Shown here: positions 1 to 64,000 of the stretch, piece by piece
Numbering within the stretch: position 1 is the stretch's first letter
How the letters are laid out: the number at the start of each line of letters is the position of its first letter
Source: an uncultured Roseovarius sp.
GTDB lineage: Bacteria > Pseudomonadota > Alphaproteobacteria > Rhodobacterales > Rhodobacteraceae
DNA: 64,000 nt
Assembly: GCA_947499555.1 (NCBI GenBank)
Contig: CANMOU010000002.1
Coordinates: 817,001-881,000 of the forward strand
Direction of reading: 5' to 3'
Position numbers and translations under genes: made by a program
The notes under the pieces: generated by a model
Told to the model about the DNA's origin: nothing
Database searches by the model: none
Seen by the model: the letters and a program-made list of their open reading frames with translations, nothing else

Positions 1-1476
1 CTGCCAGGCTGCCGAGCGAGAAAGAACCTGCCGACGGAGTTGCTCATTTTCGCCTTGCCGCCATCGCAGTTCGCTCAGACTGCCCTGCCGCGCGATCATC
101 GCGTAAAGCTGCGTCAATCCTTCGGCAGATACGCCGATACCACCCAGGCCAACCGCAAGGCCGGCAGTGCCACCGGGCAGCTTCGTCTCGACCCGGCTCC
201 TGTGAAGTGCATCCAAGAGATGCGCCGGACCGAGTTCGTCAAGCAGCAAAACAACCGGTATGTTAAGCGACTGGCGTAAGGCATCCGTAACGGTCAATTC
301 TCCGCGAAAGACATTGTCGAAGTTTTGTGGTGCGTACCTGCCGAAGCTCACCGGCCTGTCATCGATCAAGGTCTGCGGGTGAGCAAGGCCATGATCAAAG
401 GCCATGGCATAGACAAGCGGTTTGAGGGTTGAACCCGGTGAGCGGAACGCGCGTGTCATGTCTACGTAGCCTTGGCGCGTATCATCGGCGCCGTAACCCG
501 CTGATCCGATTGAGGCAAGGATTTCACCGGTCTGATGGTCGGCGGCCACGATTGCGACCGATACATCTTGTGGCATGCCGCGTATGGCCTGCAGGGCCAA
601 GTTTTCTAACTTGCTCTGCAATGATTTCTCGATGGTCAGGTCGTGTCGGATGGCGACCGGATCGTCTTGTTTCGCGCGATCCGACAGATGCGCGGCGAGG
701 TTAGGAAAGGCCTGCCGGCTTTTGGGCAACGCCTCTGTCAGCGCTGTGTTATAGCCTTCTGATGTCAACAACCCCGATTGATATGCGCGGGTCAGAATGC
801 GGGTTCGTGCGGCTTCGGCTTGCGCTACAGACCGGTCCGGCCGCCGGGCTTCCGGTGCCTGCGGGAGGGCAACCAAGAGTGCTGCCTGCGCATTGGTCAA
901 ACGCTTTGGGCCCTTGCCGAACCACGCGTAGCTTGCCGCCCTCACACCCTCGAGATTTCCTCCAAATGGGGCGTGTTCCAAATAAAGTTGCAGGATCTGG
1001 TCTTTGCTCAGCTTTCGCTCAAGTGCTAGCGCAACGCGCATTTGGCGCAGTTTGCCATTGAGTGCGCCAGTCCCCGAATTCTCAAGAAGTCGGGCAACCT
1101 GCATCGTTAGCGTTGACCCGCCTGATACGACCTCACCCTCCCATATGGCTTGCGCTGTAGCCCTAAAAATCGCGCGTGGGTCGATGCCTGCATGCTGGTA
1201 AAACCGCTTATCCTCGTAGGCAATGAGCATATCGATATAGCCCCGATCGACAGTCTCGGGGTTTATGGCCAGACGCCAGCGCCCGTTCTCAACGGTGTAA
1301 ACGCGCAGCAATTCTCCGTTGCGGTCGCGCACTTCGGTTGAGACTTCGCGAATGAGCGGTGGCAGGTCTGTGTCTTCAACCCATTGATCAAACAGGTCTC
1401 TCGTTGTGCCGGCAACGATGAGCGCAAGGCCGAGCAAAGCTGGCCAGAGCCATGCGCGGTTGGCGATGGTTTTCAT
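1..1476 (-). CDS. pbpC: Penicillin-binding protein 1C (PbpC), 5' part only, runs off the window
   Basis: Bifunctional peptidoglycan glycosyltransferase/transpeptidase acting at the periplasmic face of the inner membrane. The 492 codons present start at ATG 1476-1474, 12 bases after the upstream macroglobulin stop, and stay open to base 1. Visible in order: an N-terminal membrane anchor (about residues 9-24); a GT51 domain with YEDKRFYQHAG (catalytic Glu88) and GGSTLTMQ (119-126); and the start of the transpeptidase domain with the SxxK motif in SPGSTLKP (nucleophile Ser349, Lys352). The later SxN and KTG motifs and the C-terminal domain lie outside the window. The pairing with an alpha-2-macroglobulin gene is the classical pbpC-yfhM arrangement, in which the inhibitor is thought to protect the cell wall once the outer membrane is breached. 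Identification is from motifs and this synteny. Confidence 0.93.
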   Translation of the reverse strand, partial: MKTIANRAWLWPALLGLALIVAGTTRDLFDQWVEDTDLPPLIREVSTEVRDRNGELLRVYTVENGRWRLAINPETVDRGYIDMLIAYEDKRFYQHAGIDPRAIFRATAQAIWEGEVVSGGSTLTMQVARLLENSGTGALNGKLRQMRVALALERKLSKDQILQLYLEHAPFGGNLEGVRAASYAWFGKGPKRLTNAQAALLVALPQAPEARRPDRSVAQAEAARTRILTRAYQSGLLTSEGYNTALTEALPKSRQAFPNLAAHLSDRAKQDDPVAIRHDLTIEKSLQSKLENLALQAIRGMPQDVSVAIVAADHQTGEILASIGSAGYGADDTRQGYVDMTRAFRSPGSTLKPLVYAMAFDHGLAHPQTLIDDRPVSFGRYAPQNFDNVFRGELTVTDALRQSLNIPVVLLLDELGPAHLLDALHRSRVETKLPGGTAGLAVGLGGIGVSAEGLTQLYAMIARQGSLSELRWRQGENEQLRRQVLSRSAAWQ

Positions 1477-1488
1477 CACGCCGACCTC

Positions 1489-4400
1489 TTACTCGTTCGT
1501 GACTTGCACGCGTCCGGTCGCCGTTCTGGCCCGGTATTGCGGACGGTACATGTCCTCAACAGATGCTGCGGGATGATGATAGTCACCGCTCGCCAAGGCA
1601 CGCACGATATAGGCCAGTTGAAACGGTTTGTCAGAGCGCCAATCGACTGCTGCGAGAAACCTTTCAGAGCGGAATTCAGTGTGGGTTGTGGCGATACTCT
1701 CTAGCCAGGCGAGTGATTTGATGTCTCCGGCTCGAAGCAGGTTGGGGTTGTCGATCTCAAAACCTGCCGGAAGCGGGTCATTGATCATCAGCCGGGCTTC
1801 GCCGGTCTCAAACGGTCTGATTGTCAATACGGTAACCAAACGCGTTCCGGTTACGACCTGTTCAGGCGAAACAGGTTGGCCATCCAAGTCATAGTATGCG
1901 CGTTCGATCGCATAGCCGAATCCGCCGGCATCTGGGGCAACTTCTGGCACACCAATCGTCGTCAGGCTGATTTCTGATGGTGCTGTCCCGAGATTGGTCA
2001 CGGTATGCGTTCCTATTTCCGCCGCGGAATATCTCTGGATCAGAGCCGATGTCAGAGGGACGCCATCCAAAGCGAGCGTATTGGCTTGCGGATTTCGTGT
2101 GAGACTTCGGGCCGCAAGCAAAGACCATGCCTGTTCTTGAGTGGACATGTTTGGCCCGGCCTCCGTCAGGGATTGTACCATTTCTTCAACGTTCACGGCA
2201 TTGCTCCCAGCCTCGGATGCAAGCGTCAGAACGCCTGCCCGATCACGCAAGTTTGTGCCGTAATCAGCGCGCCAGATTTGGCCTTCGGTTTCTTGCTCTG
2301 CTTCAATGCGGGTCACGGCAGCTACAAACATGCGGTCAGCGCGCGTCTGATCACCATAGTAGGCAAGCGCCGCGCCTAATTGGGCAAGCGCGAGTGGTGT
2401 TGCAAAAGCCTCTGCCTTGACGTCAGCATAGTACCGTAAGTCCCCCATCTGAGCGGCACCTTCACGGGCCAAAACCATAAGGGCATAGGCGATATCCTCG
2501 CCGCCCTTGTCAAAGTCCGGCGCATAATTGACGCGGTTGCGCAGGTTATCCATTGCAAGTGTGTAGGCATGTTCGGGGACGTCATGACCTTCGTCCCGCG
2601 CGCGTGAGAGGAAGTCGGCGACGTAAGCATCAAGCCAGAAGTCGCCTGAGCTTGCACGCCAGAGGCCAAAGCTGCCGCCGCTCGACTGTCGTGTCAAGAT
2701 TTGGTTGATCGATTGCGCAAGGCGTTCGTCTACTTGCTCGGCATCGCCAAGCCCCAAAGCCTCAGCCATTTCCCGGAAATACAGAAGGGGCATTGCCTGC
2801 GACACCACCTGTTCCGTGCAGCCATAAGGGTATCGATCCAAAGCGCTTAGCAGACCGGGTGCATCCAATTTCGCCAATGAGCCAGACGAGATCAGCACCT
2901 CGGCCCCGCTTGGTTTGAGACCCGCAAAGACCTCCGGATCGAGCGTGAAAGTATCGCCGGGTTCAAGCGAGAACCGTCGCGTGTTTGAGATTGCTGGATC
3001 AAGTGACCTTACACCGAGCGTCAGGTTTTTCAGAAGCTGCTGGCCATCCGGCGTCGTAAGGGCAATCCGCAGGTCATAATCCCCGATCTCGCCAGCGGTG
3101 ACCGGGATCCGCAGCACCGCTTTTCCCTGCGCTTCAAGGTTGAGGCCTGAAGGAACCTCTCCCGAAAGGACTGGTGCGCTGCTTGTTATGTCGAGCCCCA
3201 TGCGGCCGGCCGTGCCCTCGGCATGGGTAATCTCGAGAAGCATGTGGCTTTGATCGCCGGGGGCCAAGAAGCGCGGAAGCGATGCTGTTACAACGACCGG
3301 ATCACGAATGATCGTGTCTTTTTCAACCTGACCGACCGATTTGTCCGACCACGCCACGGCCATCAGTCGGACGGTCCCGTTAAAGTCAGGCACATCGAAC
3401 TGCACGTCAGCGCGACCATCAGCGGCGACTTGCAAGGGTCCGGAGAAGAATGACACCAGCTCCTCGGTCGGCGGCGGTGATTGCAAATCGATTGCCGCGC
3501 CTGCATCGCCGCCTGATCGGATTTGTCCAGTGGCGCCGTTCAACCCGTCGATAAGCCTGCCATAGAGGTCCCGGATTTCGACGCCCAGTCGACGCTGGCC
3601 AAAGTAATGACCGGAAGGATCGGGGCTTTCGAAACCTGTCAGATTCAGGATGCCAAGATCCACCGCCGCAAGGGTCAGATAAGCGGTTTCCCCCTCTGCC
3701 AGCCCATCAACTTCGACCGTCACCGGCAGCGAGCGTCTGGGTTGCGTGACATCGGGCGCGACAATGCTGACCTGCAGTTCTTTTTCGCCAGGCTCGATCT
3801 TTGCATAAGCCAGTCCGAGCGATCGCGCGGGGTTCTGACCTGCCGCAACGTCCATTGGCCGGATGACTTGCGCCGTTACATACGCACCAGCGCCCCACTC
3901 ATCTGTGACGGTCAGAGGAATCAGGTTGTCTCCGGCAACAACTTCATAGGCTTCTTTGTGGATGACGCGGTTCGACATGACCGTGACTAAAGCGGTCCCG
4001 GCATAGCGCGGCAAAATCCGAAGGTTCACGGTATCGCCGGGCCGATAGGTTTCGCGGTCGAGTGAAACTTCAAGCGTGTCGGGTGTGCTGCTGGCATCAG
4101 CTGGCGCGTACCAGCCTGCGTAAAACTCGGTCGACGTGGCTACGTAATCACCATCCGTTCGCTCAACGACAAGCTCATAACGGCCCGATTGGACCTGACC
4201 CAAGATATCGACCGGCGTGTCGCCCAATGTCTCGGCCCCGGTTGCAACTTGTTCTCTGGTCGTGATGGGTTCCCAGTTCCAATTCCCATAAGCCTGATAC
4301 CACTGATACCGTGTTTCAACGCGATTCAATGTCCATGTGACGTTCATGGGTGTTGGCGTCAGGTCCGTGCCAATGCCCAAAAGTTTGAAAGTCGCTTGGC

Positions 4401-6918
4401 CATTCTCGGAAACAACGCCGTCAAATTCCGGTCTGATACCTATCAGAGGCGCCGACGGGGCCAGGGACTTCTCTAGGCGGCGTTCAACAGGTCTGCCGGA
4501 CCCTTCCTTGAGAGAAATGGCAAACGTCGCTTGATAGGGTCGGTCGTTTTGGCTGGCTTCGGGTAATGTGACATTGAGTGTCAGCTCACCTGATGCATCG
4601 GTTGTGCCACCTTCGAGGAAGACCGTCTGCGCAGAGACCCATTCGTCGTGTCGACCAAAGCGATATCCCGGAAATGCCTCCAGTTCTGACAATGCGCTGA
4701 TCGTGACAGAGCCTTCCGCATTCAACCCACTCCCTGGTGCACCAAAGAGATAGCGTGCGCTTAGGGAGAGAGGGAGTTTCTCGCCGGGCCGCACGTCGGC
4801 GTCAGAAGCGGCAAGATCAAAATCAATGCGTTCGGGCAAGAAATCTTCCACCAGAACGGTCTGACTTGAAACAGGAGCCGCGTCGGGGTCAGTGAACAGA
4901 TCAAGTGACCAGGCGCCGCGCGGCGCTGAGGTGCCGACCCGGAAGGCGAATACGTGGCCGCCTGCTTTTGGGCTTTGGGAAACCTCGCGCGCGTATTCGA
5001 CACCATCAGGGCGTTTCAGGATGGCGGTAACCGGCAGGCTCGATATGGCCTGTGCCTCGGCGTCTCGGGCCAGAACGGTCAAATTTATCGTTTCGCCTGC
5101 TCGGTATGCACCGCGATCAGTTGTCGAAAAGAGGTCGACTGCCGATGCGGCGGGCAGCCCTTCAACGCCTCTGTCCGAGAGATCGAAAGCCGGGTCTGTC
5201 AGCGACAGGAAAGCCATATCGACGTCGTCACGCTCTACGATCACCATGGCCGGTGCCGCGCCGCCGGTTCCGCGCGCCAATCCTGGGGCGAAAAGGACGT
5301 GGCCCTGGCCGTCTGTTTGGCCTTCGCCAAGGATGCGATTGGATCTCGAAAGAAGGGTAACCTTCACGTCTTCGCTTGCCATCGCATCGCTGAGGCGACG
5401 GACAAAGACATGTAAGCCGCCCGTGCCGTTCAATGTGGTGACGCCAAGGTCTGTCAAAACGAACCACTGCGTTGCACCTGTCTGTTCCGACTGATCTGCA
5501 CCGGGCACACGTGCCGTCAGGACGTACACACCGGGCTCTTGACCGGACAGTGCTTCACCAAGGGGCAGGCGGGTCGTCATCGTCTGGTTCAATTCGTTTT
5601 GAACAAGCCCCTTACCTTGCCAGACTTCTTCGCCAAGGTTCGTGGAAAACTGGGCATCCTCGTAGGCACTGAGCGGTCGACCGAAGTAGTTGTCCTGTAT
5701 GACCCGCAAAAGATTGCGGTCACTCACGCGCCGCAGACTGAGATCGACCTCTTCAAGGTTCACTGTATCAATGGGAAGCGCTGTGTCAGCCGATTTTGGC
5801 AAGACATAGGAACGACCGGAAAACGTCACGCTCGGACTGCGGTCGCGCACATATTGTGCGATGTCGACGTTTTTTCGGAGAGCTTCGCCGCTCGCCGCGG
5901 GAAGTCCCGCGCGAAACGTGATCCGGTATCTCTCGCCATGTTCTACCCCGCTAATGCAAATCTGTTGCGTATCAGGCTGAACCACCAGACCGGCATCTGG
6001 CAGGCGCACAAAGGGCGTGTAGTCGACGCCAGCTTTCACGAGAGGTTCGGAAAACTCTGCGCAAATTCTTGGAACGCTGCTCTCATGATCCGAGCGGTGT
6101 TCGACAATGCGGAAGCCGTATTTTGCCAGGGCGACTTCCAGTGCTGTTGCGACGTCCTCTCTGGGCAAAGTCTGCTCTGCAAGCCGCAATGCGGGAACCA
6201 GGTCGCGGCCCCTGCCAAGTCCTTCCAGGGCGTCCGCCATTTGAAGCAGAGCATTCACGCGTTCGGCGTCGCTCAATCCACGCAGATAGGCGTTTACAGA
6301 CGCCTCCAGCGCCTGCTGCATATATCGTCGCTTGTCATTTCCGTTCTGGGTTTCAATCAGCAAAGAAAGCCGGGCGTATTCCACCCATTGATCCGACAGA
6401 TCCGAGCGCGCGACGGCCGCGCCTGTCCAGCGCATTGCGTTGAGATAATCCTTGACGGCAATACGCTCCTGTGCGGCGTTTATCATCGAGGCTGTATCCC
6501 ATTGTCCGCCCGGGTGGCGCGTACCAATGCCAAGTGCCAGCGCTCGCGCTTCCTCCAGGTCGCGCGCCGTTAGAAATCCAAGTTCGCCTGTGCGCTGATC
6601 CGCCGTCTCCAGGACACGTGCATCAGTCCGCAGCACCTCGGCAGAGATTGCGCCTTCATAGGCTGTGGTTTCAGTGACGCCGCTTTTCGGGAAACAAGAG
6701 TTCGCGCGGGTGTTAAACGTGTAGGCCTTGCAGCTTTGGTTCGCAAAGCACGCGGTGCGACACGCGTCGATTGTTGTGTCGAAAAGCGGTTCGAGGTCTG
6801 CGCCGAAAAAGTCGGTGTCGCGCGTCACGACCTCTCTTTTCTCTGGTACTGAGGACTGCGCATACGCCAATGATGCGCTGAATGAAATGAACAAAAGACA
6901 TGCAAAATAGCGGAGCAT
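1489..6918 (-). CDS. Bacterial alpha-2-macroglobulin (YfhM type) with N-terminal PAN/Apple-like domain
   Basis: Large secreted or periplasmic protease-trapping protein of 1809 residues. The N-terminus is a signal peptide (about residues 1-20). A cysteine-rich stretch at about 31-80 (CRTACFANQSCKAYTF) resembles a PAN/Apple domain. It is followed by the chain of macroglobulin-like beta domains. The bait/thioester region carries PYGCTEQ with Cys1367, the CxEQ thioester that covalently captures attacking proteases. A complement-component-like alpha-alpha domain follows. The length is at the upper end for bacterial A2Ms because of the N-terminal addition. The gene is first in an operon with pbpC 12 bases downstream and is divergent from the sensor kinase at 7057, so the promoter lies in 6919-7056. 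ATG 6918 begins a clean signal peptide. The family call is firm; the PAN assignment is moderate. Confidence 0.93.
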   Translation of the reverse strand: MLRYFACLLFISFSASLAYAQSSVPEKREVVTRDTDFFGADLEPLFDTTIDACRTACFANQSCKAYTFNTRANSCFPKSGVTETTAYEGAISAEVLRTDARVLETADQRTGELGFLTARDLEEARALALGIGTRHPGGQWDTASMINAAQERIAVKDYLNAMRWTGAAVARSDLSDQWVEYARLSLLIETQNGNDKRRYMQQALEASVNAYLRGLSDAERVNALLQMADALEGLGRGRDLVPALRLAEQTLPREDVATALEVALAKYGFRIVEHRSDHESSVPRICAEFSEPLVKAGVDYTPFVRLPDAGLVVQPDTQQICISGVEHGERYRITFRAGLPAASGEALRKNVDIAQYVRDRSPSVTFSGRSYVLPKSADTALPIDTVNLEEVDLSLRRVSDRNLLRVIQDNYFGRPLSAYEDAQFSTNLGEEVWQGKGLVQNELNQTMTTRLPLGEALSGQEPGVYVLTARVPGADQSEQTGATQWFVLTDLGVTTLNGTGGLHVFVRRLSDAMASEDVKVTLLSRSNRILGEGQTDGQGHVLFAPGLARGTGGAAPAMVIVERDDVDMAFLSLTDPAFDLSDRGVEGLPAASAVDLFSTTDRGAYRAGETINLTVLARDAEAQAISSLPVTAILKRPDGVEYAREVSQSPKAGGHVFAFRVGTSAPRGAWSLDLFTDPDAAPVSSQTVLVEDFLPERIDFDLAASDADVRPGEKLPLSLSARYLFGAPGSGLNAEGSVTISALSELEAFPGYRFGRHDEWVSAQTVFLEGGTTDASGELTLNVTLPEASQNDRPYQATFAISLKEGSGRPVERRLEKSLAPSAPLIGIRPEFDGVVSENGQATFKLLGIGTDLTPTPMNVTWTLNRVETRYQWYQAYGNWNWEPITTREQVATGAETLGDTPVDILGQVQSGRYELVVERTDGDYVATSTEFYAGWYAPADASSTPDTLEVSLDRETYRPGDTVNLRILPRYAGTALVTVMSNRVIHKEAYEVVAGDNLIPLTVTDEWGAGAYVTAQVIRPMDVAAGQNPARSLGLAYAKIEPGEKELQVSIVAPDVTQPRRSLPVTVEVDGLAEGETAYLTLAAVDLGILNLTGFESPDPSGHYFGQRRLGVEIRDLYGRLIDGLNGATGQIRSGGDAGAAIDLQSPPPTEELVSFFSGPLQVAADGRADVQFDVPDFNGTVRLMAVAWSDKSVGQVEKDTIIRDPVVVTASLPRFLAPGDQSHMLLEITHAEGTAGRMGLDITSSAPVLSGEVPSGLNLEAQGKAVLRIPVTAGEIGDYDLRIALTTPDGQQLLKNLTLGVRSLDPAISNTRRFSLEPGDTFTLDPEVFAGLKPSGAEVLISSGSLAKLDAPGLLSALDRYPYGCTEQVVSQAMPLLYFREMAEALGLGDAEQVDERLAQSINQILTRQSSGGSFGLWRASSGDFWLDAYVADFLSRARDEGHDVPEHAYTLAMDNLRNRVNYAPDFDKGGEDIAYALMVLAREGAAQMGDLRYYADVKAEAFATPLALAQLGAALAYYGDQTRADRMFVAAVTRIEAEQETEGQIWRADYGTNLRDRAGVLTLASEAGSNAVNVEEMVQSLTEAGPNMSTQEQAWSLLAARSLTRNPQANTLALDGVPLTSALIQRYSAAEIGTHTVTNLGTAPSEISLTTIGVPEVAPDAGGFGYAIERAYYDLDGQPVSPEQVVTGTRLVTVLTIRPFETGEARLMINDPLPAGFEIDNPNLLRAGDIKSLAWLESIATTHTEFRSERFLAAVDWRSDKPFQLAYIVRALASGDYHHPAASVEDMYRPQYRARTATGRVQVTNE

Positions 6919-7056
6919 GAAAACCTCCCTCTTAATGCTGTCATCGTGCCACGGCCCGTCACATCTGACAACTTGTGGTGGCCCGGTTTAAGCAGTTGTT
7001 CACCATAATCGCCGAGTGTGGCCAAATCCGTTAACCGGGATGGTGGAGAACGGCGC

Positions 7057-9237
7057 ATGAGCCTGGCCAACAAACTTGCCGAAGAACGTCGTGCCAGGCT
7101 GGCAGCGGAACGTTTGTTGGAGCAGAAACAGGCAGAGCTTCAGGCGGCCAATCGCAAACTTGGCAAACACGCTAAAGCGCTGAGCGAAGAAATTGTGGAG
7201 ACACGTGCCGAGGTGCAAACGGTGCGTGACGAAAACGCCCGCGTCAAATCAGACCTGACAATCGCACACCAAAAGGTCGAGATCGCCGAACGCCGACTTT
7301 GGCAATCTATCGAAACCATTCAGGATGGGTTTGCCTATTTTGACGGCGAAAGCCGTCTGATTGCTGCGAACAATGCGTGGCTCTCTGTCTTTGACGGGCT
7401 TGAAGCCGTGCAGCCTGGCATCAGCTATGTTGAAATTCTTCAGTATGCTACCGAGGAAGGGGTTGTAGATATTGGTGAAAATCTTCCCGTTGCTTGGCGG
7501 GAAGCGATGCTGGATCGTTGGCAGACCATGTCACCCGAGCCAGCCATCATTCGCCTCTGGAGTGGCCAGTACATCAAGCTTATCGATCAACGCGGCGTCG
7601 GCGGTGATGTTGTCAGTTTGGCTTTGAACATCACCGATACAATTCGTCATGAACAACAGCTCAAGGACGCGCGTCATAAGGCCGAGACCGCCAACCGCGC
7701 AAAATCGGCCTTTTTGGCGAATATGAGCCACGAGATCCGAACGCCGATGAACGGTGTCGTGGGCATGGCGGAGCTGCTTGCCGATACGTCCTTGGATGAC
7801 GAACAATTGCTTTACGCGACAACGATCAAGAACTCGGCGGAAGCACTGCTTGTCATCATCAATGATGTTCTCGATTACTCCAAGATTGAAGCTGAAAAAC
7901 TCATCTTGAGGGAAGAGGCATTTGATCTTGAGCGGTGCATCCACGAACTTGTCTTGCTATTGCAGGCAAACGCCAGTGACAAGGGCATTGACCTTGTTGT
8001 CGATTACGACCTTTTCCTGCCAACTGAATTTCTTGGCGATCCCGGTCGCATCCGGCAGGTGATGACCAATCTCATGGGCAATGCCGTGAAATTCACCGAA
8101 ACTGGCCATGTGATCGTTAGGGTCGTCGGCTTGCCCGACGACGGAACCGAGAAGATGCGCGTCAACATCACAATCGAAGACACCGGCATCGGTATTCCCG
8201 CAGACAAGGTCGATCACATTTTTGGTGAGTTCAATCAGGTTGACGATGAGCAAAACCGCAAATTCGAAGGCACGGGCCTGGGCCTCGCCATTTCGCAAAA
8301 ACTGGTTGCACTGATGGGGGGCGATGTCTGGGTCGATTCCGTCGAGGGTGAAGGGTCAACATTCGGCATATCGCTCAGCTTGCAGCTCGCATCGCCAGCC
8401 AATGCCCAGAACTTGGGTGCACCGGCCCATCTGCGGAAGGTGCTTCTGGTTGAACAGAATTCTCTTGCACGAGCGATTCTAGAGCGCCAATTCGGTGCGC
8501 TTGGCGTGCAGACCCTGAGTTGCACGACCGGGAAAGAGGCGCTCTTGCAGATGTCTGACGACGTCGATCTTGTTCTGACCGATCACGTGATGCCAGAAAT
8601 GGACGGGTTTGAGCTTGCCGAAGCGCTTGCCAACAACGGTTGCGACGCGCCGATCGTACTTCTTACACCGAACCTTGGCGCGGCAGAGCAAGACCCCGGC
8701 AGGCGTTATATTCACGGAATGCTGCAAAAGCCGGTTTCGCGTGCTGCCCTGTTTTCCGCCCTATCAAGTCTGCCAACCCCGACGAAAGAAGAAACAGCGC
8801 TAGAGGTTCCGGCAAAGGAAGAAAGCAGAAAAATGCGCGTTCTGGCCGCGGAAGATAACAGAACCAACCGGCTGGTTTTTGCAAAGATGCTCAAATCACT
8901 TGATCTTGAAATTGAGTTTGCCACAAACGGTCTTGAGGCCGTCGACTTGTTCCAATCTTTCCAGCCTGATCTGATTTTCATGGATATCTCGATGCCGGAG
9001 ATGGATGGAAAAGAAGCGACGCGCCGTATTCGTGAAATAGAGACTGAAACAGGGCAGCATGTTCCAATCGTCGCAATGACCGCACACGCCATGGACGGCG
9101 ACGCGGATGGAATTCTGAAAGCAGGACTGGACTATTATCTAACGAAGCCGCTCACCAAGGATGCGCTGACAGATCACGTGCTCAAAGCTTGCCCCGACAG
9201 TGTAGTTTCGCCCGAACCAGTTCAATCGGTTGCCTGA
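7057..9237 (+). CDS. Hybrid sensor histidine kinase with PAS and two receiver domains
   Basis: Two-component signalling protein of 726 residues with no membrane segment, so probably a cytosolic sensor. Order: a long N-terminal coiled coil rich in Ala/Glu/Arg (about 1-80); a PAS-like domain (about 85-195); HisKA with [15 protein letters not shown] (phospho-acceptor His225); HATPase with [16 protein letters not shown] and GTGLGLA; a divergent first receiver with Asp509 ([11 protein letters not shown]); and a canonical second receiver with Asp643 ([11 protein letters not shown]) and the Lys of YLTKP. ATG 7057 is chosen over the upstream GTG 7018 because GGAG lies at good spacing before it. No cognate regulator is adjacent, so it may act through a phosphorelay encoded elsewhere. 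The signal is unknown. Its 3' end overlaps convergent yaaA by 16 bases. Confidence 0.93.
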
Positions 9238-9986
9238 TCACGTAGGAAGACCGGCTTTTCGGCGGTCGACATGTCGCAACTATACCTGTAGCCGCCGCCT
9301 TCGAAGTCTTGCAATGCCTCCGGCGTGGTCAGCCGGTTCTGAATTATGAACCGTGCCATGGCCCCCCTCGCGCGCTTGGCAAAAAAGCTGACGACCTTGG
9401 GTTCGCCATTCTTGATCTCCATGAAGACAGGTGTGATGACCCTGAGCTTGAGTGAGGGAAGATCAACGGCTCCAAAATATTCCTGGCTGGCGCAGTTAAC
9501 CAGAATGTCCGTTTTCATATTCACGGCCTGGGTGTTCAGAGCATGTGAAATCGTATCGCCCCAAAATTCGTACAGGTTCTTGCCGCGCGCCGTTTTGAGC
9601 CGGCTGCCCATCTCCAGTCGATAAGGCTCGATCTCATCCAGTGGTTTCAGGAGCCCATAAAGGCCGGACAGGATCCGTAAATGGTCCTGCGCCCAGTCTA
9701 TTTCATCCGCATCAAGCGTTGCGGCCTCAAGCCCCTGATAGGTGTCACCTGCGAAGGCATAGGCGGCCTGCTTCCGGGGCATCGCGCCAAAATCGTGGAA
9801 CCGCTCCGCATTGAGCTTGGCCAGATTGTCACTGATGCCCATCAGCTTCTTAAGGTCGACCACCTTGAGCCTGCGAGCTTCTTTGACGAGCAGTTGCGTG
9901 TCCCCAGAAAACTCTGGCTCAGATGTCGCAACCTCTCTCAATGGTTCCATGTCCAGCTTTTTTGCTGGTGACACAACGATTAGCAT
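9222..9986 (-). CDS. yaaA: Peroxide stress protein YaaA (DUF328)
   Basis: A 254-residue cytosolic protein of the YaaA family, which binds DNA and limits free iron and oxidative damage during peroxide stress. Diagnostic features are the N-terminal LIVVSPAKKL segment and the basic KRARGAMARFII block around residues 205-216; the length matches the family (about 250-260). ATG 9986 is the only reasonable start. It is convergent with and overlaps the sensor kinase by 16 bases; recQ ends 32 bases upstream in the same orientation, so recQ-yaaA may be cotranscribed. Nothing in the sequence shows OxyR or Fur control. Confidence 0.93.
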   Translation of the reverse strand: MLIVVSPAKKLDMEPLREVATSEPEFSGDTQLLVKEARRLKVVDLKKLMGISDNLAKLNAERFHDFGAMPRKQAAYAFAGDTYQGLEAATLDADEIDWAQDHLRILSGLYGLLKPLDEIEPYRLEMGSRLKTARGKNLYEFWGDTISHALNTQAVNMKTDILVNCASQEYFGAVDLPSLKLRVITPVFMEIKNGEPKVVSFFAKRARGAMARFIIQNRLTTPEALQDFEGGGYRYSCDMSTAEKPVFLRDQATD

Positions 9987-10018
9987 GTCCGCCCCCGATC
10001 AAAATTGTTGAGAGTGAC

Positions 10019-12058
10019 TTAGTCCGTCATCTGCAAGACGTCCAGAAATGCCGTCCCGAATCTTTCAGAACGCTTATCACCTAAAAGGCGTTTCAGATCG
10101 TGAAGCGTGCGTGGCCTCAAAGAGGCTACTCTCGCCAAAAGCGAAGCCGAACAGCTAAGCGGTTTCTCAAGGCCGTCTAACCCGCGCGAAAGCCTGGCCT
10201 GAACTTCCAAAAGGCGATCATACACCTCACCCGTCTCCTGTCCTGCCAGCTTTCGTCGGTTAGGATGCATTTCTGCGATTTCGCCAGTTATTACAGACAA
10301 AAAGATATCGCCAAACTGCGCGAGCTTCTTTGCGCCGACACCGTTGATCCGCGCCATTTCATCAAGATTTCCCGGTCGTCGTTCGGCGATCTCTATCAAG
10401 GTGCTGTCATTGAACACAATATATGCCGGTACCTTGGCGGCCTCGGCAAGGGCCCGGCGTTTGGCCTTGAGTGCCGACAAAAGCGGCGCGTCTTCTTCGG
10501 AAACCATCGCCTTCGCTCTGGGCGTTCGCGACCTTGTGACAAGCGTGTCGCGCCGCAATGTAATTTTTGCTTCATCCTTTAGGATCGGTATCGCAGCTTG
10601 GGTGATGCGCAATGCCCCATGCCGCGTCGGGTCGGGCCGAACTAGATCATGCCCCATCATCTGCCTGAAGATGCCTTGCCAGGTCTTGCGATCTGTTTCC
10701 TTGCCAACGCCGAAAGTTGGCAGGCTGTCATGACCACGCGCGCGCACCTTGTCTGTCAGTGTTCCGCACAGGATATCGATCAGATGGCCTGAACCAAAAA
10801 ACTCGTCCGTGCGCAGAATAGCCGACAGGGCCTTGCGGACCTCTTGGGTCCCGTCAAACACCTCTGGCGGCGTCTGACAGGTATCGCAGTTGCCGCAAGG
10901 CTCCGCCGTCTCACCGAAATATGACAAGAGTTTCTGACGTCGGCAGGCTTGTGCTTCGGCAAGGCCCAGCAGAGCATTGAGGCGCGCATGATCAGCCCCG
11001 CGCCGTTCGGGGGGTGCCAGACCTTCATCGATCTGACTACGGCGCAAGCGAATGTCATCCGCTCCAAAAAATGTGAGCGTGTCAGCGGGTGCGCCATCGC
11101 GCCCGGCACGACCGATTTCCTGATAATAGGCCTCGATCGATTTTGGAAGATCGGCATGGGCCACCCACCTGATATCGGGCTTGTCGACACCCATCCCGAA
11201 CGCCACTGTCGCCACCACAATCAGCCCGTCTTCGCTTGAAAACCTGGTTTCGACCTCGCGCCGCATTTCGGGGTCCATCCCGCCGTGATATGCGCAGGCA
11301 CTGTGCCCTGCCTCGCGCAGCGCTTGCGCGAGCGTCTCTGTTTTGGCGCGAGTGCCGCAATAGACGATGCCACTTTGTCCTTCTCGCGCGGCGGCAAAAT
11401 CGAGAATTTGTTTGCGTGGCGCGTCCTTCGCCGTAAATGCCAGCCGTATGTTGGGCCGGTCGAATCCCTTCAGAAAGACCCGTGGCGTTTCCCCGTCAAA
11501 GAGCTTTTCGATGATCTCGTCTTGCGTCTCGGCATCCGCAGTCGCAGTAAAGGCAGCCAGCGGGACACCGAGCGTACGGCGCAATTCACCGATGCGAAGA
11601 TAGTCGGGCCGAAAATCATGGCCCCATTGGCTGACGCAATGGGCCTCATCCACTGCGATCAACGAAACACCGATCCGGCGCAGCATGCCAAGCGCAGACC
11701 CAGCTGCCAGGCGCTCGGGTGCTATGTAGAGAATTTTCAACTGCCTGGCTTCAAGAGCATCCCAGACCGCCCGCGTTTCTTCTTCGGTATTGCCCGAAGT
11801 CAGCGCGCCGGCAGATACGCCCACTGATTGCAAGAAGCGGACCTGATCGCGCATCAAGGCAATGAGTGGCGATATGACGACGGTGACACCATCGCGCATC
11901 AATGCGGGAAGCTGAAAACAGAGTGATTTGCCACCGCCGGTCGGCATGATGGCAAGCGTGTTCGCCCCCGAGGCGACCGTCTCTACAATTTCATCCTGAC
12001 CGGGACGAAAGGTGTCGAACCCAAAAATATCCCGCAACAGCGTGGCAGCGCACTGCAT
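10019..12058 (-). CDS. recQ: ATP-dependent DNA helicase RecQ
   Basis: A 3'-5' DNA helicase of 679 residues acting in recombination and replication-fork repair. Seen: Walker A TGGGKS (residues 40-45), motif II DEAH within VDEAHCVSQWGHDFRP, motif VI QEIGRAGRDG, the zinc-binding RecQ-Ct with the cysteine run CRRQ...CGNCDTC, a winged helix, and an HRDC domain (about 520-590). A further C-terminal stretch of about 75 residues looks like a second, degenerate HRDC-like helical unit. ATG 12058 begins the protein just before the conserved FGFDTFRPGQ segment. A perfect 8-bp inverted repeat lies 9 bases upstream of the start (12067-12093). Confidence 0.96.
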   Translation of the reverse strand: MQCAATLLRDIFGFDTFRPGQDEIVETVASGANTLAIMPTGGGKSLCFQLPALMRDGVTVVISPLIALMRDQVRFLQSVGVSAGALTSGNTEEETRAVWDALEARQLKILYIAPERLAAGSALGMLRRIGVSLIAVDEAHCVSQWGHDFRPDYLRIGELRRTLGVPLAAFTATADAETQDEIIEKLFDGETPRVFLKGFDRPNIRLAFTAKDAPRKQILDFAAAREGQSGIVYCGTRAKTETLAQALREAGHSACAYHGGMDPEMRREVETRFSSEDGLIVVATVAFGMGVDKPDIRWVAHADLPKSIEAYYQEIGRAGRDGAPADTLTFFGADDIRLRRSQIDEGLAPPERRGADHARLNALLGLAEAQACRRQKLLSYFGETAEPCGNCDTCQTPPEVFDGTQEVRKALSAILRTDEFFGSGHLIDILCGTLTDKVRARGHDSLPTFGVGKETDRKTWQGIFRQMMGHDLVRPDPTRHGALRITQAAIPILKDEAKITLRRDTLVTRSRTPRAKAMVSEEDAPLLSALKAKRRALAEAAKVPAYIVFNDSTLIEIAERRPGNLDEMARINGVGAKKLAQFGDIFLSVITGEIAEMHPNRRKLAGQETGEVYDRLLEVQARLSRGLDGLEKPLSCSASLLARVASLRPRTLHDLKRLLGDKRSERFGTAFLDVLQMTD

Positions 12059-12066
12059 GAAAAGCC

Positions 12067-12093
12067 TGTAAGATTTTGTTCTGCTCTTACAGC
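12067..12093. promoter_or_regulatory. Inverted repeat in the recQ leader
   Basis: CTGTAAGA and TCTTACAG form perfect 8-bp arms (12067-12074 and 12086-12093) around an 11-base centre, 9 bases before the recQ start codon. It could be a protein-binding site or an mRNA hairpin that occludes the weak recQ ribosome-binding region. It does not match the alphaproteobacterial LexA box (GTTC-N7-GTTC). The function is inferred only from symmetry and position. Confidence 0.35.
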
Positions 12094-12132
12094 TGACCTT
12101 TCCACACTACCGTCTGGTTAATCAAGACAAGA

Positions 12133-12441
12133 TCAGCCGCAAAATCCCAATGGCCGACCACCACAGAGCATCTCGGGCAGGATGAAATCGCGCAAGGACA
12201 ACAGGATAATGAAGGCAACCAGAGGCGCCAGATCGAGCGGATTGGTATTTGGCAGGAACCGCCTTATGGGCGTGTATATCGGTTCGAGCAACCGGTTGAG
12301 ACCATACCAGATCTGGGCGACAAATTGTTGATGCAGATTGAGAACCTGAAAGCTGATCAGCCAACTCATGATGATGTGGATGATCATGATGAAAAACGCG
12401 ACATCAAGGATTAGGCCGATTGGCCCCGCAATTGCCTGCAT
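12133..12441 (-). CDS. YggT family membrane protein
   Basis: A 102-residue integral membrane protein of the YGGT family, whose members have been linked to osmotic tolerance and to cell-division or membrane organisation; the biochemical role is not known. It has one YGGT unit: two hydrophobic helices (about 8-28 and 66-86) around the conserved NRLLEPIYTPIRRFLP stretch. Many family members have two units, but single-unit forms of about 100 residues are common in alphaproteobacteria. ATG 12441 is preceded by AGGGGAA at good spacing. It stands upstream of recQ in the same orientation with a 74-base gap. Confidence 0.93.
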   Translation of the reverse strand: MQAIAGPIGLILDVAFFIMIIHIIMSWLISFQVLNLHQQFVAQIWYGLNRLLEPIYTPIRRFLPNTNPLDLAPLVAFIILLSLRDFILPEMLCGGRPLGFCG

Positions 12442-12517
12442 TTGACTGTTCCCCTTCTGGCCTCCTGCCTAGGTAATCAGGCCTGCAAAAAACCGCAAGG
12501 TTGACGCGAGGTCGTAG

Positions 12518-12544
12518 GTTGACGTTGTCGCCTTCAACGTCAAC
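12518..12544. promoter_or_regulatory. Inverted-repeat operator candidate upstream of the thioesterase gene
   Basis: GTTGACGTTG (12518-12527) and CAACGTCAAC (12535-12544) are perfect 10-bp arms around a 7-base centre. A further direct copy of AGGTTGACG lies at 12498-12506, 18 bases before the copy at 12516-12524. The element is 32 bases before the proposed start of the thioesterase at 12577, where a repressor site would sit. ACGT-centred inverted repeats are typical of regulators of acyl-CoA and fatty-acid genes in this class, which fits the target, but no regulator is encoded nearby. Confidence 0.55.
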
Positions 12545-12576
12545 TTACATAAGATTGACTTCAGAGGATGACGTCC

Positions 12577-13131
12577 ATGTACCCCGTGATCAGAATGGCC
12601 TGGCAAATCTTCAAGGTGCGAAAATCTCCTCCGCTTTCTCCCGGGCAGGTGCATGTCTCTCACCATTTCTGCCTGCCGTGGGACATCGACATCTGGATGG
12701 AGCTGAACAACGGTCGGACGCTCACGCTTTACGATCTGGGTCGAATTCCCTTTGCGATCCGCTCTGGCCTCGTAAAGGTCATGCGCAAGAAAGGCTGGGG
12801 GCTGACAATGGCCGGGGCAAGCGTCAGATATCGCCGTCGCATCCGCATGTTTGAGTTGATCGAAATGCGTTCGCGTGTCGTCCATTGGGACGCGCGGTTC
12901 ATGTATGTGGAACAATCAATGTGGAAGAAAGACGGTGAATGCGCAAATCACATTGTTTATCGTGCGGCGATGACCGGCAAAGAAGGGATCATTGCGCCTG
13001 AACGTGTCGCTAAAGAGATGGGTGTGGATCCTGCTGCGCCAAAAGCGCCCGACTGGGTTTTGGCGTGGATTGAGGCCGATCAGGTTCGACCCTGGCCTCC
13101 GATGCAAGAAGACCTTGCCACGCCCGCCTGA
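12577..13131 (+). CDS. Acyl-CoA thioesterase family protein (hotdog fold, 4HBT/THEM6-like)
   Basis: A 184-residue cytosolic protein that looks like a single hotdog-fold thioesterase of the 4HBT_2/THEM6-like group. Segments seen are the core LPWDIDIWMELNNGRTLTLY, the following ArgKVMRKKGWGLT stretch and the RRRIRMFELIEMRSR strand. Substrate unknown; the family hydrolyses acyl-CoA thioesters. ATG 12577 is preferred to ATG 12568 because AGAGG ends directly at 12567: spacing is 9 for the former and zero for the latter. It is followed 33 bases later by a UMF1-type permease with its own ribosome-binding site, so the two may be cotranscribed. A strong inverted repeat lies just upstream. Confidence 0.8.
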   Translation: MYPVIRMAWQIFKVRKSPPLSPGQVHVSHHFCLPWDIDIWMELNNGRTLTLYDLGRIPFAIRSGLVKVMRKKGWGLTMAGASVRYRRRIRMFELIEMRSRVVHWDARFMYVEQSMWKKDGECANHIVYRAAMTGKEGIIAPERVAKEMGVDPAAPKAPDWVLAWIEADQVRPWPPMQEDLATPA

Positions 13132-13164
13132 AGCTAGTCATATCGCCCTGAACAAGGGGGCAGG

Positions 13165-14502
13165 ATGGCACAGATTTCGGCGCGGCGACGGATTTGGGGC
13201 TGGTTCTTCTTTGACTGGGCCAGTCAGCCCTACAATACGCTTCTGATCACTTTCATTTTCGCGCCATTCGTCAAAGAACTTGTCGATGATGGCGCGAAAG
13301 CCCAGTCTCTCTGGGGGTTTACGGTTGGTGCGGCGGGCCTCACCATTGCTCTGGCGGCACCGATCCTTGGTGCTGTGGCCGATACCTATGGCAATCGCCT
13401 GAAATGGATCTGGCTTTTCTCGATCTTCTACGTGGTTGGCGCAGCGGGTGTCTGGATGGCGAACCCGGCTGACTTGAACCTGACGCTTGTGCTTGTCTGC
13501 TTTGCCATTGGGCTCATCGGTATGGAATTCGCCACGATCTTTACGAATTCCATCCTGCCGGATTTAGGCACCCGACAAGAGATCGGAAGGATATCTGGAA
13601 AAGGCTGGGCCTTTGGATACCTCGGAGGGCTGGTTGCGCTTTTGATCATGCTGGCTTTCTTTGCCGAAAATGCAGAAACCGGACTTACCATGCTTGGGCT
13701 CGCACCGGCCTTGGGTCTTGATCCGGAATTGCGGGAAGGCACACGCTTTGTTGGGCCATTGACCGCGCTTTGGTACGCCGTGTTCATGATCCCGTTTTTT
13801 CTTTGGGTGAAAGATCCCAAAGTTGCGGGGCCTAGCTCGGGCGCGTTTCAGGATGCGATACGGGGTTTGAAAAAGACCATCCGTGGTTTGCCGCAGACGC
13901 CCTCTCTTTTTGCATTTCTCGGCTCATCGATGCTTTACCGGGATGCACTCAACGGCATGTATTTTTTTGGAGGGATCTATGCTGCCGGTGTCCTCGATTG
14001 GAGCGTTATTGACACCGGTGTCTTTGGCATCGTCGCGATCATTTCCGGTGCTGTTTTCGCGTGGCTAGGCGGCTATGTTGATGATGCTTTTGGTCCCAAA
14101 CCAGTGATCCGCGTCAGTATCCTCGTTCTTTGCTTCGTCGCGATCTCGATTGTGTTTGTTTCGCGCGACAGCGTCTTTGGTATTGCCGTGGAGGAAACGT
14201 CGCGTTTGCCTGATATCGCATTCTATGTCGTTGGTGCCGTCATCGGTGCGGCAGGGGGGACGATCCAGTCGGCCAGCCGGACGATGATGGTTCGGCAAGC
14301 CCACCCGGACCGGATGACGGAAGCCTTTGGACTATACGCCTTGGCAGGCAAGGCCACCAGCTTTCTGGCGCCTTTGGCTGTGGGTATCGCCACGGGGCTG
14401 AGCGGAAGTCAGCAAATCGGGGTTACCCCTTTGATTGTGCTTTTCCTGTTGGGTTTTCTGCTGCTACGCTGGGTGCATCCAGAAGGGGAAGAGGCGCGAT
14501 GA
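13165..14502 (+). CDS. MFS transporter, UMF1 (Atg22-like) family
   Basis: A 445-residue inner-membrane permease with about 12 hydrophobic helices. The N-terminal WGWFFFDWASQPYNTL segment is characteristic of the UMF1/Atg22 branch of the major facilitator superfamily. The cytoplasmic central loop (LKKTIRGLPQTPSLFAF) and the later GGTIQSASRTMMVR segment also fit. Family members are suspected to export amino acids or related compounds, but the substrate cannot be read from sequence. The start has a clear GGGGGCAGG site. Its stop overlaps the mepA start (ATGA at 14499-14502), indicating translational coupling. Confidence 0.9.
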   Translation: MAQISARRRIWGWFFFDWASQPYNTLLITFIFAPFVKELVDDGAKAQSLWGFTVGAAGLTIALAAPILGAVADTYGNRLKWIWLFSIFYVVGAAGVWMANPADLNLTLVLVCFAIGLIGMEFATIFTNSILPDLGTRQEIGRISGKGWAFGYLGGLVALLIMLAFFAENAETGLTMLGLAPALGLDPELREGTRFVGPLTALWYAVFMIPFFLWVKDPKVAGPSSGAFQDAIRGLKKTIRGLPQTPSLFAFLGSSMLYRDALNGMYFFGGIYAAGVLDWSVIDTGVFGIVAIISGAVFAWLGGYVDDAFGPKPVIRVSILVLCFVAISIVFVSRDSVFGIAVEETSRLPDIAFYVVGAVIGAAGGTIQSASRTMMVRQAHPDRMTEAFGLYALAGKATSFLAPLAVGIATGLSGSQQIGVTPLIVLFLLGFLLLRWVHPEGEEAR

Positions 14503-15425
14503 AACATGCGTTGAAAGTAACCTGCCTGATGGTTTTTCTGGCCGCCTGCGGCGCGTCAACCCAAGAGACGGGTGAGTTGTCTCAGACGGTTCTGTCCACT
14601 CAAAGCATACCCGCCTCGATGCAAGGTGTTGAGGCGCGCCAATTGTTTGGCGCATCGCCGCGAGCCTCCCAACAAAGCACGGTGCCTTTTGGCGGCTATG
14701 CAAAGGGATGCCTTGCAGGAGGTGTGCAATTGGCTGAGACCGGCCCCACTTGGCAGGCCATGCGCCTGAGCCGCAACCGTAACTGGGGACACCCGGAGGC
14801 CGTTGACTTTGTGCAAAAACTTTCGCGTTTTGCAGCGACACAGCCTGGATGGCAGGGGCTCTATATCGGTGACATCAGCCAGCCGCGTGGCGGGCCGATG
14901 CTGACCGGCCACCGGAGCCACCAACTGGGGCTCGATATCGATATTTGGATGCTGCCCCCGAAGCGATTGAACCTGAGCAGGACAGAGCGGGAGAATATCT
15001 CGTCCATATCGCTCAGACGGGCCAATGGTGCCTATACCAATGACAACTATACACGCCAGCACCATGAGATCATGAAAGCCGCGGCAAAGGATCCGCGGGT
15101 GGCGCGTATCTTTGTCTTTCCAGGCGCTAAGGTGCGGATGTGTAAGGAAGAAAAAGGGGATCGCGCCTGGCTTCGGAAGATACGGCCTTGGTATGGGCAT
15201 CACTATCATTTCCATGTGCGGCTGAAATGTCCGAAGGGGGCGACGGGCTGTGTGGATCAGGCGGCACCGCCAGCCGGGGATGGGTGCGCCGATGCGGAAC
15301 AATGGGTCAGAAATATCCTCAACCCGCCACCTCCTGATCCGAATGCCCCACCGCCGAAACCGCGACGGGAACTGACGATGCGGGACCTTCCGCGCCAGTG
15401 CGTGGGTGTGCTGCAATCCGAGTAA
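14499..15425 (+). CDS. mepA: Penicillin-insensitive murein endopeptidase MepA, predicted lipoprotein
   Basis: Zinc DD-/LD-endopeptidase that cuts peptide cross-links in peptidoglycan, 308 residues. The N-terminus has a lipobox ending LAAC (Cys17), so it is probably membrane-anchored in the periplasm rather than soluble as in E. coli. LAS-type metal ligands are visible in TGHRSHQLGLDIDIWM (His and Asp) and in HHYHFHVRLKCP. A proline-rich tail (PPPPDPNAPPPKPRRE) follows the catalytic domain. Translation is coupled to the upstream permease by an ATGA overlap. Family assignment is strong. Confidence 0.94.
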   Translation: MKHALKVTCLMVFLAACGASTQETGELSQTVLSTQSIPASMQGVEARQLFGASPRASQQSTVPFGGYAKGCLAGGVQLAETGPTWQAMRLSRNRNWGHPEAVDFVQKLSRFAATQPGWQGLYIGDISQPRGGPMLTGHRSHQLGLDIDIWMLPPKRLNLSRTERENISSISLRRANGAYTNDNYTRQHHEIMKAAAKDPRVARIFVFPGAKVRMCKEEKGDRAWLRKIRPWYGHHYHFHVRLKCPKGATGCVDQAAPPAGDGCADAEQWVRNILNPPPPDPNAPPPKPRRELTMRDLPRQCVGVLQSE

Positions 15426-15470
15426 GGCCACATCCTGTGGATAAATTTTGAGCAGCCGCTGCATTTTGTT

Positions 15471-15476
15471 TTGACA
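15471..15476 (+). promoter_or_regulatory. Candidate -35 element
   Basis: A consensus TTGACA lies 58 bases before the 18-codon ORF at 15534. No good TATAAT-like -10 is visible at 16-18 bp spacing (GCAGGCTGC), so this is a weak promoter call. It is listed because a transcript starting near 15505 would end at the terminator at 15657-15688. Confidence 0.3.
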
Positions 15477-15533
15477 ACGAGAAATTCTGTGGCAGGCTGC
15501 GGGTGAGTTCAACAAACGAAAGGAGGTGGTCCA

Positions 15534-15590
15534 GTGTCTATAAAGGGATTGGAGAGAGGTGTCGGAACAGTCAGGAGGGATCGCGTCTAG
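15534..15590 (+). CDS. 18-residue ORF with extreme Shine-Dalgarno sequence
   Basis: GTG at 15534 opens MSIKGLERGVGTVRRDRV and ends at TAG 15588-15590. Directly upstream, GAAAGGAGGTGGTCC (15518-15532) can pair along its whole length, with one G-U pair, with the 3' end of 16S rRNA, which is far more than normal genes have. The pairing extends to within 1-2 bases of the GTG, so the spacing from the core AGGAGG is 7. The peptide is basic (six Arg/Lys) and has no signal or membrane segment. It could be a real micropeptide, a leader peptide, or the SD-like tract could serve to bind 30S subunits. Conservation across roseobacters would decide; I could not test it. Confidence 0.4.
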   Translation: MSIKGLERGVGTVRRDRV

Positions 15591-15656
15591 GGCAGACCCT
15601 GGGTGTGAAAACCCACTGATTGGCACGGCCTAACCGGCCCGCCTCCGAAAACTTTA

Positions 15657-15688
15657 GGGGCCGTTCCGCATCTCGGAACGGCCCTTTT
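15657..15688 (+). terminator. Strong intrinsic terminator upstream of arfB
   Basis: GGGCCGTTCCG (15658-15668) and CGGAACGGCCC (15674-15684) form a perfect 11-bp GC-rich stem with loop CATCT, followed by TTTT. It separates the small unit at 15500-15690 (and read-through from mepA) from arfB, which begins 72 bases later. Confidence 0.88.
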
Positions 15689-15706
15689 AGCTGGTAAAAT
15701 TCCGAC

Positions 15707-15748
15707 GTCGGTATTGCGTCGGTATTACGTCGGTATCGCGTCGGTGCG
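15707..15748. repeat. 11-bp tandem repeat GTCGGTATYRC, about 3.5 copies
   Basis: Units begin at 15707, 15718, 15729 and 15740: GTCGGTATTGC, GTCGGTATTAC, GTCGGTATCGC and a partial GTCGGTGCG. The array lies between the terminator and the arfB ribosome-binding site, ending 12 bases before the arfB ATG. The period is one DNA helical turn, so each unit faces the same side of the helix. A near-identical array occurs at 63892-63935. Function unknown. Confidence 0.85.
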
Positions 15749-15760
15749 ATAAGGAAAGAA

Positions 15761-16180
15761 ATGATTAAGATTACGGAACAGATCACGATAGAGGATTGGG
15801 AACTGACCGAACAGTTCGTGCGTGCCTCGGGGCCAGGTGGTCAGAACGTCAACAAGGTGGCCACTGCCGTGGAACTGCGGTTTGAGGCCGAACGCTCCCC
15901 CAACTTGCCCGACCCGGTCAAGAGGCGGCTCAAGCGTTTGGCTGGCCGACGCTGGACCAAGGAAGGCGCGGTGGTCATCCAGGTGTCAGAAGAACGCTCG
16001 CAGGCCCGCAATCGCGAGATTGCCCGCGACCGCCTGGCGGCGCTTCTGCGCAAAGCCAGCGAAAAGCCCAAACGCCGCATCCCCACGAAGGTTTCCGCCA
16101 ACCAGAAACGCAAGCGCGTGGAGGCGAAGAAACGGCGCGGAGAGGTGAAAGCGTTGAGGGGGCAGGTGGGCGATAGCTAA
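15761..16180 (+). CDS. arfB: Alternative ribosome-rescue factor ArfB (YaeJ), peptidyl-tRNA hydrolase
   Basis: A 139-residue release-factor-like protein that hydrolyses peptidyl-tRNA on stalled ribosomes lacking a stop codon. The catalytic GGQ is at residues 26-28 in ASGPGGQNVNKVAT. After the RF-1-like domain comes a long Lys/Arg-rich tail (from about residue 95, with RRIPTKVSANQKRKR), which in this family enters the empty mRNA channel. ATG 15761 has AAGGAAAG upstream. Its 5' region is unusual: the 11-bp tandem repeat ends just before the ribosome-binding site. Convergent with the TRAP operon. Confidence 0.94.
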   Translation: MIKITEQITIEDWELTEQFVRASGPGGQNVNKVATAVELRFEAERSPNLPDPVKRRLKRLAGRRWTKEGAVVIQVSEERSQARNREIARDRLAALLRKASEKPKRRIPTKVSANQKRKRVEAKKRRGEVKALRGQVGDS

Positions 16181-16261
16181 GAGGTCCGTTTTTGGCCAAT
16201 CGCCGTTGGTCTTGCTGCCGTCGGAAAGAAATACCTTGGCGACGGTTTCCAATGGTTGTCG

Positions 16262-17551
16262 TCACCGCCCCGTCAGCACGAGAGCGATTGCAGGGAAGGC
16301 GATCAGCAGGCCGAGGCGGATCACGTCGCTTAGCACGAAGGGCAGGACGCCGATCATGATGGATTTCTGGTTCAGGCTTGGGGCCGAGGATTTGACCATG
16401 AAGAGGTTCATGCCCACTGGCGGTGTGATGAGGCCGAGCTCTACCGTGACCACGGCGATAATGCCGAACCAGACCGGATCGTAGCCTGCCTCGATGATGA
16501 CAGGAAAGAAGATCGGGATGGTCAGCAGGATCATCGCAAGGCTTTCCATGAAGCAGCCCAGAACGATGTAGACCGCGAGAATGATGGCCAGGACCTGCCA
16601 GGGCTCTAAGCCGGCTTCTCGCATATAGGCCACGATCTCGAAGGAAATCTGCGAGGTCGAAATGACAAAGCCATAGACCTCTGCTCCGATCAGGATAAGG
16701 AAGATGCCTGCGGTTGCCGCCACGGTGTTCTTGAGCGCGCGCAGAAGACCGGCCCAGCGCATGCCGCGCCAGGCGGCAAAGATAAGTGCCAGAAGGGCAC
16801 CGGCGCCACCGGCCTCGGTTGGCGAGAAGAACCCGCCGTAAAGCCCGCCCATCACCAGACCGAAGAGCGCCCCCACCGGGAGGAAGAGGCGCAGGGCCTC
16901 TAACCTTGTGGTTTCTTCCATCGGGGCGGCCTCGTCACCGGGGCGCCAGAAGCGGCTGATGATCAGGATCGTGACGATGTAGAGCGTGTAGGCGAGCAGG
17001 CCCGGCAGGATGCCGGCAAGAAACATCTCGCCCACCGATTGCTGGGTGATCAGCGCGTAAAGCAGCAGCGCAATGGATGGCGGGATCATGATGCCGAGCG
17101 TCCCGCCAGCAGCGAGCGACCCGGCGGCAAGGCGCGGATCATAATGCCGTCTTTGCATTTCGGGGTAGGCGATGCGCGTGATGGTGGCCGCAGTGGCAAG
17201 TGATGAGCCTGAGATGGTGGAGAATGCAGCGCTGGCTGTGACGCCTGCGGCCGCGATGCCGCCCGACCATCCCCTGGTCAGTCGTTCAGAGGCGCGAAAC
17301 AGATCACGGGCCATGCCGCTCTCGGAGATTGCATTGCCCATGAGCATGAAGAGCGGCACGATGGTAAAGCCGAAATTCGTCGCGGTCTCCCATGCGGCGG
17401 TTTCGAGAACGCTGAGCGCGGGGCCAATGCCGATCATCATGGCAAAACCGCCGAAACCCACCAGGATCATCGCGATGCCAACCGGGCAGCCAAGCAAAAC
17501 CAGCCCGAGCAGGACACCGATGGAGGCCAGGCCGATTGTTTGAAAATCCAT
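16262..17551 (-). CDS. TRAP transporter large permease subunit (DctM type)
   Basis: Integral membrane subunit of a tripartite ATP-independent periplasmic transporter, 429 residues, about 12 hydrophobic helices. It uses the sodium or proton gradient to import the ligand delivered by the binding protein. Typical segments are FMLMGNAISESGMA, SGSSLATAATITRIAYPEM, GGTLGIMIPPSIALLLY and LITPPVGMNLFMV. Its start codon shares one base with the stop of the small permease gene (TGATG), so translation is coupled. Third gene of a dctP-dctQ-dctM operon running leftward. Confidence 0.95.
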   Translation of the reverse strand: MDFQTIGLASIGVLLGLVLLGCPVGIAMILVGFGGFAMMIGIGPALSVLETAAWETATNFGFTIVPLFMLMGNAISESGMARDLFRASERLTRGWSGGIAAAGVTASAAFSTISGSSLATAATITRIAYPEMQRRHYDPRLAAGSLAAGGTLGIMIPPSIALLLYALITQQSVGEMFLAGILPGLLAYTLYIVTILIISRFWRPGDEAAPMEETTRLEALRLFLPVGALFGLVMGGLYGGFFSPTEAGGAGALLALIFAAWRGMRWAGLLRALKNTVAATAGIFLILIGAEVYGFVISTSQISFEIVAYMREAGLEPWQVLAIILAVYIVLGCFMESLAMILLTIPIFFPVIIEAGYDPVWFGIIAVVTVELGLITPPVGMNLFMVKSSAPSLNQKSIMIGVLPFVLSDVIRLGLLIAFPAIALVLTGR

Positions 17552-18063
17552 CAGGTTTCGTCCGTTTCAGGCGGTTTGACGAGACCAAGCGCGCTTGCTG
17601 CAGCGAGAAGTGTCAGGGCGCCACATTCCAGCGTGGCAATCGCATAGAACGGCCAGAGCGGCCATCTTAGATCCTGGGTCTGGTCGCCGCGCTCAAAAGC
17701 GGTTTGTGCGAAATCGAAGAAGGCCGCAGTGAGGATCGCGGCAAACCCTGCGATGAGCAGAAGCCAAAGCCGGTCCGCCGCGACTTGCAGCCAGTGGGGG
17801 AATTGCCGGCTGAGAATATCGACGCGGATCAGACCGGTGCCAAGCATGGCGGGGATAGCGGCGAAGATCGAAACCATGAGCGCGTATTGCGACAGTTCAA
17901 TTGCGCCGAAGATCATGAAATTCAGATCCCCCCCGGTGGCATCAAAGATGGCGCGTGCGATGATGTTGAATGCCACGACGGCGAAAAGCACGAAGGTTGC
18001 CGCAATGGCCAGCGCCAGACAAGACAGGCGCAGTGCTTCGAGACATCTGGTCAGGACAATCAT
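17551..18063 (-). CDS. TRAP transporter small permease subunit (DctQ type)
   Basis: A 170-residue membrane protein with four hydrophobic helices and the conserved segment around IRVDIL after helix 2, typical of DctQ. It partners the large permease downstream. The gene starts 55 bases after the binding-protein stop and overlaps the large-permease start by one base. The size and order fit the family; no substrate information comes from this subunit. Confidence 0.92.
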   Translation of the reverse strand: MIVLTRCLEALRLSCLALAIAATFVLFAVVAFNIIARAIFDATGGDLNFMIFGAIELSQYALMVSIFAAIPAMLGTGLIRVDILSRQFPHWLQVAADRLWLLLIAGFAAILTAAFFDFAQTAFERGDQTQDLRWPLWPFYAIATLECGALTLLAAASALGLVKPPETDET

Positions 18064-18118
18064 CTTTTGGGTCGGGGGCGAATTTGACCTGCCCAGTCGG
18101 GCAGGCCATTGCGCTTGA

Positions 18119-19135
18119 TCAGTTCAACTCTGCCTCGCAGTCCGAGACGAAGCCAACGATGGCATTGTAGGTTTCCGTACCGGGAAGGCCATTTCCATCG
18201 AGTTCTGCAAGGTAGATCTCTTTGGCACGTTCTGCCGCGGCCTCCCATTCGGCGCGTTCAGATTCCGGGATCTGGTAGATTTCGCCGCTTTCGGCGACAC
18301 CGGGATAGGCGCGCGCGTCGCTGTCATCAAAACCTTTGCCTGCCGCCAGCGCCCATTTCATTCCGATATTTTCGTCAACCGCTGCCTTGCCTGCGTCAGA
18401 CAGGCTGTCATAGGCATTCTTGTTCATCGTGACGATAAAGGCGGATGAGTAGAACCCGAATTCCGTGTGATGCGCGGTGATCTCTCCAAGCCGGAATGCT
18501 GGCAGTGCTTCCCATGGCAGCATGTAGCCGTCGATCACACCCTTTTGCAGGTTCTCGTAAACGGTCGGCGCGGGCATACCGACCGGCTCTGCGCCCAGCT
18601 CTTCGAGAAGTGTGCCGATCACAGCCGTGGGCCGACGGATTTTCATGCCCTTCAGATCGGCAAGGGACTTGACCGGTTTGTCTTTAGAATGAATGTGCCC
18701 GGGCGCATGAACATGCAAGAAGATGGGCTTTGTTTCCGTGTATTCGGAATCAAGAGCGCCGGAATCGTAGAGTTTCTGCAGGGCGCAGGAGCCAACTTCG
18801 GCGGTTTCAAAAAGACCTGGCAGTTCGATGACCTGCGTCAGCGGAAACCGTCCGGCTGTGTAGCCTTGCAACGTCCAGGCCAAATCGGCGACGCCATTCT
18901 TGGCATTGTCGTAGCCCGCAGGCGCTTTGCCAAGGGTTTGCGCGGGGAAGACAGTCACGTCCACTTCGCCGCCAGAGGCTTCTTTGACGGCTTCGGCCCA
19001 GCCGGTGAACAGATCGGTGTGCTGCCATGTCACCGCAGGCATGAAATGCGCAAACCGCAGATCGTCTGCTGTTGCCGCGGTTGTCGCTCCGATTGAAAGC
19101 GCTGCGATGGCAGCGGCGCGGAAAGTTCTGATCAT
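18119..19135 (-). CDS. TRAP transporter substrate-binding protein (DctP family)
   Basis: Periplasmic ligand-binding protein of 338 residues. A signal peptide covers about residues 1-23 (cleavage near TTAATA-DD). The body is a DctP/TAXI-like fold with LADLKGMKIRRPT, in which the arginine that usually contacts the ligand carboxylate is retained, and GVIDGYMLPWEAL. The ligand is therefore probably a carboxylate, but its identity is not readable. ATG 19135 has GGGAGGAT just upstream. First gene of the TRAP operon, divergent from the MFS gene at 19343, with no regulator next to it. Confidence 0.92.
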   Translation of the reverse strand: MIRTFRAAAIAALSIGATTAATADDLRFAHFMPAVTWQHTDLFTGWAEAVKEASGGEVDVTVFPAQTLGKAPAGYDNAKNGVADLAWTLQGYTAGRFPLTQVIELPGLFETAEVGSCALQKLYDSGALDSEYTETKPIFLHVHAPGHIHSKDKPVKSLADLKGMKIRRPTAVIGTLLEELGAEPVGMPAPTVYENLQKGVIDGYMLPWEALPAFRLGEITAHHTEFGFYSSAFIVTMNKNAYDSLSDAGKAAVDENIGMKWALAAGKGFDDSDARAYPGVAESGEIYQIPESERAEWEAAAERAKEIYLAELDGNGLPGTETYNAIVGFVSDCEAELN

Positions 19136-19342
19136 CCTATCCTCCCTTGGTTTTGGCCAATTATCGCAGAATACTCAGTGATCTAAAGTGTTATGATGTC
19201 AACCCGACATGATGATGGGCGCTAGGCGACATTTGTGGCTGGAGATCCCGCGGTTGGCACAATCTTTTTGAGGTGCCTTGCGGAAACAAATGATGAATAT
19301 GGGCTGTGGATCGCAAGAAGGGTGGGCGAGGTGGACATTCAG

Positions 19343-20479
19343 GTGAACGGGTTGCGCGTTCTTGCGGGCGCTTCGGTTCTTGCGGCTGTGCTTGGGTCGG
19401 TGCATGCGTTTTCTGTCTTCATAGCACCGCTGGAGGCGTTGTTTTCCGTCTCACGCGGCCAGGTCAGCCTGACCTATTCCGGCGCGTTGATATGTTTGAC
19501 GCTCATAGTGCTTTTGGGTCATCGGATTTATCCCATGTTCTCCGCGCCGGTGCTTTGTCTTGCCACAGTAGGTCTTGGTGCGGCTGGGGCGCTGACTGCG
19601 TCGCTTTCGGGATCGATGATCGGTGTCTGGATCGGGTACAGTTTGCTTTTCGGGTTGGCAAACGGGCTTGGCTACGGGTTTGGCCTGCAGATCGCGGCCC
19701 AGGCGAATGCCGGGCGCGAAGGTCTGGCGATGGGCTGTGTGACTGCCGCCTATGCGCTGGGGGCGGTTCTTGCGCCGCTGCTGTTTGCGCAGGCCTTGGC
19801 CCATGGCGGATTTTCCTACGCGATGACCGGATTGGCGGTCGTACTTTTGGGCGCGGGGGCTTGTGCGGCCTTATTGATGCAGCGCGTGCGGTATCGGGCC
19901 GACCCCGCGCCAAGCGATGCCCGACCGGTGACAGAGGTCCGACGAATGTGGCTGGGCTATTTCGGTGGTGTTATGGCGGGTCTTATGGTGATCGGTCATG
20001 CCGCCGCGATTGCGCGTGTTCTGCAGCCCGAACAAGCCCTGTGGATTGCGCCCGCACTGGTTGCCGCCTGCAATCTGCTTGGAAGCCTGATCGCAGGGCG
20101 CGCGGTCGATACGCTTCGGGCAAAATGGGTCCTGCCAGGTCTGTCTGCTATCACCTGTCTTGGACTGTTGATCCTGGTTCTGCTCGAGGCGGCGGGGATG
20201 CTTCTGGCCTTGGCAATGATTGGCTTTGCCTATGGCGGAACCATTGCCGCCTGGCCACCGGTTATCGCGAAGAGGGTTGGGATGGCGCGAAGTGCGATGG
20301 TGTACGGGCAGGTTTTCACCGCTTGGGGTGTTGCCGGTCTGGCCGGACCCTGGCTTGCCGGGGCGCTCTTTGACGGCACAGGGACATACGGCATGTCGTT
20401 GCTGATTGCCGCCGGGTTTGGCGCGGTCGCGACGGCGCTCAGCTGGCGGCTGTTCTCGGCCACGGCCCAGACGCCTTGA
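19343..20479 (+). CDS. Major facilitator superfamily transporter
   Basis: A polytopic inner-membrane protein of about 378 residues with 11-12 hydrophobic helices, glycine- and alanine-rich. The signature loop is RIYPMF after helix 2, and GYGFGLQIAAQANAGREGLAMG is reminiscent of the oxalate/formate-antiporter-like MFS branch. The reading frame is open from GTG 19235, but the first 32 codons are unlike an MFS N-terminus. GTG 19343 has GAGG 11 bases ahead; GTG 19331 is also possible. The substrate cannot be named. The 3' end overlaps the convergent deacetylase gene by 41 bases. Confidence 0.8.
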   Translation: MNGLRVLAGASVLAAVLGSVHAFSVFIAPLEALFSVSRGQVSLTYSGALICLTLIVLLGHRIYPMFSAPVLCLATVGLGAAGALTASLSGSMIGVWIGYSLLFGLANGLGYGFGLQIAAQANAGREGLAMGCVTAAYALGAVLAPLLFAQALAHGGFSYAMTGLAVVLLGAGACAALLMQRVRYRADPAPSDARPVTEVRRMWLGYFGGVMAGLMVIGHAAAIARVLQPEQALWIAPALVAACNLLGSLIAGRAVDTLRAKWVLPGLSAITCLGLLILVLLEAAGMLLALAMIGFAYGGTIAAWPPVIAKRVGMARSAMVYGQVFTAWGVAGLAGPWLAGALFDGTGTYGMSLLIAAGFGAVATALSWRLFSATAQTP

Positions 20480-21152
20480 GAGGGGCCAATGTAATATCGC
20501 GGTCACGTGCAGCGCTCAGCAGCCGACCAAGTTGTTTTTGCGTGCTGTAAAACCCGGGGCCGGCTTTCTTTGGTCGGATATCGTGGCCGACAAAGACAGC
20601 CTTACCGCCGGTTTCGGCGATCAGGTCCAGAAGCCGAACTTGATGGGCCCATCCGGGGAAAGCTTTATGCTGTGCGTCTGCGAAGCCGAGATTTGCAAAA
20701 CACTTGTCTTTGGGTTGCGCCACGTAGATGCGCTTGCCGGGATTGAGCGGATCGACGCTTCGGGGGCCATCGGTTCGGATGACGTCAAAGCGGTTTGCGA
20801 GGGCCTTTCGGGTTTCGGTTGTCGAGCCATGGAAGGGGCAGGCGAAGCTGCGGGCGGGTAAGCCCAGATTGCGGTGTTCTGCGATACCCTCATCGATCTC
20901 GTGCCGCAGCCAGTGATCCAGACCGTGACGTTGCAGATAAGCGCCAAGGCGCGGGTGCGTTCTGGTGTGAAAGCCGATCTCGTGGCCATCATCCTGCAGT
21001 TGGTGCAGACCATGGATTTGCGATTTGGTTGCCTCGTGCAGGTGGCTTACGCAGAACGTTACCTTTGCGTCATGCATCTGGAAAACCGGCCGCGCGGCGC
21101 ACCAGTTGTCGACAAAGAGATCATCGAAGGTCAGACAAAGAGTTCCCGGCAT
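20439..21152 (-). CDS. Polysaccharide deacetylase family protein (NodB-like)
   Basis: A 237-residue predicted carbohydrate esterase of the CE4 family, which removes N- or O-acetyl groups from sugars using a divalent metal. TFDD at residues 8-11 gives the catalytic base and metal-binding aspartates, and HTRTHP (around 61-66) gives the metal-binding histidines. No signal peptide, so it acts in the cytoplasm or its substrate is lipid-linked. It lies directly downstream of the tyrosine autokinase gene (32-base gap), which suggests it edits a precursor of the polysaccharide made by this locus. The N-terminal start is at the first strand of the fold, as expected. Confidence 0.85.
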   Translation of the reverse strand: MPGTLCLTFDDLFVDNWCAARPVFQMHDAKVTFCVSHLHEATKSQIHGLHQLQDDGHEIGFHTRTHPRLGAYLQRHGLDHWLRHEIDEGIAEHRNLGLPARSFACPFHGSTTETRKALANRFDVIRTDGPRSVDPLNPGKRIYVAQPKDKCFANLGFADAQHKAFPGWAHQVRLLDLIAETGGKAVFVGHDIRPKKAGPGFYSTQKQLGRLLSAARDRDITLAPLKASGPWPRTAAS

Positions 21153-21184
21153 GCAACCGTTTTAACGAGAGTTTGTGTGGCTGC

Positions 21185-23203
21185 CTATTGGGTTGAGGGA
21201 ACGGCCGCACTTGGTTGGTAGGTACCATAGCCATAGGGGCGCAGGGCGCTGGGCGAAACCTTTGAAAAGACGAAACCTGCGATTGGTTGGCCGGCATTGT
21301 GCAAAAGACGAAGTGCCTCGCGCACCTGGGCCTTGCCGGTCTTGCCCCAGAGCACCGAAAACAGAATCGCATCAACCGAGTCTGCCAAAAGGCGCGCATC
21401 GGGCACGGCCAGCAGCGGGGGCGAGTCTATGACGATGTAGTCGTAATTTTCACGCAAAGTCGCAATCAGCGCAGCGAAGGTTTTGGACGCGAAAAGATCT
21501 GCGGCATTCTGATGTGTGGACGTGCCAGACAGGACGTCAAAACCGAAAGGTGCGGGGCGATAAATGGCATCCTGCAGGTTCGTTTCGCTGAGCAGGACAA
21601 GCTCCAGATTGCCTCTTGGCAAACCCGGCAGGTACTCGGCCAACGTGTTGGCGCGGATGTCAGCCCCCAAGAGCAGGACACGACGTCCGACGCCGACAAG
21701 CGATTGTGCCAGGGCCAGCGCGTTGGTGGTTTTGCCGTCGCCGGGCATCGCCGAGGCCGATAGAACGACTTGAGGCGGATCATCGGCTTGGGACAGAAGA
21801 AGCGAGGTGCGCAGATTGCGCACAGCTTCGGCAGCAGCCGATGTTGGATTGTGCAGAAGCTCTGGCAAAAGTTCGCCGCGCGTCTTTTTCTGGAGGTTGG
21901 GGATTTGGCCGAGCACTGTGTAACCGGTTGCGGTTTCAATCTCGTCAACGGTATGGAAACTGTCGCGGAGACGTGCACGCAATAGGACCATCAGCACACC
22001 GATGACCAGACCAGAAACCGAGGCCAAGGCCAATATGCGGAACCTCTGCGGTTCTGACGGACGCACCGGTATGACCGCGCGGGACAGGATGCGGCTATCG
22101 GGTTGTTGGATACCGTCTTGTGCTGAGGTCTCGTTGAACCGGGTCAGGAAGTATTCATAGAGCACGCGCGTTGCCTCGGCCTCGCGTTCAAGCTGCTGCA
22201 GCGTGATCAGGTCCTTGTTTTGCAGATCGATCTGCCGCATTAACCCCTGTTCGGACGTTCGCAGCGAGGCGAGCTGGCTGTCGAGACGTGCGAGCTCTCT
22301 GTTCTTTTGTTCCTGCCCTTCCGTGGCCTTTTGTGCATGCTGATCTTTTTCGAGATCGGATATCAAAGATGCCTTTGCGTCCTTGGCGGCATACATGCGC
22401 TCTCGCAGGTCTTTGGCCTGCCGTTCCAGCAGGCGCAGGGCTTCGGTTGAGACCAGTTCGGTGTTGGCGTTGTAACGGGCGACCTTGCTTTCGGCGTTCT
22501 GCAATTTTGTTTCGAGGTCGTGCACTTGTGTTGCCAGCCAGCCAGTGGCCTGCGTCGTGGCATCGCGCTTCACCGCAACCTGGTCGGCAATGTATGCCTC
22601 GGCCACGGCATCGGCAATTTCGGCCGATTTGACGGGATCGGTGGAGGCGGCTGTGATGCGGAAAACAAGGCTGGAGCGGATGTTCGAGACCGAAACCTGA
22701 GACAGAAGAGCCGAGATGACACGGTCCTGGGTCTGTTGTGGGTCCGGGTTGGTAGGATTTGGCGCGTGGAAGGTGAAGATAGATCTGAGCCGTGTGGCAG
22801 CTGACAATGGTTTCAGTTCGGAGTTGAATTCAGGATCGTTTGCAAGATCGAGGGTCGCTGCGACCGTGCCCATAAGGCCGCGACTGCGGAGGACCTCCAA
22901 TTCAGAGTTAATCTCGGATGTGTCGCCCGAAAGACCGGCCGCCACGCTTTTCAGATCGACGATTTGCTCCTGATTGGGTTCGAGAATGACAACAGAGGTG
23001 GCACGGTAAACCGGCGTGGCGAGGATGCTCGCATAAACTCCGCCAAGGCATGCGGCGGCAAACAATGAGGCACCGACCAACACTTTGCCACGCCACAAAA
23101 TCGAGAGCGCTGCGCCGAAATCTATTTCTTCGCGAGCCGCCCAAGCCTCTGTCGTCTCGCGGTGCGCGAAGGCTCTGGTTTGTCGCGGGTCGGAGATGGT
23201 CAT
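21185..23203 (-). CDS. Polysaccharide copolymerase / tyrosine autokinase (Wzc/Etk/ExoP type)
   Basis: Inner-membrane protein of 672 residues controlling chain length and export of the exopolysaccharide. Order: a Wzz-like N-terminal domain with TM1 (about 38-58); a long periplasmic coiled coil (about 200-420); TM2 after the proline-rich VIPVRPSEPQ; and a cytoplasmic BY-kinase with Walker A MPGDGKTTNA (about 482-491), Walker A' VLLLGADIRAN and Walker B YIVIDSPPLL. The C-terminal tail has only a small tyrosine group (YGYGTY) rather than the long cluster of E. coli Wzc. It is divergent from the YjbE-like gene at 23310 across a 106-base AT-rich region that must hold both promoters. Confidence 0.93.
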   Translation of the reverse strand: MTISDPRQTRAFAHRETTEAWAAREEIDFGAALSILWRGKVLVGASLFAAACLGGVYASILATPVYRATSVVILEPNQEQIVDLKSVAAGLSGDTSEINSELEVLRSRGLMGTVAATLDLANDPEFNSELKPLSAATRLRSIFTFHAPNPTNPDPQQTQDRVISALLSQVSVSNIRSSLVFRITAASTDPVKSAEIADAVAEAYIADQVAVKRDATTQATGWLATQVHDLETKLQNAESKVARYNANTELVSTEALRLLERQAKDLRERMYAAKDAKASLISDLEKDQHAQKATEGQEQKNRELARLDSQLASLRTSEQGLMRQIDLQNKDLITLQQLEREAEATRVLYEYFLTRFNETSAQDGIQQPDSRILSRAVIPVRPSEPQRFRILALASVSGLVIGVLMVLLRARLRDSFHTVDEIETATGYTVLGQIPNLQKKTRGELLPELLHNPTSAAAEAVRNLRTSLLLSQADDPPQVVLSASAMPGDGKTTNALALAQSLVGVGRRVLLLGADIRANTLAEYLPGLPRGNLELVLLSETNLQDAIYRPAPFGFDVLSGTSTHQNAADLFASKTFAALIATLRENYDYIVIDSPPLLAVPDARLLADSVDAILFSVLWGKTGKAQVREALRLLHNAGQPIAGFVFSKVSPSALRPYGYGTYQPSAAVPSTQ

Positions 23204-23309
23204 GGGTCTCTCTTTCGTAACGTTTGCTTAACTCATTTTCATGCAGGGTCTTGCCGGAAGAACCCGCTGCTATGCCTCTGAAAAGTCAATTTAAAGTTGG
23301 TTAAAAATA

Positions 23310-23579
23310 GTGAAGAATGTCTTAATATGCGTCCTGATCCTCACAGGGTCTGCCTTGAAAGCAGAGACGGCCGAAGCTGAAAAAGAGCGTATTTGTTCAG
23401 ACGGCCGAAACGCGGCTTTGCCGGTCTGCCTGGGTCTGCCGGACGCCAGCGAGCCAATCACGAATTTTGCGCCAGTGGTCTCGCCAATCGGCGGATTGGC
23501 GGCGGCCTTGGGTGCTGTGCTTGGAGCAGGCGGTGCGAGCCCGTCGACAAGCTCGACCAGCACATCGGGGACGAAATGA
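23310..23579 (+). CDS. Small exported protein, YjbE/GfcA-like
   Basis: An 89-residue predicted secreted protein. It has a signal peptide (about 1-18, ending LKA), two cysteines (ICSDGR...LPVCLG), an Ala/Gly-rich hydrophobic stretch (GGLAAALGAVLGAGGA) and a Ser/Thr-rich tail ending STSSTSTSGTK. This architecture recalls the small YjbE/GfcA proteins of E. coli group 4 capsule operons. YjbF-, YjbH-, Wza- and Wzc-type genes in the same locus support the idea. It starts with GTG and has no good Shine-Dalgarno sequence, so expression level and exact start are uncertain. The similarity is by architecture, not a search. Confidence 0.55.
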   Translation: MKNVLICVLILTGSALKAETAEAEKERICSDGRNAALPVCLGLPDASEPITNFAPVVSPIGGLAAALGAVLGAGGASPSTSSTSTSGTK

Positions 23580-23696
23580 TCCCCGGCGGAGAGGTGTGAT
23601 TTCCAACTTTCCTAAGATTTTTGCCATTTGGCGTTGGACGATTAACGCTTCCTTTGGCGGTGGCTGATCTTTTCTGCCCCGTGGGGTGAGAAATCA

Positions 23697-24200
23697 GTGG
23701 GCTTGGGAACCAATATGTTGGACATGCGAAGCCAGTTCGTGCGCCTTATCGGCGGTGCCGTTTTCTTTCTATGCTTTGTGCTGGGTCTTCCGGGGTCGGA
23801 AGGCGCGATGGCGCGGGCGGAAACGATGGCTGCCGCCCCGCTGGTTGTTCGGAACGATCGCGGTGGGGACCTGCGAGAGCGTCTGGATCAGCTGCACCAA
23901 CTGCGTCAGAGTGGCAGGCCCGTGGAGATCAGAGGCCGGGTTTGCTTTTCGACCTGCACGCTGTTTATCGGGCTGCCGCAAACCTGTATTTCACCGCGAA
24001 CCACCTTTGGGTTTCACGGGCCGAGTTCATTTGGCCGCCCGCTTTCGCCGGAGGTGTTTGAGCGCGCTTCAGGCGTGATTGCGGATCATTATCCCGGCAA
24101 ACTTCGGCGCTGGTATCTTGAGACGGGCCGTTACCGGATCCGCACGCTCTATCGCATACCCGGGAGTCGGTTGGTCGAAATGGGTGTGCGGGCGTGCTGA
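23697..24200 (+). CDS. Hypothetical periplasmic protein (COG3904-like)
   Basis: A 167-residue protein with a signal peptide (hydrophobic core about residues 17-34), then a small domain containing VEIRGRVCFSTCTLFIG, a second cysteine-containing turn and FGFHGPSSFG. The combination of a strand, SxCT-type turn and FHG segment resembles the predicted periplasmic proteins of COG3904, which are distant relatives of the ClpP/crotonase fold; no catalytic triad can be asserted. GTG 23697 follows GGGGTGAG; ATG 23715 is an alternative. Located within the polysaccharide locus between the YjbE-like gene and the spike genes; role unknown. Confidence 0.6.
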   Translation: MGLGTNMLDMRSQFVRLIGGAVFFLCFVLGLPGSEGAMARAETMAAAPLVVRNDRGGDLRERLDQLHQLRQSGRPVEIRGRVCFSTCTLFIGLPQTCISPRTTFGFHGPSSFGRPLSPEVFERASGVIADHYPGKLRRWYLETGRYRIRTLYRIPGSRLVEMGVRAC

Positions 24201-24279
24201 GGCGTGAGCGTACGGCACGTTAATCAAACGGCAACCCTGTGCAAAGAGGTTTCGCGGCACGCTCAACATGGAGTTCGCG

Positions 24280-24549
24280 ATGCCTATTACTGACAGTTTT
24301 TCCAGTTTTGATACCGGCCTGACAGGGCCAATCTGTGGTGGGTTCGATATCACCCCCGATGATGCAAATGACCTGTCTTCAATGACGCGGGCGCTGATGG
24401 TGACCGGGTCTGGCGATCTTGGCGTTGTTCTCAAAGATGGCGATACGCTCGTTCTGCCCGGTTTGACACCAGGCGTAATTTACCCTTTGCGAATTGTGCG
24501 TGTTTTGGCGACCGGCACAACGGCGACCGGGATCAAGGGGCTCGTTTGA
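24280..24549 (+). CDS. Head-spike base protein, Rcc01079 (GhsA) family
   Basis: An 89-residue protein matching the spike-base family known from the Rhodobacter capsulatus gene transfer agent (Rcc01079/GhsA) and from many roseophages. Recognised segments are DSFSSFDTGLTGP, DITPDDANDL, TRALMVTGSGDLGV and the C-terminal RIVRVLATGTTATGIKGL. In the GTA, this protein anchors fibres to the capsid head and contributes to binding the host capsule. ATG 24280 has GGAG at 6-base spacing; ATG 24268 has none. The next gene starts on the last base of its stop codon. There are no capsid, portal or terminase genes here, so it is an isolated spike module inside a polysaccharide locus. Confidence 0.85.
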   Translation: MPITDSFSSFDTGLTGPICGGFDITPDDANDLSSMTRALMVTGSGDLGVVLKDGDTLVLPGLTPGVIYPLRIVRVLATGTTATGIKGLV

Positions 24550-25892
24550 TGATCGGCCTTTCCACCGGATTGCAGCCGCAATTCAACGCGCGCCAGACCG
24601 TCGATCTGCCCGTGGGGTTCGACTGGGATCAGGGGCGGTTTGACATTTCCATCACAAAATCCGGCAAGACCTACTCAAGCTCTTTTCAGCCACGCGATCT
24701 TGTTGACCAAGCCATCTGGACCGGCGCTGCAATTCACGTCGATAGCGCCGCGGGCGATGATGCCAATTCAGGTCTGGGTTCCGTGGATGGAGATTTTTCG
24801 TCCGCGAAAAGGACGATCCATGCGGCCTTTGTTGCGGGCAACGCAACAGGTGCGCCTTACCGTGTGCTCGTGACGCCTGGCACCTACGAGGAAAGCGCCT
24901 TTACCCGCAACGGCAATGATGAACCAGACCAGGCAGTGGCCGTGATTGGATGGCAAGGTGCGGTCCGGTATCGGACAGGTCCGTTCCTGCCCAATTGGAC
25001 GGATGCGGCCGGTACATATTCATCCTCTGTCAGTTCTGTGCGTCGCGCCTTTCGCACGGACGTGTTGACGGATAAGGGGCATTATACCGAGCTTTCAAAC
25101 GTTGCGGATGTGGCCACTTGTGCGGCGACACCCGACAGCTGGACGCAGGATGGTGGAACAATCCATGTCAATATCGGAAGTGCGCCGGGCGCGGGCGACA
25201 TCGCATTGATGCGGTCGTTTCACGGCGCACGATTCCTGAGCCATGACAGGGATTTCTATCTCGAAAACATCCACACCGAAGGGGGGATCACCGGCGCCCT
25301 GCATTTTGATGCCGTGGCAACGCGAAACATCGTCGGGGTGAATTGTTCCTTCCGCTATTCAGCGCCATCAAATCCGTCTTCGCCACTGGATGCCGTAAGG
25401 GTTCGGCGGACAAATGGTCTGGTTGCGTTTTTCGGCTGTGATGCGAGCCACGGTGCGAAAGACGGCTGGTCCTTTCATGAAGACGGAACAGTGGGGATGC
25501 ATGTGCTCTTGCAAGACTGCACCGGCTGGCGAAACGGGATTGATGGCGCCACATCCTGCAACGCGTTTACGACGCATGATGCTGTGCGTGCGATTGTGCT
25601 TAACGGCTCATTCGGTTTGTCGCGAAATGGCACCGAGGTTCATTGTATCCAGACAACCGAAACCTGGGTGGCCGGTGCGCGGGCGGTGGCACGAGATATT
25701 GATGGATCCTCTGTTGCCTTCAAATGTTCCAATCCGTCCTACATGTGGTTGCAAGACTGTGTCGCAGACGCGGATGGCGCGACCGATAACTATGCGGTTG
25801 AGGCCAATGCGGGAACGGTCTTTACACGAGATGTCGGCATCGTGGCTGGATCGGTCGAAACCTCGCTGGGCGGATCGGTTACGCCGTTCTGA
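24549..25892 (+). CDS. Right-handed beta-helix protein, probable head-spike fibre (Rcc01080/GhsB-like)
   Basis: A 447-residue protein coupled to the spike-base gene by a TGATG overlap. An N-terminal head domain (about 1-60) precedes IHVDSAAGDDANSGL and PYRVLVTPGTYEE, typical starts of phage tailspike beta-helices. Repeated coils follow, with stacked hydrophobic and aromatic positions (FYLENIHTEG, NIVGVNCSF, LVAFFGCDASHG, VLLQDCTGW, MWLQDCVADADG). No signal peptide. By position and fold it is the partner GhsB/Rcc01080 that binds polysaccharide; a lyase or hydrolase activity cannot be excluded. ATG 24549 is chosen over TTG 24546. The 3' end overlaps the convergent GumK-like gene by 103 bases. 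Confidence 0.75.
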   Translation: MIGLSTGLQPQFNARQTVDLPVGFDWDQGRFDISITKSGKTYSSSFQPRDLVDQAIWTGAAIHVDSAAGDDANSGLGSVDGDFSSAKRTIHAAFVAGNATGAPYRVLVTPGTYEESAFTRNGNDEPDQAVAVIGWQGAVRYRTGPFLPNWTDAAGTYSSSVSSVRRAFRTDVLTDKGHYTELSNVADVATCAATPDSWTQDGGTIHVNIGSAPGAGDIALMRSFHGARFLSHDRDFYLENIHTEGGITGALHFDAVATRNIVGVNCSFRYSAPSNPSSPLDAVRVRRTNGLVAFFGCDASHGAKDGWSFHEDGTVGMHVLLQDCTGWRNGIDGATSCNAFTTHDAVRAIVLNGSFGLSRNGTEVHCIQTTETWVAGARAVARDIDGSSVAFKCSNPSYMWLQDCVADADGATDNYAVEANAGTVFTRDVGIVAGSVETSLGGSVTPF

Positions 25893-26965
25893 GCAAGCTG
25901 GTGTGCAAGTTCCGACCAATCCGGGATCACTTCGGGTCTGTGCGGAAAATCTTCGCACAGACCCAGCGCGTTTGGCGCCCTGTAGCCGATGATCGAGGGG
26001 CATTCGGGAGTGCAAAGCCGATCTGGCCCGAGAATGGGCAGGCCGAAATGCCGGTAGAGCAGCATGCGATTGGAATTGGTGATCTGGTATTCCAGTCCGG
26101 GCGCGTCCCGATAAGGCGCAAGGCCAATATCGGCATGCGCGATATGGGCGAGCGTTCTTTCGAAATTCTGCTCGCCATGCCATGTCACGTTTTGTTGCTG
26201 CGGCGGTGTTGCCCTTAGCCGGCCAAGAATGTGGATATCCCAGTTTGGCCGCGCTTTTGCGAGATGCAGGATGGCAGCGTCGTCAAATTGGGTTGTACCT
26301 GCGCAAACGGCAATCTTTTGTCCGGCTCTGCGTTTGTAAGGGTCGTGATGGGGCTGATCGACAAGATGCCGCGGGATGCCCATGGGATCGAGGGTTACGT
26401 TGGGATGTCCCACAAACCTTTTTGCAAGGACCGGGCTTGCCGTGCTGATACGCGTGAAACGGTGGAGCATTTCCTGTTCGGCATCGATCAAACCCTGCGG
26501 TGCGTTGAGAAGCCGAATGTCATCATTGACGCGATAAATGCGTTTAGCTTGTGATGCGTGCCGCGCGAGCAGTGGCGCCAGCAAGAGCGAAGGCCCGCTT
26601 TCACAGATCACAAGATCCGCTTCGCCGAGACGGTCGCGCAGCATCCTTTCCCAATACCGAAAGAAGAGTGGCCAGGCCTTTTGGCCGAGCCGGGACAGAG
26701 CGGGGTGGCGCAGATTGACCGGGTGGACCGGGGCAAATTCAAATAGCGCGCTTAAAGTGGGGCCATGATGGACCAGACCTGTCTTCGGCCTATGTTCCAG
26801 CGCGCGAAGCCGGGCATCGCCCAATACCCGCGAGAGCCAGGAGTATCCGACCGTGACATGGGTCACGTGCCAACCGGATTGCTGAAGGTGATACGAAACC
26901 CAATGCAGGCTTGCACGCCTTTTTTGCTGCGCAAAGTGACCTGTCAAAAGGAACGCGCGCTTCAT
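25790..26965 (-). CDS. GumK-like glycosyltransferase (GT70 type)
   Basis: A 391-residue cytosolic or membrane-associated glycosyltransferase. The N-terminus FLLTGHFAQQKRRASLHW followed by HVTVGYSWLSRV fits the GumK family, which transfers glucuronic acid to a lipid-linked oligosaccharide in xanthan synthesis. The C-terminal half has the nucleotide-sugar domain (VCAGTTQFDD, PNWDIHILG, ADIGLAPYRDAPGLEYQ). An acidic sugar in the polymer is therefore likely. The frame is open far upstream, but ATG 26965 overlaps the stop of the flippase gene (ATGA) and begins exactly at the conserved strand. Last of five coupled genes. Its last 34 codons are antisense to the beta-helix gene. Confidence 0.85.
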   Translation of the reverse strand: MKRAFLLTGHFAQQKRRASLHWVSYHLQQSGWHVTHVTVGYSWLSRVLGDARLRALEHRPKTGLVHHGPTLSALFEFAPVHPVNLRHPALSRLGQKAWPLFFRYWERMLRDRLGEADLVICESGPSLLLAPLLARHASQAKRIYRVNDDIRLLNAPQGLIDAEQEMLHRFTRISTASPVLAKRFVGHPNVTLDPMGIPRHLVDQPHHDPYKRRAGQKIAVCAGTTQFDDAAILHLAKARPNWDIHILGRLRATPPQQQNVTWHGEQNFERTLAHIAHADIGLAPYRDAPGLEYQITNSNRMLLYRHFGLPILGPDRLCTPECPSIIGYRAPNALGLCEDFPHRPEVIPDWSELAHQLAQNGVTDPPSEVSTDPATMPTSRVKTVPALASTA

Positions 26966-28293
26966 GCCGGTCTCATCTGAGGATCGCGCAACAGCGTGGC
27001 GATGCCGAAGTAAAGAAATGTCCCGCAGATCATCTGTGCGAGCAAGGGCAGGGTCGGTGTCAGCAAGACAGTGAGCACGACGATGACAGCCGCGATCAGC
27101 GGCGGTGCGGCGGCTGAAAGATGTGACGTGGTAAGGCCGAGGCGGGGCAAGGCCCGGTTGATGTACCAGGTGTTTACAAGAAGTGCTGCGCAGGACAGCG
27201 CCAGAGCGCAGGCGATTGGCGTGTAAAGAAGTGCGGGAAGAAGCAGCGCGGTACCGATGCACAGCATGGCAACAGCGCGGTGCAGGACAAGGTCGGTGTG
27301 TGAACGTGCGGTGAGCGCCTGGTTGATTGGCATGATGAGCGCGCTGCTGAGGCCCAGTCCCGCGAAAGCACGAAGGATCGGGGCGGCGGCCTTGGTGTAC
27401 TCGGCGGACAGCATCAGGTGCATCAGGTCCGGCGCAAAGAGGAGCACGCCAGCCCAGATCCAGGCCGAGAGCCATGCAACGCGTGACAAGTGCATGGAGA
27501 TATCAAGATGTTTTTGGGAAGTCTTCCGTGCCAGTTGTGGCAGAGCGATAAACCGAAGCGGAGAGACGGCAAGCGCATCAATGAGCGTGTAGATGCGCGT
27601 GGCAATCTGAAAGGCGCCCGCTGCAGAAAGACCTAGGGTCAGGCCGATGGCCAGTTGCGCGAGGGGAAACTGGGCCGCCCCGGCGAGGTCGCGGCCGGAA
27701 ATCTGTGCGACTTTGGGCAAGAGCTGCACGGCGTGGCGCGCTGATGGGAGTTTGGATGGACACCATCGGGCCAACCAGATTGTCAGAAGGCACGTGCCGA
27801 TGGCATTGGCCAGCGCGAAGGCCACCAATGCCCAGACACCTGCACCGTCTATCAAAAGTGTCAGCGCCAGCACGGCGGCGGAAATCTGAACCGCGCCGGT
27901 TCTCAGAGCAAGGGCCTTTAGGCGCAGGGACTTGCGCAGAAGCCCGTCGGGGACAGCCGCCAATCCGTTGAGCAAGGGAATGATCGCAAGCGTGCACATC
28001 GCCGGTTGTGCGGTGAGGATGCCGACACTTGCAAAGATGACGGACAGACAGAGACCCGATGCGACCGACAAAAAGAAGAGGCCATCAAGGCGCCGGGGGC
28101 TTTTGCCAAGAATGATGACACATTCCGCGATCCCGGCCCGGTGCAGGCCCTGGCTTAGGCGTATCGGCGCGAAAAGGGTTGCGAAAAGCCCGATCTCGGA
28201 CAGTGTCAGAAAATGAGTGGCAATGAGAAAAAGCGCTGCGTTGATGCCGACGCGGGACCATTGAAGCAAGAAGGACCAGACCTGTGTGCTCAT
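26962..28293 (-). CDS. Polysaccharide flippase, Wzx-like
   Basis: A 443-residue polytopic membrane protein with about 12-14 hydrophobic helices of the oligosaccharide flippase type, expected to move lipid-linked repeat units across the inner membrane. Fits include LSEIGLFATLFAPIRLSQGL, RDLAGAAQFPLAQLAIGL and the even spacing of helices. The frame extends 83 codons upstream, but that part is low-complexity antisense-like sequence. ATG 28293 overlaps the acyltransferase stop (ATGA), so this start is used. Fourth gene of the coupled operon. Family assigned from topology and context. Confidence 0.85.
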   Translation of the reverse strand: MSTQVWSFLLQWSRVGINAALFLIATHFLTLSEIGLFATLFAPIRLSQGLHRAGIAECVIILGKSPRRLDGLFFLSVASGLCLSVIFASVGILTAQPAMCTLAIIPLLNGLAAVPDGLLRKSLRLKALALRTGAVQISAAVLALTLLIDGAGVWALVAFALANAIGTCLLTIWLARWCPSKLPSARHAVQLLPKVAQISGRDLAGAAQFPLAQLAIGLTLGLSAAGAFQIATRIYTLIDALAVSPLRFIALPQLARKTSQKHLDISMHLSRVAWLSAWIWAGVLLFAPDLMHLMLSAEYTKAAAPILRAFAGLGLSSALIMPINQALTARSHTDLVLHRAVAMLCIGTALLLPALLYTPIACALALSCAALLVNTWYINRALPRLGLTTSHLSAAAPPLIAAVIVVLTVLLTPTLPLLAQMICGTFLYFGIATLLRDPQMRPA

Positions 28294-29315
28294 GCCGCCA
28301 CGGCCTTTCCAGGGGCATTGAGCCACTGCATCATTGGCCGCTCCAGCAGGAGATGTGTCAGACCCCCGACCATCAGGGCCAATACGATGACGCCACCAAC
28401 ATAGATCCATGCGCCCGTCGCGCTTTGTGGCATGAGTGGCAGCAAGAGCAGGGTCGCCGCGCGCAGGGTGAAGCGGTGTGAAAGGTAAACTGCGTAGGAG
28501 GCATCGCCCAAGAGCTGGCCTGGAGTCCTGACATTGGGACAAAGCAGAGTTGCGCTTGCAATGACGATGGTGGAAGGAACGCCTGCAGCGATGACCCGTG
28601 GCAGATCGAGCGTGCCGAGCAAGATCAGAAGGCCCAATCCCACGATCAGACCAATGATTGCCAGAAGAGCACTTGGATAGACCAAACCCAATTGATAGAG
28701 GCGCGCCAAGCCTATGCCAAACAGGAATTCAAGGATCAGCGGGTTGGTCCAGAAAGAGATCGCTGTCGTGGAGTACGGGATTGCCAGGCCGACGAGGACA
28801 AGCAAGATCAACAAGCCTGCAACGGTCGCAAGTGCGTTCCTCATGCAAAGAGAAATCGCAAAAAGGGCGTAAAAGAAAATTTCGTAATTCAGCGTCCAGC
28901 CGAGCGACAGGACCGGTGCGATCCGCCCATCTGAGCGGGCATAGGGCAGGAACCCATAGGAGGACAGGATTTGTCCCAAATCCAGATTTGTGTCCTTTGC
29001 GGCCCCGGGCAAGAGCAGAAGAACAGCGACCATGAGAGTGGTGAACAGGTAGTAAAGTGGTACGACCCGCACCAGTCGTCTTTTGAAGAAGGTAAGCGGC
29101 TGCGCGTGGAACCGGCTTGCCGAGAGCGTGACGACAAAGCCGGAAATGACAAAGAAGAGGTCCACGCCCCGTGTCCATGGGATCGCATCGCCTGCAAGGG
29201 GCACGCCGAAATAATGCTCGGCTTCGGCAATGGTATGGCCAATCAAGGCCATGATTGCGGCCAAGGCGCGCATCGATTGCAGACCCGCAAGTTTGGTGGA
29301 AGGCGTGCCGGTCAT
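28290..29315 (-). CDS. Acyltransferase 3 family membrane protein
   Basis: A 341-residue membrane O-acyltransferase with about 10 helices. The first helix carries SMRALAAIMALIGH (catalytic-type His of the family), followed by GVDLFFVISGF and RLVRVVPLYYL, all typical of acyltransferase-3 proteins that acetylate or succinylate surface sugars. It probably decorates the polymer of this locus. ATG 29315 overlaps the stop of the polymerase gene (ATGA); the longer frame is not used. Third gene of the coupled operon. Confidence 0.93.
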   Translation of the reverse strand: MTGTPSTKLAGLQSMRALAAIMALIGHTIAEAEHYFGVPLAGDAIPWTRGVDLFFVISGFVVTLSASRFHAQPLTFFKRRLVRVVPLYYLFTTLMVAVLLLLPGAAKDTNLDLGQILSSYGFLPYARSDGRIAPVLSLGWTLNYEIFFYALFAISLCMRNALATVAGLLILLVLVGLAIPYSTTAISFWTNPLILEFLFGIGLARLYQLGLVYPSALLAIIGLIVGLGLLILLGTLDLPRVIAAGVPSTIVIASATLLCPNVRTPGQLLGDASYAVYLSHRFTLRAATLLLLPLMPQSATGAWIYVGGVIVLALMVGGLTHLLLERPMMQWLNAPGKAVAA

Positions 29316-30586
29316 GATGCCATTTCGACCGATCCGATATCGCGGCATCCAGACGTATCACGGGAAATGGGTTTCCTGCCGACGCGGCGTGCGGTTCTGC
29401 AAATCAGCGCAATGACGGCAATGGAGACCAGAAAGTTCTGATGCGTGACATAGACGGCGTGGCTTGAAAACAGCAGAGCCGCTCCGATCTGAGCATAAAT
29501 CGCCGTCCAGCCGAGCGATTGGCAGGCACTGTGAAAGACCAGGCGAAAGAGCACGGCAAAACCAGCGATGACACCTATGCCAAGAACCGGACCAAAATCC
29601 ACATAGGCGGATGTGAAGAACGGAAATTCACCGCCGCCCAAAACGACGTTTAACTCTGGAATCCTGCTTGGGTTCGCGCCTGCAGCAAGCCCATCGGTGA
29701 AGGTCAGGAAACTCAGGCCTTCGAAAGTGAGGGCACCATATGTGTGAGGAATGGGACGGCTGAGCGGCGCGAGGCTGTTCCACATGTCATTTGCAATGTA
29801 GAAGGCTAGCTTCTGGCCTGCGATCATCGTGACAGCACTGTCCATGTTGGGATTTGTGATTGCCTCGCGCGCAATCCACAGGCCCAGGAACAGGCAGACG
29901 CCAAGGATGAGCCAGCGCAGGGCATACATCTGCCCCTTCACCATGCAGGTGGCGATGTAGCTGGACAAAAGAAACTGTAGCAGCAAGAGCCGCTGGCTCA
30001 TGACGATCGGCAGAAGAAACAGCAGGATCGCATTGAGGAGCAATGTCGCCTGACAAAGCCGCCGTGATCGGGCCGTCAGACCGCCATTGGCAAGCAATGC
30101 CGCGGCCATTGCACCGGTGGCCGGAAGTGCCGCGTAAAAAATGCGCATGCCAGTGAAGAGTTTATTCTCCAGCAACATGTCGCGGGTTCCGAGACTGTCG
30201 AGATAAACCGCGGCGGTCAGTGCCGAGATGCCACCGATTTTATGCGCTGTCGCGGCAATCCAAAGAAGGGTGACGCAGGCAAATACAAGGTTGACCGTGG
30301 TGTTGAGACCTGCGGCCTTGTTCACGTCAAGCCGCGCTTCGAAAGGGTGCAGAGGCGGAAGAGAAAGCCGTGCGATCCAATCAGCAAGCGTGTAGACCGT
30401 CAGGCCAAGGATAATCCAGATGATGCCCGCCAAAGTAATGGCCGAAAGATCAAGCTGTTCGCGGGCCATGAAGGTTTGGACAAGGACCATTTGGTCAAGA
30501 GACAGAAAGGTCCAAGTCGCAAAAACCGCGGTCATGACCCAGCAAAAAAGCATGAGGCTTGGCGGAGAGAGAGCCTGTCGCTTCAT
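29312..30586 (-). CDS. O-antigen/exopolysaccharide polymerase, Wzy-like
   Basis: A 424-residue protein with about 11-12 hydrophobic helices and a large extracytoplasmic loop (about residues 255-330, with GALTFEGLSFLTF and PELNVVLGGGEFPFFTSAYVD), the layout of Wzy/oligosaccharide repeat-unit polymerases. These have little sequence conservation, so the call rests on topology, on the FFTSAYVDFGPVLG segment common near the end of this family and on its position between a sulfotransferase and a flippase. ATG 30586 overlaps the sulfotransferase stop (ATGA). Second gene of the operon. Confidence 0.8.
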   Translation of the reverse strand: MKRQALSPPSLMLFCWVMTAVFATWTFLSLDQMVLVQTFMAREQLDLSAITLAGIIWIILGLTVYTLADWIARLSLPPLHPFEARLDVNKAAGLNTTVNLVFACVTLLWIAATAHKIGGISALTAAVYLDSLGTRDMLLENKLFTGMRIFYAALPATGAMAAALLANGGLTARSRRLCQATLLLNAILLFLLPIVMSQRLLLLQFLLSSYIATCMVKGQMYALRWLILGVCLFLGLWIAREAITNPNMDSAVTMIAGQKLAFYIANDMWNSLAPLSRPIPHTYGALTFEGLSFLTFTDGLAAGANPSRIPELNVVLGGGEFPFFTSAYVDFGPVLGIGVIAGFAVLFRLVFHSACQSLGWTAIYAQIGAALLFSSHAVYVTHQNFLVSIAVIALICRTARRVGRKPISRDTSGCRDIGSVEMAS

Positions 30587-31281
30587 GCAGCCGGCCGTAG
30601 GGTTCTGCAGCTCTCATAGAGCTCTATATCGGGCGCGCAGATTTGTTCCAGACGATGACGCAGTGCTGACGACACGGTGGGTTTGCCCGGGGCACGGTTG
30701 CGATGCCAGAATGGCAAAGGTCCTCCGGTCAGTGCGCGCAGGTCTGCATAACAGGCCCGCGCGTCGCTCAAGTCTCCGACCAGATCGAACCGGGAGAGCG
30801 CGCGCACGGCGCGGCTGATCAAAGGGGTGCAATCATGGGTCTCAACCTGGCTTTGACCTGCGAAATAGAACAGGTACTGCGTCGCCAGACGGCGGGCGTC
30901 TCTGGTCTCAAGGAAAGCGTCGAGTGTGGCGGGCCGGTTCTGATCGGGGTGCTTGCGTTGCAGGTAGTGGTAATGGGAGACCAATCGCGCAACCGGATCC
31001 CGCAAGAGCGTGACAAAGCCGTAGTCACGCGCCTTACCAAGATGCAATTCGGGGTCATATTGAACATGGCCTGCAATAAGGCGCGTGCCCTTCTCGACAT
31101 GCGTTCGAATCTCGGCACGCCGTGCGGCGTAGTCGCTTAGAATGCGTGCCTCACCTGTCAGAGAGCGATCTCCCTGATTGAGCCTGATCGTGGCTTGCGA
31201 GGTCAGGAACCTAAGACGCAATGCAGCACCGAAAGAAAACCCGCCGCATTTTGGCACGTGGATGTAGATGAGCCCAGTCAT
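30583..31281 (-). CDS. Sulfotransferase family 2 domain protein
   Basis: A predicted PAPS-dependent carbohydrate sulfotransferase of 232 residues. The N-terminal IYIHVPKCGGFSFG is the 5'-phosphosulfate-binding loop and LLRDPVARLVSHYHY is the 3'-phosphate-binding motif; both are intact. As first gene of an operon encoding polymerase, acyltransferase, flippase and GumK-like transferase, it probably sulfates the exopolysaccharide or a lipid-linked precursor. ATG 31281 starts directly at the first strand but has only a distant GGGAG; ATG 31317 is an alternative that would add 12 residues. Divergent from the GT4 gene at 31410 over a 128-base promoter region. Confidence 0.88.
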   Translation of the reverse strand: MTGLIYIHVPKCGGFSFGAALRLRFLTSQATIRLNQGDRSLTGEARILSDYAARRAEIRTHVEKGTRLIAGHVQYDPELHLGKARDYGFVTLLRDPVARLVSHYHYLQRKHPDQNRPATLDAFLETRDARRLATQYLFYFAGQSQVETHDCTPLISRAVRALSRFDLVGDLSDARACYADLRALTGGPLPFWHRNRAPGKPTVSSALRHRLEQICAPDIELYESCRTLRPAA

Positions 31282-31409
31282 GACGTGTCGTGTGCGCTCC
31301 CGTGGCCGGATCGCCATGGCGGGTCCCGGTCTGTCGTTTGTTAGCAATTTGGTAAGATTCGCACGGCAGGGTTAACGGGTGCTTAACGTCCGAGTGAAGG
31401 AGCGCCCGT

Positions 31410-32582
31410 ATGCATATCGTGCATCTGATCACCCGCCTGTTGCGGGCGGGATCAGAAGAAAATACTTTAGAAACAATACGCTGGCAGATCAGCGCTGGTC
31501 ACCAAGTCACGCTGATCCACGGCTCGGACCCAGATCCCTATTGGAATGAACATCTGCCTCATGGGCTTCATCGGATCATATTGCCGGAATTGGTTCACCC
31601 CGTTGATGGTTATCGCGATCTGCGCGCGATTACATGGTTGCGCGAGATCTACCAAACGCTGATGCCGGATGTGATTCATACACATCAAAGCAAAGCTGGT
31701 CTTGTTGGTCGGCTGGCGGCAGATGTCGTGCCTGAGGCGCTTGTTGTGCATGGGATCCACATTTTGCCGTTTGAAGGCGTGAACCCTGTCAGGCGTGCGA
31801 TTTACCTTGCCGCCGAGCGGCTTGCGGCGCAACGAACCGATGCGTTCATCTCTGTCTCACAGGCGGTATCGAAAACATATCTCGAGGCGGGGCTGGCGCG
31901 TCCCGGCCAAATGTTCTGCGTCAGGTCCGGAATGGATCTTGATCGCTTCCGTCATGCGCAGCCGCCGGTGGATTGGCGGGACCTCTCTGGCGCGAAAGCA
32001 TCTGGTGAAAAACCACTGCTCGTTCTGATGATGGCCGCCTTCGAGAAGCGTAAACGGCACGTCGCCTTTCTTCGGGCCTTTGCGGATGTGGCCGCGCGTT
32101 TACCTGCCACGCGGATCTTGCTGGCAGGGCAGGGACCGGAGGAGGCACGGGTCAGGGCCGAGGTGGTGCGGCTTGGTCTGCAGGAACACGTTGTGTTCTG
32201 CGGCCACCGCCCCGATGCCGAGGCGCTGTTTGCGCTGGCGGATGTCTCGGTTCTGACGTCCGCGCGCGAAGGGCTGCCAAGAGTTGTGGTGCAGTCCATT
32301 GCTGCGGGATGTCCGGTCTTGGCTCAGGACATTCCAGGGCTTGATGAGATCATCGTGAATGAGCGCAATGGCCTTATCTTGCCAGCGGATGATCAACGTG
32401 CCGTGGCTATGCGTCTGGCGAATGTTCTCAATGATGCCTCTCTACGCACCAGCCTTGCGTCTGGCGCGCGAGAGACAGACGTGTCGGCCTGGGAGCTGTC
32501 TCGTCTGGGGGCCGGGATCGAACGGTGTTATCGCGCGGCTCTTGGACGGCAGGCATCGGTCCTGCAGGCCGAGGTCGCATGA
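31410..32582 (+). CDS. Glycosyltransferase family 4 protein
   Basis: A 390-residue GT-B glycosyltransferase. The N-terminal Rossmann half begins HIVHLITRLLRAGSEEN and includes PDVIHTHQSKAGLVGRLAA. The C-terminal donor domain has LVLMMAAFEKRKRH, LLAGQGPEEARV and the E-x7-E region SAREGLPRVVVQSIAAGCPV. It adds one sugar to the repeat unit; donor and acceptor unknown. The start has AAGGAGCG at 7-base spacing. Its stop overlaps the next glycosyltransferase start (ATGA), so the two are made together. Confidence 0.93.
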   Translation: MHIVHLITRLLRAGSEENTLETIRWQISAGHQVTLIHGSDPDPYWNEHLPHGLHRIILPELVHPVDGYRDLRAITWLREIYQTLMPDVIHTHQSKAGLVGRLAADVVPEALVVHGIHILPFEGVNPVRRAIYLAAERLAAQRTDAFISVSQAVSKTYLEAGLARPGQMFCVRSGMDLDRFRHAQPPVDWRDLSGAKASGEKPLLVLMMAAFEKRKRHVAFLRAFADVAARLPATRILLAGQGPEEARVRAEVVRLGLQEHVVFCGHRPDAEALFALADVSVLTSAREGLPRVVVQSIAAGCPVLAQDIPGLDEIIVNERNGLILPADDQRAVAMRLANVLNDASLRTSLASGARETDVSAWELSRLGAGIERCYRAALGRQASVLQAEVA

Positions 32583-33763
32583 CGCTTTACATCAACGGCC
32601 GGTTTCTGACCCAGCCTCTGTCCGGTGTACAGCGCTTTGCGCATGAGATTGTCAAAGCGCTCGACGGGCTTCTGGCGGATGACGGATCGCTCAGGAAGCA
32701 CTTTGGCCGCGTTGTGGTCGTGACGCCCTTTTTGTCGGAGGCAGAGCGCGCGCAATACCCCCGCTACCGAGTGATAGAGATCCATCCAACCGGCGCGTCG
32801 CGTGGTCATGTGTGGGAGCAGTCAAGACTTTACCAGGTCAGCAAAACCGGCATCCTGCTTAGCCTGTGCAACAGCGGGCCGCTGGCGCATGACCGTCATG
32901 TAGTGGCGTTTCACGATGCGCATGTTTTTGAGATGCCCGAGGCGTTTTCCACTCGATACCAGAGATGGCATCGCTTCCTAAGACCGAGACTGGCGCGTCG
33001 GGCGCGGCAGCTCATCACCGTGAGCCACTATTCCGCGCAGAGTTTGGGGGGGTGGCTTGATATCGATCAGGCAGCTTTTTCTATCGTCCCTAATGCGGCT
33101 GAGCACATCTTGTCAGTTGAAGCAAACCCAAGCGCAGCACAGGCGCACGGGCTTACGCCTGGAGGCTACTTTCTAACCGTCGGCAACCAAAGCCCGAACA
33201 AGAACCTATCCTGGCTGGTTGATGCCCATCGAAGTGCCGGACCCGGTTTGCTGAAGCTTGTTGTCGTTGGAGATGCGCCGCCGGCACTTGGTCAGGCATC
33301 CCTGCAGGAGAGCGACACTGTGCGCATCCTTGGCCGTGTTACAGATGGTGATTTATGCGGTCTTCTTCTTGGATCCGCCGGATTTGTTTTCCCGTCGCTC
33401 AATGAAGGTTTTGGCATCCCACCCTTGGAGGCCATGCAATTGGGTGTTCCTGTTCTGAGTTCGAACACCACCGCGATGCCAGAAGTTCTTGGCGATGCGC
33501 CAATGTGGTTTGACCCAAGCGACAGTCTTGGAATGACCCTCGCGCTGAAGCGCTTTGCCGCGATGTCAAGCGACGAGCGGGCACGTCGCATTGCCAAAGG
33601 CCAGGCGCGCGCGGCGCAGTACTCATGGCAGGCCAGTGCCGAAGCTCTGATTTCAGCACTGGATCCGCTCTTCGGCAGCGCGCCGCGGTCGCGGTCCGGC
33701 CTGTCGGACCCAAAGAGACTTTCACCGTCCAGTCGGACGAAAGATAACAGCGCTTGTGCGTAG
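32579..33763 (+). CDS. Glycosyltransferase family 4 protein (mannosyltransferase-like)
   Basis: A 394-residue GT-B enzyme. It starts LYINGRFLTQPLSGVQRFA, a pattern common in WbpY/mannosyltransferase-type GT4 proteins. Donor-domain motifs are YFLTVGNQSPNKN, VRILGRVTDGDL and FPSLNEGFGIPPLEAMQLG (the E-x7-E motif). The ORF is open from 32525, but ATG 32579 overlaps the upstream stop (ATGA) and starts at the conserved strand. Its last 42 bases overlap the convergent sugar-transferase gene. Sugar specificity is inferred weakly. Confidence 0.92.
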   Translation: MTLYINGRFLTQPLSGVQRFAHEIVKALDGLLADDGSLRKHFGRVVVVTPFLSEAERAQYPRYRVIEIHPTGASRGHVWEQSRLYQVSKTGILLSLCNSGPLAHDRHVVAFHDAHVFEMPEAFSTRYQRWHRFLRPRLARRARQLITVSHYSAQSLGGWLDIDQAAFSIVPNAAEHILSVEANPSAAQAHGLTPGGYFLTVGNQSPNKNLSWLVDAHRSAGPGLLKLVVVGDAPPALGQASLQESDTVRILGRVTDGDLCGLLLGSAGFVFPSLNEGFGIPPLEAMQLGVPVLSSNTTAMPEVLGDAPMWFDPSDSLGMTLALKRFAAMSSDERARRIAKGQARAAQYSWQASAEALISALDPLFGSAPRSRSGLSDPKRLSPSSRTKDNSACA

Positions 33764-34390
33764 AATAAGCGACAGGTCCTGCGCAGGAGAGATCGCGCGA
33801 GCGTAAGCCATGTCAAGGCGCAGGCGTTCGCGGTAACACCCATCGGCCCGTCCTTTGATCTGCCACAGACCGGTGATGCCGGGCCGCATTTTCATGTAGA
33901 CACGGGCGTTCGAGCCGTAGCGGTCAAGTTCGGACTGCGTCACGGGGCGGGGACCCACAAAGGACATGTCGCCACGCAGAACATTCCAGATCTGTGGCAA
34001 CTCATCCAGGCTGGTACGACGCAGGAATTGACCCAGCCGCGTGATGCGGGGATCACATGAAAGTTTTTGCGAGCGTTGCCATTCCGCCGCTGCTTGCGGG
34101 TCGTTTTCCAGAAGCTGGGCAAGCAGCGCCTCGGCATTAGGCACCATGGTCCGAATTTTCCAGCAGGAGAATCTTGCCCCGTTTCGACCGACTCTCGTGT
34201 GGCTGTAGAAGCCGCCTTCGCCCTGTAACCTGACCAACAGCCAGAGAGTGCAAATGACTGGCAAGAGAACGGGGAGCAGTAAGAGAGCCAACGCCAAATC
34301 CAAGAGGCGTTTGCCGATTGAATGATAGAAAAGAGAGACGAGATCGCGGACAGAAGATGAAGGCGGCAGCGTCTGGTGTGTCATCGCCAT
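33722..34390 (-). CDS. Initiating sugar transferase (bacterial sugar transferase, ExoY-like)
   Basis: A 222-residue membrane-associated phosphoglycosyl transferase that attaches the first sugar-1-phosphate to undecaprenyl phosphate, starting repeat-unit assembly. One hydrophobic segment ([18 protein letters not shown]) is followed by the catalytic core: [35 protein letters not shown] and [14 protein letters not shown]. The short length with a single membrane domain is ExoY-like rather than WbaP/WcaJ-like. ATG 34390 has GGAG at 7-base spacing and is preferred to GTG 34420. Convergent, 42-base overlap with the GT4 gene. Confidence 0.93.
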
Positions 34391-34507
34391 AGGCGGGCTC
34401 CGTGGTATGGTCCCACCCACACGGTGCTAACAAATCTTTAAGCATCGCGAAGCTTAACAAGCGGTAAACACGTTCCTTAAATTTTGTATAAAAAGAGGAA
34501 AAGCTGG

Positions 34508-35233
34508 TCAGGCTGTTAAGAATTGGACCCGGTCAGGTTCGACAATTGCAGCCGTCAGTTTTCCTGTCGCATAAGCGCCGGTGTCGATGGCAACGCGGCC
34601 TGCCTCGATCTTGGGGTCTTCAACGACCGTGTGCCCGTAGATGACCCACATGCCATCGGTCCGCTCTGTCGAGAGAAAATCCTTGTGACCCCAACGCAGC
34701 GTCTGCGGCTTTTGATCGGAGATTGGTCTTTTGGGATCGGCGCCAGCATGCAGGACGGCGACATTGCCTGATTGCCAATGCGCCGGCTGGTCTCGGAGCC
34801 AGCTCAGAAGCTCGTCACCCATTTGGTCAATCAACGCATCGCGCAGCTTTGCCAATTCTTCGCCACGCGCAGAGGGCGAAATTCCAGCCAGACCAAAGCT
34901 GGCAATGGTCTGCAACCCGCCATGCAAGAGCCAGCGCCCGCCATCGCGATCCGGTCGGTCAATGAAGCCAAGCATCATGTCTTCATGGTTGCCGGACAGG
35001 CAGGTTATATCGGTCCGTGATTGCAGCAGGCGAAGCACCTGGGCGCTCTCGTCTCCACGGTCCACATAATCGCCGACACAGATGATGGGCAGATCGGGAA
35101 GTTTTGGCAAAAGCTGGGTCAGAAGATCAAACCGGCCGTGGATGTCGCCGATGGCCACAAAGGGCGTATCCGGGACGGGCGGACCGAACTCAACATCGGG
35201 CTTGTTAAGGAAGTTCCGCAGGGCGTTAAGCAT
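34508..35233 (-). CDS. Metallophosphoesterase (PPP-type serine/threonine phosphatase fold)
   Basis: A 241-residue cytosolic phosphoesterase. The PPP motifs are intact: GDIHGRFDLL, GDYVDRGDES and GNHEDMM, followed by VLHAGADP and YGHTVVEDPKIEAGRVAIDTGA. Such proteins dephosphorylate proteins or hydrolyse dinucleoside polyphosphates. Placed among exopolysaccharide genes, it could act on phosphotyrosine of the Wzc-type kinase, since no Wzb/Etp low-molecular-weight phosphatase is present in the locus; that is inference only. ATG 35233 has a weak ribosome-binding site. Divergent from the YjbH gene. Confidence 0.9.
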   Translation of the reverse strand: MLNALRNFLNKPDVEFGPPVPDTPFVAIGDIHGRFDLLTQLLPKLPDLPIICVGDYVDRGDESAQVLRLLQSRTDITCLSGNHEDMMLGFIDRPDRDGGRWLLHGGLQTIASFGLAGISPSARGEELAKLRDALIDQMGDELLSWLRDQPAHWQSGNVAVLHAGADPKRPISDQKPQTLRWGHKDFLSTERTDGMWVIYGHTVVEDPKIEAGRVAIDTGAYATGKLTAAIVEPDRVQFLTA

Positions 35234-35363
35234 TTATTAACGGTCCGTCTCTGAGAATTTTAACCAAACTATCGCGTCGCGGCGCGGGTGCCCACCCGTT
35301 TTGCGCGGCGGCGCGGCAAGCTGGGTTGGCGTGACACTGAATTAGGACTTTTGATTGAGATCC

Positions 35364-37457
35364 ATGGAGTTTTTTCCTCAGCTCACCTGCTTTGCGCTGA
35401 TCTTGCTTTTGGTGTGCCCTTCAAGGCTGGTGGCGGAGACGCTGTCGAGTTTTGGCACGCCTGGCCTGATTGACATGCCAAATGCCGCCGTGCTGCCCGA
35501 TGGGCATGTCGCCGTGACAACGAATACCTTTGAAAACAACCAGCGCTACACGTTGACCTTCCAGATCTTGCCAAAAGTCTACGGTGCGTTCCGGTATTCG
35601 ATCCTGCGTGATCTTGTTCCGACTGGCCCGAATGGTGGCGACGTCTTTGATCGCAGCTTTGATCTGCATGTTCAGCTTTTGGAAGAGCGGGCAAACCGAC
35701 CCGCACTTGCCTTTGGCCTTCGCGACATTGCCGGGACAAGCCTTTTCTCCAGTGAGTATGTCGTTGCCACGAAATCAATCGCACCAAATCTAAGCGTGAC
35801 CGGCGGGCTGGGTTGGGGGCGGTTGGCACAACGGGGGTCTTTTTCGAATCCGTTGGGCATTTTTTCATCAGGGTTCGACACACGTGCGCCACGCGCGACC
35901 ACTGGCCAATTGGCATTTGATTCTTTCTTTCAGGGTCCTGTGGCGTTTTTCGGGGGTGCGGAAGTCGCGCTAAACGACCGTCTGAGCCTTCAGATTGAGT
36001 ATTCTTCCGATGCTTATGACCGTGAGCGCGCCGTTGGAAACGCCAACATCGACAGCCCTTTCAACGTCGGGTTCAGCTACCAGTTTGATCATGGATCGCA
36101 GCTGCGTGGCTATGTCCTGGGTGGTACGACGGCTGGTTTGCAATACAGCTATGTTTTTGATCCGGGCCAACGACGCGTGCCCAGTGGGCGCGATGTGGCT
36201 CCGCGCCCCTTTTCAAAAGGCCCGAAAGTCCCTGTCGATCTTCGGGGTCAGAGCGAACGCCAGACCGTTGAGGCGCGACTGCGAGGGGGGCTTAAACAGG
36301 CGGGTTTGGCTCTTCACAGGTTCGGTGTTGAGGGCGCGAGAGCGCGCATCTGGGTCGAGAACGAGCGCTGGGATATTGAGGCGCAAGCCATTGGTCGTGT
36401 GGCCCGTGTTTTGACTCAGACTCTGCCAGAGCAGATTGAGACCTTCGAAATTGCGCTGCTCCATCGCGGTGTGCCGATCAGCACAGTCACGCTCAGACGG
36501 GACGATCTGATCGAATTGGAACGGGACCTTGATGGCGCTTGGCGCAGCCTTGCGCGGGCTCGGATTTCCGATGCCTCGCGCACGGCCCCACCACCGGCAG
36601 CCAAAGAAGCTTTTCCCGTTATCGAATTCGGTATCGGCCCTTACGTGGCCCTGTCTTTTTTCGACCCGGATCAACCTGTGCGCGCCGATGCCGGCGTGCA
36701 GCTCAGCAAAGCCTACCGGCCTGCGCCCGGTCTGACCTTTTCGGGGGTATTTCGACAGCCGCTGGTTGGCAACATCGAAGATGCGCGGCGGATCTCGGAC
36801 TCGGCCTTGCCCCGGGTCCGGTCCGATGCCGTGCTTTATGCGCAGCAATCAGAGTTTGAGATCAACGAGCTTACGGCAGAGTATCTTTTTCGCCCCGGAA
36901 AGGACCTTTTTGGCCGTGTCACGGCGGGTTACCTGGAAGCCATGTTCGGCGGTCTGTCGACAGAGCTTCTCTGGTTTCCGGTGGAAAGCCGCCTCGCGCT
37001 TGGACTGGAACTGAACTACGCGCGGCAGCGCGACTTCGACATGCTGTTTGGCTTTCGGGGCTATGACGTGCTGACAGGGCATGGTTCGCTTTACTACGAT
37101 TTGGGCAAGGGGTTCTCGACGCAGCTCGACATTGGCCGCTATCTGGCGCAGGACTGGGGGGCGACCTTTACCCTGACGCGAGAGTTTAACAACGGCTTCA
37201 GGATCGGTGGTTTCTTCACCCTCACTGATGTGCCGTTTTCACAGTTTGGAGAAGGGTCGTTTGATCGCGGCATCACTGTCGAGATACCCCTGTCTTGGTT
37301 GACCGGGCGTGCAACGCGCCGCAGTTTTCGGCAGGTTATCCGACCTTTGCAGCGTGACGGCGGTGCACGGCTCAATGTCAGCAACCGCCTTTATGACGCG
37401 ATCCGAGATTACCGCGCGCAGCGTTTGAGTGCCGGGTGGGGAAGGATATTTCGATGA
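35364..37457 (+). CDS. YjbH-like (GfcD-type) outer-membrane exopolysaccharide secretion protein
   Basis: A 697-residue exported protein with a signal peptide (about 1-25, ending LVAET) and the conserved LSSFGTPGLIDMPNAAVLPD opening of the YjbH domain. The rest is rich in alternating strands with terminal aromatic residues, consistent with one or two outer-membrane barrels. The YjbH/GfcD family acts with YjbF/GfcB lipoproteins in exopolysaccharide and group 4 capsule secretion. ATG 35364 is chosen over TTG 35355. The next gene, a YjbF-like lipoprotein, starts within its stop codon (ATGA at 37454), so these two products are coupled. Confidence 0.9.
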   Translation: MEFFPQLTCFALILLLVCPSRLVAETLSSFGTPGLIDMPNAAVLPDGHVAVTTNTFENNQRYTLTFQILPKVYGAFRYSILRDLVPTGPNGGDVFDRSFDLHVQLLEERANRPALAFGLRDIAGTSLFSSEYVVATKSIAPNLSVTGGLGWGRLAQRGSFSNPLGIFSSGFDTRAPRATTGQLAFDSFFQGPVAFFGGAEVALNDRLSLQIEYSSDAYDRERAVGNANIDSPFNVGFSYQFDHGSQLRGYVLGGTTAGLQYSYVFDPGQRRVPSGRDVAPRPFSKGPKVPVDLRGQSERQTVEARLRGGLKQAGLALHRFGVEGARARIWVENERWDIEAQAIGRVARVLTQTLPEQIETFEIALLHRGVPISTVTLRRDDLIELERDLDGAWRSLARARISDASRTAPPPAAKEAFPVIEFGIGPYVALSFFDPDQPVRADAGVQLSKAYRPAPGLTFSGVFRQPLVGNIEDARRISDSALPRVRSDAVLYAQQSEFEINELTAEYLFRPGKDLFGRVTAGYLEAMFGGLSTELLWFPVESRLALGLELNYARQRDFDMLFGFRGYDVLTGHGSLYYDLGKGFSTQLDIGRYLAQDWGATFTLTREFNNGFRIGGFFTLTDVPFSQFGEGSFDRGITVEIPLSWLTGRATRRSFRQVIRPLQRDGGARLNVSNRLYDAIRDYRAQRLSAGWGRIFR

Positions 37458-38083
37458 GGCGGTTTGGCGTTGTCCTGACATTGGCGTTGATGGGATGCGA
37501 AGCCTCTGGCACCCCGGATGCGCGCGCTTTTCTGTCAGGCGCTGGGGTTCAGCCAAAGGAGATCGAGCCGCGCTATATTGCCTTGCTCAAAGCGCAGGCT
37601 CCGGCCTTGCAGATCGGCTTTCCAGACAAGGCCGAGGGCGGAGGCACTCTTTTGCTGGAAGACCGGGATGATGCTTTTGAGTATTGGCTCAGCCCGGAAG
37701 GCGCGCAGGTGATCCTACAGGACGGTGTCTTGCACGGTTTGCGCGGGTTCGGTGCGGGGCTGATGGCCTCTGACCTGACAGAGCCCCTGGCAAACCTGCA
37801 AGCCCTTTCGCCGGGGGTTTCGGATCGGTTCCAAACATTTCTGACAGGTGACGACAAGACCCAAACGCGCACGTATCGCTGCGTATTCGAGCAAGCCGGG
37901 ACCGAAAAAGTCGATCTGCAGGGAGCAACGGTCGAGGCCTTTTTGATGATCGAGCGATGCCGGAACCTCGATCAGGCATTTGAAAATTACTACTGGGTTG
38001 AGCCCTCTCGGCGGCGGATCGTCCTCTCACGACAATGGGCGGGCCCTGGCCTTGGCGCTCTTTCAACAAGAGTGGTGCCATGA
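37454..38083 (+). CDS. YjbF/GfcB-like lipoprotein
   Basis: A 209-residue predicted lipoprotein: lipobox ALMGC gives Cys15. The body (PALQIGFPDKAEGGGTLL, YWLSPEGAQVILQDGVLHG, LRGFGAGLMAS) has the GTF-LASP (YjbF/GfcB) pattern. The family works at the outer membrane with YjbH/GfcD in polysaccharide secretion. ATG 37454 overlaps the yjbH stop; the open frame from 37436 would spoil the lipoprotein signal. A Wza-type gene follows after 27 bases with its own GAGGAGG site. Confidence 0.88.
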   Translation: MRRFGVVLTLALMGCEASGTPDARAFLSGAGVQPKEIEPRYIALLKAQAPALQIGFPDKAEGGGTLLLEDRDDAFEYWLSPEGAQVILQDGVLHGLRGFGAGLMASDLTEPLANLQALSPGVSDRFQTFLTGDDKTQTRTYRCVFEQAGTEKVDLQGATVEAFLMIERCRNLDQAFENYYWVEPSRRRIVLSRQWAGPGLGALSTRVVP

Positions 38084-38110
38084 CCCTAATGGGAAAGCGA
38101 GGAGGATAAC

Positions 38111-39472
38111 ATGATCCGGATCTCGATACTTCTGATAGCATTGGCAGGCCTTGTGGCCTGCGGCACGATCTACCGGACTTCGTCCGTCAGCCCAGGTGTG
38201 CAAAACGGCACTCAGGTTCGCGTTGTGTCGATGTCTGCAGAAACCGTTCTGCAGGCAAATCGCTCGCCTTACACGCCGAAAACTCTGCCAGAGGTCTTCT
38301 CTCTCACAGCCGGCACAGGCGGTGGTGTGCGCAGCATCGGTTCCTTGCCGCAGCCGACTTTGGAGGCACAATTGCGGCCTGCGGCGCTGGATGTCCGCCT
38401 GCCGCCTACGGTCGCACCTGGCCCTTACAAGATCGGTATTGGCGACGTGCTGGTTCTTTCGACCCCCGATGCGAGTGCTTCGATCGCCGACGCAAGTGTC
38501 TCTTCAAGTCTGAAAAATGGCCGACAGGCCTTTACAGTGCAGGATGACGGCGCGATCAACATTCCGTCCGTTGGGCGCGTGAAGATTGCTGATCTGACCG
38601 TTGAATCTGCCGAGGCAGAGCTTTTTCAGCGAATGGTCGCAAATCAACAGGACCCGGCGTTCAGCCTTGAGATTGCAGAGTTCAATTCAAGGCGGGTGTC
38701 TGTTGGTGGCGCGGTTGCCGCGCCGGCGGTCGTCCCGGTCACGCTTACGCCGCTGTCGCTAGATGCAGCGCTCGCCGCTACTGGCGGTGTGGCGGTTCAG
38801 GATCAGGACAGTGCGTCAGTCCGACTTTACCGTGCCGGTTCGCTTTACCAGATCCCCCTCAGCGTGCTTTATGCCCGGCCCGACCTGCTCAAGACGCGGC
38901 TGTTGGATGGCGACTCGGTGTTTGTCGATACAGAGTATGAGCTTGGCAAGGCCCAGGCGTTTTTCGAGCAGCAGATCGCGCTTGTTGCGGCTCGGCAGCA
39001 AGCGCAGCAGGCCGCGCTTTTGGAATTGCAGACGGAGGTGAGCCTGCGCCGGGCGCAATTGGCAGAAGCGCGTACCAATTATCAGGCGCAGGTGGCACTT
39101 GGGGCGGACAAGAATGATTATGTCTACATCACCGGCGAGTTGCGCGAACAGGGGCGGTTTGCCCTTCCATTTGAGCGCCGGGCCGTTTTGGCCGACGCCC
39201 TCTTGGCGGAAACGCGGGGATTTGCGGTGCAATCGGCGGATATCTCGCAAGTCTATGTGCTGCGCGCCTCAAACGACCCGCGCGAGTTTGGCGCTGTGAC
39301 CGCTTGGCATCTCGATGCGCGAAACGCGGCCAGCTTTACCTTGATGACACGGTTTGAGCTGCGCCCAAATGACGTGATATTCGTCGCCCAGCAGCCCATC
39401 ACCAAATGGAATCGCGCTGTCTCGCAGATCCTTCCGTCTTTGATAAACGTGAGTAAGGTGGCGGTGGAATAG
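38111..39472 (+). CDS. Polysaccharide export lipoprotein (Wza/GfcE type, SLBB)
   Basis: A 453-residue outer-membrane polysaccharide export protein. The lipobox LVACG gives Cys17. The Poly_export domain is seen in YKIGIGDVLVLSTPD and DDGAINIPSVGRVKI, followed by two SLBB-like units (RRVSVGGAVAAPAVVPV and DYVYITGELREQGRF). A predicted coiled-coil insertion rich in Gln/Ala/Leu (about 285-335) separates them, which is unusual for classical Wza. Ribosome-binding site GAGGAGGATAAC is optimal. Last gene of the yjbH-yjbF-wza operon; convergent with pncB, 3 bases apart. Confidence 0.92.
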   Translation: MIRISILLIALAGLVACGTIYRTSSVSPGVQNGTQVRVVSMSAETVLQANRSPYTPKTLPEVFSLTAGTGGGVRSIGSLPQPTLEAQLRPAALDVRLPPTVAPGPYKIGIGDVLVLSTPDASASIADASVSSSLKNGRQAFTVQDDGAINIPSVGRVKIADLTVESAEAELFQRMVANQQDPAFSLEIAEFNSRRVSVGGAVAAPAVVPVTLTPLSLDAALAATGGVAVQDQDSASVRLYRAGSLYQIPLSVLYARPDLLKTRLLDGDSVFVDTEYELGKAQAFFEQQIALVAARQQAQQAALLELQTEVSLRRAQLAEARTNYQAQVALGADKNDYVYITGELREQGRFALPFERRAVLADALLAETRGFAVQSADISQVYVLRASNDPREFGAVTAWHLDARNAASFTLMTRFELRPNDVIFVAQQPITKWNRAVSQILPSLINVSKVAVE

Positions 39473-39475
39473 GTG

Positions 39476-40768
39476 TTAAACCACCACCTCCATCTCTTCC
39501 TGCTCACCGACACCGAACACCCGCTTGTAGCGGTCGATCTGGTCCTTTGGCCCCATCGCCTTGCGCGGGTTGTCTGAAAGTTTGACGGTGGGTTTGCCGT
39601 TGGCTGCAACCGCTTTGCAGACAAGAGAGAAGGGCGCGAGGCTGTTGCCGGGGGTCAGATCGCGGAAGTCGTTGGTCAGAAGTGTGCCCCACCCAAAAGA
39701 GACCTTCACCCGGCCTGCGAATTGCTTGTGCAGGGACAGGATTTTGTCCTCGTCCAGGCCATCCGAAAAAATGATCAGCTTGTCCTTTGGGTTTTCACCC
39801 CGGTCCCGCCACCAGTTGATGGCAATTTCCGCACCTTCTGCCGGATCACCTGAATCGATACGAATGCCCGTCCACCCGGCCAGCCAGTCCGGCGCGCGGT
39901 CAAGAAAGCCTTTGGTGCCGTAAGTGTCGGGCAGGATGATGCGCAGGTTGCCGTCATGCTCTTCCTGCCAGTCCGAGAGAACCTCATAGGGTGCCAGGCG
40001 CAGGGCATCGTCGTCTTTCGCCAAGGCGGCGTAGACCATGGGCAATTCATGCGCGTTGGTGCCGATTGCCTCAAGATCGCGGTTCTTGGCGATCAGGCAG
40101 TTGGAGGTTCCGACAAAGGTGTTTCCAAGCCGTTCTGTCATGGCTTGCACGCACCAGTCCTGCCAAAGGAAAGAGTGTCGGCGACGCGTGCCAAAGTCGG
40201 CAATGCGAAGCCCCTCCACGCCGCGCAGGCGCTCGACCTTCTCCCAGAGCTTGGTCATGGCACGGGCATAGAGCACCTGAAGCTCAAACTTGCGAAGCGT
40301 GTTAAGAACGGCACGAGACCGCAGCTCCATCAGAACAGCCAGCGCAGGGATCTCCCAGAGCATGACCTCTGGCCAATTGCCCTCGAATGTCAGCTCATAT
40401 TGCCCGTCATGTTTTTCCAGGTGATAGGGCGGCAGACGCAGTTTTTCGAACCAGTCCATGAATTCCGGGGTAAACATCTGGCGTTTGCCATAGAACGTGT
40501 TGCCGCGCATCCAGGTGCTTTCTCCGCGGGAAAGCGACAGTGACCTGATGTGGTCAAGCTGCTCGCGCAGCTCTCCTTCATCGACCAGATCGGCGAGGCG
40601 CACAGATTTGGTGCGGTTAATGAGCGAAAAAGTGACTTGCGTGTCGGGCTTGTTGCGAAACACCGATTGGCACATCAGAAGCTTGTAGAAATCCGTATCG
40701 ATCAGAGACCTGACAATCGGGTCGATCTTCCACTTGTGGTTCCAGACGCGGGTGGCGATGTCGACCAT
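39476..40768 (-). CDS. pncB: Nicotinate phosphoribosyltransferase
   Basis: A 430-residue enzyme of NAD salvage that converts nicotinate and PRPP (with ATP) to nicotinate mononucleotide in the cytosol. Matches include TDFYKLLMCQSVFRN near the N-terminus, FGTRRRHSFLWQDW, TSNCLIAKNRDLEAIGTNAHE and IRIDSGDPAEGAEIA, all typical of PncB. Length matches the family. ATG 40768 is a natural start. It is followed upstream by an aminotransferase gene in the same orientation (47-base gap). Convergent with the wza-type gene. Confidence 0.96.
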   Translation of the reverse strand: MVDIATRVWNHKWKIDPIVRSLIDTDFYKLLMCQSVFRNKPDTQVTFSLINRTKSVRLADLVDEGELREQLDHIRSLSLSRGESTWMRGNTFYGKRQMFTPEFMDWFEKLRLPPYHLEKHDGQYELTFEGNWPEVMLWEIPALAVLMELRSRAVLNTLRKFELQVLYARAMTKLWEKVERLRGVEGLRIADFGTRRRHSFLWQDWCVQAMTERLGNTFVGTSNCLIAKNRDLEAIGTNAHELPMVYAALAKDDDALRLAPYEVLSDWQEEHDGNLRIILPDTYGTKGFLDRAPDWLAGWTGIRIDSGDPAEGAEIAINWWRDRGENPKDKLIIFSDGLDEDKILSLHKQFAGRVKVSFGWGTLLTNDFRDLTPGNSLAPFSLVCKAVAANGKPTVKLSDNPRKAMGPKDQIDRYKRVFGVGEQEEMEVVV

Positions 40769-40815
40769 GCTTGGCCTCCGAGGCGACTTCTGCGCGTTCC
40801 TTTAGATCAAACCGG

Positions 40816-42015
40816 TCAAGACTGCGCAAGCGCGGTCCGGGTGGCCTCGGCTAGGCGTGAAATCCCGGTGGCGAGCTTGTCCTCGGCGTTAAAGGTGAAA
40901 TTCAGCCTGACAGACCGACGATCGCGGCCCTCGGGATCGAAGACAGAGGATGGAGAAATGCAGACACCGTGTTCAAGGCCGACTTTCATCAAGTGATCGG
41001 TGTTAAGCTCTGGGCGCTTGGCAGTAGCCCAAACGAACATGCCGCCGGTCGGGCGTTCCCAGTCATAAAGCTCACCAAGATGTGCATCCATTGCCGCGCA
41101 AAGGGCATCGCGCCGCGAACGGTAGAGCGACAGGATGTCGGGCAGCATGTCATCAGCCAGCCCTGTCGCAAAGGCATCATGGGTGATCTGCTGGCAAAGG
41201 CCGGATGTGCACATATCCGCGCCTTGCTTGGCCGTCGACAAGGCTTTTATCATCTCTGGCGCGGCAATGACCCATCCGATGCGCAGGCCCGGTGCCAGTT
41301 CCTTGGACACCGTGCCAAGGTAAATGACCGGCCCATCATAAGGATTGCGGCTCTTTTCGGCGGAAAGGTCGAGCATTCTGGGTAACGGTGGCGCATCATA
41401 GTAAAGCGCGCCATAGGGATCGTCTTCAATCAGCCAGGTGCCAGTGTCGTGCGCGGCGTCGACCAGAGACTGGCGCGTTTCGGTATCAACCAGCTTGCCT
41501 GTAGGGTTTGAGAAGTTTGGCACCGCATAGGCAAACTGTGCGCCGGTCATCAACTTTGCTGGGTCAAGATCGTTGGCATCAAGCCGCATCGGCCGGTATC
41601 GCGGGCGGCGCGGGCGCCAGTTGTCCAAGGCTCCAAGATAGGTCGGTGCCTGTGCCGCGATAACGGCGCCTTCTTCAACGAGGGTAGTGCCAAGCAAGCC
41701 CAAGGCTTGTGCCCCGCCCGACGTAATGAGCACGTTGTCCCGTGTCAGCGTGATGCTATCGCCCGAGAACCGTTTGGCAATCAAATCACGCAGGTTTGGC
41801 AAACCGGCCACAGGCGTATATGCCAATGTCTCGGCGGCATGTTTGGCAACTGCTGTCGATGCCAAACCTGCCAGTTCCGGAACGGGCCAAACCGATGTGT
41901 CGGGCAGCCCGCCACCAAGATTGATGAGGCCGGGCACACGGCCTGCCGCCAGGAAAGTTGCGGTGACATCATTGGTATCATCAAGCCATTTGGCGAAGGC
42001 GGGACGTTTGGGCAT
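40816..42015 (-). CDS. PLP-dependent aminotransferase, class I/II
   Basis: A 399-residue fold-type I aminotransferase. Seen: NLGGGLPDTSVWP, YTPVAGLPNLRDLIA, the aspartate/arginine region EDDPYGALYY and the PLP lysine in LGTVSKELAPGLRIGW. The pattern matches the ARO8/2-aminoadipate aminotransferase-like branch without a DNA-binding domain, so it is an enzyme rather than a MocR regulator. The amino-donor specificity is not readable. Upstream of the start, TGAAC-N4-GTTCA (42059-42072) is a small symmetrical element in the likely promoter. Confidence 0.9.
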   Translation of the reverse strand: MPKRPAFAKWLDDTNDVTATFLAAGRVPGLINLGGGLPDTSVWPVPELAGLASTAVAKHAAETLAYTPVAGLPNLRDLIAKRFSGDSITLTRDNVLITSGGAQALGLLGTTLVEEGAVIAAQAPTYLGALDNWRPRRPRYRPMRLDANDLDPAKLMTGAQFAYAVPNFSNPTGKLVDTETRQSLVDAAHDTGTWLIEDDPYGALYYDAPPLPRMLDLSAEKSRNPYDGPVIYLGTVSKELAPGLRIGWVIAAPEMIKALSTAKQGADMCTSGLCQQITHDAFATGLADDMLPDILSLYRSRRDALCAAMDAHLGELYDWERPTGGMFVWATAKRPELNTDHLMKVGLEHGVCISPSSVFDPEGRDRRSVRLNFTFNAEDKLATGISRLAEATRTALAQS

Positions 42016-42123
42016 GGATGGTCCTCGAAATGAAACCTGCGGCCTACCTAAGATAAAATGAACAATCGTTCAATTCACGTTTCGTGATAGTGCTCATCAC
42101 CTTTCGCTAAAGCGGCGCTCCGA

Positions 42124-43287
42124 CTAAGCCTCCAGGTCCAGCGCTTCAACCGACAAAATCGTTGGTAAGTGGCGTGCGATCTCTTGCCAGCTTTCGCCTT
42201 CGTCAAGGCTGGCAAAAATTGATCCGGAGTTTGTCCCGAAATAAAGGCCGTGGCATTCGCATCTGTCGCCAGCCATTGCCTGGCGAAGCACGGTAAAATA
42301 GCAGCTTTTCTGCGGCAGCCCGTTCCGCAGATCCTGCCATGTTGCGCCTCCATCCCGAGAGCGCCAGACAGCAGCGGCGGCATCTGGCGGATACCGCCCC
42401 GCGCTGTCACCATTCAGCGGAATCGTCCAGATTGTTTGTGGGTCATGCGGGTGTATGCGGATGGGAAACCCGAAAGTAGAGGGCAGGCCTTTGGTGATGT
42501 CCTCCCAGGACCGTCCCCCATCTGATGATCGCCAGACACCGTGATGATTTTGCTGGTAGAGCAAGTCTTCAGAACCGGTTGCCCGCATCATGTTGTGCAC
42601 GCAATGTCCTGTCTCTCCGTCACTGGGCGCGGCGGGATGATCGTTGTGCGTGCAGGCCTCCTTGTTGGAAAGCCGGTTGCGCCGTTCCCAGGTCGACCCG
42701 CCATCTTCCGTTGCAAAAACACCCGCAGCCGAGATGCCGACCCATTGTTTCTTGGCATCATCCGGGTCGAAGACGATCGTATGCAAAACCAGTCCGGCAG
42801 CGCCCGGATTCCAGTCCTTCGCCGAAGGATGATCGGTGAGCGCATCAACACGAGACCAAGTTTGTCCCTTATCCTCACTTCGAAGCAGGCTCGCCGGTTT
42901 GGTTCCTGCGTATACGATCCCGTGGTCATGCCCAAGCGACCAGATCTGCTGAACGGTCTCATCAAAAGGCAGGGGGTCTTTGCTCCAGTCTACCATGTCA
43001 GCAAAATCGGGATCTTGCGCGGCCCATTCGTCAAGCATCCCCCGGCTGAGCCGCGTGAGGTGCCAGGTCTCGCCGCCATCTTCGGAGCGCCAGATGCCCG
43101 CACCGTGAAATTCATTTCCGCCGCCAGCCCAGATGGTTCCGGAGGCCGGATCTCCGATCACGTGGTTGATGCACCAGCCGTTACAATATGGGCCCGTCAC
43201 CTGCCACTCGGTGCGGTCGTTTTCGCCATGCAGAAGAAAGGCGCCCTTGGTGGTGCCAAGCAGGAGTTTCATATTGGTGGATTGCAT
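42124..43287 (-). CDS. Asp-box (BNR) repeat beta-propeller protein, glycosidase/sialidase-like
   Basis: A 387-residue protein built of at least six S-x-DxGxxW Asp-box repeats (SEDGGETW, SEDKGQTW, TEDGGSTW, SSDGGRSW, SRDGGATW, SLDEGESW), evenly spaced as in a beta-propeller. It starts LLLGTTKGAFLL. No signal peptide, so it is probably cytosolic. Such proteins are annotated as exo-alpha-sialidase or VPS10/YCF48-like, but the sialidase arginine triad is not evident, and enzymatic activity should not be assumed. ATG 43287 follows AGGGGC; the longer frame to 43323 is not used. Confidence 0.8.
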   Translation of the reverse strand: MQSTNMKLLLGTTKGAFLLHGENDRTEWQVTGPYCNGWCINHVIGDPASGTIWAGGGNEFHGAGIWRSEDGGETWHLTRLSRGMLDEWAAQDPDFADMVDWSKDPLPFDETVQQIWSLGHDHGIVYAGTKPASLLRSEDKGQTWSRVDALTDHPSAKDWNPGAAGLVLHTIVFDPDDAKKQWVGISAAGVFATEDGGSTWERRNRLSNKEACTHNDHPAAPSDGETGHCVHNMMRATGSEDLLYQQNHHGVWRSSDGGRSWEDITKGLPSTFGFPIRIHPHDPQTIWTIPLNGDSAGRYPPDAAAAVWRSRDGGATWQDLRNGLPQKSCYFTVLRQAMAGDRCECHGLYFGTNSGSIFASLDEGESWQEIARHLPTILSVEALDLEA

Positions 43288-43350
43288 GAGCAGCGCCCCT
43301 GGAGATACTGCGCAGCATATCACAACGGGCCGGTCTGCGAAATTGCCTGG

Positions 43351-43698
43351 CTAGCTGCCAAGCGCCTCTTTGCTATCTTCGGGGGCCTCATTGCGTTCGA
43401 ACATACCATAGTCCCGGATGACGCTGACGACACGCAAGCGGTAGTCGTCAAACATGATGTCCCGGCCTGCTTTCTGCGCATTGCGGTGCGCCGACAGTCG
43501 ACGCCATTCGTCCAGGGCGGCTTCGTCGCGCCAAAAGCTGAGCGACAAAAGTTTGCCTGGCGTGGTCAGGCTTTCGAACCGCTCCACGGAAATGAACCCG
43601 TCTATGCCCTCGGCGAAGGGTCGCATCTTGCCAGCCATGTCAAGATAGGCGTGTTTCTGATCAGACTTGGGAAAAACTTCAAAGATGACAGCAATCAT
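43351..43698 (-). CDS. Antibiotic biosynthesis monooxygenase (ABM) domain protein
   Basis: A 115-residue dimeric alpha/beta-barrel protein of the ABM superfamily: IAVIFEVFP, FISVERFESL, LLSLSFWRDEAALDEWR and an RNAQKAGRD helix. Family members oxidise small aromatics or polyketides, or degrade haem; none of the haem-degradation residues can be asserted. ATG 43698 overlaps the stop of the NIPSNAP gene (ATGA), so both are translated together. The pair is divergent from an ArsR-like regulator and probably controlled by it. Confidence 0.85.
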   Translation of the reverse strand: MIAVIFEVFPKSDQKHAYLDMAGKMRPFAEGIDGFISVERFESLTTPGKLLSLSFWRDEAALDEWRRLSAHRNAQKAGRDIMFDDYRLRVVSVIRDYGMFERNEAPEDSKEALGS

Positions 43699-44018
43699 GT
43701 CGGGTCTCCATGCGGGTATGAGACACATTTCACAAAGGTACGGCGTTCTCGCAACAGGAACTTCTCTGACCTCGCGAATTCGTAATTAGCGCGCCCCATA
43801 GGATCGCTGGCCAATCGAGCACGATACGTCTCGTAGTCGGCCAAGGAGGCAATGTTGTAGATGCCGTATGCGCGACTGGAAGAACCCTCATGCGGGGCGA
43901 AGTACCCGATAAGATCCGCGCCACAGCGCGGAATGGCCTGGCCCCAGGTTTTCGCATATTGCACGAAGGCCTCGGGGTTGTTTGGGTCAATGTCATATTC
44001 GATGATGCAGGTCAGCAT
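43695..44018 (-). CDS. NIPSNAP family protein
   Basis: A 107-residue small ferredoxin-like fold protein: TCIIEYDIDPNNPEAFVQYA, GCGADLIGYFAPHEG-like segment (CGADLIGYFAPHEGSS) and SDPMGRANYEFA. NIPSNAP proteins bind or transform small ligands; the bacterial members have no fixed function. It is the first gene of a two-gene unit with the ABM gene and shares a 73-base promoter region with the divergent ArsR-like regulator. Confidence 0.85.
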   Translation of the reverse strand: MLTCIIEYDIDPNNPEAFVQYAKTWGQAIPRCGADLIGYFAPHEGSSSRAYGIYNIASLADYETYRARLASDPMGRANYEFARSEKFLLRERRTFVKCVSYPHGDPT

Positions 44019-44058
44019 AGTCAGTCTCCGGTTTGTTTGAACGGAAGATTACTGCATA

Positions 44059-44086
44059 GACCTTACGTAATACTTCGGCTAAGGTC
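44059..44086. promoter_or_regulatory. Operator candidate in the NIPSNAP/ArsR divergent promoter
   Basis: GACCTTA (44059-44065) and TAAGGTC (44080-44086) are perfect 7-bp arms with a 14-base centre, and an inner TTACGTAA palindrome overlaps the left arm (44063-44070). The element sits just upstream of the regulator start at 44092 and within the shared promoter, where an autoregulating ArsR-type repressor would bind. Inferred from symmetry and location. Confidence 0.5.
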
Positions 44087-44091
44087 GAACT

Positions 44092-44769
44092 ATGAAAGAC
44101 GGGCCAGATATATCGCGCGTCGCCTTTCTGATCGGTGATCCGGCGCGCGCAAACATCCTTACTGCGCTCATGAGCGGCAGGGCCCTGACCGCCAGCGAAT
44201 TGGCGAATGAGGCAGGGGTTACGCTGCAGACCGCCTCATCCCATCTGAGCAAATTGGAGATGGGTGGCCTTATCTGCCCGCGACGCGAGGGTCGCCACAA
44301 ATACTTCCGCCTTGCGGGTGCAGAGGTTGCAACGGTCCTCGAGGCGTTGATGGGGCTTGCCGCAGGAACCGGTCAGTTGCGGCATCGTCCGGGTCCAAAA
44401 GATCCGGAACTGCGTCGGGCTCGAGTTTGCTACAATCATCTGGCGGGTGACATGGGCACGCAGATGTTTGACAGTATGTGTGACCGAGGGTTTTTAAAAA
44501 GCTCAGGTGATGATTTGTCTCTGACGGATGCCGGAGGAGCTTTCATCAAAGGCTTTGGAATCGATCTTGGCGCACTGCCAGAATCGCGTGCGCCGCTTTG
44601 CAGAGCCTGCCTTGATTGGTCGGAACGACGGTCACATCTTGCCGGACAGGTCGGTCGTGCGATGCTGTTGCGGATCGAAGATCTGAAATGGGCTAGCCGT
44701 GTCGATGGCACTCGGGTTGTCCGTTTCACACCGGCTGGGCTACATGCTTTCGGACAGACCTTTGGTTAA
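44092..44769 (+). CDS. ArsR-like winged-helix transcriptional regulator
   Basis: A 225-residue DNA-binding protein with an N-terminal ArsR wHTH (about 1-85): IGDPARANILTALMSG, LTASELANEAGVTLQTASSH (recognition helix) and LSKLEMGGLICPRREGRHKY. The C-terminal 130 residues, with PLCRACLDWSERRSHLAGQ, form an extra domain found in longer ArsR-like regulators; the two cysteines of LCRAC could sense a ligand or metal but no CVC-type arsenic site is present. Divergent from the NIPSNAP-ABM pair; an inverted repeat lies between them. Confidence 0.88.
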   Translation: MKDGPDISRVAFLIGDPARANILTALMSGRALTASELANEAGVTLQTASSHLSKLEMGGLICPRREGRHKYFRLAGAEVATVLEALMGLAAGTGQLRHRPGPKDPELRRARVCYNHLAGDMGTQMFDSMCDRGFLKSSGDDLSLTDAGGAFIKGFGIDLGALPESRAPLCRACLDWSERRSHLAGQVGRAMLLRIEDLKWASRVDGTRVVRFTPAGLHAFGQTFG

Positions 44770-44810
44770 AATGAAATGCTCACCAAAGGCAGGTCTAATC
44801 GCAGAATTCG

Positions 44811-44843
44811 TCAGTCCAGATTGAAGTCGACATAAGTCCAATA
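44811..44843. promoter_or_regulatory. TauR-type direct repeats upstream of tauR
   Basis: Read on the minus strand, three imperfect direct repeats resemble the CTGGAC-YTAA box reported for Rhodobacter capsulatus TauR: TTGGACTTAT, GTCGACTTCA and CTGGACTGAC. The AGTCC/GA cores on the plus strand start at 44813, 44825 and 44835, about one helical turn apart. They end 13 bases before the tauR start codon, a position suited to autoregulation. Confidence 0.55.
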
Positions 44844-44855
44844 TAAACGGGTCTC

Positions 44856-46325
44856 ATGTCAATTTCGGTTGAGACCTTTTTTCTGGCCCCAGGCGCGGAA
44901 GGCACACTTCAGGCGCAGATTCAGCAAATGATCGCCCAAGGGATTCTGTCGGGTCGTTTTCGAAAGGGTGAAAAGCTTCCATCATCGCGCAAACTGGCGC
45001 AGCATCTAAGTGTGAGCCGCATCACGGTCACGCTGGCCTACACCGAGCTCTTGGCGAATGATTATCTCGAAAGCCGGGATCGTTCGGGATATTTTGTCTC
45101 CGAGAACGCACCGGAGCCGCCAGAATTTCAACCACACCTGCCGCGACGTGACACCATTGACTGGAGCCGCGCTCTTGGCCGGAAATTCACCGGTGGCGCA
45201 GTTCCGCAAAAGCCACAGGATTGGTCCCGATACCCCTATCCGTTCATCTATGGTCAGACAGACCCAAGCCTGTTTGACCACGCGAGCTGGCGGCATTGTG
45301 CCTTGCGCGCGCTTGGACAAAAAGACTTTCAGTCGCTCGCAGCAGATCACTACGATCAGGACGATCCTCTGCTCATCGAATTCATCCTGCGCCACACCTT
45401 GCCACGACGGGGTATTTCGGCTGAGCCTGGCGAGGTGTTGCTGACGATGGGGGCGCAGAACGCCTTGTGGCTGACTGCGCAGGTCTTGTTGACTCAGCGC
45501 CGCACGGCGGCGGTTGAGGATCCGTGCTATCACGCGCTGCGCGATATCCTGACCCAATCGCGCTGTCATCTCGCCCCGGTCGCCGTAGACCGGGATGGGC
45601 TGCGACCGGACCGGCTTCCCAAGCAGGCGGATGTCATTTTTACGACACCTAGCCACCAGGCACCGACGAATGCCACAATGCCGCTGGCACGACGGCAGGC
45701 CCTGCTTCAGGAAGCCAAGGAACGCGAGGCGCTGATTGTCGAAGATGATTACGAGTTCGAGATTTCTTTTCTCAGATCGCCTCTGCCTGCGCTCAAGTCG
45801 CTCGATACTGATGGGCGCGTGATCTATGTCGGCAGCTTCTCAAAATCGATCTTCCCGGGGCTGCGGCTGGGCTACATGGTCGGACCGCAGGCTTTCATTC
45901 GAGAGGCCAGAGCTTTGCGGGCGAGTGTATTGAGGCACCCGCCCGGGCATATGCAAAGGACAACCGCCTACTTCCTCAGTCTGGGATACTATGACAGCCT
46001 GATCCGACGGATCGGTCAGGTCTATGCGCGCCGCCGAAAGGTGATGGAGGCCGCTCTGGAGGCGCACGGTCTGGGCGTCGTGGGACGTGGCGTATTTGGC
46101 GGAAGCTCGATCTGGATGCGTGCGCCGGAGGGGGTGAACACGGCAGAGCTTGCGCAGGTCTTGATGAAAAAGGGCGTTCTGATCGAGCCGGGACACTCAT
46201 TTTTTGACGCTGAAAGCGCGCCCACGAACTATTATCGTCTGGCCTACTCATCGATTCCCTCGGAAAAGATACCAGCAGGTATCGCGATTCTGGGTGAAAC
46301 GCTTCAGAGTTGGCATGATCGCTAA
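44856..46325 (+). CDS. tauR: MocR-family taurine/sulfonate regulator TauR
   Basis: A 489-residue GntR-MocR regulator: an N-terminal winged helix (about 15-80, with GRFRKGEKLPSSRKLAQHL and SRITVTLAYTEL) fused to an aminotransferase-like effector domain (about 115-485) that keeps the PLP lysine in GSFSKSIFPGLRLGYM. TauR proteins activate taurine and sulfoacetaldehyde genes. Its position directly upstream of xsc-pta-soeABC supports the name over other MocR members. It starts 87 bases after the ArsR-like gene, behind three TauR-like boxes. No tpa or taurine transporter gene occurs in the window. Confidence 0.87.
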   Translation: MSISVETFFLAPGAEGTLQAQIQQMIAQGILSGRFRKGEKLPSSRKLAQHLSVSRITVTLAYTELLANDYLESRDRSGYFVSENAPEPPEFQPHLPRRDTIDWSRALGRKFTGGAVPQKPQDWSRYPYPFIYGQTDPSLFDHASWRHCALRALGQKDFQSLAADHYDQDDPLLIEFILRHTLPRRGISAEPGEVLLTMGAQNALWLTAQVLLTQRRTAAVEDPCYHALRDILTQSRCHLAPVAVDRDGLRPDRLPKQADVIFTTPSHQAPTNATMPLARRQALLQEAKEREALIVEDDYEFEISFLRSPLPALKSLDTDGRVIYVGSFSKSIFPGLRLGYMVGPQAFIREARALRASVLRHPPGHMQRTTAYFLSLGYYDSLIRRIGQVYARRRKVMEAALEAHGLGVVGRGVFGGSSIWMRAPEGVNTAELAQVLMKKGVLIEPGHSFFDAESAPTNYYRLAYSSIPSEKIPAGIAILGETLQSWHDR

Positions 46326-46455
46326 CCGCAAGCGTCAGCCGAGTTAATAGTTATATATATCAGTAATTTATGTATTCAGTAGAAACCAATACGACACGTC
46401 CGTGTCTTTCAGTTTTGTCAAAAATTGAGAAGCACCGTCTCAATAATTTGCATTT

Positions 46456-46488
46456 CTGGACATAAATGGGTTACAAATCTGGCCCTAG
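46456..46488 (+). promoter_or_regulatory. TauR box candidates upstream of xsc
   Basis: CTGGACATAA (46456-46465) matches the remembered CTGGAC-YTAA TauR box at 9 of 10 positions. A weaker CTGGCCCTAG lies 23 bases (about two turns) downstream at 46479-46488. They sit in the 243-base AT-rich gap between tauR and xsc, about 80-115 bases before the xsc start. Inferred from similarity to the box and to the triple repeat before tauR. Confidence 0.5.
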
Positions 46489-46494
46489 AAGGAG

Positions 46495-46572
46495 ATGCAT
46501 CTCGACACTAATTTCAGCCTCAACGCGCCGGGAGACCGGATTCTTCAGTTATTGCTAGGAGCACAACCATGA
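46495..46572 (+). CDS. Possible 25-residue leader ORF overlapping the xsc start
   Basis: ATG 46495 opens a 25-codon ORF (beginning MHLDTNFSLN, ending LLLGAQP) whose TGA overlaps the xsc ATG in the ATGA arrangement at 46569-46572. AAGGAG directly abuts the ATG with no spacer, which is poor for initiation, and xsc has its own AGGAG. It may therefore be chance, or a weakly translated coupling leader. Conservation of the frame in related tauR-xsc intervals would decide. Confidence 0.2.
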   Translation: MHLDTNFSLNAPGDRILQLLLGAQP

Positions 46573-48347
46573 AAATGACAACCGAGGAAGCCTTTGTCAA
46601 AGTCTTGCAACGACACGGCATTCAACATGCCTTTGGAATTATCGGATCGGCAATGATGCCGATTTCGGATATCTTTCCTGCGGCAGGCATTAAATTCTGG
46701 GATTGCGCCCACGAGGGCAGCGCCGGCATGATGTCGGACGGCTACACCCGTGCGACCGGCAAGGTCAGCATGATGATTGCGCAGAACGGCCCTGGCATCA
46801 CCAATTTCGTGACGGCTGTAAAAACTGCTTACTGGAACCACACTCCGCTGCTGCTGGTAACGCCGCAAGCCGCAAACAAAACCATTGGTCAGGGAGGTTT
46901 CCAAGAAGTCGAACAGATGAAACTGTTCGAAGACATGGTCGCCTACCAGGAAGAAGTTCGTGACCCGACACGTGTGGCCGAAGTTCTGACCCGCGTGATC
47001 TCTCAAGCCAAGCGCCTGTCTGGCCCGGCCCAGATCAACATCCCGCGTGACTTCTGGACCCAGGTAGTTGACATCGAAATCCCCGACCCGATCGAATTCG
47101 AAGCAAGCCCCGGTGGCCACAATTCGGTTGCCGAAGCGGCTGCAATGCTGTCGGAAGCCAAAAACCCCGTCATCCTGAACGGTGCCGGAGTGGTTCTGTC
47201 CAAAGGTGGTATCGAAGCATCACAGGAATTGGCAGAGCGTCTGGAAGCCCCTGTATGCGTGGGCTACCAGCACAATGACGCCTTCCCCGGCTCGCATCCT
47301 CTCTTTGCTGGTCCGTTGGGCTACAACGGATCCAAAGCTGGCATGCAGTTGATCAAAGAAGCGGATGTCGTTCTGTGCCTTGGCACCCGTCTGAACCCGT
47401 TCTCAACGCTGCCAGGCTACGGTATCGATTACTGGCCTGCTGATGCCAAGATTATTCAGGTTGATATCAACCCCGACCGGATCGGCCTGACCAAGAAAGT
47501 CACTGTCGGCATCGTGGGTGACGCCGCAAAAGTTGCGCAAGGCATCCTGAAAAACCTCAGCGAAACCGCAGGCGACGACAAACGTGAAGAGCGCCGTGCG
47601 CATATTGCTCAGGTGAAATCGGCCTGGGCACAAGAGCTGACCTCGATGAACGAAGAGCAGGACGATCCAGGCACCAACTGGAACGAACGTGCTCGCGCGG
47701 CCAAGCCGGACTGGATGAGCCCCCGCATGGCGTGGCGCGCAATCCAAGCTGCTCTGCCTCGTGAAGCGATCATCAGCTCGGACATCGGCAACAACTGCGC
47801 CATCGGCAACGCCTATCCCAGCTTTGAGGAAGGCCGCAAATACATGGCGCCGGGTCTCTTCGGCCCCTGTGGCTACGGTCTGCCCGCTATCGTGGGAGCC
47901 AAAATCGGCCAGCCTAATGTTCCTGTTGTGGGCTTTGCCGGCGACGGCGCCTTCGGGATTGCTGTGAACGAGCTGACAGCGATTGGCCGGGGTGACTGGC
48001 CGCCGATCACTCAGATCGTGTTCCGCAACTACCAGTGGGGTGCGGAAAAGCGGAACTCGACCCTTTGGTTTGACGACAACTTTGTCGGCACCGAGCTGGA
48101 CGAGCAGGTCTCTTATGCAGGTATTGCGAATGCCTGTGGCCTGAAAGGCGTGATCGCACGGACGCAAGAAGAACTGACCGATGCGCTGAACCAGGCCATC
48201 AAGGACCAGATGGAAAACGGTGTGACCACGCTTATCGAAGCGATGATCAACCAAGAGCTGGGTGATCCGTTCCGCCGTGACGCTATGAAGAAGCCGGTCA
48301 AGGTTGCTGGTATCAGCGCCGACGACATGGTCGAGCAAGCGGTTTAA
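46569..48347 (+). CDS. xsc: Sulfoacetaldehyde acetyltransferase
   Basis: A 592-residue thiamine-diphosphate enzyme that converts sulfoacetaldehyde and phosphate to acetyl phosphate and sulfite, the point where taurine, isethionate and other C2 sulfonates lose sulfur. The TPP-enzyme fold is clear: FGIIGSAMMPISDIFPAAG, DCAHEGSAGMMSDGYTRATG, and the TPP motif VVGFAGDGAFGIAVNEL with later NYQWGAEKRN. The N-terminal GIIGSAMM and HEGSAGMMSDGY wording separates Xsc from acetolactate synthase. Codon use is strongly biased, as for a highly expressed gene. Followed after 21 bases by pta, its usual partner. Confidence 0.97.
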   Translation: MKMTTEEAFVKVLQRHGIQHAFGIIGSAMMPISDIFPAAGIKFWDCAHEGSAGMMSDGYTRATGKVSMMIAQNGPGITNFVTAVKTAYWNHTPLLLVTPQAANKTIGQGGFQEVEQMKLFEDMVAYQEEVRDPTRVAEVLTRVISQAKRLSGPAQINIPRDFWTQVVDIEIPDPIEFEASPGGHNSVAEAAAMLSEAKNPVILNGAGVVLSKGGIEASQELAERLEAPVCVGYQHNDAFPGSHPLFAGPLGYNGSKAGMQLIKEADVVLCLGTRLNPFSTLPGYGIDYWPADAKIIQVDINPDRIGLTKKVTVGIVGDAAKVAQGILKNLSETAGDDKREERRAHIAQVKSAWAQELTSMNEEQDDPGTNWNERARAAKPDWMSPRMAWRAIQAALPREAIISSDIGNNCAIGNAYPSFEEGRKYMAPGLFGPCGYGLPAIVGAKIGQPNVPVVGFAGDGAFGIAVNELTAIGRGDWPPITQIVFRNYQWGAEKRNSTLWFDDNFVGTELDEQVSYAGIANACGLKGVIARTQEELTDALNQAIKDQMENGVTTLIEAMINQELGDPFRRDAMKKPVKVAGISADDMVEQAV

Positions 48348-48368
48348 TACAAGGACGGGCCGGGCGTT

Positions 48369-49382
48369 ATGACTGCAAAACCCATTGCGTTACTGCTGTC
48401 GGATGCCCGGCCTGAACCCGCCACGATCGCGTTGAGCGAAGGCGTAGATCCCCGGATTGTAGAAGGGGGTCTTGCCGCTGTGGATCGGGGCTTTGCCCGG
48501 ATCATTCTTGTCGGTGCGGCGGCCACGGTCGAATCGGAACTTGCCAAGCACGATGCCATGGGGCGCGCTGGGGTTGACGTGCATGACCCGGCAACCTCGC
48601 CTTTGCTGGATGAGTTTGCCGCCGCTTTCTACGAGTTGCGCAAGCACAAAGGCGTTGATGAGGCGAAGGCGCGCTCGATGGTGCAGGATCGGTTGGTCTA
48701 CGCCGCGATGCTGGTGCGGCAGGGCTATGCCGATGGGACCGTCGGCGGCGCTGTGGAAACTACATCAAACGTCGTGCGGGCCGCTATTCAAGTCATTGGC
48801 AAAGCACCTTCGGCCAAGCTGGTGTCGAGTTTCTTTCTGATGTACCCGCCCGATGGCGCGCCAAGTGGCGCACGTGCCATGCTCTATTCCGATAGCGGCT
48901 TGGTGATTGACCCAAGTGCAGAGGAAATGGCGGCCATCGCAGTGGATGCATCGGCCTCTTTCGAGGCCTTGATGAGAGGCACACCGAAGGTTGCGATGTT
49001 GTCATTCTCGACCAAGGGAAGCGCAAAACACCCGATGACCGAGAAGGTTGTCGAGGCAACGACGCTGGTGCAGGGCGAGCATCCGGATCTGAGCGTCGAC
49101 GGTGAGCTGCAATTCGACGCGGCCTTTGTGCCCTCTGTAGGGGAAAGCAAATCACCCGGTTCTAGTGTTGCGGGACAGGCCAATGTGATGATCTTCCCCA
49201 ATCTCGATGCGGGCAACATTGCCTACAAGATCACACAGCGTGTTGGCGGATACACTGCGATCGGCCCTGTGCTTCAGGGGCTGGCCAAACCCGCCAATGA
49301 CCTGTCGCGCGGATGCGTCGCCAGTGACGTGACAGAAATCATCGCCGTGACAATTCTTCAGGCGCGCGCAGGCGCAAACTGA
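48369..49382 (+). CDS. pta: Phosphate acetyltransferase
   Basis: A 337-residue enzyme that converts acetyl phosphate from Xsc into acetyl-CoA. It is the short form containing only the PTA_PTB catalytic domain. Typical segments: LSEGVDPRIVEGG, YADGTVGGAVETTSNVVRAA, SSFFLMYPPDG, GTPKVAMLSFSTKGSAKHP and FPNLDAGNIAYKITQR. Context and substrate supply make its function clear. It lies 21 bases after xsc; a 130-base gap to soeA may hold a secondary promoter. Confidence 0.95.
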   Translation: MTAKPIALLLSDARPEPATIALSEGVDPRIVEGGLAAVDRGFARIILVGAAATVESELAKHDAMGRAGVDVHDPATSPLLDEFAAAFYELRKHKGVDEAKARSMVQDRLVYAAMLVRQGYADGTVGGAVETTSNVVRAAIQVIGKAPSAKLVSSFFLMYPPDGAPSGARAMLYSDSGLVIDPSAEEMAAIAVDASASFEALMRGTPKVAMLSFSTKGSAKHPMTEKVVEATTLVQGEHPDLSVDGELQFDAAFVPSVGESKSPGSSVAGQANVMIFPNLDAGNIAYKITQRVGGYTAIGPVLQGLAKPANDLSRGCVASDVTEIIAVTILQARAGAN

Positions 49383-49512
49383 GACAGAATTGACATGGAC
49401 TGCCGGATGTTCGGAACGAATGTTTCGACGACATCGGGGAAACAGGAAAACAGTCGCGGTGGCCACGAAACTGGCCTAACGTGACAGGAATGTGAACAGG
49501 GAAGGCGACTGC

Positions 49513-52338
49513 ATGCTTGATCAGCCAAAGGTAGATACCTCTCCAAAAGTTTCTGACGAGGTGCGCAAAACGACCTGTTACATGTGTGCCTGTCGTTGCG
49601 GCATCAACGTGCACATGAAGGATGGCAAGGTCGCCTATATCGAAGGCAACCGCGACCACCCTGTGAACAAAGGCGTGCTTTGCGCCAAGGGCAGTGCCGG
49701 TATCATGCAGCACAATGCGCCGTCTCGTTTACGCGCGCCGATGAAACGTGTGGGTCCGCGCGGGTCAGGCGAATTCGAAGAAATCAGCTGGGACGAAGCG
49801 CTCGAGATCGCGGCTGGCTGGCTGGAACCTATTCGTCAGGAAGATCCATCCAAGCTTGCCTTCTTCACGGGGCGCGACCAGAGCCAGAGCTTCACCAGCT
49901 TTTGGGCGCAGAATTTTGGCACGCCGAACTATGCCGCGCATGGCGGGTTCTGTTCCGTCAACATGGCGGCCGCTGGCATCTACACGATGGGCGGAGCTTT
50001 CTGGGAATTTGGACAGCCTGACTGGGATCACACCAAGCTCTTCATGATTTTCGGTGTGGCCGAGGACCATGACAGCAACCCCATCAAGATCGGTATTGGC
50101 AAGATCAAGGCACGTGGGGCCAAGGTCATTGGTGTGAACCCGATCCGGAGCGGTTACAACGCCGTTGCCGATGAATGGGTGGGCATCACGCCGGGCACGG
50201 ATGGTCTCTTTATCCTCGCGCTGGTGCATGAGCTTCTCAAAGCGGGCAAGATTGACCTCACCTATCTGGCGCAATTCACCAATGCGCCAGTGCTCGTCAA
50301 CTCAGATCCGGATTCGCCGGAGTATGGTCTTCTGATGCGGGACAAGGATGGCAAACTGCTGGTCATCGACCGCAAGACAGGCAAGCCAGCACCCTTCGAC
50401 AAGAAAGGGGTGAAGCCCGATCTGTCCGCCACCTATCGTCAGGCCGGGATCACGCATCGCCCGGTCATGCACCTTCTGGCCGAGCGTTACATGAGTGAGG
50501 AGTTCTCGCCCGAGAATGTCTCTGGCCGTTGCGGCATCAGCGCGCGTCGGATCAAGGCGATTGCGTCGGAACTTGCGCGCGTCGCTTTTGAGGAAGAGAT
50601 TGTTCTTAACCACGAATGGACAGATTTCCGCGGCGAGAAACACAAAACGATGGTGGGCCGCCCCGTAAGCTTCCATTCAATGCGGGGCATCTCGGCCCAT
50701 TCCAATGGGTTCCAAACCTGCCGGTCGCTGCACCTTCTGCAAATTCTGCTGGGCTCGGTCGAGGCCCCCGGCGGGTTCCGTTTCAAGCCACCTTACCCCA
50801 AACCGGTCAGCATTCACCCCACACCGCATTGCAAGGTGACACCGGGCAAGCCGCTTGATGGCCCGCATCTGGGCTTTGTGCGGGGACCGGAAGATCTTGC
50901 GCTGAAAGAGGATGGATCACCTGCGCGGATCGATAAGGCATACACCTGGGAAAACCCGATGAGCGCCCATGGTCTTATGCATATGGTGATCTCAAATGCC
51001 TATGCTGGCGATCCCTACAAGATCGACACGCTCTTTATGTACATGGCGAACATGTCGTGGAACTCGTCGATGAACACAAGCGGTGTGATCGACATGCTGA
51101 CCGACAAAGATGAGAGTGGCGAGTATGTGATCCCGCGCATCATCTATTCGGATGCGTATAGCTCTGAGATGGTCGCCTATGCCGACCTCATTCTTCCTGA
51201 TACGACCTATCTGGAGCGGCACGACTGTATCTCGCTTCTGGATCGTCCAATCTGTGAAGCTGATGGTGCTGCGGATGCCATTCGCTGGCCAGTGGTAGAG
51301 CCGGACCGGGATGTGAAGGGCTTCCAGACCGCACTCATCCTTCTGGCCAACAAGATGGGCCTTCCGGGATTCACAAACGAAGATGGCACGGCCAAGTACA
51401 AGGACTATGCCGACTACATCGTCAACCATGAACGCAAGCCGGGCATTGGCCCGCTCGCAGGCTGGCGCACGGGTGAAAAAGGTGTGAGCCATGGACGCGG
51501 TGCACCCAACGAGGCGCAACTGCAAAGCTACATCGACAATGGCGGCTTCTTCGTGAAGCACATCCCAGAGAATTGCGCCTATATGAAGCCGTGGAACATG
51601 GGCTATCAGGACTGGGCGGTAGAACTGGGTCTCTATGACACGCCACAGCCTTACATCTTCGATCTCTATGTCGAGACGATGCGCAAATTCCAGTTGGCCG
51701 CCGAAGGCCATGGAGAACGGCAGCCCCCCGATCACCTGCGGGAACGCATCAAGAAGATGCTCGATCCATTGCCAATCTGGTATCCGCCTTTCGAGGATGA
51801 CGCGGTCGATTTAGAGGAATACCCCGTTCACGCTCTTACACAGCGGCCTATGGCGATGTATCACTCTTGGGGTACGCAAAATGCCTGGCTGCGGCAAATT
51901 CACGGGCGCAACCCGCTTTATCTGCCAACCAAGATCTGGGAGGCCAACGGGTTTGAAGAGGGCGATTGGGCCACGGTGACCTCCGTCCACGGCGAGATCA
52001 CGGTGCCAGTGGCGCATATGGCGGCTTTGAATGAAAACACCGTCTGGACGTGGAACGCGATTGGGAAACGCAAGGGGGCCTGGGCGCTCGACAATGACGC
52101 GCCGGAGGCCACGAAGGGTTTCTTGCTCAATCACCTCATTCACGAGCTTCTGCCACCCAAAGGAGATGGGTTGCGCTGGTCCAACAGTGATCCGATCACC
52201 GGGCAGGCGGCCTGGTTCGACCTGCGCGTGAAGATCAAAAAGGCGCAGGCCCCTGCCGAGGCGCAGCCAGCGTTTGATCCCATCAAATCGCCGGTGGGGC
52301 ATGGCCCGGATCAGCTGACATGGAAGGTGGGCAAATGA
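49513..52338 (+). CDS. soeA: Sulfite dehydrogenase molybdopterin subunit SoeA
   Basis: A 941-residue molybdoenzyme of the DMSO-reductase superfamily. The N-terminal [4Fe-4S] motif is C22-x2-C25-x3-C29-x27-C57. Molybdopterin-binding parts follow (FGVAEDHDSNPIKIGIG, VIGVNPIRSGYNAVADEWVG) with the C-terminal cap NPLYLPTKIWEANGFEEGDW. There is no twin-arginine signal, so it is cytoplasmic, as described for SoeABC and unlike periplasmic SorAB or polysulfide reductases. It oxidises the sulfite released by Xsc to sulfate. Position after xsc-pta supports the substrate. ATG 49513 follows GGGAAGG at good spacing; GTG 49492 is rejected. Confidence 0.9.
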   Translation: MLDQPKVDTSPKVSDEVRKTTCYMCACRCGINVHMKDGKVAYIEGNRDHPVNKGVLCAKGSAGIMQHNAPSRLRAPMKRVGPRGSGEFEEISWDEALEIAAGWLEPIRQEDPSKLAFFTGRDQSQSFTSFWAQNFGTPNYAAHGGFCSVNMAAAGIYTMGGAFWEFGQPDWDHTKLFMIFGVAEDHDSNPIKIGIGKIKARGAKVIGVNPIRSGYNAVADEWVGITPGTDGLFILALVHELLKAGKIDLTYLAQFTNAPVLVNSDPDSPEYGLLMRDKDGKLLVIDRKTGKPAPFDKKGVKPDLSATYRQAGITHRPVMHLLAERYMSEEFSPENVSGRCGISARRIKAIASELARVAFEEEIVLNHEWTDFRGEKHKTMVGRPVSFHSMRGISAHSNGFQTCRSLHLLQILLGSVEAPGGFRFKPPYPKPVSIHPTPHCKVTPGKPLDGPHLGFVRGPEDLALKEDGSPARIDKAYTWENPMSAHGLMHMVISNAYAGDPYKIDTLFMYMANMSWNSSMNTSGVIDMLTDKDESGEYVIPRIIYSDAYSSEMVAYADLILPDTTYLERHDCISLLDRPICEADGAADAIRWPVVEPDRDVKGFQTALILLANKMGLPGFTNEDGTAKYKDYADYIVNHERKPGIGPLAGWRTGEKGVSHGRGAPNEAQLQSYIDNGGFFVKHIPENCAYMKPWNMGYQDWAVELGLYDTPQPYIFDLYVETMRKFQLAAEGHGERQPPDHLRERIKKMLDPLPIWYPPFEDDAVDLEEYPVHALTQRPMAMYHSWGTQNAWLRQIHGRNPLYLPTKIWEANGFEEGDWATVTSVHGEITVPVAHMAALNENTVWTWNAIGKRKGAWALDNDAPEATKGFLLNHLIHELLPPKGDGLRWSNSDPITGQAAWFDLRVKIKKAQAPAEAQPAFDPIKSPVGHGPDQLTWKVGK

Positions 52339-52344
52339 CCAAAG

Positions 52345-52394
52345 CCCAAAACTTTTCGAAAAAGTTTGGGCAAAAGTCTTTTGAAGACTTTTGC
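52345..52394. repeat. Two adjacent hairpins between soeA and soeB
   Basis: CCCAAAACTTTT pairs with AAAAGTTTGGG at 52345-52370 (one-base bulge). It is followed immediately by a perfect 11-bp stem, GCAAAAGTCTT and AAGACTTTTGC, around TTG (52370-52394). The pair fills most of the 70-base gap and ends 7 bases before the soeB Shine-Dalgarno sequence. It looks like a REP-type intergenic element, possibly setting mRNA stability or the soeA:soeB ratio. Confidence 0.75.
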
Positions 52395-52408
52395 GACGGA
52401 GGAAAGGC

Positions 52409-53176
52409 ATGACAACGCTTCCTGAAAAAACCCAACGCAAAATGGGTCTTGTGATTGACCTCGATACCTGTGTCGGGTGTCACGCCTGTGTTGTTTCCTG
52501 CAAAGGCTGGAACACGGAAAACTACGGTGCGCCTCTTTCGGATCAAGACCCCTATGGCGGCGATCCATCTGGCACATTTCTTAATCGCGTACATTCCTAC
52601 GAAGTGAAACCCTTGGCCGAGAGCGCGGCGGCGCAGCTTATTCACTTCCCGAAATCCTGCCTGCATTGCGAGGACGCTCCTTGTGTGACCGTCTGCCCGA
52701 CCGGCGCCAGCTACAAACGTGTTGAAGACGGTATCGTCTTGGTCAATGAGAGCAACTGCATCGGCTGTGGTCTTTGTGCCTGGGCCTGTCCATATGGCGC
52801 GCGCGAGATGGATGCGGCGGAAGGTGTGATGAAGAAATGCACCCTTTGCGTGGACCGCATCTATAACGAAAATCTGCCTGAGGAAGACCGCGTGCCAGCC
52901 TGCGTCCGCACATGCCCGGCAGGTGCACGGCATTTCGGCGATCTGGGTGACCCCGAGAGCGATGTGTCCAAGCTGGTGGAAGAGCGCGGGGGCATGGATC
53001 TTATGCCCGAGCAAGGCACGAAGCCCGTCAACAAGTACCTGCCGCCGCGTCCGAAAGACCAGGTCATGGCGGCGTCTGAGGCCGAGATTGACATTCTCGC
53101 CCCGCTGCTCGCCCCTGTTGCCGAAGAGCCAAAAGGCTTTATCGGCTGGCTCGACAAAGCTCTGGAGAAGATCTGA
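52409..53176 (+). CDS. soeB: Sulfite dehydrogenase iron-sulfur subunit SoeB
   Basis: A 255-residue four-cluster ferredoxin of the DmsB/NrfC type that carries electrons from SoeA to the membrane subunit. Cysteine groups: CVGCHACVVSC; CLHCEDAPCVTVCPTG; CIGCGLCAWACPYG; and KKCTLCVDRI with CVRTCPAGA, giving four [4Fe-4S] sites. Cytoplasmic (no signal). ATG 52409 is preceded by ACGGAGGAAAGGC; GTG 52391 lies within the hairpin element and is rejected. The stop overlaps the soeC start (TGATG). Confidence 0.93.
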   Translation: MTTLPEKTQRKMGLVIDLDTCVGCHACVVSCKGWNTENYGAPLSDQDPYGGDPSGTFLNRVHSYEVKPLAESAAAQLIHFPKSCLHCEDAPCVTVCPTGASYKRVEDGIVLVNESNCIGCGLCAWACPYGAREMDAAEGVMKKCTLCVDRIYNENLPEEDRVPACVRTCPAGARHFGDLGDPESDVSKLVEERGGMDLMPEQGTKPVNKYLPPRPKDQVMAASEAEIDILAPLLAPVAEEPKGFIGWLDKALEKI

Positions 53177-54048
53177 TGCATCCAGCACCATCTGTCATCG
53201 TATTCACCACCCTGTCGGGTCTGGGTTTTGGTCTTTTGTTTTGGCTGGCTTTGGGTTTGCCAGATGTGACCGGGTGGGTCGCGTTCGTGTTCTTTGCCAT
53301 CGCCTATGCGCTGGCCGTTGGCGGCCTGATGGCGTCGACATTTCACTTGGGCCACCCAGAGCGCGCGATGAAAGCCTTTACGCAATGGCGATCGTCCTGG
53401 CTGAGTCGCGAAGGGCTATGTGCCGTTGGTGCTCTTTTGGCCATGGCTGTCTACGGGGCGGCGCTTGTTTTTCTTGAAATGCGCTTGGCCACTGTCGGGT
53501 TGATCGGGGCGATCCTGTGTGTTGGTACGGTCTTCACGACATCGATGATCTACGCGCAGCTCAAGACGGTGCCACGCTGGAACACACCTTTGACGCCGCT
53601 TTTGTTTTTGTCACTTTCCCTTGCAGGTGGCGCGTTGTTGGCCGGTCAGGCCATTATTGCCCTGGTGCTTCTGCCTGTTGCCGCCGCTGCACAAGTCGCC
53701 TGGTGGTTTCGTGGAGACAAAGCGCTTGCGGAAAGTGGGACAAACCTTGCCACCGCCACGGGCCTGGGCAACATCGGCTCCGTTCGTGCCTTCGAGCCGC
53801 CTCATACTGGCACCAACTATCTGCTGCGTGAATTTGTACATGTCGTCGGGCGCAAGCATGCCGCCAAGCTGCGCATGATTGCCTTGGCATTCGGATTCAC
53901 CGCGCCGTTTGTTCTGTTGCTGGTTCCGTTTTCGCATTTCGTTGCCCTGATCGCCGTGGCGAGCCATCTGGCCGGTATTGCAGCGTCACGCTGGCTTTTC
54001 TTCGCCGAGGCGGAACATGTCGTGGGGCTGTATTACGGCAAGCGGTAG
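53176..54048 (+). CDS. soeC: Sulfite dehydrogenase membrane anchor SoeC (DmsC/NrfD type)
   Basis: A 290-residue inner-membrane protein with about eight helices of the DmsC family, which passes electrons to the quinone pool and anchors SoeAB at the cytoplasmic face. Seen: STFHLGHPERAMKAF, a His-Pro pair typical of DmsC, WRSSWLSREG and HFVALIAVASHLAGIAASRW. It begins one base inside the soeB stop. Last gene of the xsc-pta-soeABC run; convergent with the DUF1523 gene 23 bases on. Confidence 0.92.
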   Translation: MHPAPSVIVFTTLSGLGFGLLFWLALGLPDVTGWVAFVFFAIAYALAVGGLMASTFHLGHPERAMKAFTQWRSSWLSREGLCAVGALLAMAVYGAALVFLEMRLATVGLIGAILCVGTVFTTSMIYAQLKTVPRWNTPLTPLLFLSLSLAGGALLAGQAIIALVLLPVAAAAQVAWWFRGDKALAESGTNLATATGLGNIGSVRAFEPPHTGTNYLLREFVHVVGRKHAAKLRMIALAFGFTAPFVLLLVPFSHFVALIAVASHLAGIAASRWLFFAEAEHVVGLYYGKR

Positions 54049-54071
54049 AATACCGAACCGAGGTTCCGTCT

Positions 54072-54647
54072 TCACCCCCAGCCATCTGTCCATTCGTCCA
54101 CGACAGGATTGATCCGGTTCTTCCGGAACCGCACCCATCTGACGCGGATGGCCCAGAATATCGCGAAGAGCACCACCAGGACGAAGATTGTGAACCAGGG
54201 TATAATCCGGACATCTGGTCCCTCGACCTGACGAACAGACACGGCGTTTGGGAAAATCGAGATCAACTCGTTGCGCCAACCGTAATGCTTGATTGCAACC
54301 CACTTGGGCGCTTCCACCGTTGACTTCAGATCGGCCGCTTCTGCCTGTAGGTTCGAGGTGTCGAACTTGAAATAAGGCGGCCAACCCCAGCCGGTGTCCT
54401 CATTGCGGTAGACCATGACCCGCCCGTTGCTTCGCACCGCCTGAATAAAGAATACGTCTCGGTTGGTCGCGGTTGCGTCATTTCCAACATCCGGGGCGGC
54501 CCAGAAGATGCTGTTCTCGCCAAAATCGATGCGTTTTGTATAGGTGTCGCTGACGCGCGCGATATCTGTCTGAGGCAGCGTGTAGTGTAAAAAACTGGCG
54601 ATCAGCACCCAAAATAGCAGCCAAAAAACGACCCTTATGTAAACCAT
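54072..54647 (-). CDS. DUF1523 family membrane protein
   Basis: A 191-residue protein with an N-terminal membrane helix (about 3-21), a periplasmic middle section containing DTYTKRIDFGENSIFW, VFFIQAVRSNGRVMVYRNEDTGWGWP and KHYGWRNELISIFPNAVSV, then a second helix (about 148-168) and a short basic cytoplasmic tail. This matches DUF1523, common in Rhodobacteraceae; function unknown. Convergent with soeC and divergent from the cyclase gene at 54753, so it is a single-gene unit. Confidence 0.85.
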   Translation of the reverse strand: MVYIRVVFWLLFWVLIASFLHYTLPQTDIARVSDTYTKRIDFGENSIFWAAPDVGNDATATNRDVFFIQAVRSNGRVMVYRNEDTGWGWPPYFKFDTSNLQAEAADLKSTVEAPKWVAIKHYGWRNELISIFPNAVSVRQVEGPDVRIIPWFTIFVLVVLFAIFWAIRVRWVRFRKNRINPVVDEWTDGWG

Positions 54648-54752
54648 TCGTGATCCTCATCGCGATGCGCGGTCCTGCATTTGACCTGCGGAGTTCTTCT
54701 GCCATGTTACCAGAGGAGAAAAGATTGAACATAACCAACAGGAGGTACGACC

Positions 54753-55568
54753 ATGTGCGACATCTGCGTCATGAACGCTGTAAAGGAAAGGATGCTGTCT
54801 CGGCGACAGTTTTTCAGTGTAAGTGCTGCTGCTGGCGCTGCCGCGGCGGTTGGAACGGTGACGGCCCCCCCGGCGCTGGCCGATGGTCACGCCTCGGTAG
54901 AGGACATGACCCACACCTATGATGCCGATTTTCCAACCTATTTCGGTGCGCCCGGCATTGAGATGGAGCAAAAGTTCAACTTTGCGGAAAACGGTTTCAA
55001 CTTGATGCAGCTTTCGGTCAATGAACACACCGGCACGCATATTGATGCGCCGCTGCACTTTTCCGCAGATGGCAATGCCGTCGACGAAATCCCGGTGAGC
55101 ACTCTGGTTGCGCCACTTTGTGTGATTGATATCGCCGCCAAGGCCGAAGCTGATCCGGATGCGCAGGTTACCCCTGATGACGTCAAAGCCTGGATGGCGT
55201 CGCATGGCGACATTCCCGACAATGCCTGTGTGGCGATGCATTCGGGTTGGGGCGAAAAAACTGCCACGGATTCCTATCGTGGGTTTGATGGCGAAAAGAT
55301 GCATTTCCCCGGGTTCCACATTGAAGCGACGCAGATGTTGATTGAGGAAACTGGCGCGCAATCCATGGCGGTGGATACGCTGTCGCTGGATCACGGACCA
55401 TCAGCGGACTTCGTGACCCATTATGCCTGGCTGCCCAGTGGCCGGTTTGGGATTGAGAATATCGCCAATCTCGGGAGTGTCCCGGCTGCGGGTGCAACCT
55501 TGGTTATTGGTGCGCCAAAGCATCGCGGTGGCACCGGAGGCCCGGCGCGCATTTTCGCGATGGTTTGA
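54753..55568 (+). CDS. Tat-exported cyclase family protein (kynurenine-formamidase-like)
   Basis: A 271-residue metal-dependent hydrolase of the cyclase family. The N-terminus has MCDICVMN and a twin-arginine signal with SRRQFF (16-21) and an Ala-rich core, so it is folded before export to the periplasm. The metal site is HTGTHIDAPLHF (His92, His96, Asp98), with a later HFPGFH and DTLSLDHGPS. The family contains KynB-type formamidases and isatin hydrolases; the real substrate is unknown. Ribosome-binding site AGGAGG. It is followed by a strong terminator shared with the convergent creatinase gene. Confidence 0.9.
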   Translation: MCDICVMNAVKERMLSRRQFFSVSAAAGAAAAVGTVTAPPALADGHASVEDMTHTYDADFPTYFGAPGIEMEQKFNFAENGFNLMQLSVNEHTGTHIDAPLHFSADGNAVDEIPVSTLVAPLCVIDIAAKAEADPDAQVTPDDVKAWMASHGDIPDNACVAMHSGWGEKTATDSYRGFDGEKMHFPGFHIEATQMLIEETGAQSMAVDTLSLDHGPSADFVTHYAWLPSGRFGIENIANLGSVPAAGATLVIGAPKHRGGTGGPARIFAMV

Positions 55569-55598
55569 TGGCCGTCACACCAAATGTAAATAAGATGC

Positions 55599-55634
55599 AA
55601 ACTCGGCCAGGTCCGCCCTGGCCGAGTTTCTTTT
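55599..55634. terminator. Terminator between the cyclase and creatinase genes
   Basis: AAACTCGGCCAGG (55599-55611) and CCTGGCCGAGTTT (55617-55629) make a perfect 13-bp stem with loop TCCGC, followed on the plus strand by CTTTT. The U-run favours the cyclase side; the minus strand reads TTTGCATC after the stem, so it may work less well for creatinase, whose stop is only 4 bases from the element. Confidence 0.85.
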
Positions 55635-56871
55635 ACCCAACGATATTATATTCGGGTCCGTATGGATAACCAGTGATGTTGTCGTTTCCGTTCTCGGTGA
55701 TGATCAAAACATCATGCTCACGGTATCCTCCAGATCCTGGCTGACCATCAGGAATGGTGAGCATTGGCTCCATCGAGATCACCATGCCAGGCTTAAGGAC
55801 GGTGTCGATATCCTCTCGCAACTCCAAAGCCGCCTCGCGACCATAGTAATGCGACAGCACGCCAAAGGAATGACCATACCCAAACGTACGGTTTTGAAGT
55901 AAGTCACGTTCAGCAAGAAAATCGTTGATCTTATAAGCCACCTCGGCGCAGCTGATCCCAGGTTGCAAAAGTGACATGCCATACTCATGCGCGGCAATGT
56001 TGGCCTCCCAAATCGCCATCGACGCCTCATCAACCTCGCCCACGAACAAAGTGCGCTCAAGCGCCACGTAATAGCCCGAAATCATTGGGAATGTATTGAG
56101 AGACAGGATATCACCCCGTTTTAGCTTACGGGCTGTGACCGGGTTGTGTGCGCCGTCTGTATTGAGCCCGGACTGAAACCAGACCCACGTATCCCGATAC
56201 TCTGCATCGGGAAATTCCTTGGCAATTGCACGCTCCATTGAATCGCGTCCCGCCATGGCGACGTCAATCTCGCGCGTGCCTTCTCGGATAGCGTCTCGAA
56301 TGGCATACCCACCGATATCTGCAATTGCTGTGCATTTGCGAATATGAGCGATCTCATCAGGTGATTTTTCCATACGCTGGCGCATTGTCATCGCAGCGAT
56401 GTCGACGACCTTTCTTGGTGACAAGAACGCATCTAAGAGCCCGCGCTGCATAAGCGTCAGGTGATCGCCCTCGATGCCGATCGTCTTGTCTTTGCCAGTG
56501 ACGGACCGCACCGCGCGCCAGTAGTTGTCGCGTTGCCAGTCAGAGTAGGTAATGTTGTCGCCGTGACAGCGCCGCCAGGGTTGCCCCGCATCGATTCCGG
56601 CAGAAATTGTCACACTCTCCGTCAATGTGACGACAAGTGCATATGGCCGGCCAAAGGCGCAATAGAGGAAACCAGAGTAATAGGCGATATTGTGCATGGA
56701 TGTGAGCACGGCAGCCTCAGCCCCGGCCTCACGCATGATTTGTCGCAACCCCGCAAGGCGCGCCTCATACTCTTCTGATGCAAATGGCAATGGGGCCTTT
56801 TCCCCGTTGTGGAAGCGGTAGAAATCCGGACGTGTGCCCGCAAACTCGGTGGAGTGGATAGGTGCAGTCAT
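55633..56871 (-). CDS. Creatinase (creatine amidinohydrolase)
   Basis: A 412-residue pita-bread-fold enzyme that hydrolyses creatine to sarcosine and urea in the cytosol. The resemblance to Pseudomonas putida creatinase is close over the whole length: SMHNIAYYSGFLYCAFGRPY, DNITYSDWQRDNYW, TWVWFQSGLNTDGAHNPV, LERTLF, FGYGHSFGVLSHYYGREA and SMEPML. The catalytic His242 and Glu272 equal P. putida His232 and Glu262 with a constant offset of 10. It is therefore not a DMSP lyase DddP or a dipeptidase of the same M24 fold. ATG 56871 follows GGAGGG. No creatininase or sarcosine oxidase gene is nearby. Confidence 0.9.
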   Translation of the reverse strand: MTAPIHSTEFAGTRPDFYRFHNGEKAPLPFASEEYEARLAGLRQIMREAGAEAAVLTSMHNIAYYSGFLYCAFGRPYALVVTLTESVTISAGIDAGQPWRRCHGDNITYSDWQRDNYWRAVRSVTGKDKTIGIEGDHLTLMQRGLLDAFLSPRKVVDIAAMTMRQRMEKSPDEIAHIRKCTAIADIGGYAIRDAIREGTREIDVAMAGRDSMERAIAKEFPDAEYRDTWVWFQSGLNTDGAHNPVTARKLKRGDILSLNTFPMISGYYVALERTLFVGEVDEASMAIWEANIAAHEYGMSLLQPGISCAEVAYKINDFLAERDLLQNRTFGYGHSFGVLSHYYGREAALELREDIDTVLKPGMVISMEPMLTIPDGQPGSGGYREHDVLIITENGNDNITGYPYGPEYNIVG

Positions 56872-56938
56872 AGTGACCCTCCTTCGCAAAGAAAGGTCCC
56901 GGCGTTCAGGACTGATTGGATGATGGATCCAGGTTGTT

Positions 56939-56955
56939 GAACGACGCCATCGTTC
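56939..56955. promoter_or_regulatory. Small inverted repeat between creatinase and P1 peptidase genes
   Basis: GAACGA (56939-56944) and TCGTTC (56950-56955) are perfect 6-bp arms with a 5-base centre in the 162-base divergent promoter region of creatinase (minus) and the P1 peptidase (plus). The position suits a shared regulator; no regulator gene is adjacent. Confidence 0.35.
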
Positions 56956-57033
56956 GTGGATCTATTCTTCTTGTTGCCCTCTTGGCGCGATCTGGCAAGA
57001 TGTTTTGCGACAAAGAGAGGGCGGAAACGAACC

Positions 57034-58032
57034 ATGAGCGCACAGCCGGGCAAACGGAACCTGATCACGGATGTGGCGGGCATCTACGTGGGTCAGGCGC
57101 AGGATGACCGGATCAAGACGGGCGTGAGCGTGGTGGTCGGTGACGCGCCCTTCACGGCCGGAGTGCATGTAATGGGAGGCGCGCCCGGAACGCGCGAAAC
57201 GGATCTTTTGGCACCTGACAAGCTGGTCGAGCAGGTCGACGCGCTGGTTCTGTCGGGTGGCTCGGCTTTTGGGTTGGATGCGGCTTCCGGCGTTGCAGAT
57301 GCGCTTCGGGCTGAGGGGCGCGGCTTTGCGGTCGGTGATCAGCGCGTGCCAATCGTACCCGGAGCAATCCTGTTCGATTTGCTCAATGGTGGGCAAAAGG
57401 ACTGGGATACAAACCCCTATCGGAGCCTTGGCGCCGATGCCTTGGCTGCGCGCGGCGAGGGTTTTGATCTGGGCTCGCATGGCGCAGGCGCAGGGGCCAC
57501 GACGGTCAATTTCAAAGGCGGCATCGGCTCGGCCTCTTTGGTTTTGCCTGATGGCACCACGGTCGGGGCACTTGTCGCAGTCAATGCGCTTGGCTCTGCC
57601 GTTGCAGGAGACGGACCCAATTTCTGGGCCGCACCGTTTGAGATCGATGATGAGTTTGGTGGCTTGGGCCCCGCTCAGGATTTCGGTGACACGCAGACGC
57701 CACGCACGAAGTTAGGTCAGCATCAGGCAACGACCATTGGCATCGTTGCCTCCGATGCCGTGCTCACACAGGCGCAATGCAAGCGCCTGGCCACAGCCGC
57801 TCATGATGGATACGCGCGCGCTCTGGTGCCATCCCATACGCCAATGGATGGAGATTTGATCTTTGCCGCATCAACGGGCCTGCACGCGGCACCGGATGTC
57901 TCTGCTCAACTGGCGATTGGACATGCCGCAGCGGTCTGCGTCAGCCGGGCGATTGCCCGAGCCGTGTTCGAAGCGCGCCCTGCAATAGACGACACGCTCC
58001 CATGTTGGGCCGAGACATTTGGGCATTCATGA
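57034..58032 (+). CDS. P1 family peptidase (DmpA/NylC-like, family S58)
   Basis: A 332-residue member of the autoprocessing Ntn-type P1 family, which includes the aminopeptidase DmpA, beta-aminopeptidases and the nylon-oligomer hydrolase NylC. Seen: NLITDVAGIYVGQAQD, VMGGAPGTRETDLL, LSGGSAFGLDAASGV and the C-terminal IFAASTGLHA. The likely self-cleavage and nucleophile site is ATTIGIVASDA (Thr233/Thr234), where NylC-type enzymes have Asn before Thr; Ala there is an oddity. ATG 57034 is at the conserved start of the fold; the frame to 56956 is not needed. Overlaps the convergent hydrolase by 6 bases. Confidence 0.88.
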   Translation: MSAQPGKRNLITDVAGIYVGQAQDDRIKTGVSVVVGDAPFTAGVHVMGGAPGTRETDLLAPDKLVEQVDALVLSGGSAFGLDAASGVADALRAEGRGFAVGDQRVPIVPGAILFDLLNGGQKDWDTNPYRSLGADALAARGEGFDLGSHGAGAGATTVNFKGGIGSASLVLPDGTTVGALVAVNALGSAVAGDGPNFWAAPFEIDDEFGGLGPAQDFGDTQTPRTKLGQHQATTIGIVASDAVLTQAQCKRLATAAHDGYARALVPSHTPMDGDLIFAASTGLHAAPDVSAQLAIGHAAAVCVSRAIARAVFEARPAIDDTLPCWAETFGHS

Positions 58033-58848
58033 CAAGAAAGAAGCGACTGTGTCTTTGACCAGGATGTCCTGCATCATGTCACTCGTGGGATCGGCCAGCG
58101 CATCAATCACATCGAAATGATGTTTCCCGGGTGCGATGTTTAATGGGCAAGACCATGCCTCACTTTGCCATCGGGCCTGATCCAGAAAAGCTGGTCGTTC
58201 ATCTGCGCCAACCCAGACCGACACAGGAATGGCGAGACGATCTGCCATGAAAACCGGGCTTTCTGCGGCGGCGGTTTTGTCTGTGAGCTGAAACAATTCG
58301 TTCATGGATGTGCGCAACAGGGGGCGCAGATCAGAGACGGGGGAGATCGGGATGATACGCCTGATCCTTTTCTCCGTGGTGTCTTGCAGCCGCCCCGGTT
58401 CGCACATGCGCGACACAAGATGCCCACCGGCAGAGTGGCCAGTCAGAACAAGAGGCCCGGAGACCTGCTTGGCGATCACCTCTGTCGCGAGGGTGATCTG
58501 ATCCGTTATCTGCGCGATGCGGACGTTCGGGCACAGATCATATGATGGCATGGCAACCGAAAACCCATGCGCCAAGGCGCCTGCGGACAGATGGGACCAA
58601 TAGCTGCGATCAAAACGCCGCCAGTATCCGCCATGAACAAAGACCACCGTTCCGATGGCCGTGCCTTCTGGTAGGAAGAGATCAAAGGCCTGACGTTCCG
58701 TCTCTCCATAGGGCACGCCAAGCGCTGCCCGACCTTCAGCTTGCAGATTATCACGAAACGCCTGTGCAACGTCTGACCAGCGCGGCGGATAGGCCATGGC
58801 ATCCGGAATGTGCCCGACATTGTCATATGCGTCATCAAGGTCCATCAT
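58027..58848 (-). CDS. Alpha/beta hydrolase, kynurenine formamidase (AFMID)-like
   Basis: A 273-residue cytosolic alpha/beta hydrolase. The oxyanion motif HGGYW (His72-Trp76) is that of arylformamidase-type esterases, the nucleophile is Ser139 in GHSAGG, and the acid/base region is GADERPAF and PGKHHFDVID. The HGGYW wording suggests N-formylkynurenine hydrolysis or a related ester or amide. No kynureninase or tryptophan dioxygenase gene lies nearby. It starts with two consecutive ATGs (58848 and 58845). Divergent from the semialdehyde dehydrogenase. Confidence 0.85.
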   Translation of the reverse strand: MMDLDDAYDNVGHIPDAMAYPPRWSDVAQAFRDNLQAEGRAALGVPYGETERQAFDLFLPEGTAIGTVVFVHGGYWRRFDRSYWSHLSAGALAHGFSVAMPSYDLCPNVRIAQITDQITLATEVIAKQVSGPLVLTGHSAGGHLVSRMCEPGRLQDTTEKRIRRIIPISPVSDLRPLLRTSMNELFQLTDKTAAAESPVFMADRLAIPVSVWVGADERPAFLDQARWQSEAWSCPLNIAPGKHHFDVIDALADPTSDMMQDILVKDTVASFLS

Positions 58849-58927
58849 GCTTTCCTTATGAGGTAACCCTAGACATTCCTTGCCTCAAATGCTTAGCCAA
58901 CACGAGATGTTTCTGGGAGGACGTGCC

Positions 58928-60406
58928 ATGCTTGATACCACGACAAATCTTAAATCGCTTTTGAAAGACCCCGAGCTTCTGGCCGAGCGCGCCTATGGCG
59001 CGGGCGAATGGATGGACGGTGACGATGGCACGTTTGAAGTCACGAACCCCGCGCGGGGTGATGTGATCGCCAATGTGGCCGACATGAGCCGCGCGCAGGT
59101 GGCGGCTGTGATCGCGCAGGCCGAAGCGGCGCAGAAAGACTGGGCCACATGGACAGGCAAGGAACGCGCCGCGGTGCTGCGCCGTTGGTATGAGCTGATG
59201 ATGGAACATGCCGACGATCTGGCGATTATCCTGACCGCCGAACAAGGCAAACCGCTGGCCGAAGCCAAGGGCGAGATCGGTTACGGAGCAAGCTTCATCG
59301 AGTTCTTCGCTGAAGAGGCCAAGCGCATCTACGGTGAGATGATCCCGGGCCATCAGCGTGACAAGCGCATCATGGTGATCAAACAGCCCATCGGCGTGGC
59401 GGCGTCGATCACGCCTTGGAACTTCCCCAATGCGATGATCACGCGAAAGGCCGGCCCGGCGCTTGCGGCGGGCTGTTCCTTTGTTGGGCGTCCGGCGAAA
59501 GAAACCCCGCTGTCGGCGACGGCGATGGGTGTTCTGGCCGAACGCGCTGGCATCCCGAAAGGCGTGTTCAGCATTGTGACCTCGTCGAGCTCTTCGGCCA
59601 TTGGCAAGGAGTTCTGCGAGAACCCGGCTGTGCGCAAGCTGACCTTCACCGGCTCAACCGAAGTGGGGCGCATCCTGCTGCGGCAGGCGGCAGATCAGGT
59701 GATGAAATGCTCGATGGAATTGGGTGGCAACGCGCCCTTCATCGTATTTGATGATGCTGATCTGGATGCCGCCGTCGAAGGTGCCATAATGTGCAAGTTC
59801 CGTAACAACGGTCAGACTTGTGTTTGCGCCAACCGCATCTATGTGCAGGCCGGTGTCTATGACGCCTTTGCCAAAAAACTGCAGGATGCTGTTTCTAAAA
59901 TGAAAATTGGCGATGGTCTGGAGGACGGCACACAGCTTGGTCCGCTGATCAATGCCGACGCAATCGATAAGGTGCAGGAACATGTCGCCGATGCCACGGC
60001 CAAAGGTGCCAAGATTTCCATGGGTGGCGGTGAGCCAATGGAAGGCGCGGGGTATTTCCTGCCGCCGACGATCCTCACAGATGTCACTCAAGACATGATG
60101 GTGAGCCAGGACGAAACCTTCGGTCCACTTGCACCGCTCTTTAAATTTGAAGATGAAGACGCCGTAATCGAAATGGCCAATGACACGATCTTTGGTCTGG
60201 CGAGCTACTTCTATGCCAAGGATCTGAGTCGCGTCTACAAGGTGGCTGAGGCGCTGGAATACGGTATTGTCGGCGTGAACACAGGCATCATTTCGACCGA
60301 GGTAGCACCCTTTGGCGGGGTCAAGCAATCGGGTCTTGGTCGTGAAGGCAGCCATCATGGCATCGAGGATTACCTTGAGATGAAATACGTCTGCATGAGC
60401 GTCTGA
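58928..60406 (+). CDS. gabD: NAD(P)-dependent succinate-semialdehyde dehydrogenase-type ALDH
   Basis: A 492-residue aldehyde dehydrogenase closest in wording to GabD: NPARGDVIANVADM, EQGKPLAEAKGEI, ITPWNFPNAMITRKAGPALA, FTGSTEVGRILL, ELGGNAPFIVFDDADLD (general base Glu) and NNGQTCVCANRIYV (catalytic Cys). The cofactor-binding position usually read KPA is RPAKETP here, which may affect NAD/NADP preference. It oxidises succinate semialdehyde to succinate in GABA-type pathways, but related aldehydes are possible. ATG 58928 has GGGAGGA; GTG/ATG starts upstream are rejected. Followed after 36 bases by the PEP-mutase-family gene. Confidence 0.88.
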   Translation: MLDTTTNLKSLLKDPELLAERAYGAGEWMDGDDGTFEVTNPARGDVIANVADMSRAQVAAVIAQAEAAQKDWATWTGKERAAVLRRWYELMMEHADDLAIILTAEQGKPLAEAKGEIGYGASFIEFFAEEAKRIYGEMIPGHQRDKRIMVIKQPIGVAASITPWNFPNAMITRKAGPALAAGCSFVGRPAKETPLSATAMGVLAERAGIPKGVFSIVTSSSSSAIGKEFCENPAVRKLTFTGSTEVGRILLRQAADQVMKCSMELGGNAPFIVFDDADLDAAVEGAIMCKFRNNGQTCVCANRIYVQAGVYDAFAKKLQDAVSKMKIGDGLEDGTQLGPLINADAIDKVQEHVADATAKGAKISMGGGEPMEGAGYFLPPTILTDVTQDMMVSQDETFGPLAPLFKFEDEDAVIEMANDTIFGLASYFYAKDLSRVYKVAEALEYGIVGVNTGIISTEVAPFGGVKQSGLGREGSHHGIEDYLEMKYVCMSV

Positions 60407-60442
60407 GCCTTCAGCTTCTGCCCCTAGGAAAGGATCAAGCCT

Positions 60443-61222
60443 ATGAAATCGCAAGCTGATCTGGCGCGTGACTTTCGCGCGCTCCACGTAAAGGGTGATC
60501 CGGTTATCCTCTACAACATCTGGGATGCGGGCAGTGCCAAGGCGGTTGCGGAGGCCGGAGCAAAGGCGATTGCAACAGGCAGTGCGCCTGTAGCTATGGC
60601 GAATGGGTACAGTGACGGTCAGGCGTTGCCGCTTGACCTTGCGCTGGCCAATATCGCCCGGATCACTGCGGCTGTGGACCTTCCGGTGTCCATGGATTTC
60701 GAAGGTGGGTATGCCCTTGATCCCGAAGCTGTGACAGCCAATTTTTCCCGTGCGGTTACAGCGGGCGCTGTTGGGTTCAATTTTGAGGACCAGATTGTGG
60801 GCGGGAATGGCCTGTATGCGACTGACGTACAGGCCCGTCGTATCCAGGCCGTGCGGCAGGGCTGCGATACAAACGGTATCGGCGCGTTTTTGAATGCGCG
60901 GACTGATGTCTTTCTCAAGGCCTATGCGGCCAAGCAAGCGCCGACGCGAGAGATGCTTGCGGACGTCGTGGCTCGCGCGGGGACCTATGCCGACGCTGGC
61001 GCGGATGGGTTCTTTGCGCCGGGGTTGCTTGATCTGGATATGATCACCGAGCTTTGCTCGAAGGTTTCTTTGCCGGTGAACATCATCGCATTGCCTGGCG
61101 CGCCGTCAAATGCCGATTTGGCCAAGGCGGGTGTGGCGCGGATCAGCTATGGGCCAGTACCCTATCGGCAGATGTCAGCATGGCTGGCGGAACAGGCGAA
61201 AGCTGTTTTCGAAGGTAGTTAA
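60443..61222 (+). CDS. Isocitrate lyase/phosphoenolpyruvate mutase family protein
   Basis: A 259-residue TIM-barrel protein of the PEP mutase/ICL superfamily. VILYNIWDAGSAKAVAEAG, PVSMDFEGGYALD (metal-binding Asp/Glu), GAVGFNFEDQIVGG and FLNARTDVFL are typical. It lacks the KKCGH catalytic motif of isocitrate lyases, so it belongs to the broad group with oxaloacetate hydrolase, carboxyphosphonoenolpyruvate mutase or 2-methylisocitrate-lyase-like activity; the substrate cannot be named. Start supported by AGGAAAGGA. Probably cotranscribed with the dehydrogenase. Confidence 0.88.
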   Translation: MKSQADLARDFRALHVKGDPVILYNIWDAGSAKAVAEAGAKAIATGSAPVAMANGYSDGQALPLDLALANIARITAAVDLPVSMDFEGGYALDPEAVTANFSRAVTAGAVGFNFEDQIVGGNGLYATDVQARRIQAVRQGCDTNGIGAFLNARTDVFLKAYAAKQAPTREMLADVVARAGTYADAGADGFFAPGLLDLDMITELCSKVSLPVNIIALPGAPSNADLAKAGVARISYGPVPYRQMSAWLAEQAKAVFEGS

Positions 61223-61288
61223 GCCAATCCAAATAAAATATCTGAGTGCCGCCAAGGATTGACCTCTGGCGCGCGTCCAACAATCGTG

Positions 61289-61831
61289 ATGCGCATGGAA
61301 GTGACGGATGAAAGCCTTGCAAGGGCGGCGGCGGAAGGGGACGCGGAGGCGTTTACGACCCTCCTGCAGCGCCATTATGAAGGCGTCTTTCGATTGGCGT
61401 TTCGTCTGACCGGTGCGCAGGCGGAGGCCGAAGATCTGACACAGGATGTCTGTGCGGCTTTGCCCGCGAAACTGCAGGGATTTCAAGGTACTGCACGATT
61501 TACCACCTGGCTTTATCGGGTGGTTGTGAATGCGGCGCATGACCGTCGTCGTCGCAGTGCGACGCGGGCAAAATACGCTGAAGGTTGGGGCGACTGGGAG
61601 GTGGATCGCCGGGCGTCTGATGCCGAAGCAGCGGAGGCGCTGGATTGGCTGACGCAGGCCATGCGCGCCTTGCCAGAGGATTTACGAGATACGCTGGCCC
61701 TGGTGCTGGATGACATGAGCCATGCCGAGGCTGGTGAGGTTCTCGGTGTTTCTGCTGGCACTGTAAGCTGGCGCATCTCGGAGGCAAAGAAACATCTGCG
61801 CGCGCTGCGCGAGAATGAGGAAAGCTCATGA
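61289..61831 (+). CDS. ECF-type RNA polymerase sigma factor
   Basis: A 180-residue ECF sigma factor. Region 2 is FTTLLQRHYEGVFRLAFRLTG with AEAEDLTQDVCAALP and FTTWLYRVVVNAAHD; region 4 is LPEDLRDTLALVLDDMSHAE and LGVSAGTVSWRISEAKKHL. It directs transcription of an unknown stress regulon. ATG 61289 is used (61295 also possible); neither has a clear ribosome-binding site. Its stop overlaps the start of the vWA gene (ATGA at 61828), the usual arrangement of sigma and anti-sigma pairs, which implicates the next gene in its control. Confidence 0.9.
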   Translation: MRMEVTDESLARAAAEGDAEAFTTLLQRHYEGVFRLAFRLTGAQAEAEDLTQDVCAALPAKLQGFQGTARFTTWLYRVVVNAAHDRRRRSATRAKYAEGWGDWEVDRRASDAEAAEALDWLTQAMRALPEDLRDTLALVLDDMSHAEAGEVLGVSAGTVSWRISEAKKHLRALRENEESS

Positions 61832-63837
61832 GTGATGATCTTGATGACCTGAAGGCGGCGATGCAGGCTGCGACACCACGCCCGGACGCGGCACGCAAGG
61901 CCGAGGATATTGCCCTTGCGCGGAAAAACCTTGCAGCGCTCCAAGAAACGCAGGCTGCTGCGCGTCAAACCTCTGAACGCCCCAGACCGGGGCTGATCAG
62001 AGGAGTGATGGATATGATCATGCGGATGAACACGCGCGGGGCGCTGACGGCAACCACGGCTTTGGTGGCGCTTGGATTGGTGGCGGTGGTGCCGGATTGG
62101 CAGAACGCGCCGCGCCTTGATGGGCCCCAGCCGGTGGTGTTGGAGTCGGATGGTGCGCGTGAGGAGCGCAGTGATGACCGGGCGCGCGATGCATTTGTCG
62201 AGGAGGTCGCGCCGGAGATTGTCGCGGAGCCTGTACCCGTAGAACGCCTCGAGTCTGAGATTGCGCAAGAGGCACTGAGCGCGCCTGCGCCGCAATCGAG
62301 CGCGACGTTGAAACGAGAGCAGGCACCGGCGGACGGGATCATGCTTGGCGGGCAGGTGCAAGGGTTTGATGCGGAGCAAATTGAGCGTCGAAGTCTGGTT
62401 GTACCTCTTCCGCCGCAGAATGATGATATCTACATTCAACCTGAAGCCAACACCGAGGCCTTTCCCGATGCCGACCCGAATCCATTGAAGGTCACGGCCG
62501 AGGAACCGGTTTCGACCTTTTCCATTGACGTGGACACGGCCTCTTATGCTGTTGTCCGGTCGTCCTTGATGGCAGGGCAGTTGCCACCGAAAGAGTCGGT
62601 GCGCATCGAGGAGCTGGTGAACTACTTCCCCTATGACTATGCCGCACCTGAAGGTGACGTTCCGTTTCAGCCGACCGTGACGGTGACGGGAACGCCATGG
62701 AACGCTGATACGCAGCTGGTGCATATTGCGATCCAGGGGGAAAACAAATCCTTAACAGAGCGGCCCCCGCTCAACCTGGTGTTCCTGATTGACACGTCCG
62801 GGTCGATGAACTCTGCGGCGAAGCTTCCGCTTTTGAAGCAATCTTTGGCACTTATGCTGCCGGAACTGACCGCGCAGGACAGTGTTGCGATTGTCACCTA
62901 TGCCGGTAGCGCGGGGCAGGTTCTGGAGCCGACACCGGCCACCGAACGGGCGCAGATTCTGGCCGCGCTCGACCGGCTGGATGCGGGTGGATCGACGGCA
63001 GGACAGGCCGGATTGCAGCAGGCCTATGCGGTGGCCGAAAGCATGGCGGCAGACGGCGAAGTCACCCGTGTTCTGCTGGCCACGGATGGGGATTTCAACG
63101 TGGGTCTGTCGGACCCGGAAGCGCTCAAAGACTTTATCGCGGAGAAGCGTGAGAGTGGCACATACCTGTCTGTTCTGGGCTTTGGCCGGGGCAATCTGGA
63201 TGATGCGACGATGCAGGCGCTGGCGCAGAACGGCAATGGGCAGGCGGCCTATATCGACACGCTCAGTGAGGCACAGAAGGTGCTGGTGGATCAGCTCTCT
63301 GGTGCACTTTATCCCATTGCGAATGATGTGAAAATCCAGGTGGAGTTCAACCCCGCGGCGGTCGCGGAATATCGTCTGATTGGCTATGAGACGCGGGTTT
63401 TGCAGCGTGAGGATTTCAACAATGACAAGGTGGATGCCGGCGACATTGGCGCGGGTCATCAGGTGACCGCGCTTTATGAAATCACGCCGGTGGGCTCACC
63501 TGCGCGGCTCACGGATCCGTTGCGTTATGGTGAGGCGGAATTGGCGGGAGATGTTAGCGAGTTGGGCTTTCTCAAGCTGCGCTATAAGGCGCCGGGTGAG
63601 AGCGAGAGCAATCTCATTGAGCGACCGATTGTGCCGGGCAGCTCGGCCAGTGCCGATATGCAGTTTGCCGCCGCGATTGCTGGCTTTGGGCAGCTTTTGC
63701 GGGGTGAGGCGTACTTGGGTGATTGGGCGTATGAGGATGCCATTGCGCTGGCCAATGCGGCGCGAGGTGAGGATGCGTTTGGGTACCGGGCAGAAGCCGT
63801 GCAACTGATGCGGTTGGCGCAGAGTTTGCAGCGATAA
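61828..63837 (+). CDS. Membrane-anchored vWA domain protein (YfbK-like), candidate anti-sigma partner
   Basis: A 669-residue protein. A short cytoplasmic N-terminal part (1-65, rich in Ala/Arg/Glu) is followed by one membrane helix (about 70-90), a low-complexity linker, then a conserved YfbK-type N-domain (FSIDVDTASYAVVRSSLMAG, ELVNYFPYDY). A vWA domain with the complete MIDAS motif DTSGSM (Asp322, Ser324, Ser326) and a C-terminal DUF3520 region come next. The vWA part is periplasmic. Translationally coupled to the ECF sigma gene, so the N-terminus could bind the sigma factor; no zinc anti-sigma motif is visible. The 163 bases after it hold only the 11-bp repeat. Confidence 0.88.
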   Translation: MSDDLDDLKAAMQAATPRPDAARKAEDIALARKNLAALQETQAAARQTSERPRPGLIRGVMDMIMRMNTRGALTATTALVALGLVAVVPDWQNAPRLDGPQPVVLESDGAREERSDDRARDAFVEEVAPEIVAEPVPVERLESEIAQEALSAPAPQSSATLKREQAPADGIMLGGQVQGFDAEQIERRSLVVPLPPQNDDIYIQPEANTEAFPDADPNPLKVTAEEPVSTFSIDVDTASYAVVRSSLMAGQLPPKESVRIEELVNYFPYDYAAPEGDVPFQPTVTVTGTPWNADTQLVHIAIQGENKSLTERPPLNLVFLIDTSGSMNSAAKLPLLKQSLALMLPELTAQDSVAIVTYAGSAGQVLEPTPATERAQILAALDRLDAGGSTAGQAGLQQAYAVAESMAADGEVTRVLLATDGDFNVGLSDPEALKDFIAEKRESGTYLSVLGFGRGNLDDATMQALAQNGNGQAAYIDTLSEAQKVLVDQLSGALYPIANDVKIQVEFNPAAVAEYRLIGYETRVLQREDFNNDKVDAGDIGAGHQVTALYEITPVGSPARLTDPLRYGEAELAGDVSELGFLKLRYKAPGESESNLIERPIVPGSSASADMQFAAAIAGFGQLLRGEAYLGDWAYEDAIALANAARGEDAFGYRAEAVQLMRLAQSLQR

Positions 63838-63891
63838 GCCCAAATACGCGCGAATCATGGTTAACAGGCTGATTTGGCGGGATTTCGGGCT

Positions 63892-63935
63892 TTCGGTATT
63901 ACGTCGGTATTACGTCGGTATCGCGTCGGTATTTT
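63892..63935. repeat. 11-bp tandem repeat, second array
   Basis: Four units starting at 63892, 63903, 63914 and 63925: (T)TCGGTATTAC, GTCGGTATTAC, GTCGGTATCGC and GTCGGTATTTT. The first three differ from the array at 15707-15748 by at most two bases, and both arrays end with the TCGC unit in the third place. It lies in the intergenic stretch after the vWA gene and runs into a TTTTTT tract. Function unknown. Confidence 0.85.
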
Positions 63936-64000
63936 TTCGCAGTCGATGGGCGTGACTTGCCCGGTTAACGGGGCGCTCGGTGCTTCTAAGACAAAATAAA

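Follow-up and report, generated by a model that had tools for sequence, protein, structure and literature searches.

A spike base and fibre pair among polysaccharide genes

The window, a 64,000-nt stretch of the genome of an uncultured Roseovarius sp., carries on its forward strand a spike base ORF (24280–24549, 89 aa) and a head-spike fibre ORF (24549–25892, 447 aa) whose ATG overlaps the base stop codon by one base. A preliminary description of this DNA had placed the 89-residue product in the Rcc01079 (GhsA) family, and profile searches bore this out. The base matched NF048002 (‘spike base protein, RCAP_Rcc01079 family’) over its full length (positions 1–85 of 85) with an E-value of 4e-29 and 100.7 bits against a curated cut-off of 28, as well as PHROG 12296 (tail fibre; E 3e-23) and the head spike base Rcc01079 in the PDB (6tb9; E 1.5e-10 in a sequence search). 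A base profile reached Rcc01079 in the PDB with an E-value of 9e-32, its seven rows including a piece of Rcc01079 itself. The lack of similarity to the Rcc01079/Rcc01080 families, named beforehand as an argument against the proposal, was thus not what we found, the similarity of the base being clear. The Rcc01079 base is described as a jellyroll fold that forms a pentamer, with its N-terminus on two capsid subunits (PMC7296036). At E ≤ 1, the copy at 24280–24549 was the only spike base gene in the host genome.

The 447-residue product had been proposed to occupy the GhsB position, and it does: it lies directly downstream of the base and begins with a GTA-type docking peptide, MIGLSTGLQ (hydrophobic/glycine, residues 2–10), less regular than IALGLGLGL. 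Such a docking ‘star peptide’ has been described for the GTA head-spike fibre (PMC7296036), and 43 of 74 fibres, compared with 12 of 440 control ORFs, have the pattern G[LIVF][GSTA] within residues 1–10. The fibre matched PHROG 16653 (‘hydrolase’, E 1.4e-32), PHROG 32409 (‘tail fiber’, E 3e-18) and 34 phage records by tblastn at E ≤ 0.01. Neither a Pfam search nor PDB searches with the fibre sequence and then with a 23-row fibre profile gave a match at E ≤ 1. A Klebsiella phage tail protein that aligns with the fibre, tried as a bridge to its putative beta-helix fold, proved uninformative because its PDB matches (E ≤ 0.01) were confined to its N-terminal 29 residues, outside the region shared with the fibre; no Pfam domains were found in it or in a Pseudoalteromonas phage relative of the fibre. 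Judged by eye, both base and fibre lack a signal peptide. The base–fibre pair is confirmed as real.

Polysaccharide genes flank the pair on both sides, as had been described, with GumK-like, Wzx-like, Wzy-like, GT4 and Wzc-type genes among them. Upstream lie, on the reverse strand, a polysaccharide deacetylase-like protein (20439–21152; PF01522, E 3e-11) and a Wzc-type tyrosine autokinase (21185–23203; Wzz, GNVR and AAA_31 domains), followed on the forward strand by a small 89-aa ORF (23310–23579), weakly conserved in three congeners, and a hypothetical protein of 167 aa just 5′ of the base (23697–24200), conserved in the three congeners examined. Downstream, the reverse strand encodes a GumK-like glucuronosyltransferase (25790–26980; PF22059, E 4e-46), a Wzx-like flippase (26962–28542; PF13440, E 4e-18), an acyltransferase 3 (28290–29348; PF01757), a Wzy-like membrane protein (29312–30586) that has no Pfam match and whose homologue is annotated as a repeat-unit polymerase in Roseivivax, and a sulfotransferase-family protein (30583–31347; PF03567, E 2.5e-5). 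Two family 4 glycosyltransferases on the forward strand (31410–32582, PF00534, E 7e-32; 32525–33763, PF13692, E 5.5e-19) precede an undecaprenyl-phosphate sugar transferase on the reverse strand (33722–34420; homologue of an annotated gene in Marinovum pMaD9) and a forward-strand YjbH-family protein (35355–37457; homologous to annotated genes). The fibre and the GumK-like gene are convergent and their 3′ ends overlap by 103 nt. Of 31 relatives tried, 28 yielded both genes, and 10 of these had exactly this overlap; the lengths in several others are unreliable because the alignments ran past a stop. Within 20 kb around the pair, 18 phage and 18 GTA structural and packaging seeds (integrases not among them) found no match, in agreement with the earlier statement that no phage structural genes surround it.

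Linkage to polysaccharide genes and relatives in phages

Across the Rhodobacteraceae, polysaccharide genes lay near 58 of 90 full-length spike-base loci compared with 1 of 26 controls (Fisher p 1e-8), in a sample in which kinship was handled only by taking nearly one genome per genus and with a search model of six EPS-linked sequences and one GTA sequence, which favours the linked kind. Among genome-collection loci with a window-type fibre, several of which repeat records already among the earlier loci, 25 of 25 had both the base and polysaccharide genes. These counts establish the genetic linkage of the spike to polysaccharide genes. The preliminary description had held that the pair turning up consistently at unrelated loci without a polysaccharide link would speak against its proposal; a portion of the family is of this kind, 27 of the 90 loci showing neither polysaccharide nor phage/GTA genes by seed search. 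A Pfam tally of these 27 unlinked loci, made without L180 and L181, drew 98 proteins from the other 25 and listed the best 25 of 58 and of 36 families; the ORFs were chosen by an automatic procedure that may pick up antisense frames.

Fibre type also tracked locus type. The 134 locus pairs with homologous fibres shared a mean of 1.01 neighbours, as opposed to 0.15 in 2567 others, a value reached in 0 of 2000 permutations, with the same handling of kinship. Co-variation of the pair with the gene set of its locus, raised earlier as a question, is therefore found across genera. The association extends to plasmids: copies in Sulfitobacter, Marinovum and Roseivivax adjoin repA-parAB, and other polysaccharide types stand beside spike bases in Rhodovulum and Jannaschia plasmids, with rfbACD adjoining the spike base in Rhodovulum pRGUI04. 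Plasmids with polysaccharide operons have been reported in the same family (2016 work cited in PMC13386836). All five plasmid records examined list their spike bases as hypothetical proteins.

The RcGTA head spike Rcc01079/Rcc01080 (GhsA/GhsB) is among the closest known counterparts. It shares with the window pair the base family, the two-gene order and a leucine/glycine-type docking peptide, both may by implication be under GTA-type regulation, and it adjoins the CPS genes rcc01081–01086, an adjacency already published for R. capsulatus (PMC10218006); our findings beyond this adjacency were not found in the literature searched. The systems differ in fibre length (447 aa versus 325 aa for Rcc01080, PMC7296036), the window fibre body giving no match among PDB sequences, and the window, unlike RcGTA, has a Wzx/Wzy-type locus with a GumK-like transferase in a GTA-less host. 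A second GTA-regulated, polysaccharide-directed spike, RcGTA TspA (rcc02623), is similar in these respects and differs in being a tail-associated trimer, whose gene is described as lying in a single conserved module of the genome, beside lysS and not in capsule loci (PMC13420450).

Phages carry related parts. The fibre body (residues 20–447 or 20–427) recurs at 57–60% identity in six viral contigs from IMG/VR (L238–L243). In L238, the only one on which Pfam was run, it stands behind the capsid-binding domain PF09956 (Phage_cement_2) in a gene between the portal and capsid genes, that is, as one protein with a different anchor encoded among phage head genes, whereas base and fibre are separate in the window. 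Spike-base relatives number 362 in viral contigs and occur in RcapNL, RcapMu and DSS3P8. All this would fit a module that decorates the capsids of phages residing in or entering the cell, or one that hampers phages sharing its fibre body. Such a role is nevertheless very unlikely in our estimation, given the 20 kb free of phage seed matches, a host genome with no capsid of the PF05065 family (the only capsid family searched) and a linkage that is with polysaccharide genes.

The GTA remnant of the host and the promoter motif

The preliminary description had offered the pair as the remote head-spike operon of the host's own GTA and had suggested looking for a main cluster elsewhere in the genome. 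What we found was a single terminase–megatron fusion ORF. No GTA capsid gene was detected in the host genome either with PF05065, which does recognise the capsid of a congener, or with the congener's capsid protein as query. The same kind of fusion remnant is present in eight congeners, its junction unchanged at 62–71% protein identity, which indicates that the GTA loss is old. The base family, the docking peptide, a gafA-like ORF beside lipA and a promoter motif resembling that of GTAs would all suit an active operon of this kind. Since the capsid gene was not found and the cluster is deleted, however, the pair cannot serve the host's own GTA as a functioning spike operon; the idea is refuted for this assembly, barring a second GTA in an unassembled gap (completeness 99.91%), and we regard it as improbable in the extreme. 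It may hold in congeners G422, G423 and G471, which have the same locus, because their GTA_TIM is full length; the G422 terminase looks split between two frames. More generally, spike bases occurred more often where GTA_TIM is full (127 of 326 genomes versus 11 of 68, p 2.5e-4). All 6 full loci of GTA-less genomes were EPS-linked compared with 52 of 84 others, a difference that was not significant (p 0.085) in a count that left out L096 (linked) and L110 (unlinked) as too short and did not cover G240 and two places in G244.

Gibbs sampling of 29 window-type upstream regions returned a conserved 30-nt promoter-like motif of 18.7 bits (9.2–9.6 in shuffled sequences). In the window, whose copy is one of the 29 training upstreams, the best score of 23.0 fell on 24206–24235 of the forward strand (GAGCGTACGGCACGTTAATCAAACGGCAAC), which stops 44 nt short of the base ATG; the next best was 11.4. 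The motif exceeded the 99% level of 1093 gene-upstream controls at 38 of 60 other EPS-linked spike bases, 16 of 40 unlinked ones and 2 of 7 in phage context. Upstream of GTA terminases, it exceeded the 99% level of 1040 control pieces in 10 of 27 cases and missed the cut in 17, including congener G278 (10.4 versus 11.5). The motif consensus ends in TTAAC, resembling a CtrA half-site, and the window copy ends in GCAAC; full CtrA sites (TTAA-N7-TTAA) were absent from 36 spike-base upstreams, and no sigma-70 promoter was found near the pair. The gafA-like ORF beside lipA was located via a phage relative and lipA synteny. Use of the DnaA-type HTH family as a route to gafA gave, besides dnaA, sub-threshold matches only. 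From the likeness of the motif and from published passages, we infer that the module may be under GafA/CtrA control.

Selection on the module and its possible roles

Fibre dN was among the lowest in the locus: conservation of the fibre roughly equals that of the best-conserved enzyme and exceeds that of the remaining ones. In this comparison dS is near saturation in most pairs, and we left out the GTx rows (the stretch ran beyond the gene; dN was 0.42 in the single long comparison, WIN-L204), all wzx rows (of 12 codons apiece, save for WIN-L203 with 526 codons and dN 0.37) and the short GT4b rows. Computed from pairwise dN, the own-branch dN of the fibre was 0.083 against a sister distance of 0.063. 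In relatives L038, L045, L203 and L237 the fibre reading frame is broken, in L045 and L203 alongside a full-length GTA_TIM and in L038 without one; the module is therefore dispensable.

As the particle appears to have been lost long ago in the host, the module would be either idle cargo of its locus or serve a purpose other than the host's own GTA. On the first alternative, it rides with a polysaccharide island acquired after GTA loss and is drifting. The age of the loss and the broken fibres agree with this, as does the fact that no spike base was seen in any of eight other congeners with the GTA remnant, which is expected if the island arrived later. On the other hand, neither reading frame is broken in the host, its promoter motif is likewise intact, and the own-branch ratio of the fibre (1.3) is not raised relative to Wzc (1.36), the Wzy-like protein (1.42) and GT4 (1.39). 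Drift as cargo is thus possible, if doubtful.

A domesticated, putative polymer processor is a different proposition, in which the fibre trims or binds the host polysaccharide, for instance at cell lysis, without a particle. The conservation of the fibre speaks for it, together with intact fibres in three genomes lacking a full GTA_TIM (G000, G139 and G141), the ‘hydrolase’ label of PHROG 16653 and the precedent of TspA, described as a detachable biofilm-degrading tailspike (PMC13420450). We nonetheless judge it unlikely: all 25 loci retain, beside the fibre, the base that is described in the literature as its anchor on the capsid, neither product has a recognisable signal peptide, no enzymatic residues were recognised, and the promoter motif is GTA-like and has no other good match in the window.

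Overall, the evidence favours, with a probability of about 0.7, a complete GTA-type capsid head-spike module that fits the polymer made next to it, is passed on together with that polymer and has here outlived the particle. By analogy with RcGTA, five base subunits would sit on a capsid vertex, where the N-terminal peptide of one fibre would plug in, and the fibre body would bind, and perhaps cut, the polymer made by the adjacent genes. The module would be switched on by GTA regulators (GafA with CtrA) and not with the polysaccharide genes. Lock (the polymer genes) and key (the spike) would be inherited as one block, on chromosomes and plasmids, so that a lineage gaining the polymer would also gain the matching spike and its particles would grip cells with the same coat. 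In the present host, which is without a GTA, this function cannot run with its own particle.

A broader and decidedly speculative reading, which we hold to be rather improbable, is that the GTA has been reduced to a working regulon without a particle, comprising an intact gafA-like activator, a polymer-tied spike driven by a GTA promoter and a terminase-ATPase/megatron fusion under purifying selection. On this view the spike would need no GTA capsid and would work on capsids of another kind or on the polymer directly. Polysaccharide loci at large would be islands of self-recognition (lock-and-key, ‘greenbeard’-like), each bringing its own particle key along as it moves between hosts.

In hosts that have no GTA yet retain pieces of its regulon, the action of those pieces can be tested in isolation, and the shared promoter motif allows the dispersed members of the GTA regulon to be traced by sequence. 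If polymer loci routinely carry a spike for their own product, the same DNA block would set both the coat of a cell and its GTA exchange partners, and a change of coat by plasmid transfer would shift the DNA-exchange group at once. How GTAs find kin, and why they persist, would then become testable by swapping a single locus.

The head-spike pair and its fibre bodies

The 89-residue product of the spike base gene (24280-24549, plus strand) matches the NCBI model 'spike base protein, RCAP_Rcc01079 family' at 100.7 bits (cut-off 28). It also matches the solved head-spike base of RcGTA, the gene transfer agent (GTA) of Rhodobacter capsulatus, with an E-value of 1.5e-10 in a sequence search and of 9e-32 with a profile built partly from a fragment of that protein. 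The 447-residue fibre gene (24549-25892, plus strand) follows directly, its ATG sharing one base with the stop of the base gene, and the pair is flanked on both sides by minus-strand polysaccharide genes. The membership in the Rcc01079 family and the placement among polysaccharide genes proposed in the preliminary description were thus confirmed. Directly 5′ of the base lies an uncharacterised 167-aa gene (23697-24200), which gave no significant Pfam or NCBIfam match and is retained in the three congeners examined (3/3).

According to PMC7296036, residues 2-10 of the RcGTA fibre (IALGLGLGL) form a five-point star in pockets of the five base subunits. The window fibre begins with MIGLSTGLQ, and the pattern G[LIVF][GSTA] occurred within residues 1-10 of 43 of the 74 plausible fibres encoded 3′ of spike bases (those with an M start and no fewer than 150 aa among the 91 next ORFs located at 117 loci) compared with 12 of 440 control ORFs. 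The fibre occupies the position of GhsB (Rcc01080), as had been suggested, in that it directly follows the base and starts with an RcGTA-like docking peptide. Behind this leader, the bodies fell into seven groups of at least two members plus many singletons, mutually dissimilar at the cut used, a pattern that exchangeable receptor-binding parts sharing one socket would be expected to give. In L175, L177, L075 and similar loci, a spike base inside a polysaccharide locus has no fibre directly downstream; in some of them, fibre-like genes lie several genes off, among glycosyltransferases.

Relatives of the window fibre belong to phage tail-fibre and 'hydrolase' families, and 34 phage records also match it at E ≤ 0.01. 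Searches of Pfam domains and of solved structures gave no match for the fibre, and its beta-helix fold is a guess. The fibre body (residues 20-447 or 20-427, 57-60% identity) also occurs in six viral contigs from IMG/VR (L238-L243), none of which has a spike-base match. In L238, the sole one run against Pfam, the body stands behind a PF09956 capsid-cement domain in a gene located between the portal and capsid genes; the L239 and L241 proteins begin like that of L238, as judged by eye. Because one body is found on two unrelated anchors, the capsid-cement domain and the GTA vertex base, we argue that it is a head-mounted part that would bind the coat.

Spike bases, polysaccharide loci and a shared upstream motif

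A seven-row spike-base profile matched 138 of 394 Rhodobacteraceae genomes, chosen at nearly one per genus, with at least about 149 places beyond the window's own among the matches listed. The surroundings of 111 loci, comprising the 40 top-ranked rows, alternate rows among the 109 that followed and a further 17 of these (about 37 listed places were left out), were searched with a set of 35 polysaccharide-gene seeds, of which seven came from the window. At least one seed was found in 64 of the 111 loci; among the 90 loci of at least 19 kb, 58 contained at least one, 35 at least two and 26 at least three, compared with one of 26 control stretches at set positions in 12 of the genomes (58/90 against 1/26, Fisher P = 1e-8). 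The linked share, 30/40 in the top-scoring set and 34/71 in the remainder, is probably an over-estimate, since the profile rows comprise six polysaccharide-linked sequences and one GTA sequence. Phage or GTA seeds lay near eight of the 111 loci (one also with polysaccharide seeds), and neither kind near 40. Pfam searches of 98 neighbours from 25 of the 27 full-length loci with neither kind returned assorted housekeeping families (top 25 families per run), with one each of glycosyltransferase, acyltransferase, sulfotransferase and phage lysozyme among those listed.

A scan of the genome collection located 25 loci carrying the window fibre at 59-83% identity, several being the same records as survey loci, in Sulfitobacter, Ruegeria, Marinovum, Palleronia, Tateyamaria, Tranquillimonas, Roseivivax and several MAGs. 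All 25 had a base match just 5′ and at least one polysaccharide seed close by (a single one in L229, L232 and L236). Of 85 genomes in Roseovarius, the genus of the host, 19 carry a spike base, which is of the window type in four. In plasmid copies from Sulfitobacter, Marinovum and Roseivivax, repA-parA-parB is followed by the pair and then by polysaccharide genes; the spike bases on plasmids of Rhodovulum and Jannaschia belong to polysaccharide loci of other kinds, accompanied by different fibre-like genes. The anticipated co-variation of fibre type with neighbouring genes was borne out over 74 loci: pairs of loci with homologous fibre bodies shared a mean of 1.01 neighbour genes compared with 0.15 in other pairs; sharing at this level between loci with homologous bodies was reached in none of 2000 label permutations, which ignore host kinship. 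The convergent 3′ ends of the fibre and GumK-like transferase genes overlap by exactly 103 nt (25790-25892), as they do in several genera (L002, L202, L204, L214-L218, L220, L233).

From 29 non-redundant upstream regions of window-type bases we built a 30-nt motif (about CAgCGtACGC..CGTTa......gTtAAC) containing 18.7 bits of information compared with 9.2-9.6 after shuffling; in 26 of these regions it precedes the ATG at a distance of 43-48 nt. The window site at 24206 scores 23.0, and the second-best window score is 11.4. Among spike bases outside the training set, 38 of 60 polysaccharide-linked ones, 16 of 40 unlinked ones, some of which lie on short contigs, and two of seven in a phage context scored above the 99% level set by 1093 control regions upstream of genes. 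The motif also exceeded the 99% control level 315-484 nt before 10 of 27 GTA large-terminase genes. This set, with some near-duplicates, consists of the congener G278, whose own score was below that level, and of the 26 viral-collection records (out of 80) that extend far enough upstream. PMC9638019 and PMC6363796 report that GTA promoters are a site of action of GafA, whose C-terminus is sigma-like, that CtrA and GafA trigger the head-spike genes, and that the head-spike promoter carries a CtrA half-site. We infer that the motif may be GafA-linked. The own genome retains a gafA-like ORF of 364 aa (C1:778674-779675) beside lipA (C1:778252), the published position of gafA, despite the loss of its GTA capsid cluster. 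The ORF is weakly related (E = 4e-5) to a roseophage RDJL Phi 1 protein encoded beside the phage ctrA, a query picked by position rather than annotation that matched 15 of 15 genomes tested; five other remnant-bearing congeners tested have similar ORFs.

GTA loss and constraint on the pair

The single Pfam GTA_TIM match of the own genome covers only positions 204-299 and sits in one ORF of about 843 aa (C1, L037:15115-17646), with a terminase N-domain at its start and the C-terminal half of the megatron at its end; aligned to an intact congener, it comprises terminase 8-184 and megatron 681-1343. A search for the PF05065 capsid family, which does recognise the GTA capsid of a congener, returned nothing in the own genome, nor did a search with that congener's capsid protein. 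The host is without a GTA, and the proposal that the pair is the remote head-spike operon of its GTA fails in this genome, where no capsid gene was found and a look for a main cluster elsewhere yielded the fusion remnant only.

In eight further congeners, the GTA_TIM match likewise begins only at about position 204, and the frame containing it is 840-893 aa long. The junction recurs in seven of these, whose remnants are 62-71% identical to the own copy, and in the eighth, L205, an 840-aa frame aligns across both halves, so that the in-frame fusion is common to nine species (L205-L212 in the congeners). The shared junction at this divergence argues that the deletion is old. With dN/dS of about 0.07-0.16 among the closest four remnants (L205, L206, L210, L212), the fusion looks like a domesticated protein. 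Weak GTA_TIM matches suggest a candidate fusion in up to 19 more genomes of other genera. In the congener G422, the GTA terminase N-terminus is divided over two frames (C1:1673644-1673987), and this GTA may be damaged.

Base and fibre are 81% identical to those of the congener L202; the GumK-like transferase (57%), Wzx (62%), Wzc (65%), Wzy-like protein (72%), GT4 (76%) and sugar transferase (83%, part present only) were also compared. Fibre dN was 0.12 to L202 and 0.11 to the congener L204, base dN 0.13 and 0.10, and that of the partial sugar transferase 0.12; values of 0.18-0.33 were obtained for the remaining genes of which most of the sequence could be compared, excluding GTx. The fibre's own-branch dN of 0.083 is 1.3 times the sister-sister distance, a ratio like those of Wzc (1.36), Wzy-like (1.42) and GT4 (1.39), and relaxed constraint is thus not evident on the lineage leading to the GTA-less host; ancestors that still had a GTA may account for part of that branch. 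Counting against constraint, the fibre frame is broken by a stop or frameshift in L038, L045, L203 and L237, relatives with and without full GTA_TIM.

A proposed GTA-type spike inherited with the coat locus

In R. capsulatus, capsule genes adjoin the head-spike genes and are co-regulated with them, according to PMC10218006, so that spike-capsule adjacency and co-regulation were already known there. The generality of the association, its plasmid carriage, the shared motif and spikes in GTA-less hosts appear to be new, no report of them having been found in the portions of the open-access literature searched.

Taken together, we propose that the module represents a head spike of the GTA type, inherited with the adjacent coat locus, to which its specificity would be matched. 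Relatives that possess a GTA plausibly use it to arm the particle; spike bases occur more often in genomes with full GTA_TIM (127/326 compared with 11/68, P = 2.5e-4, with 20 weak-match genomes scored by E-value as lacking full GTA_TIM and genomes not listed counted as having no match). In this host, the module would either have outlived the particle or have arrived after its loss.
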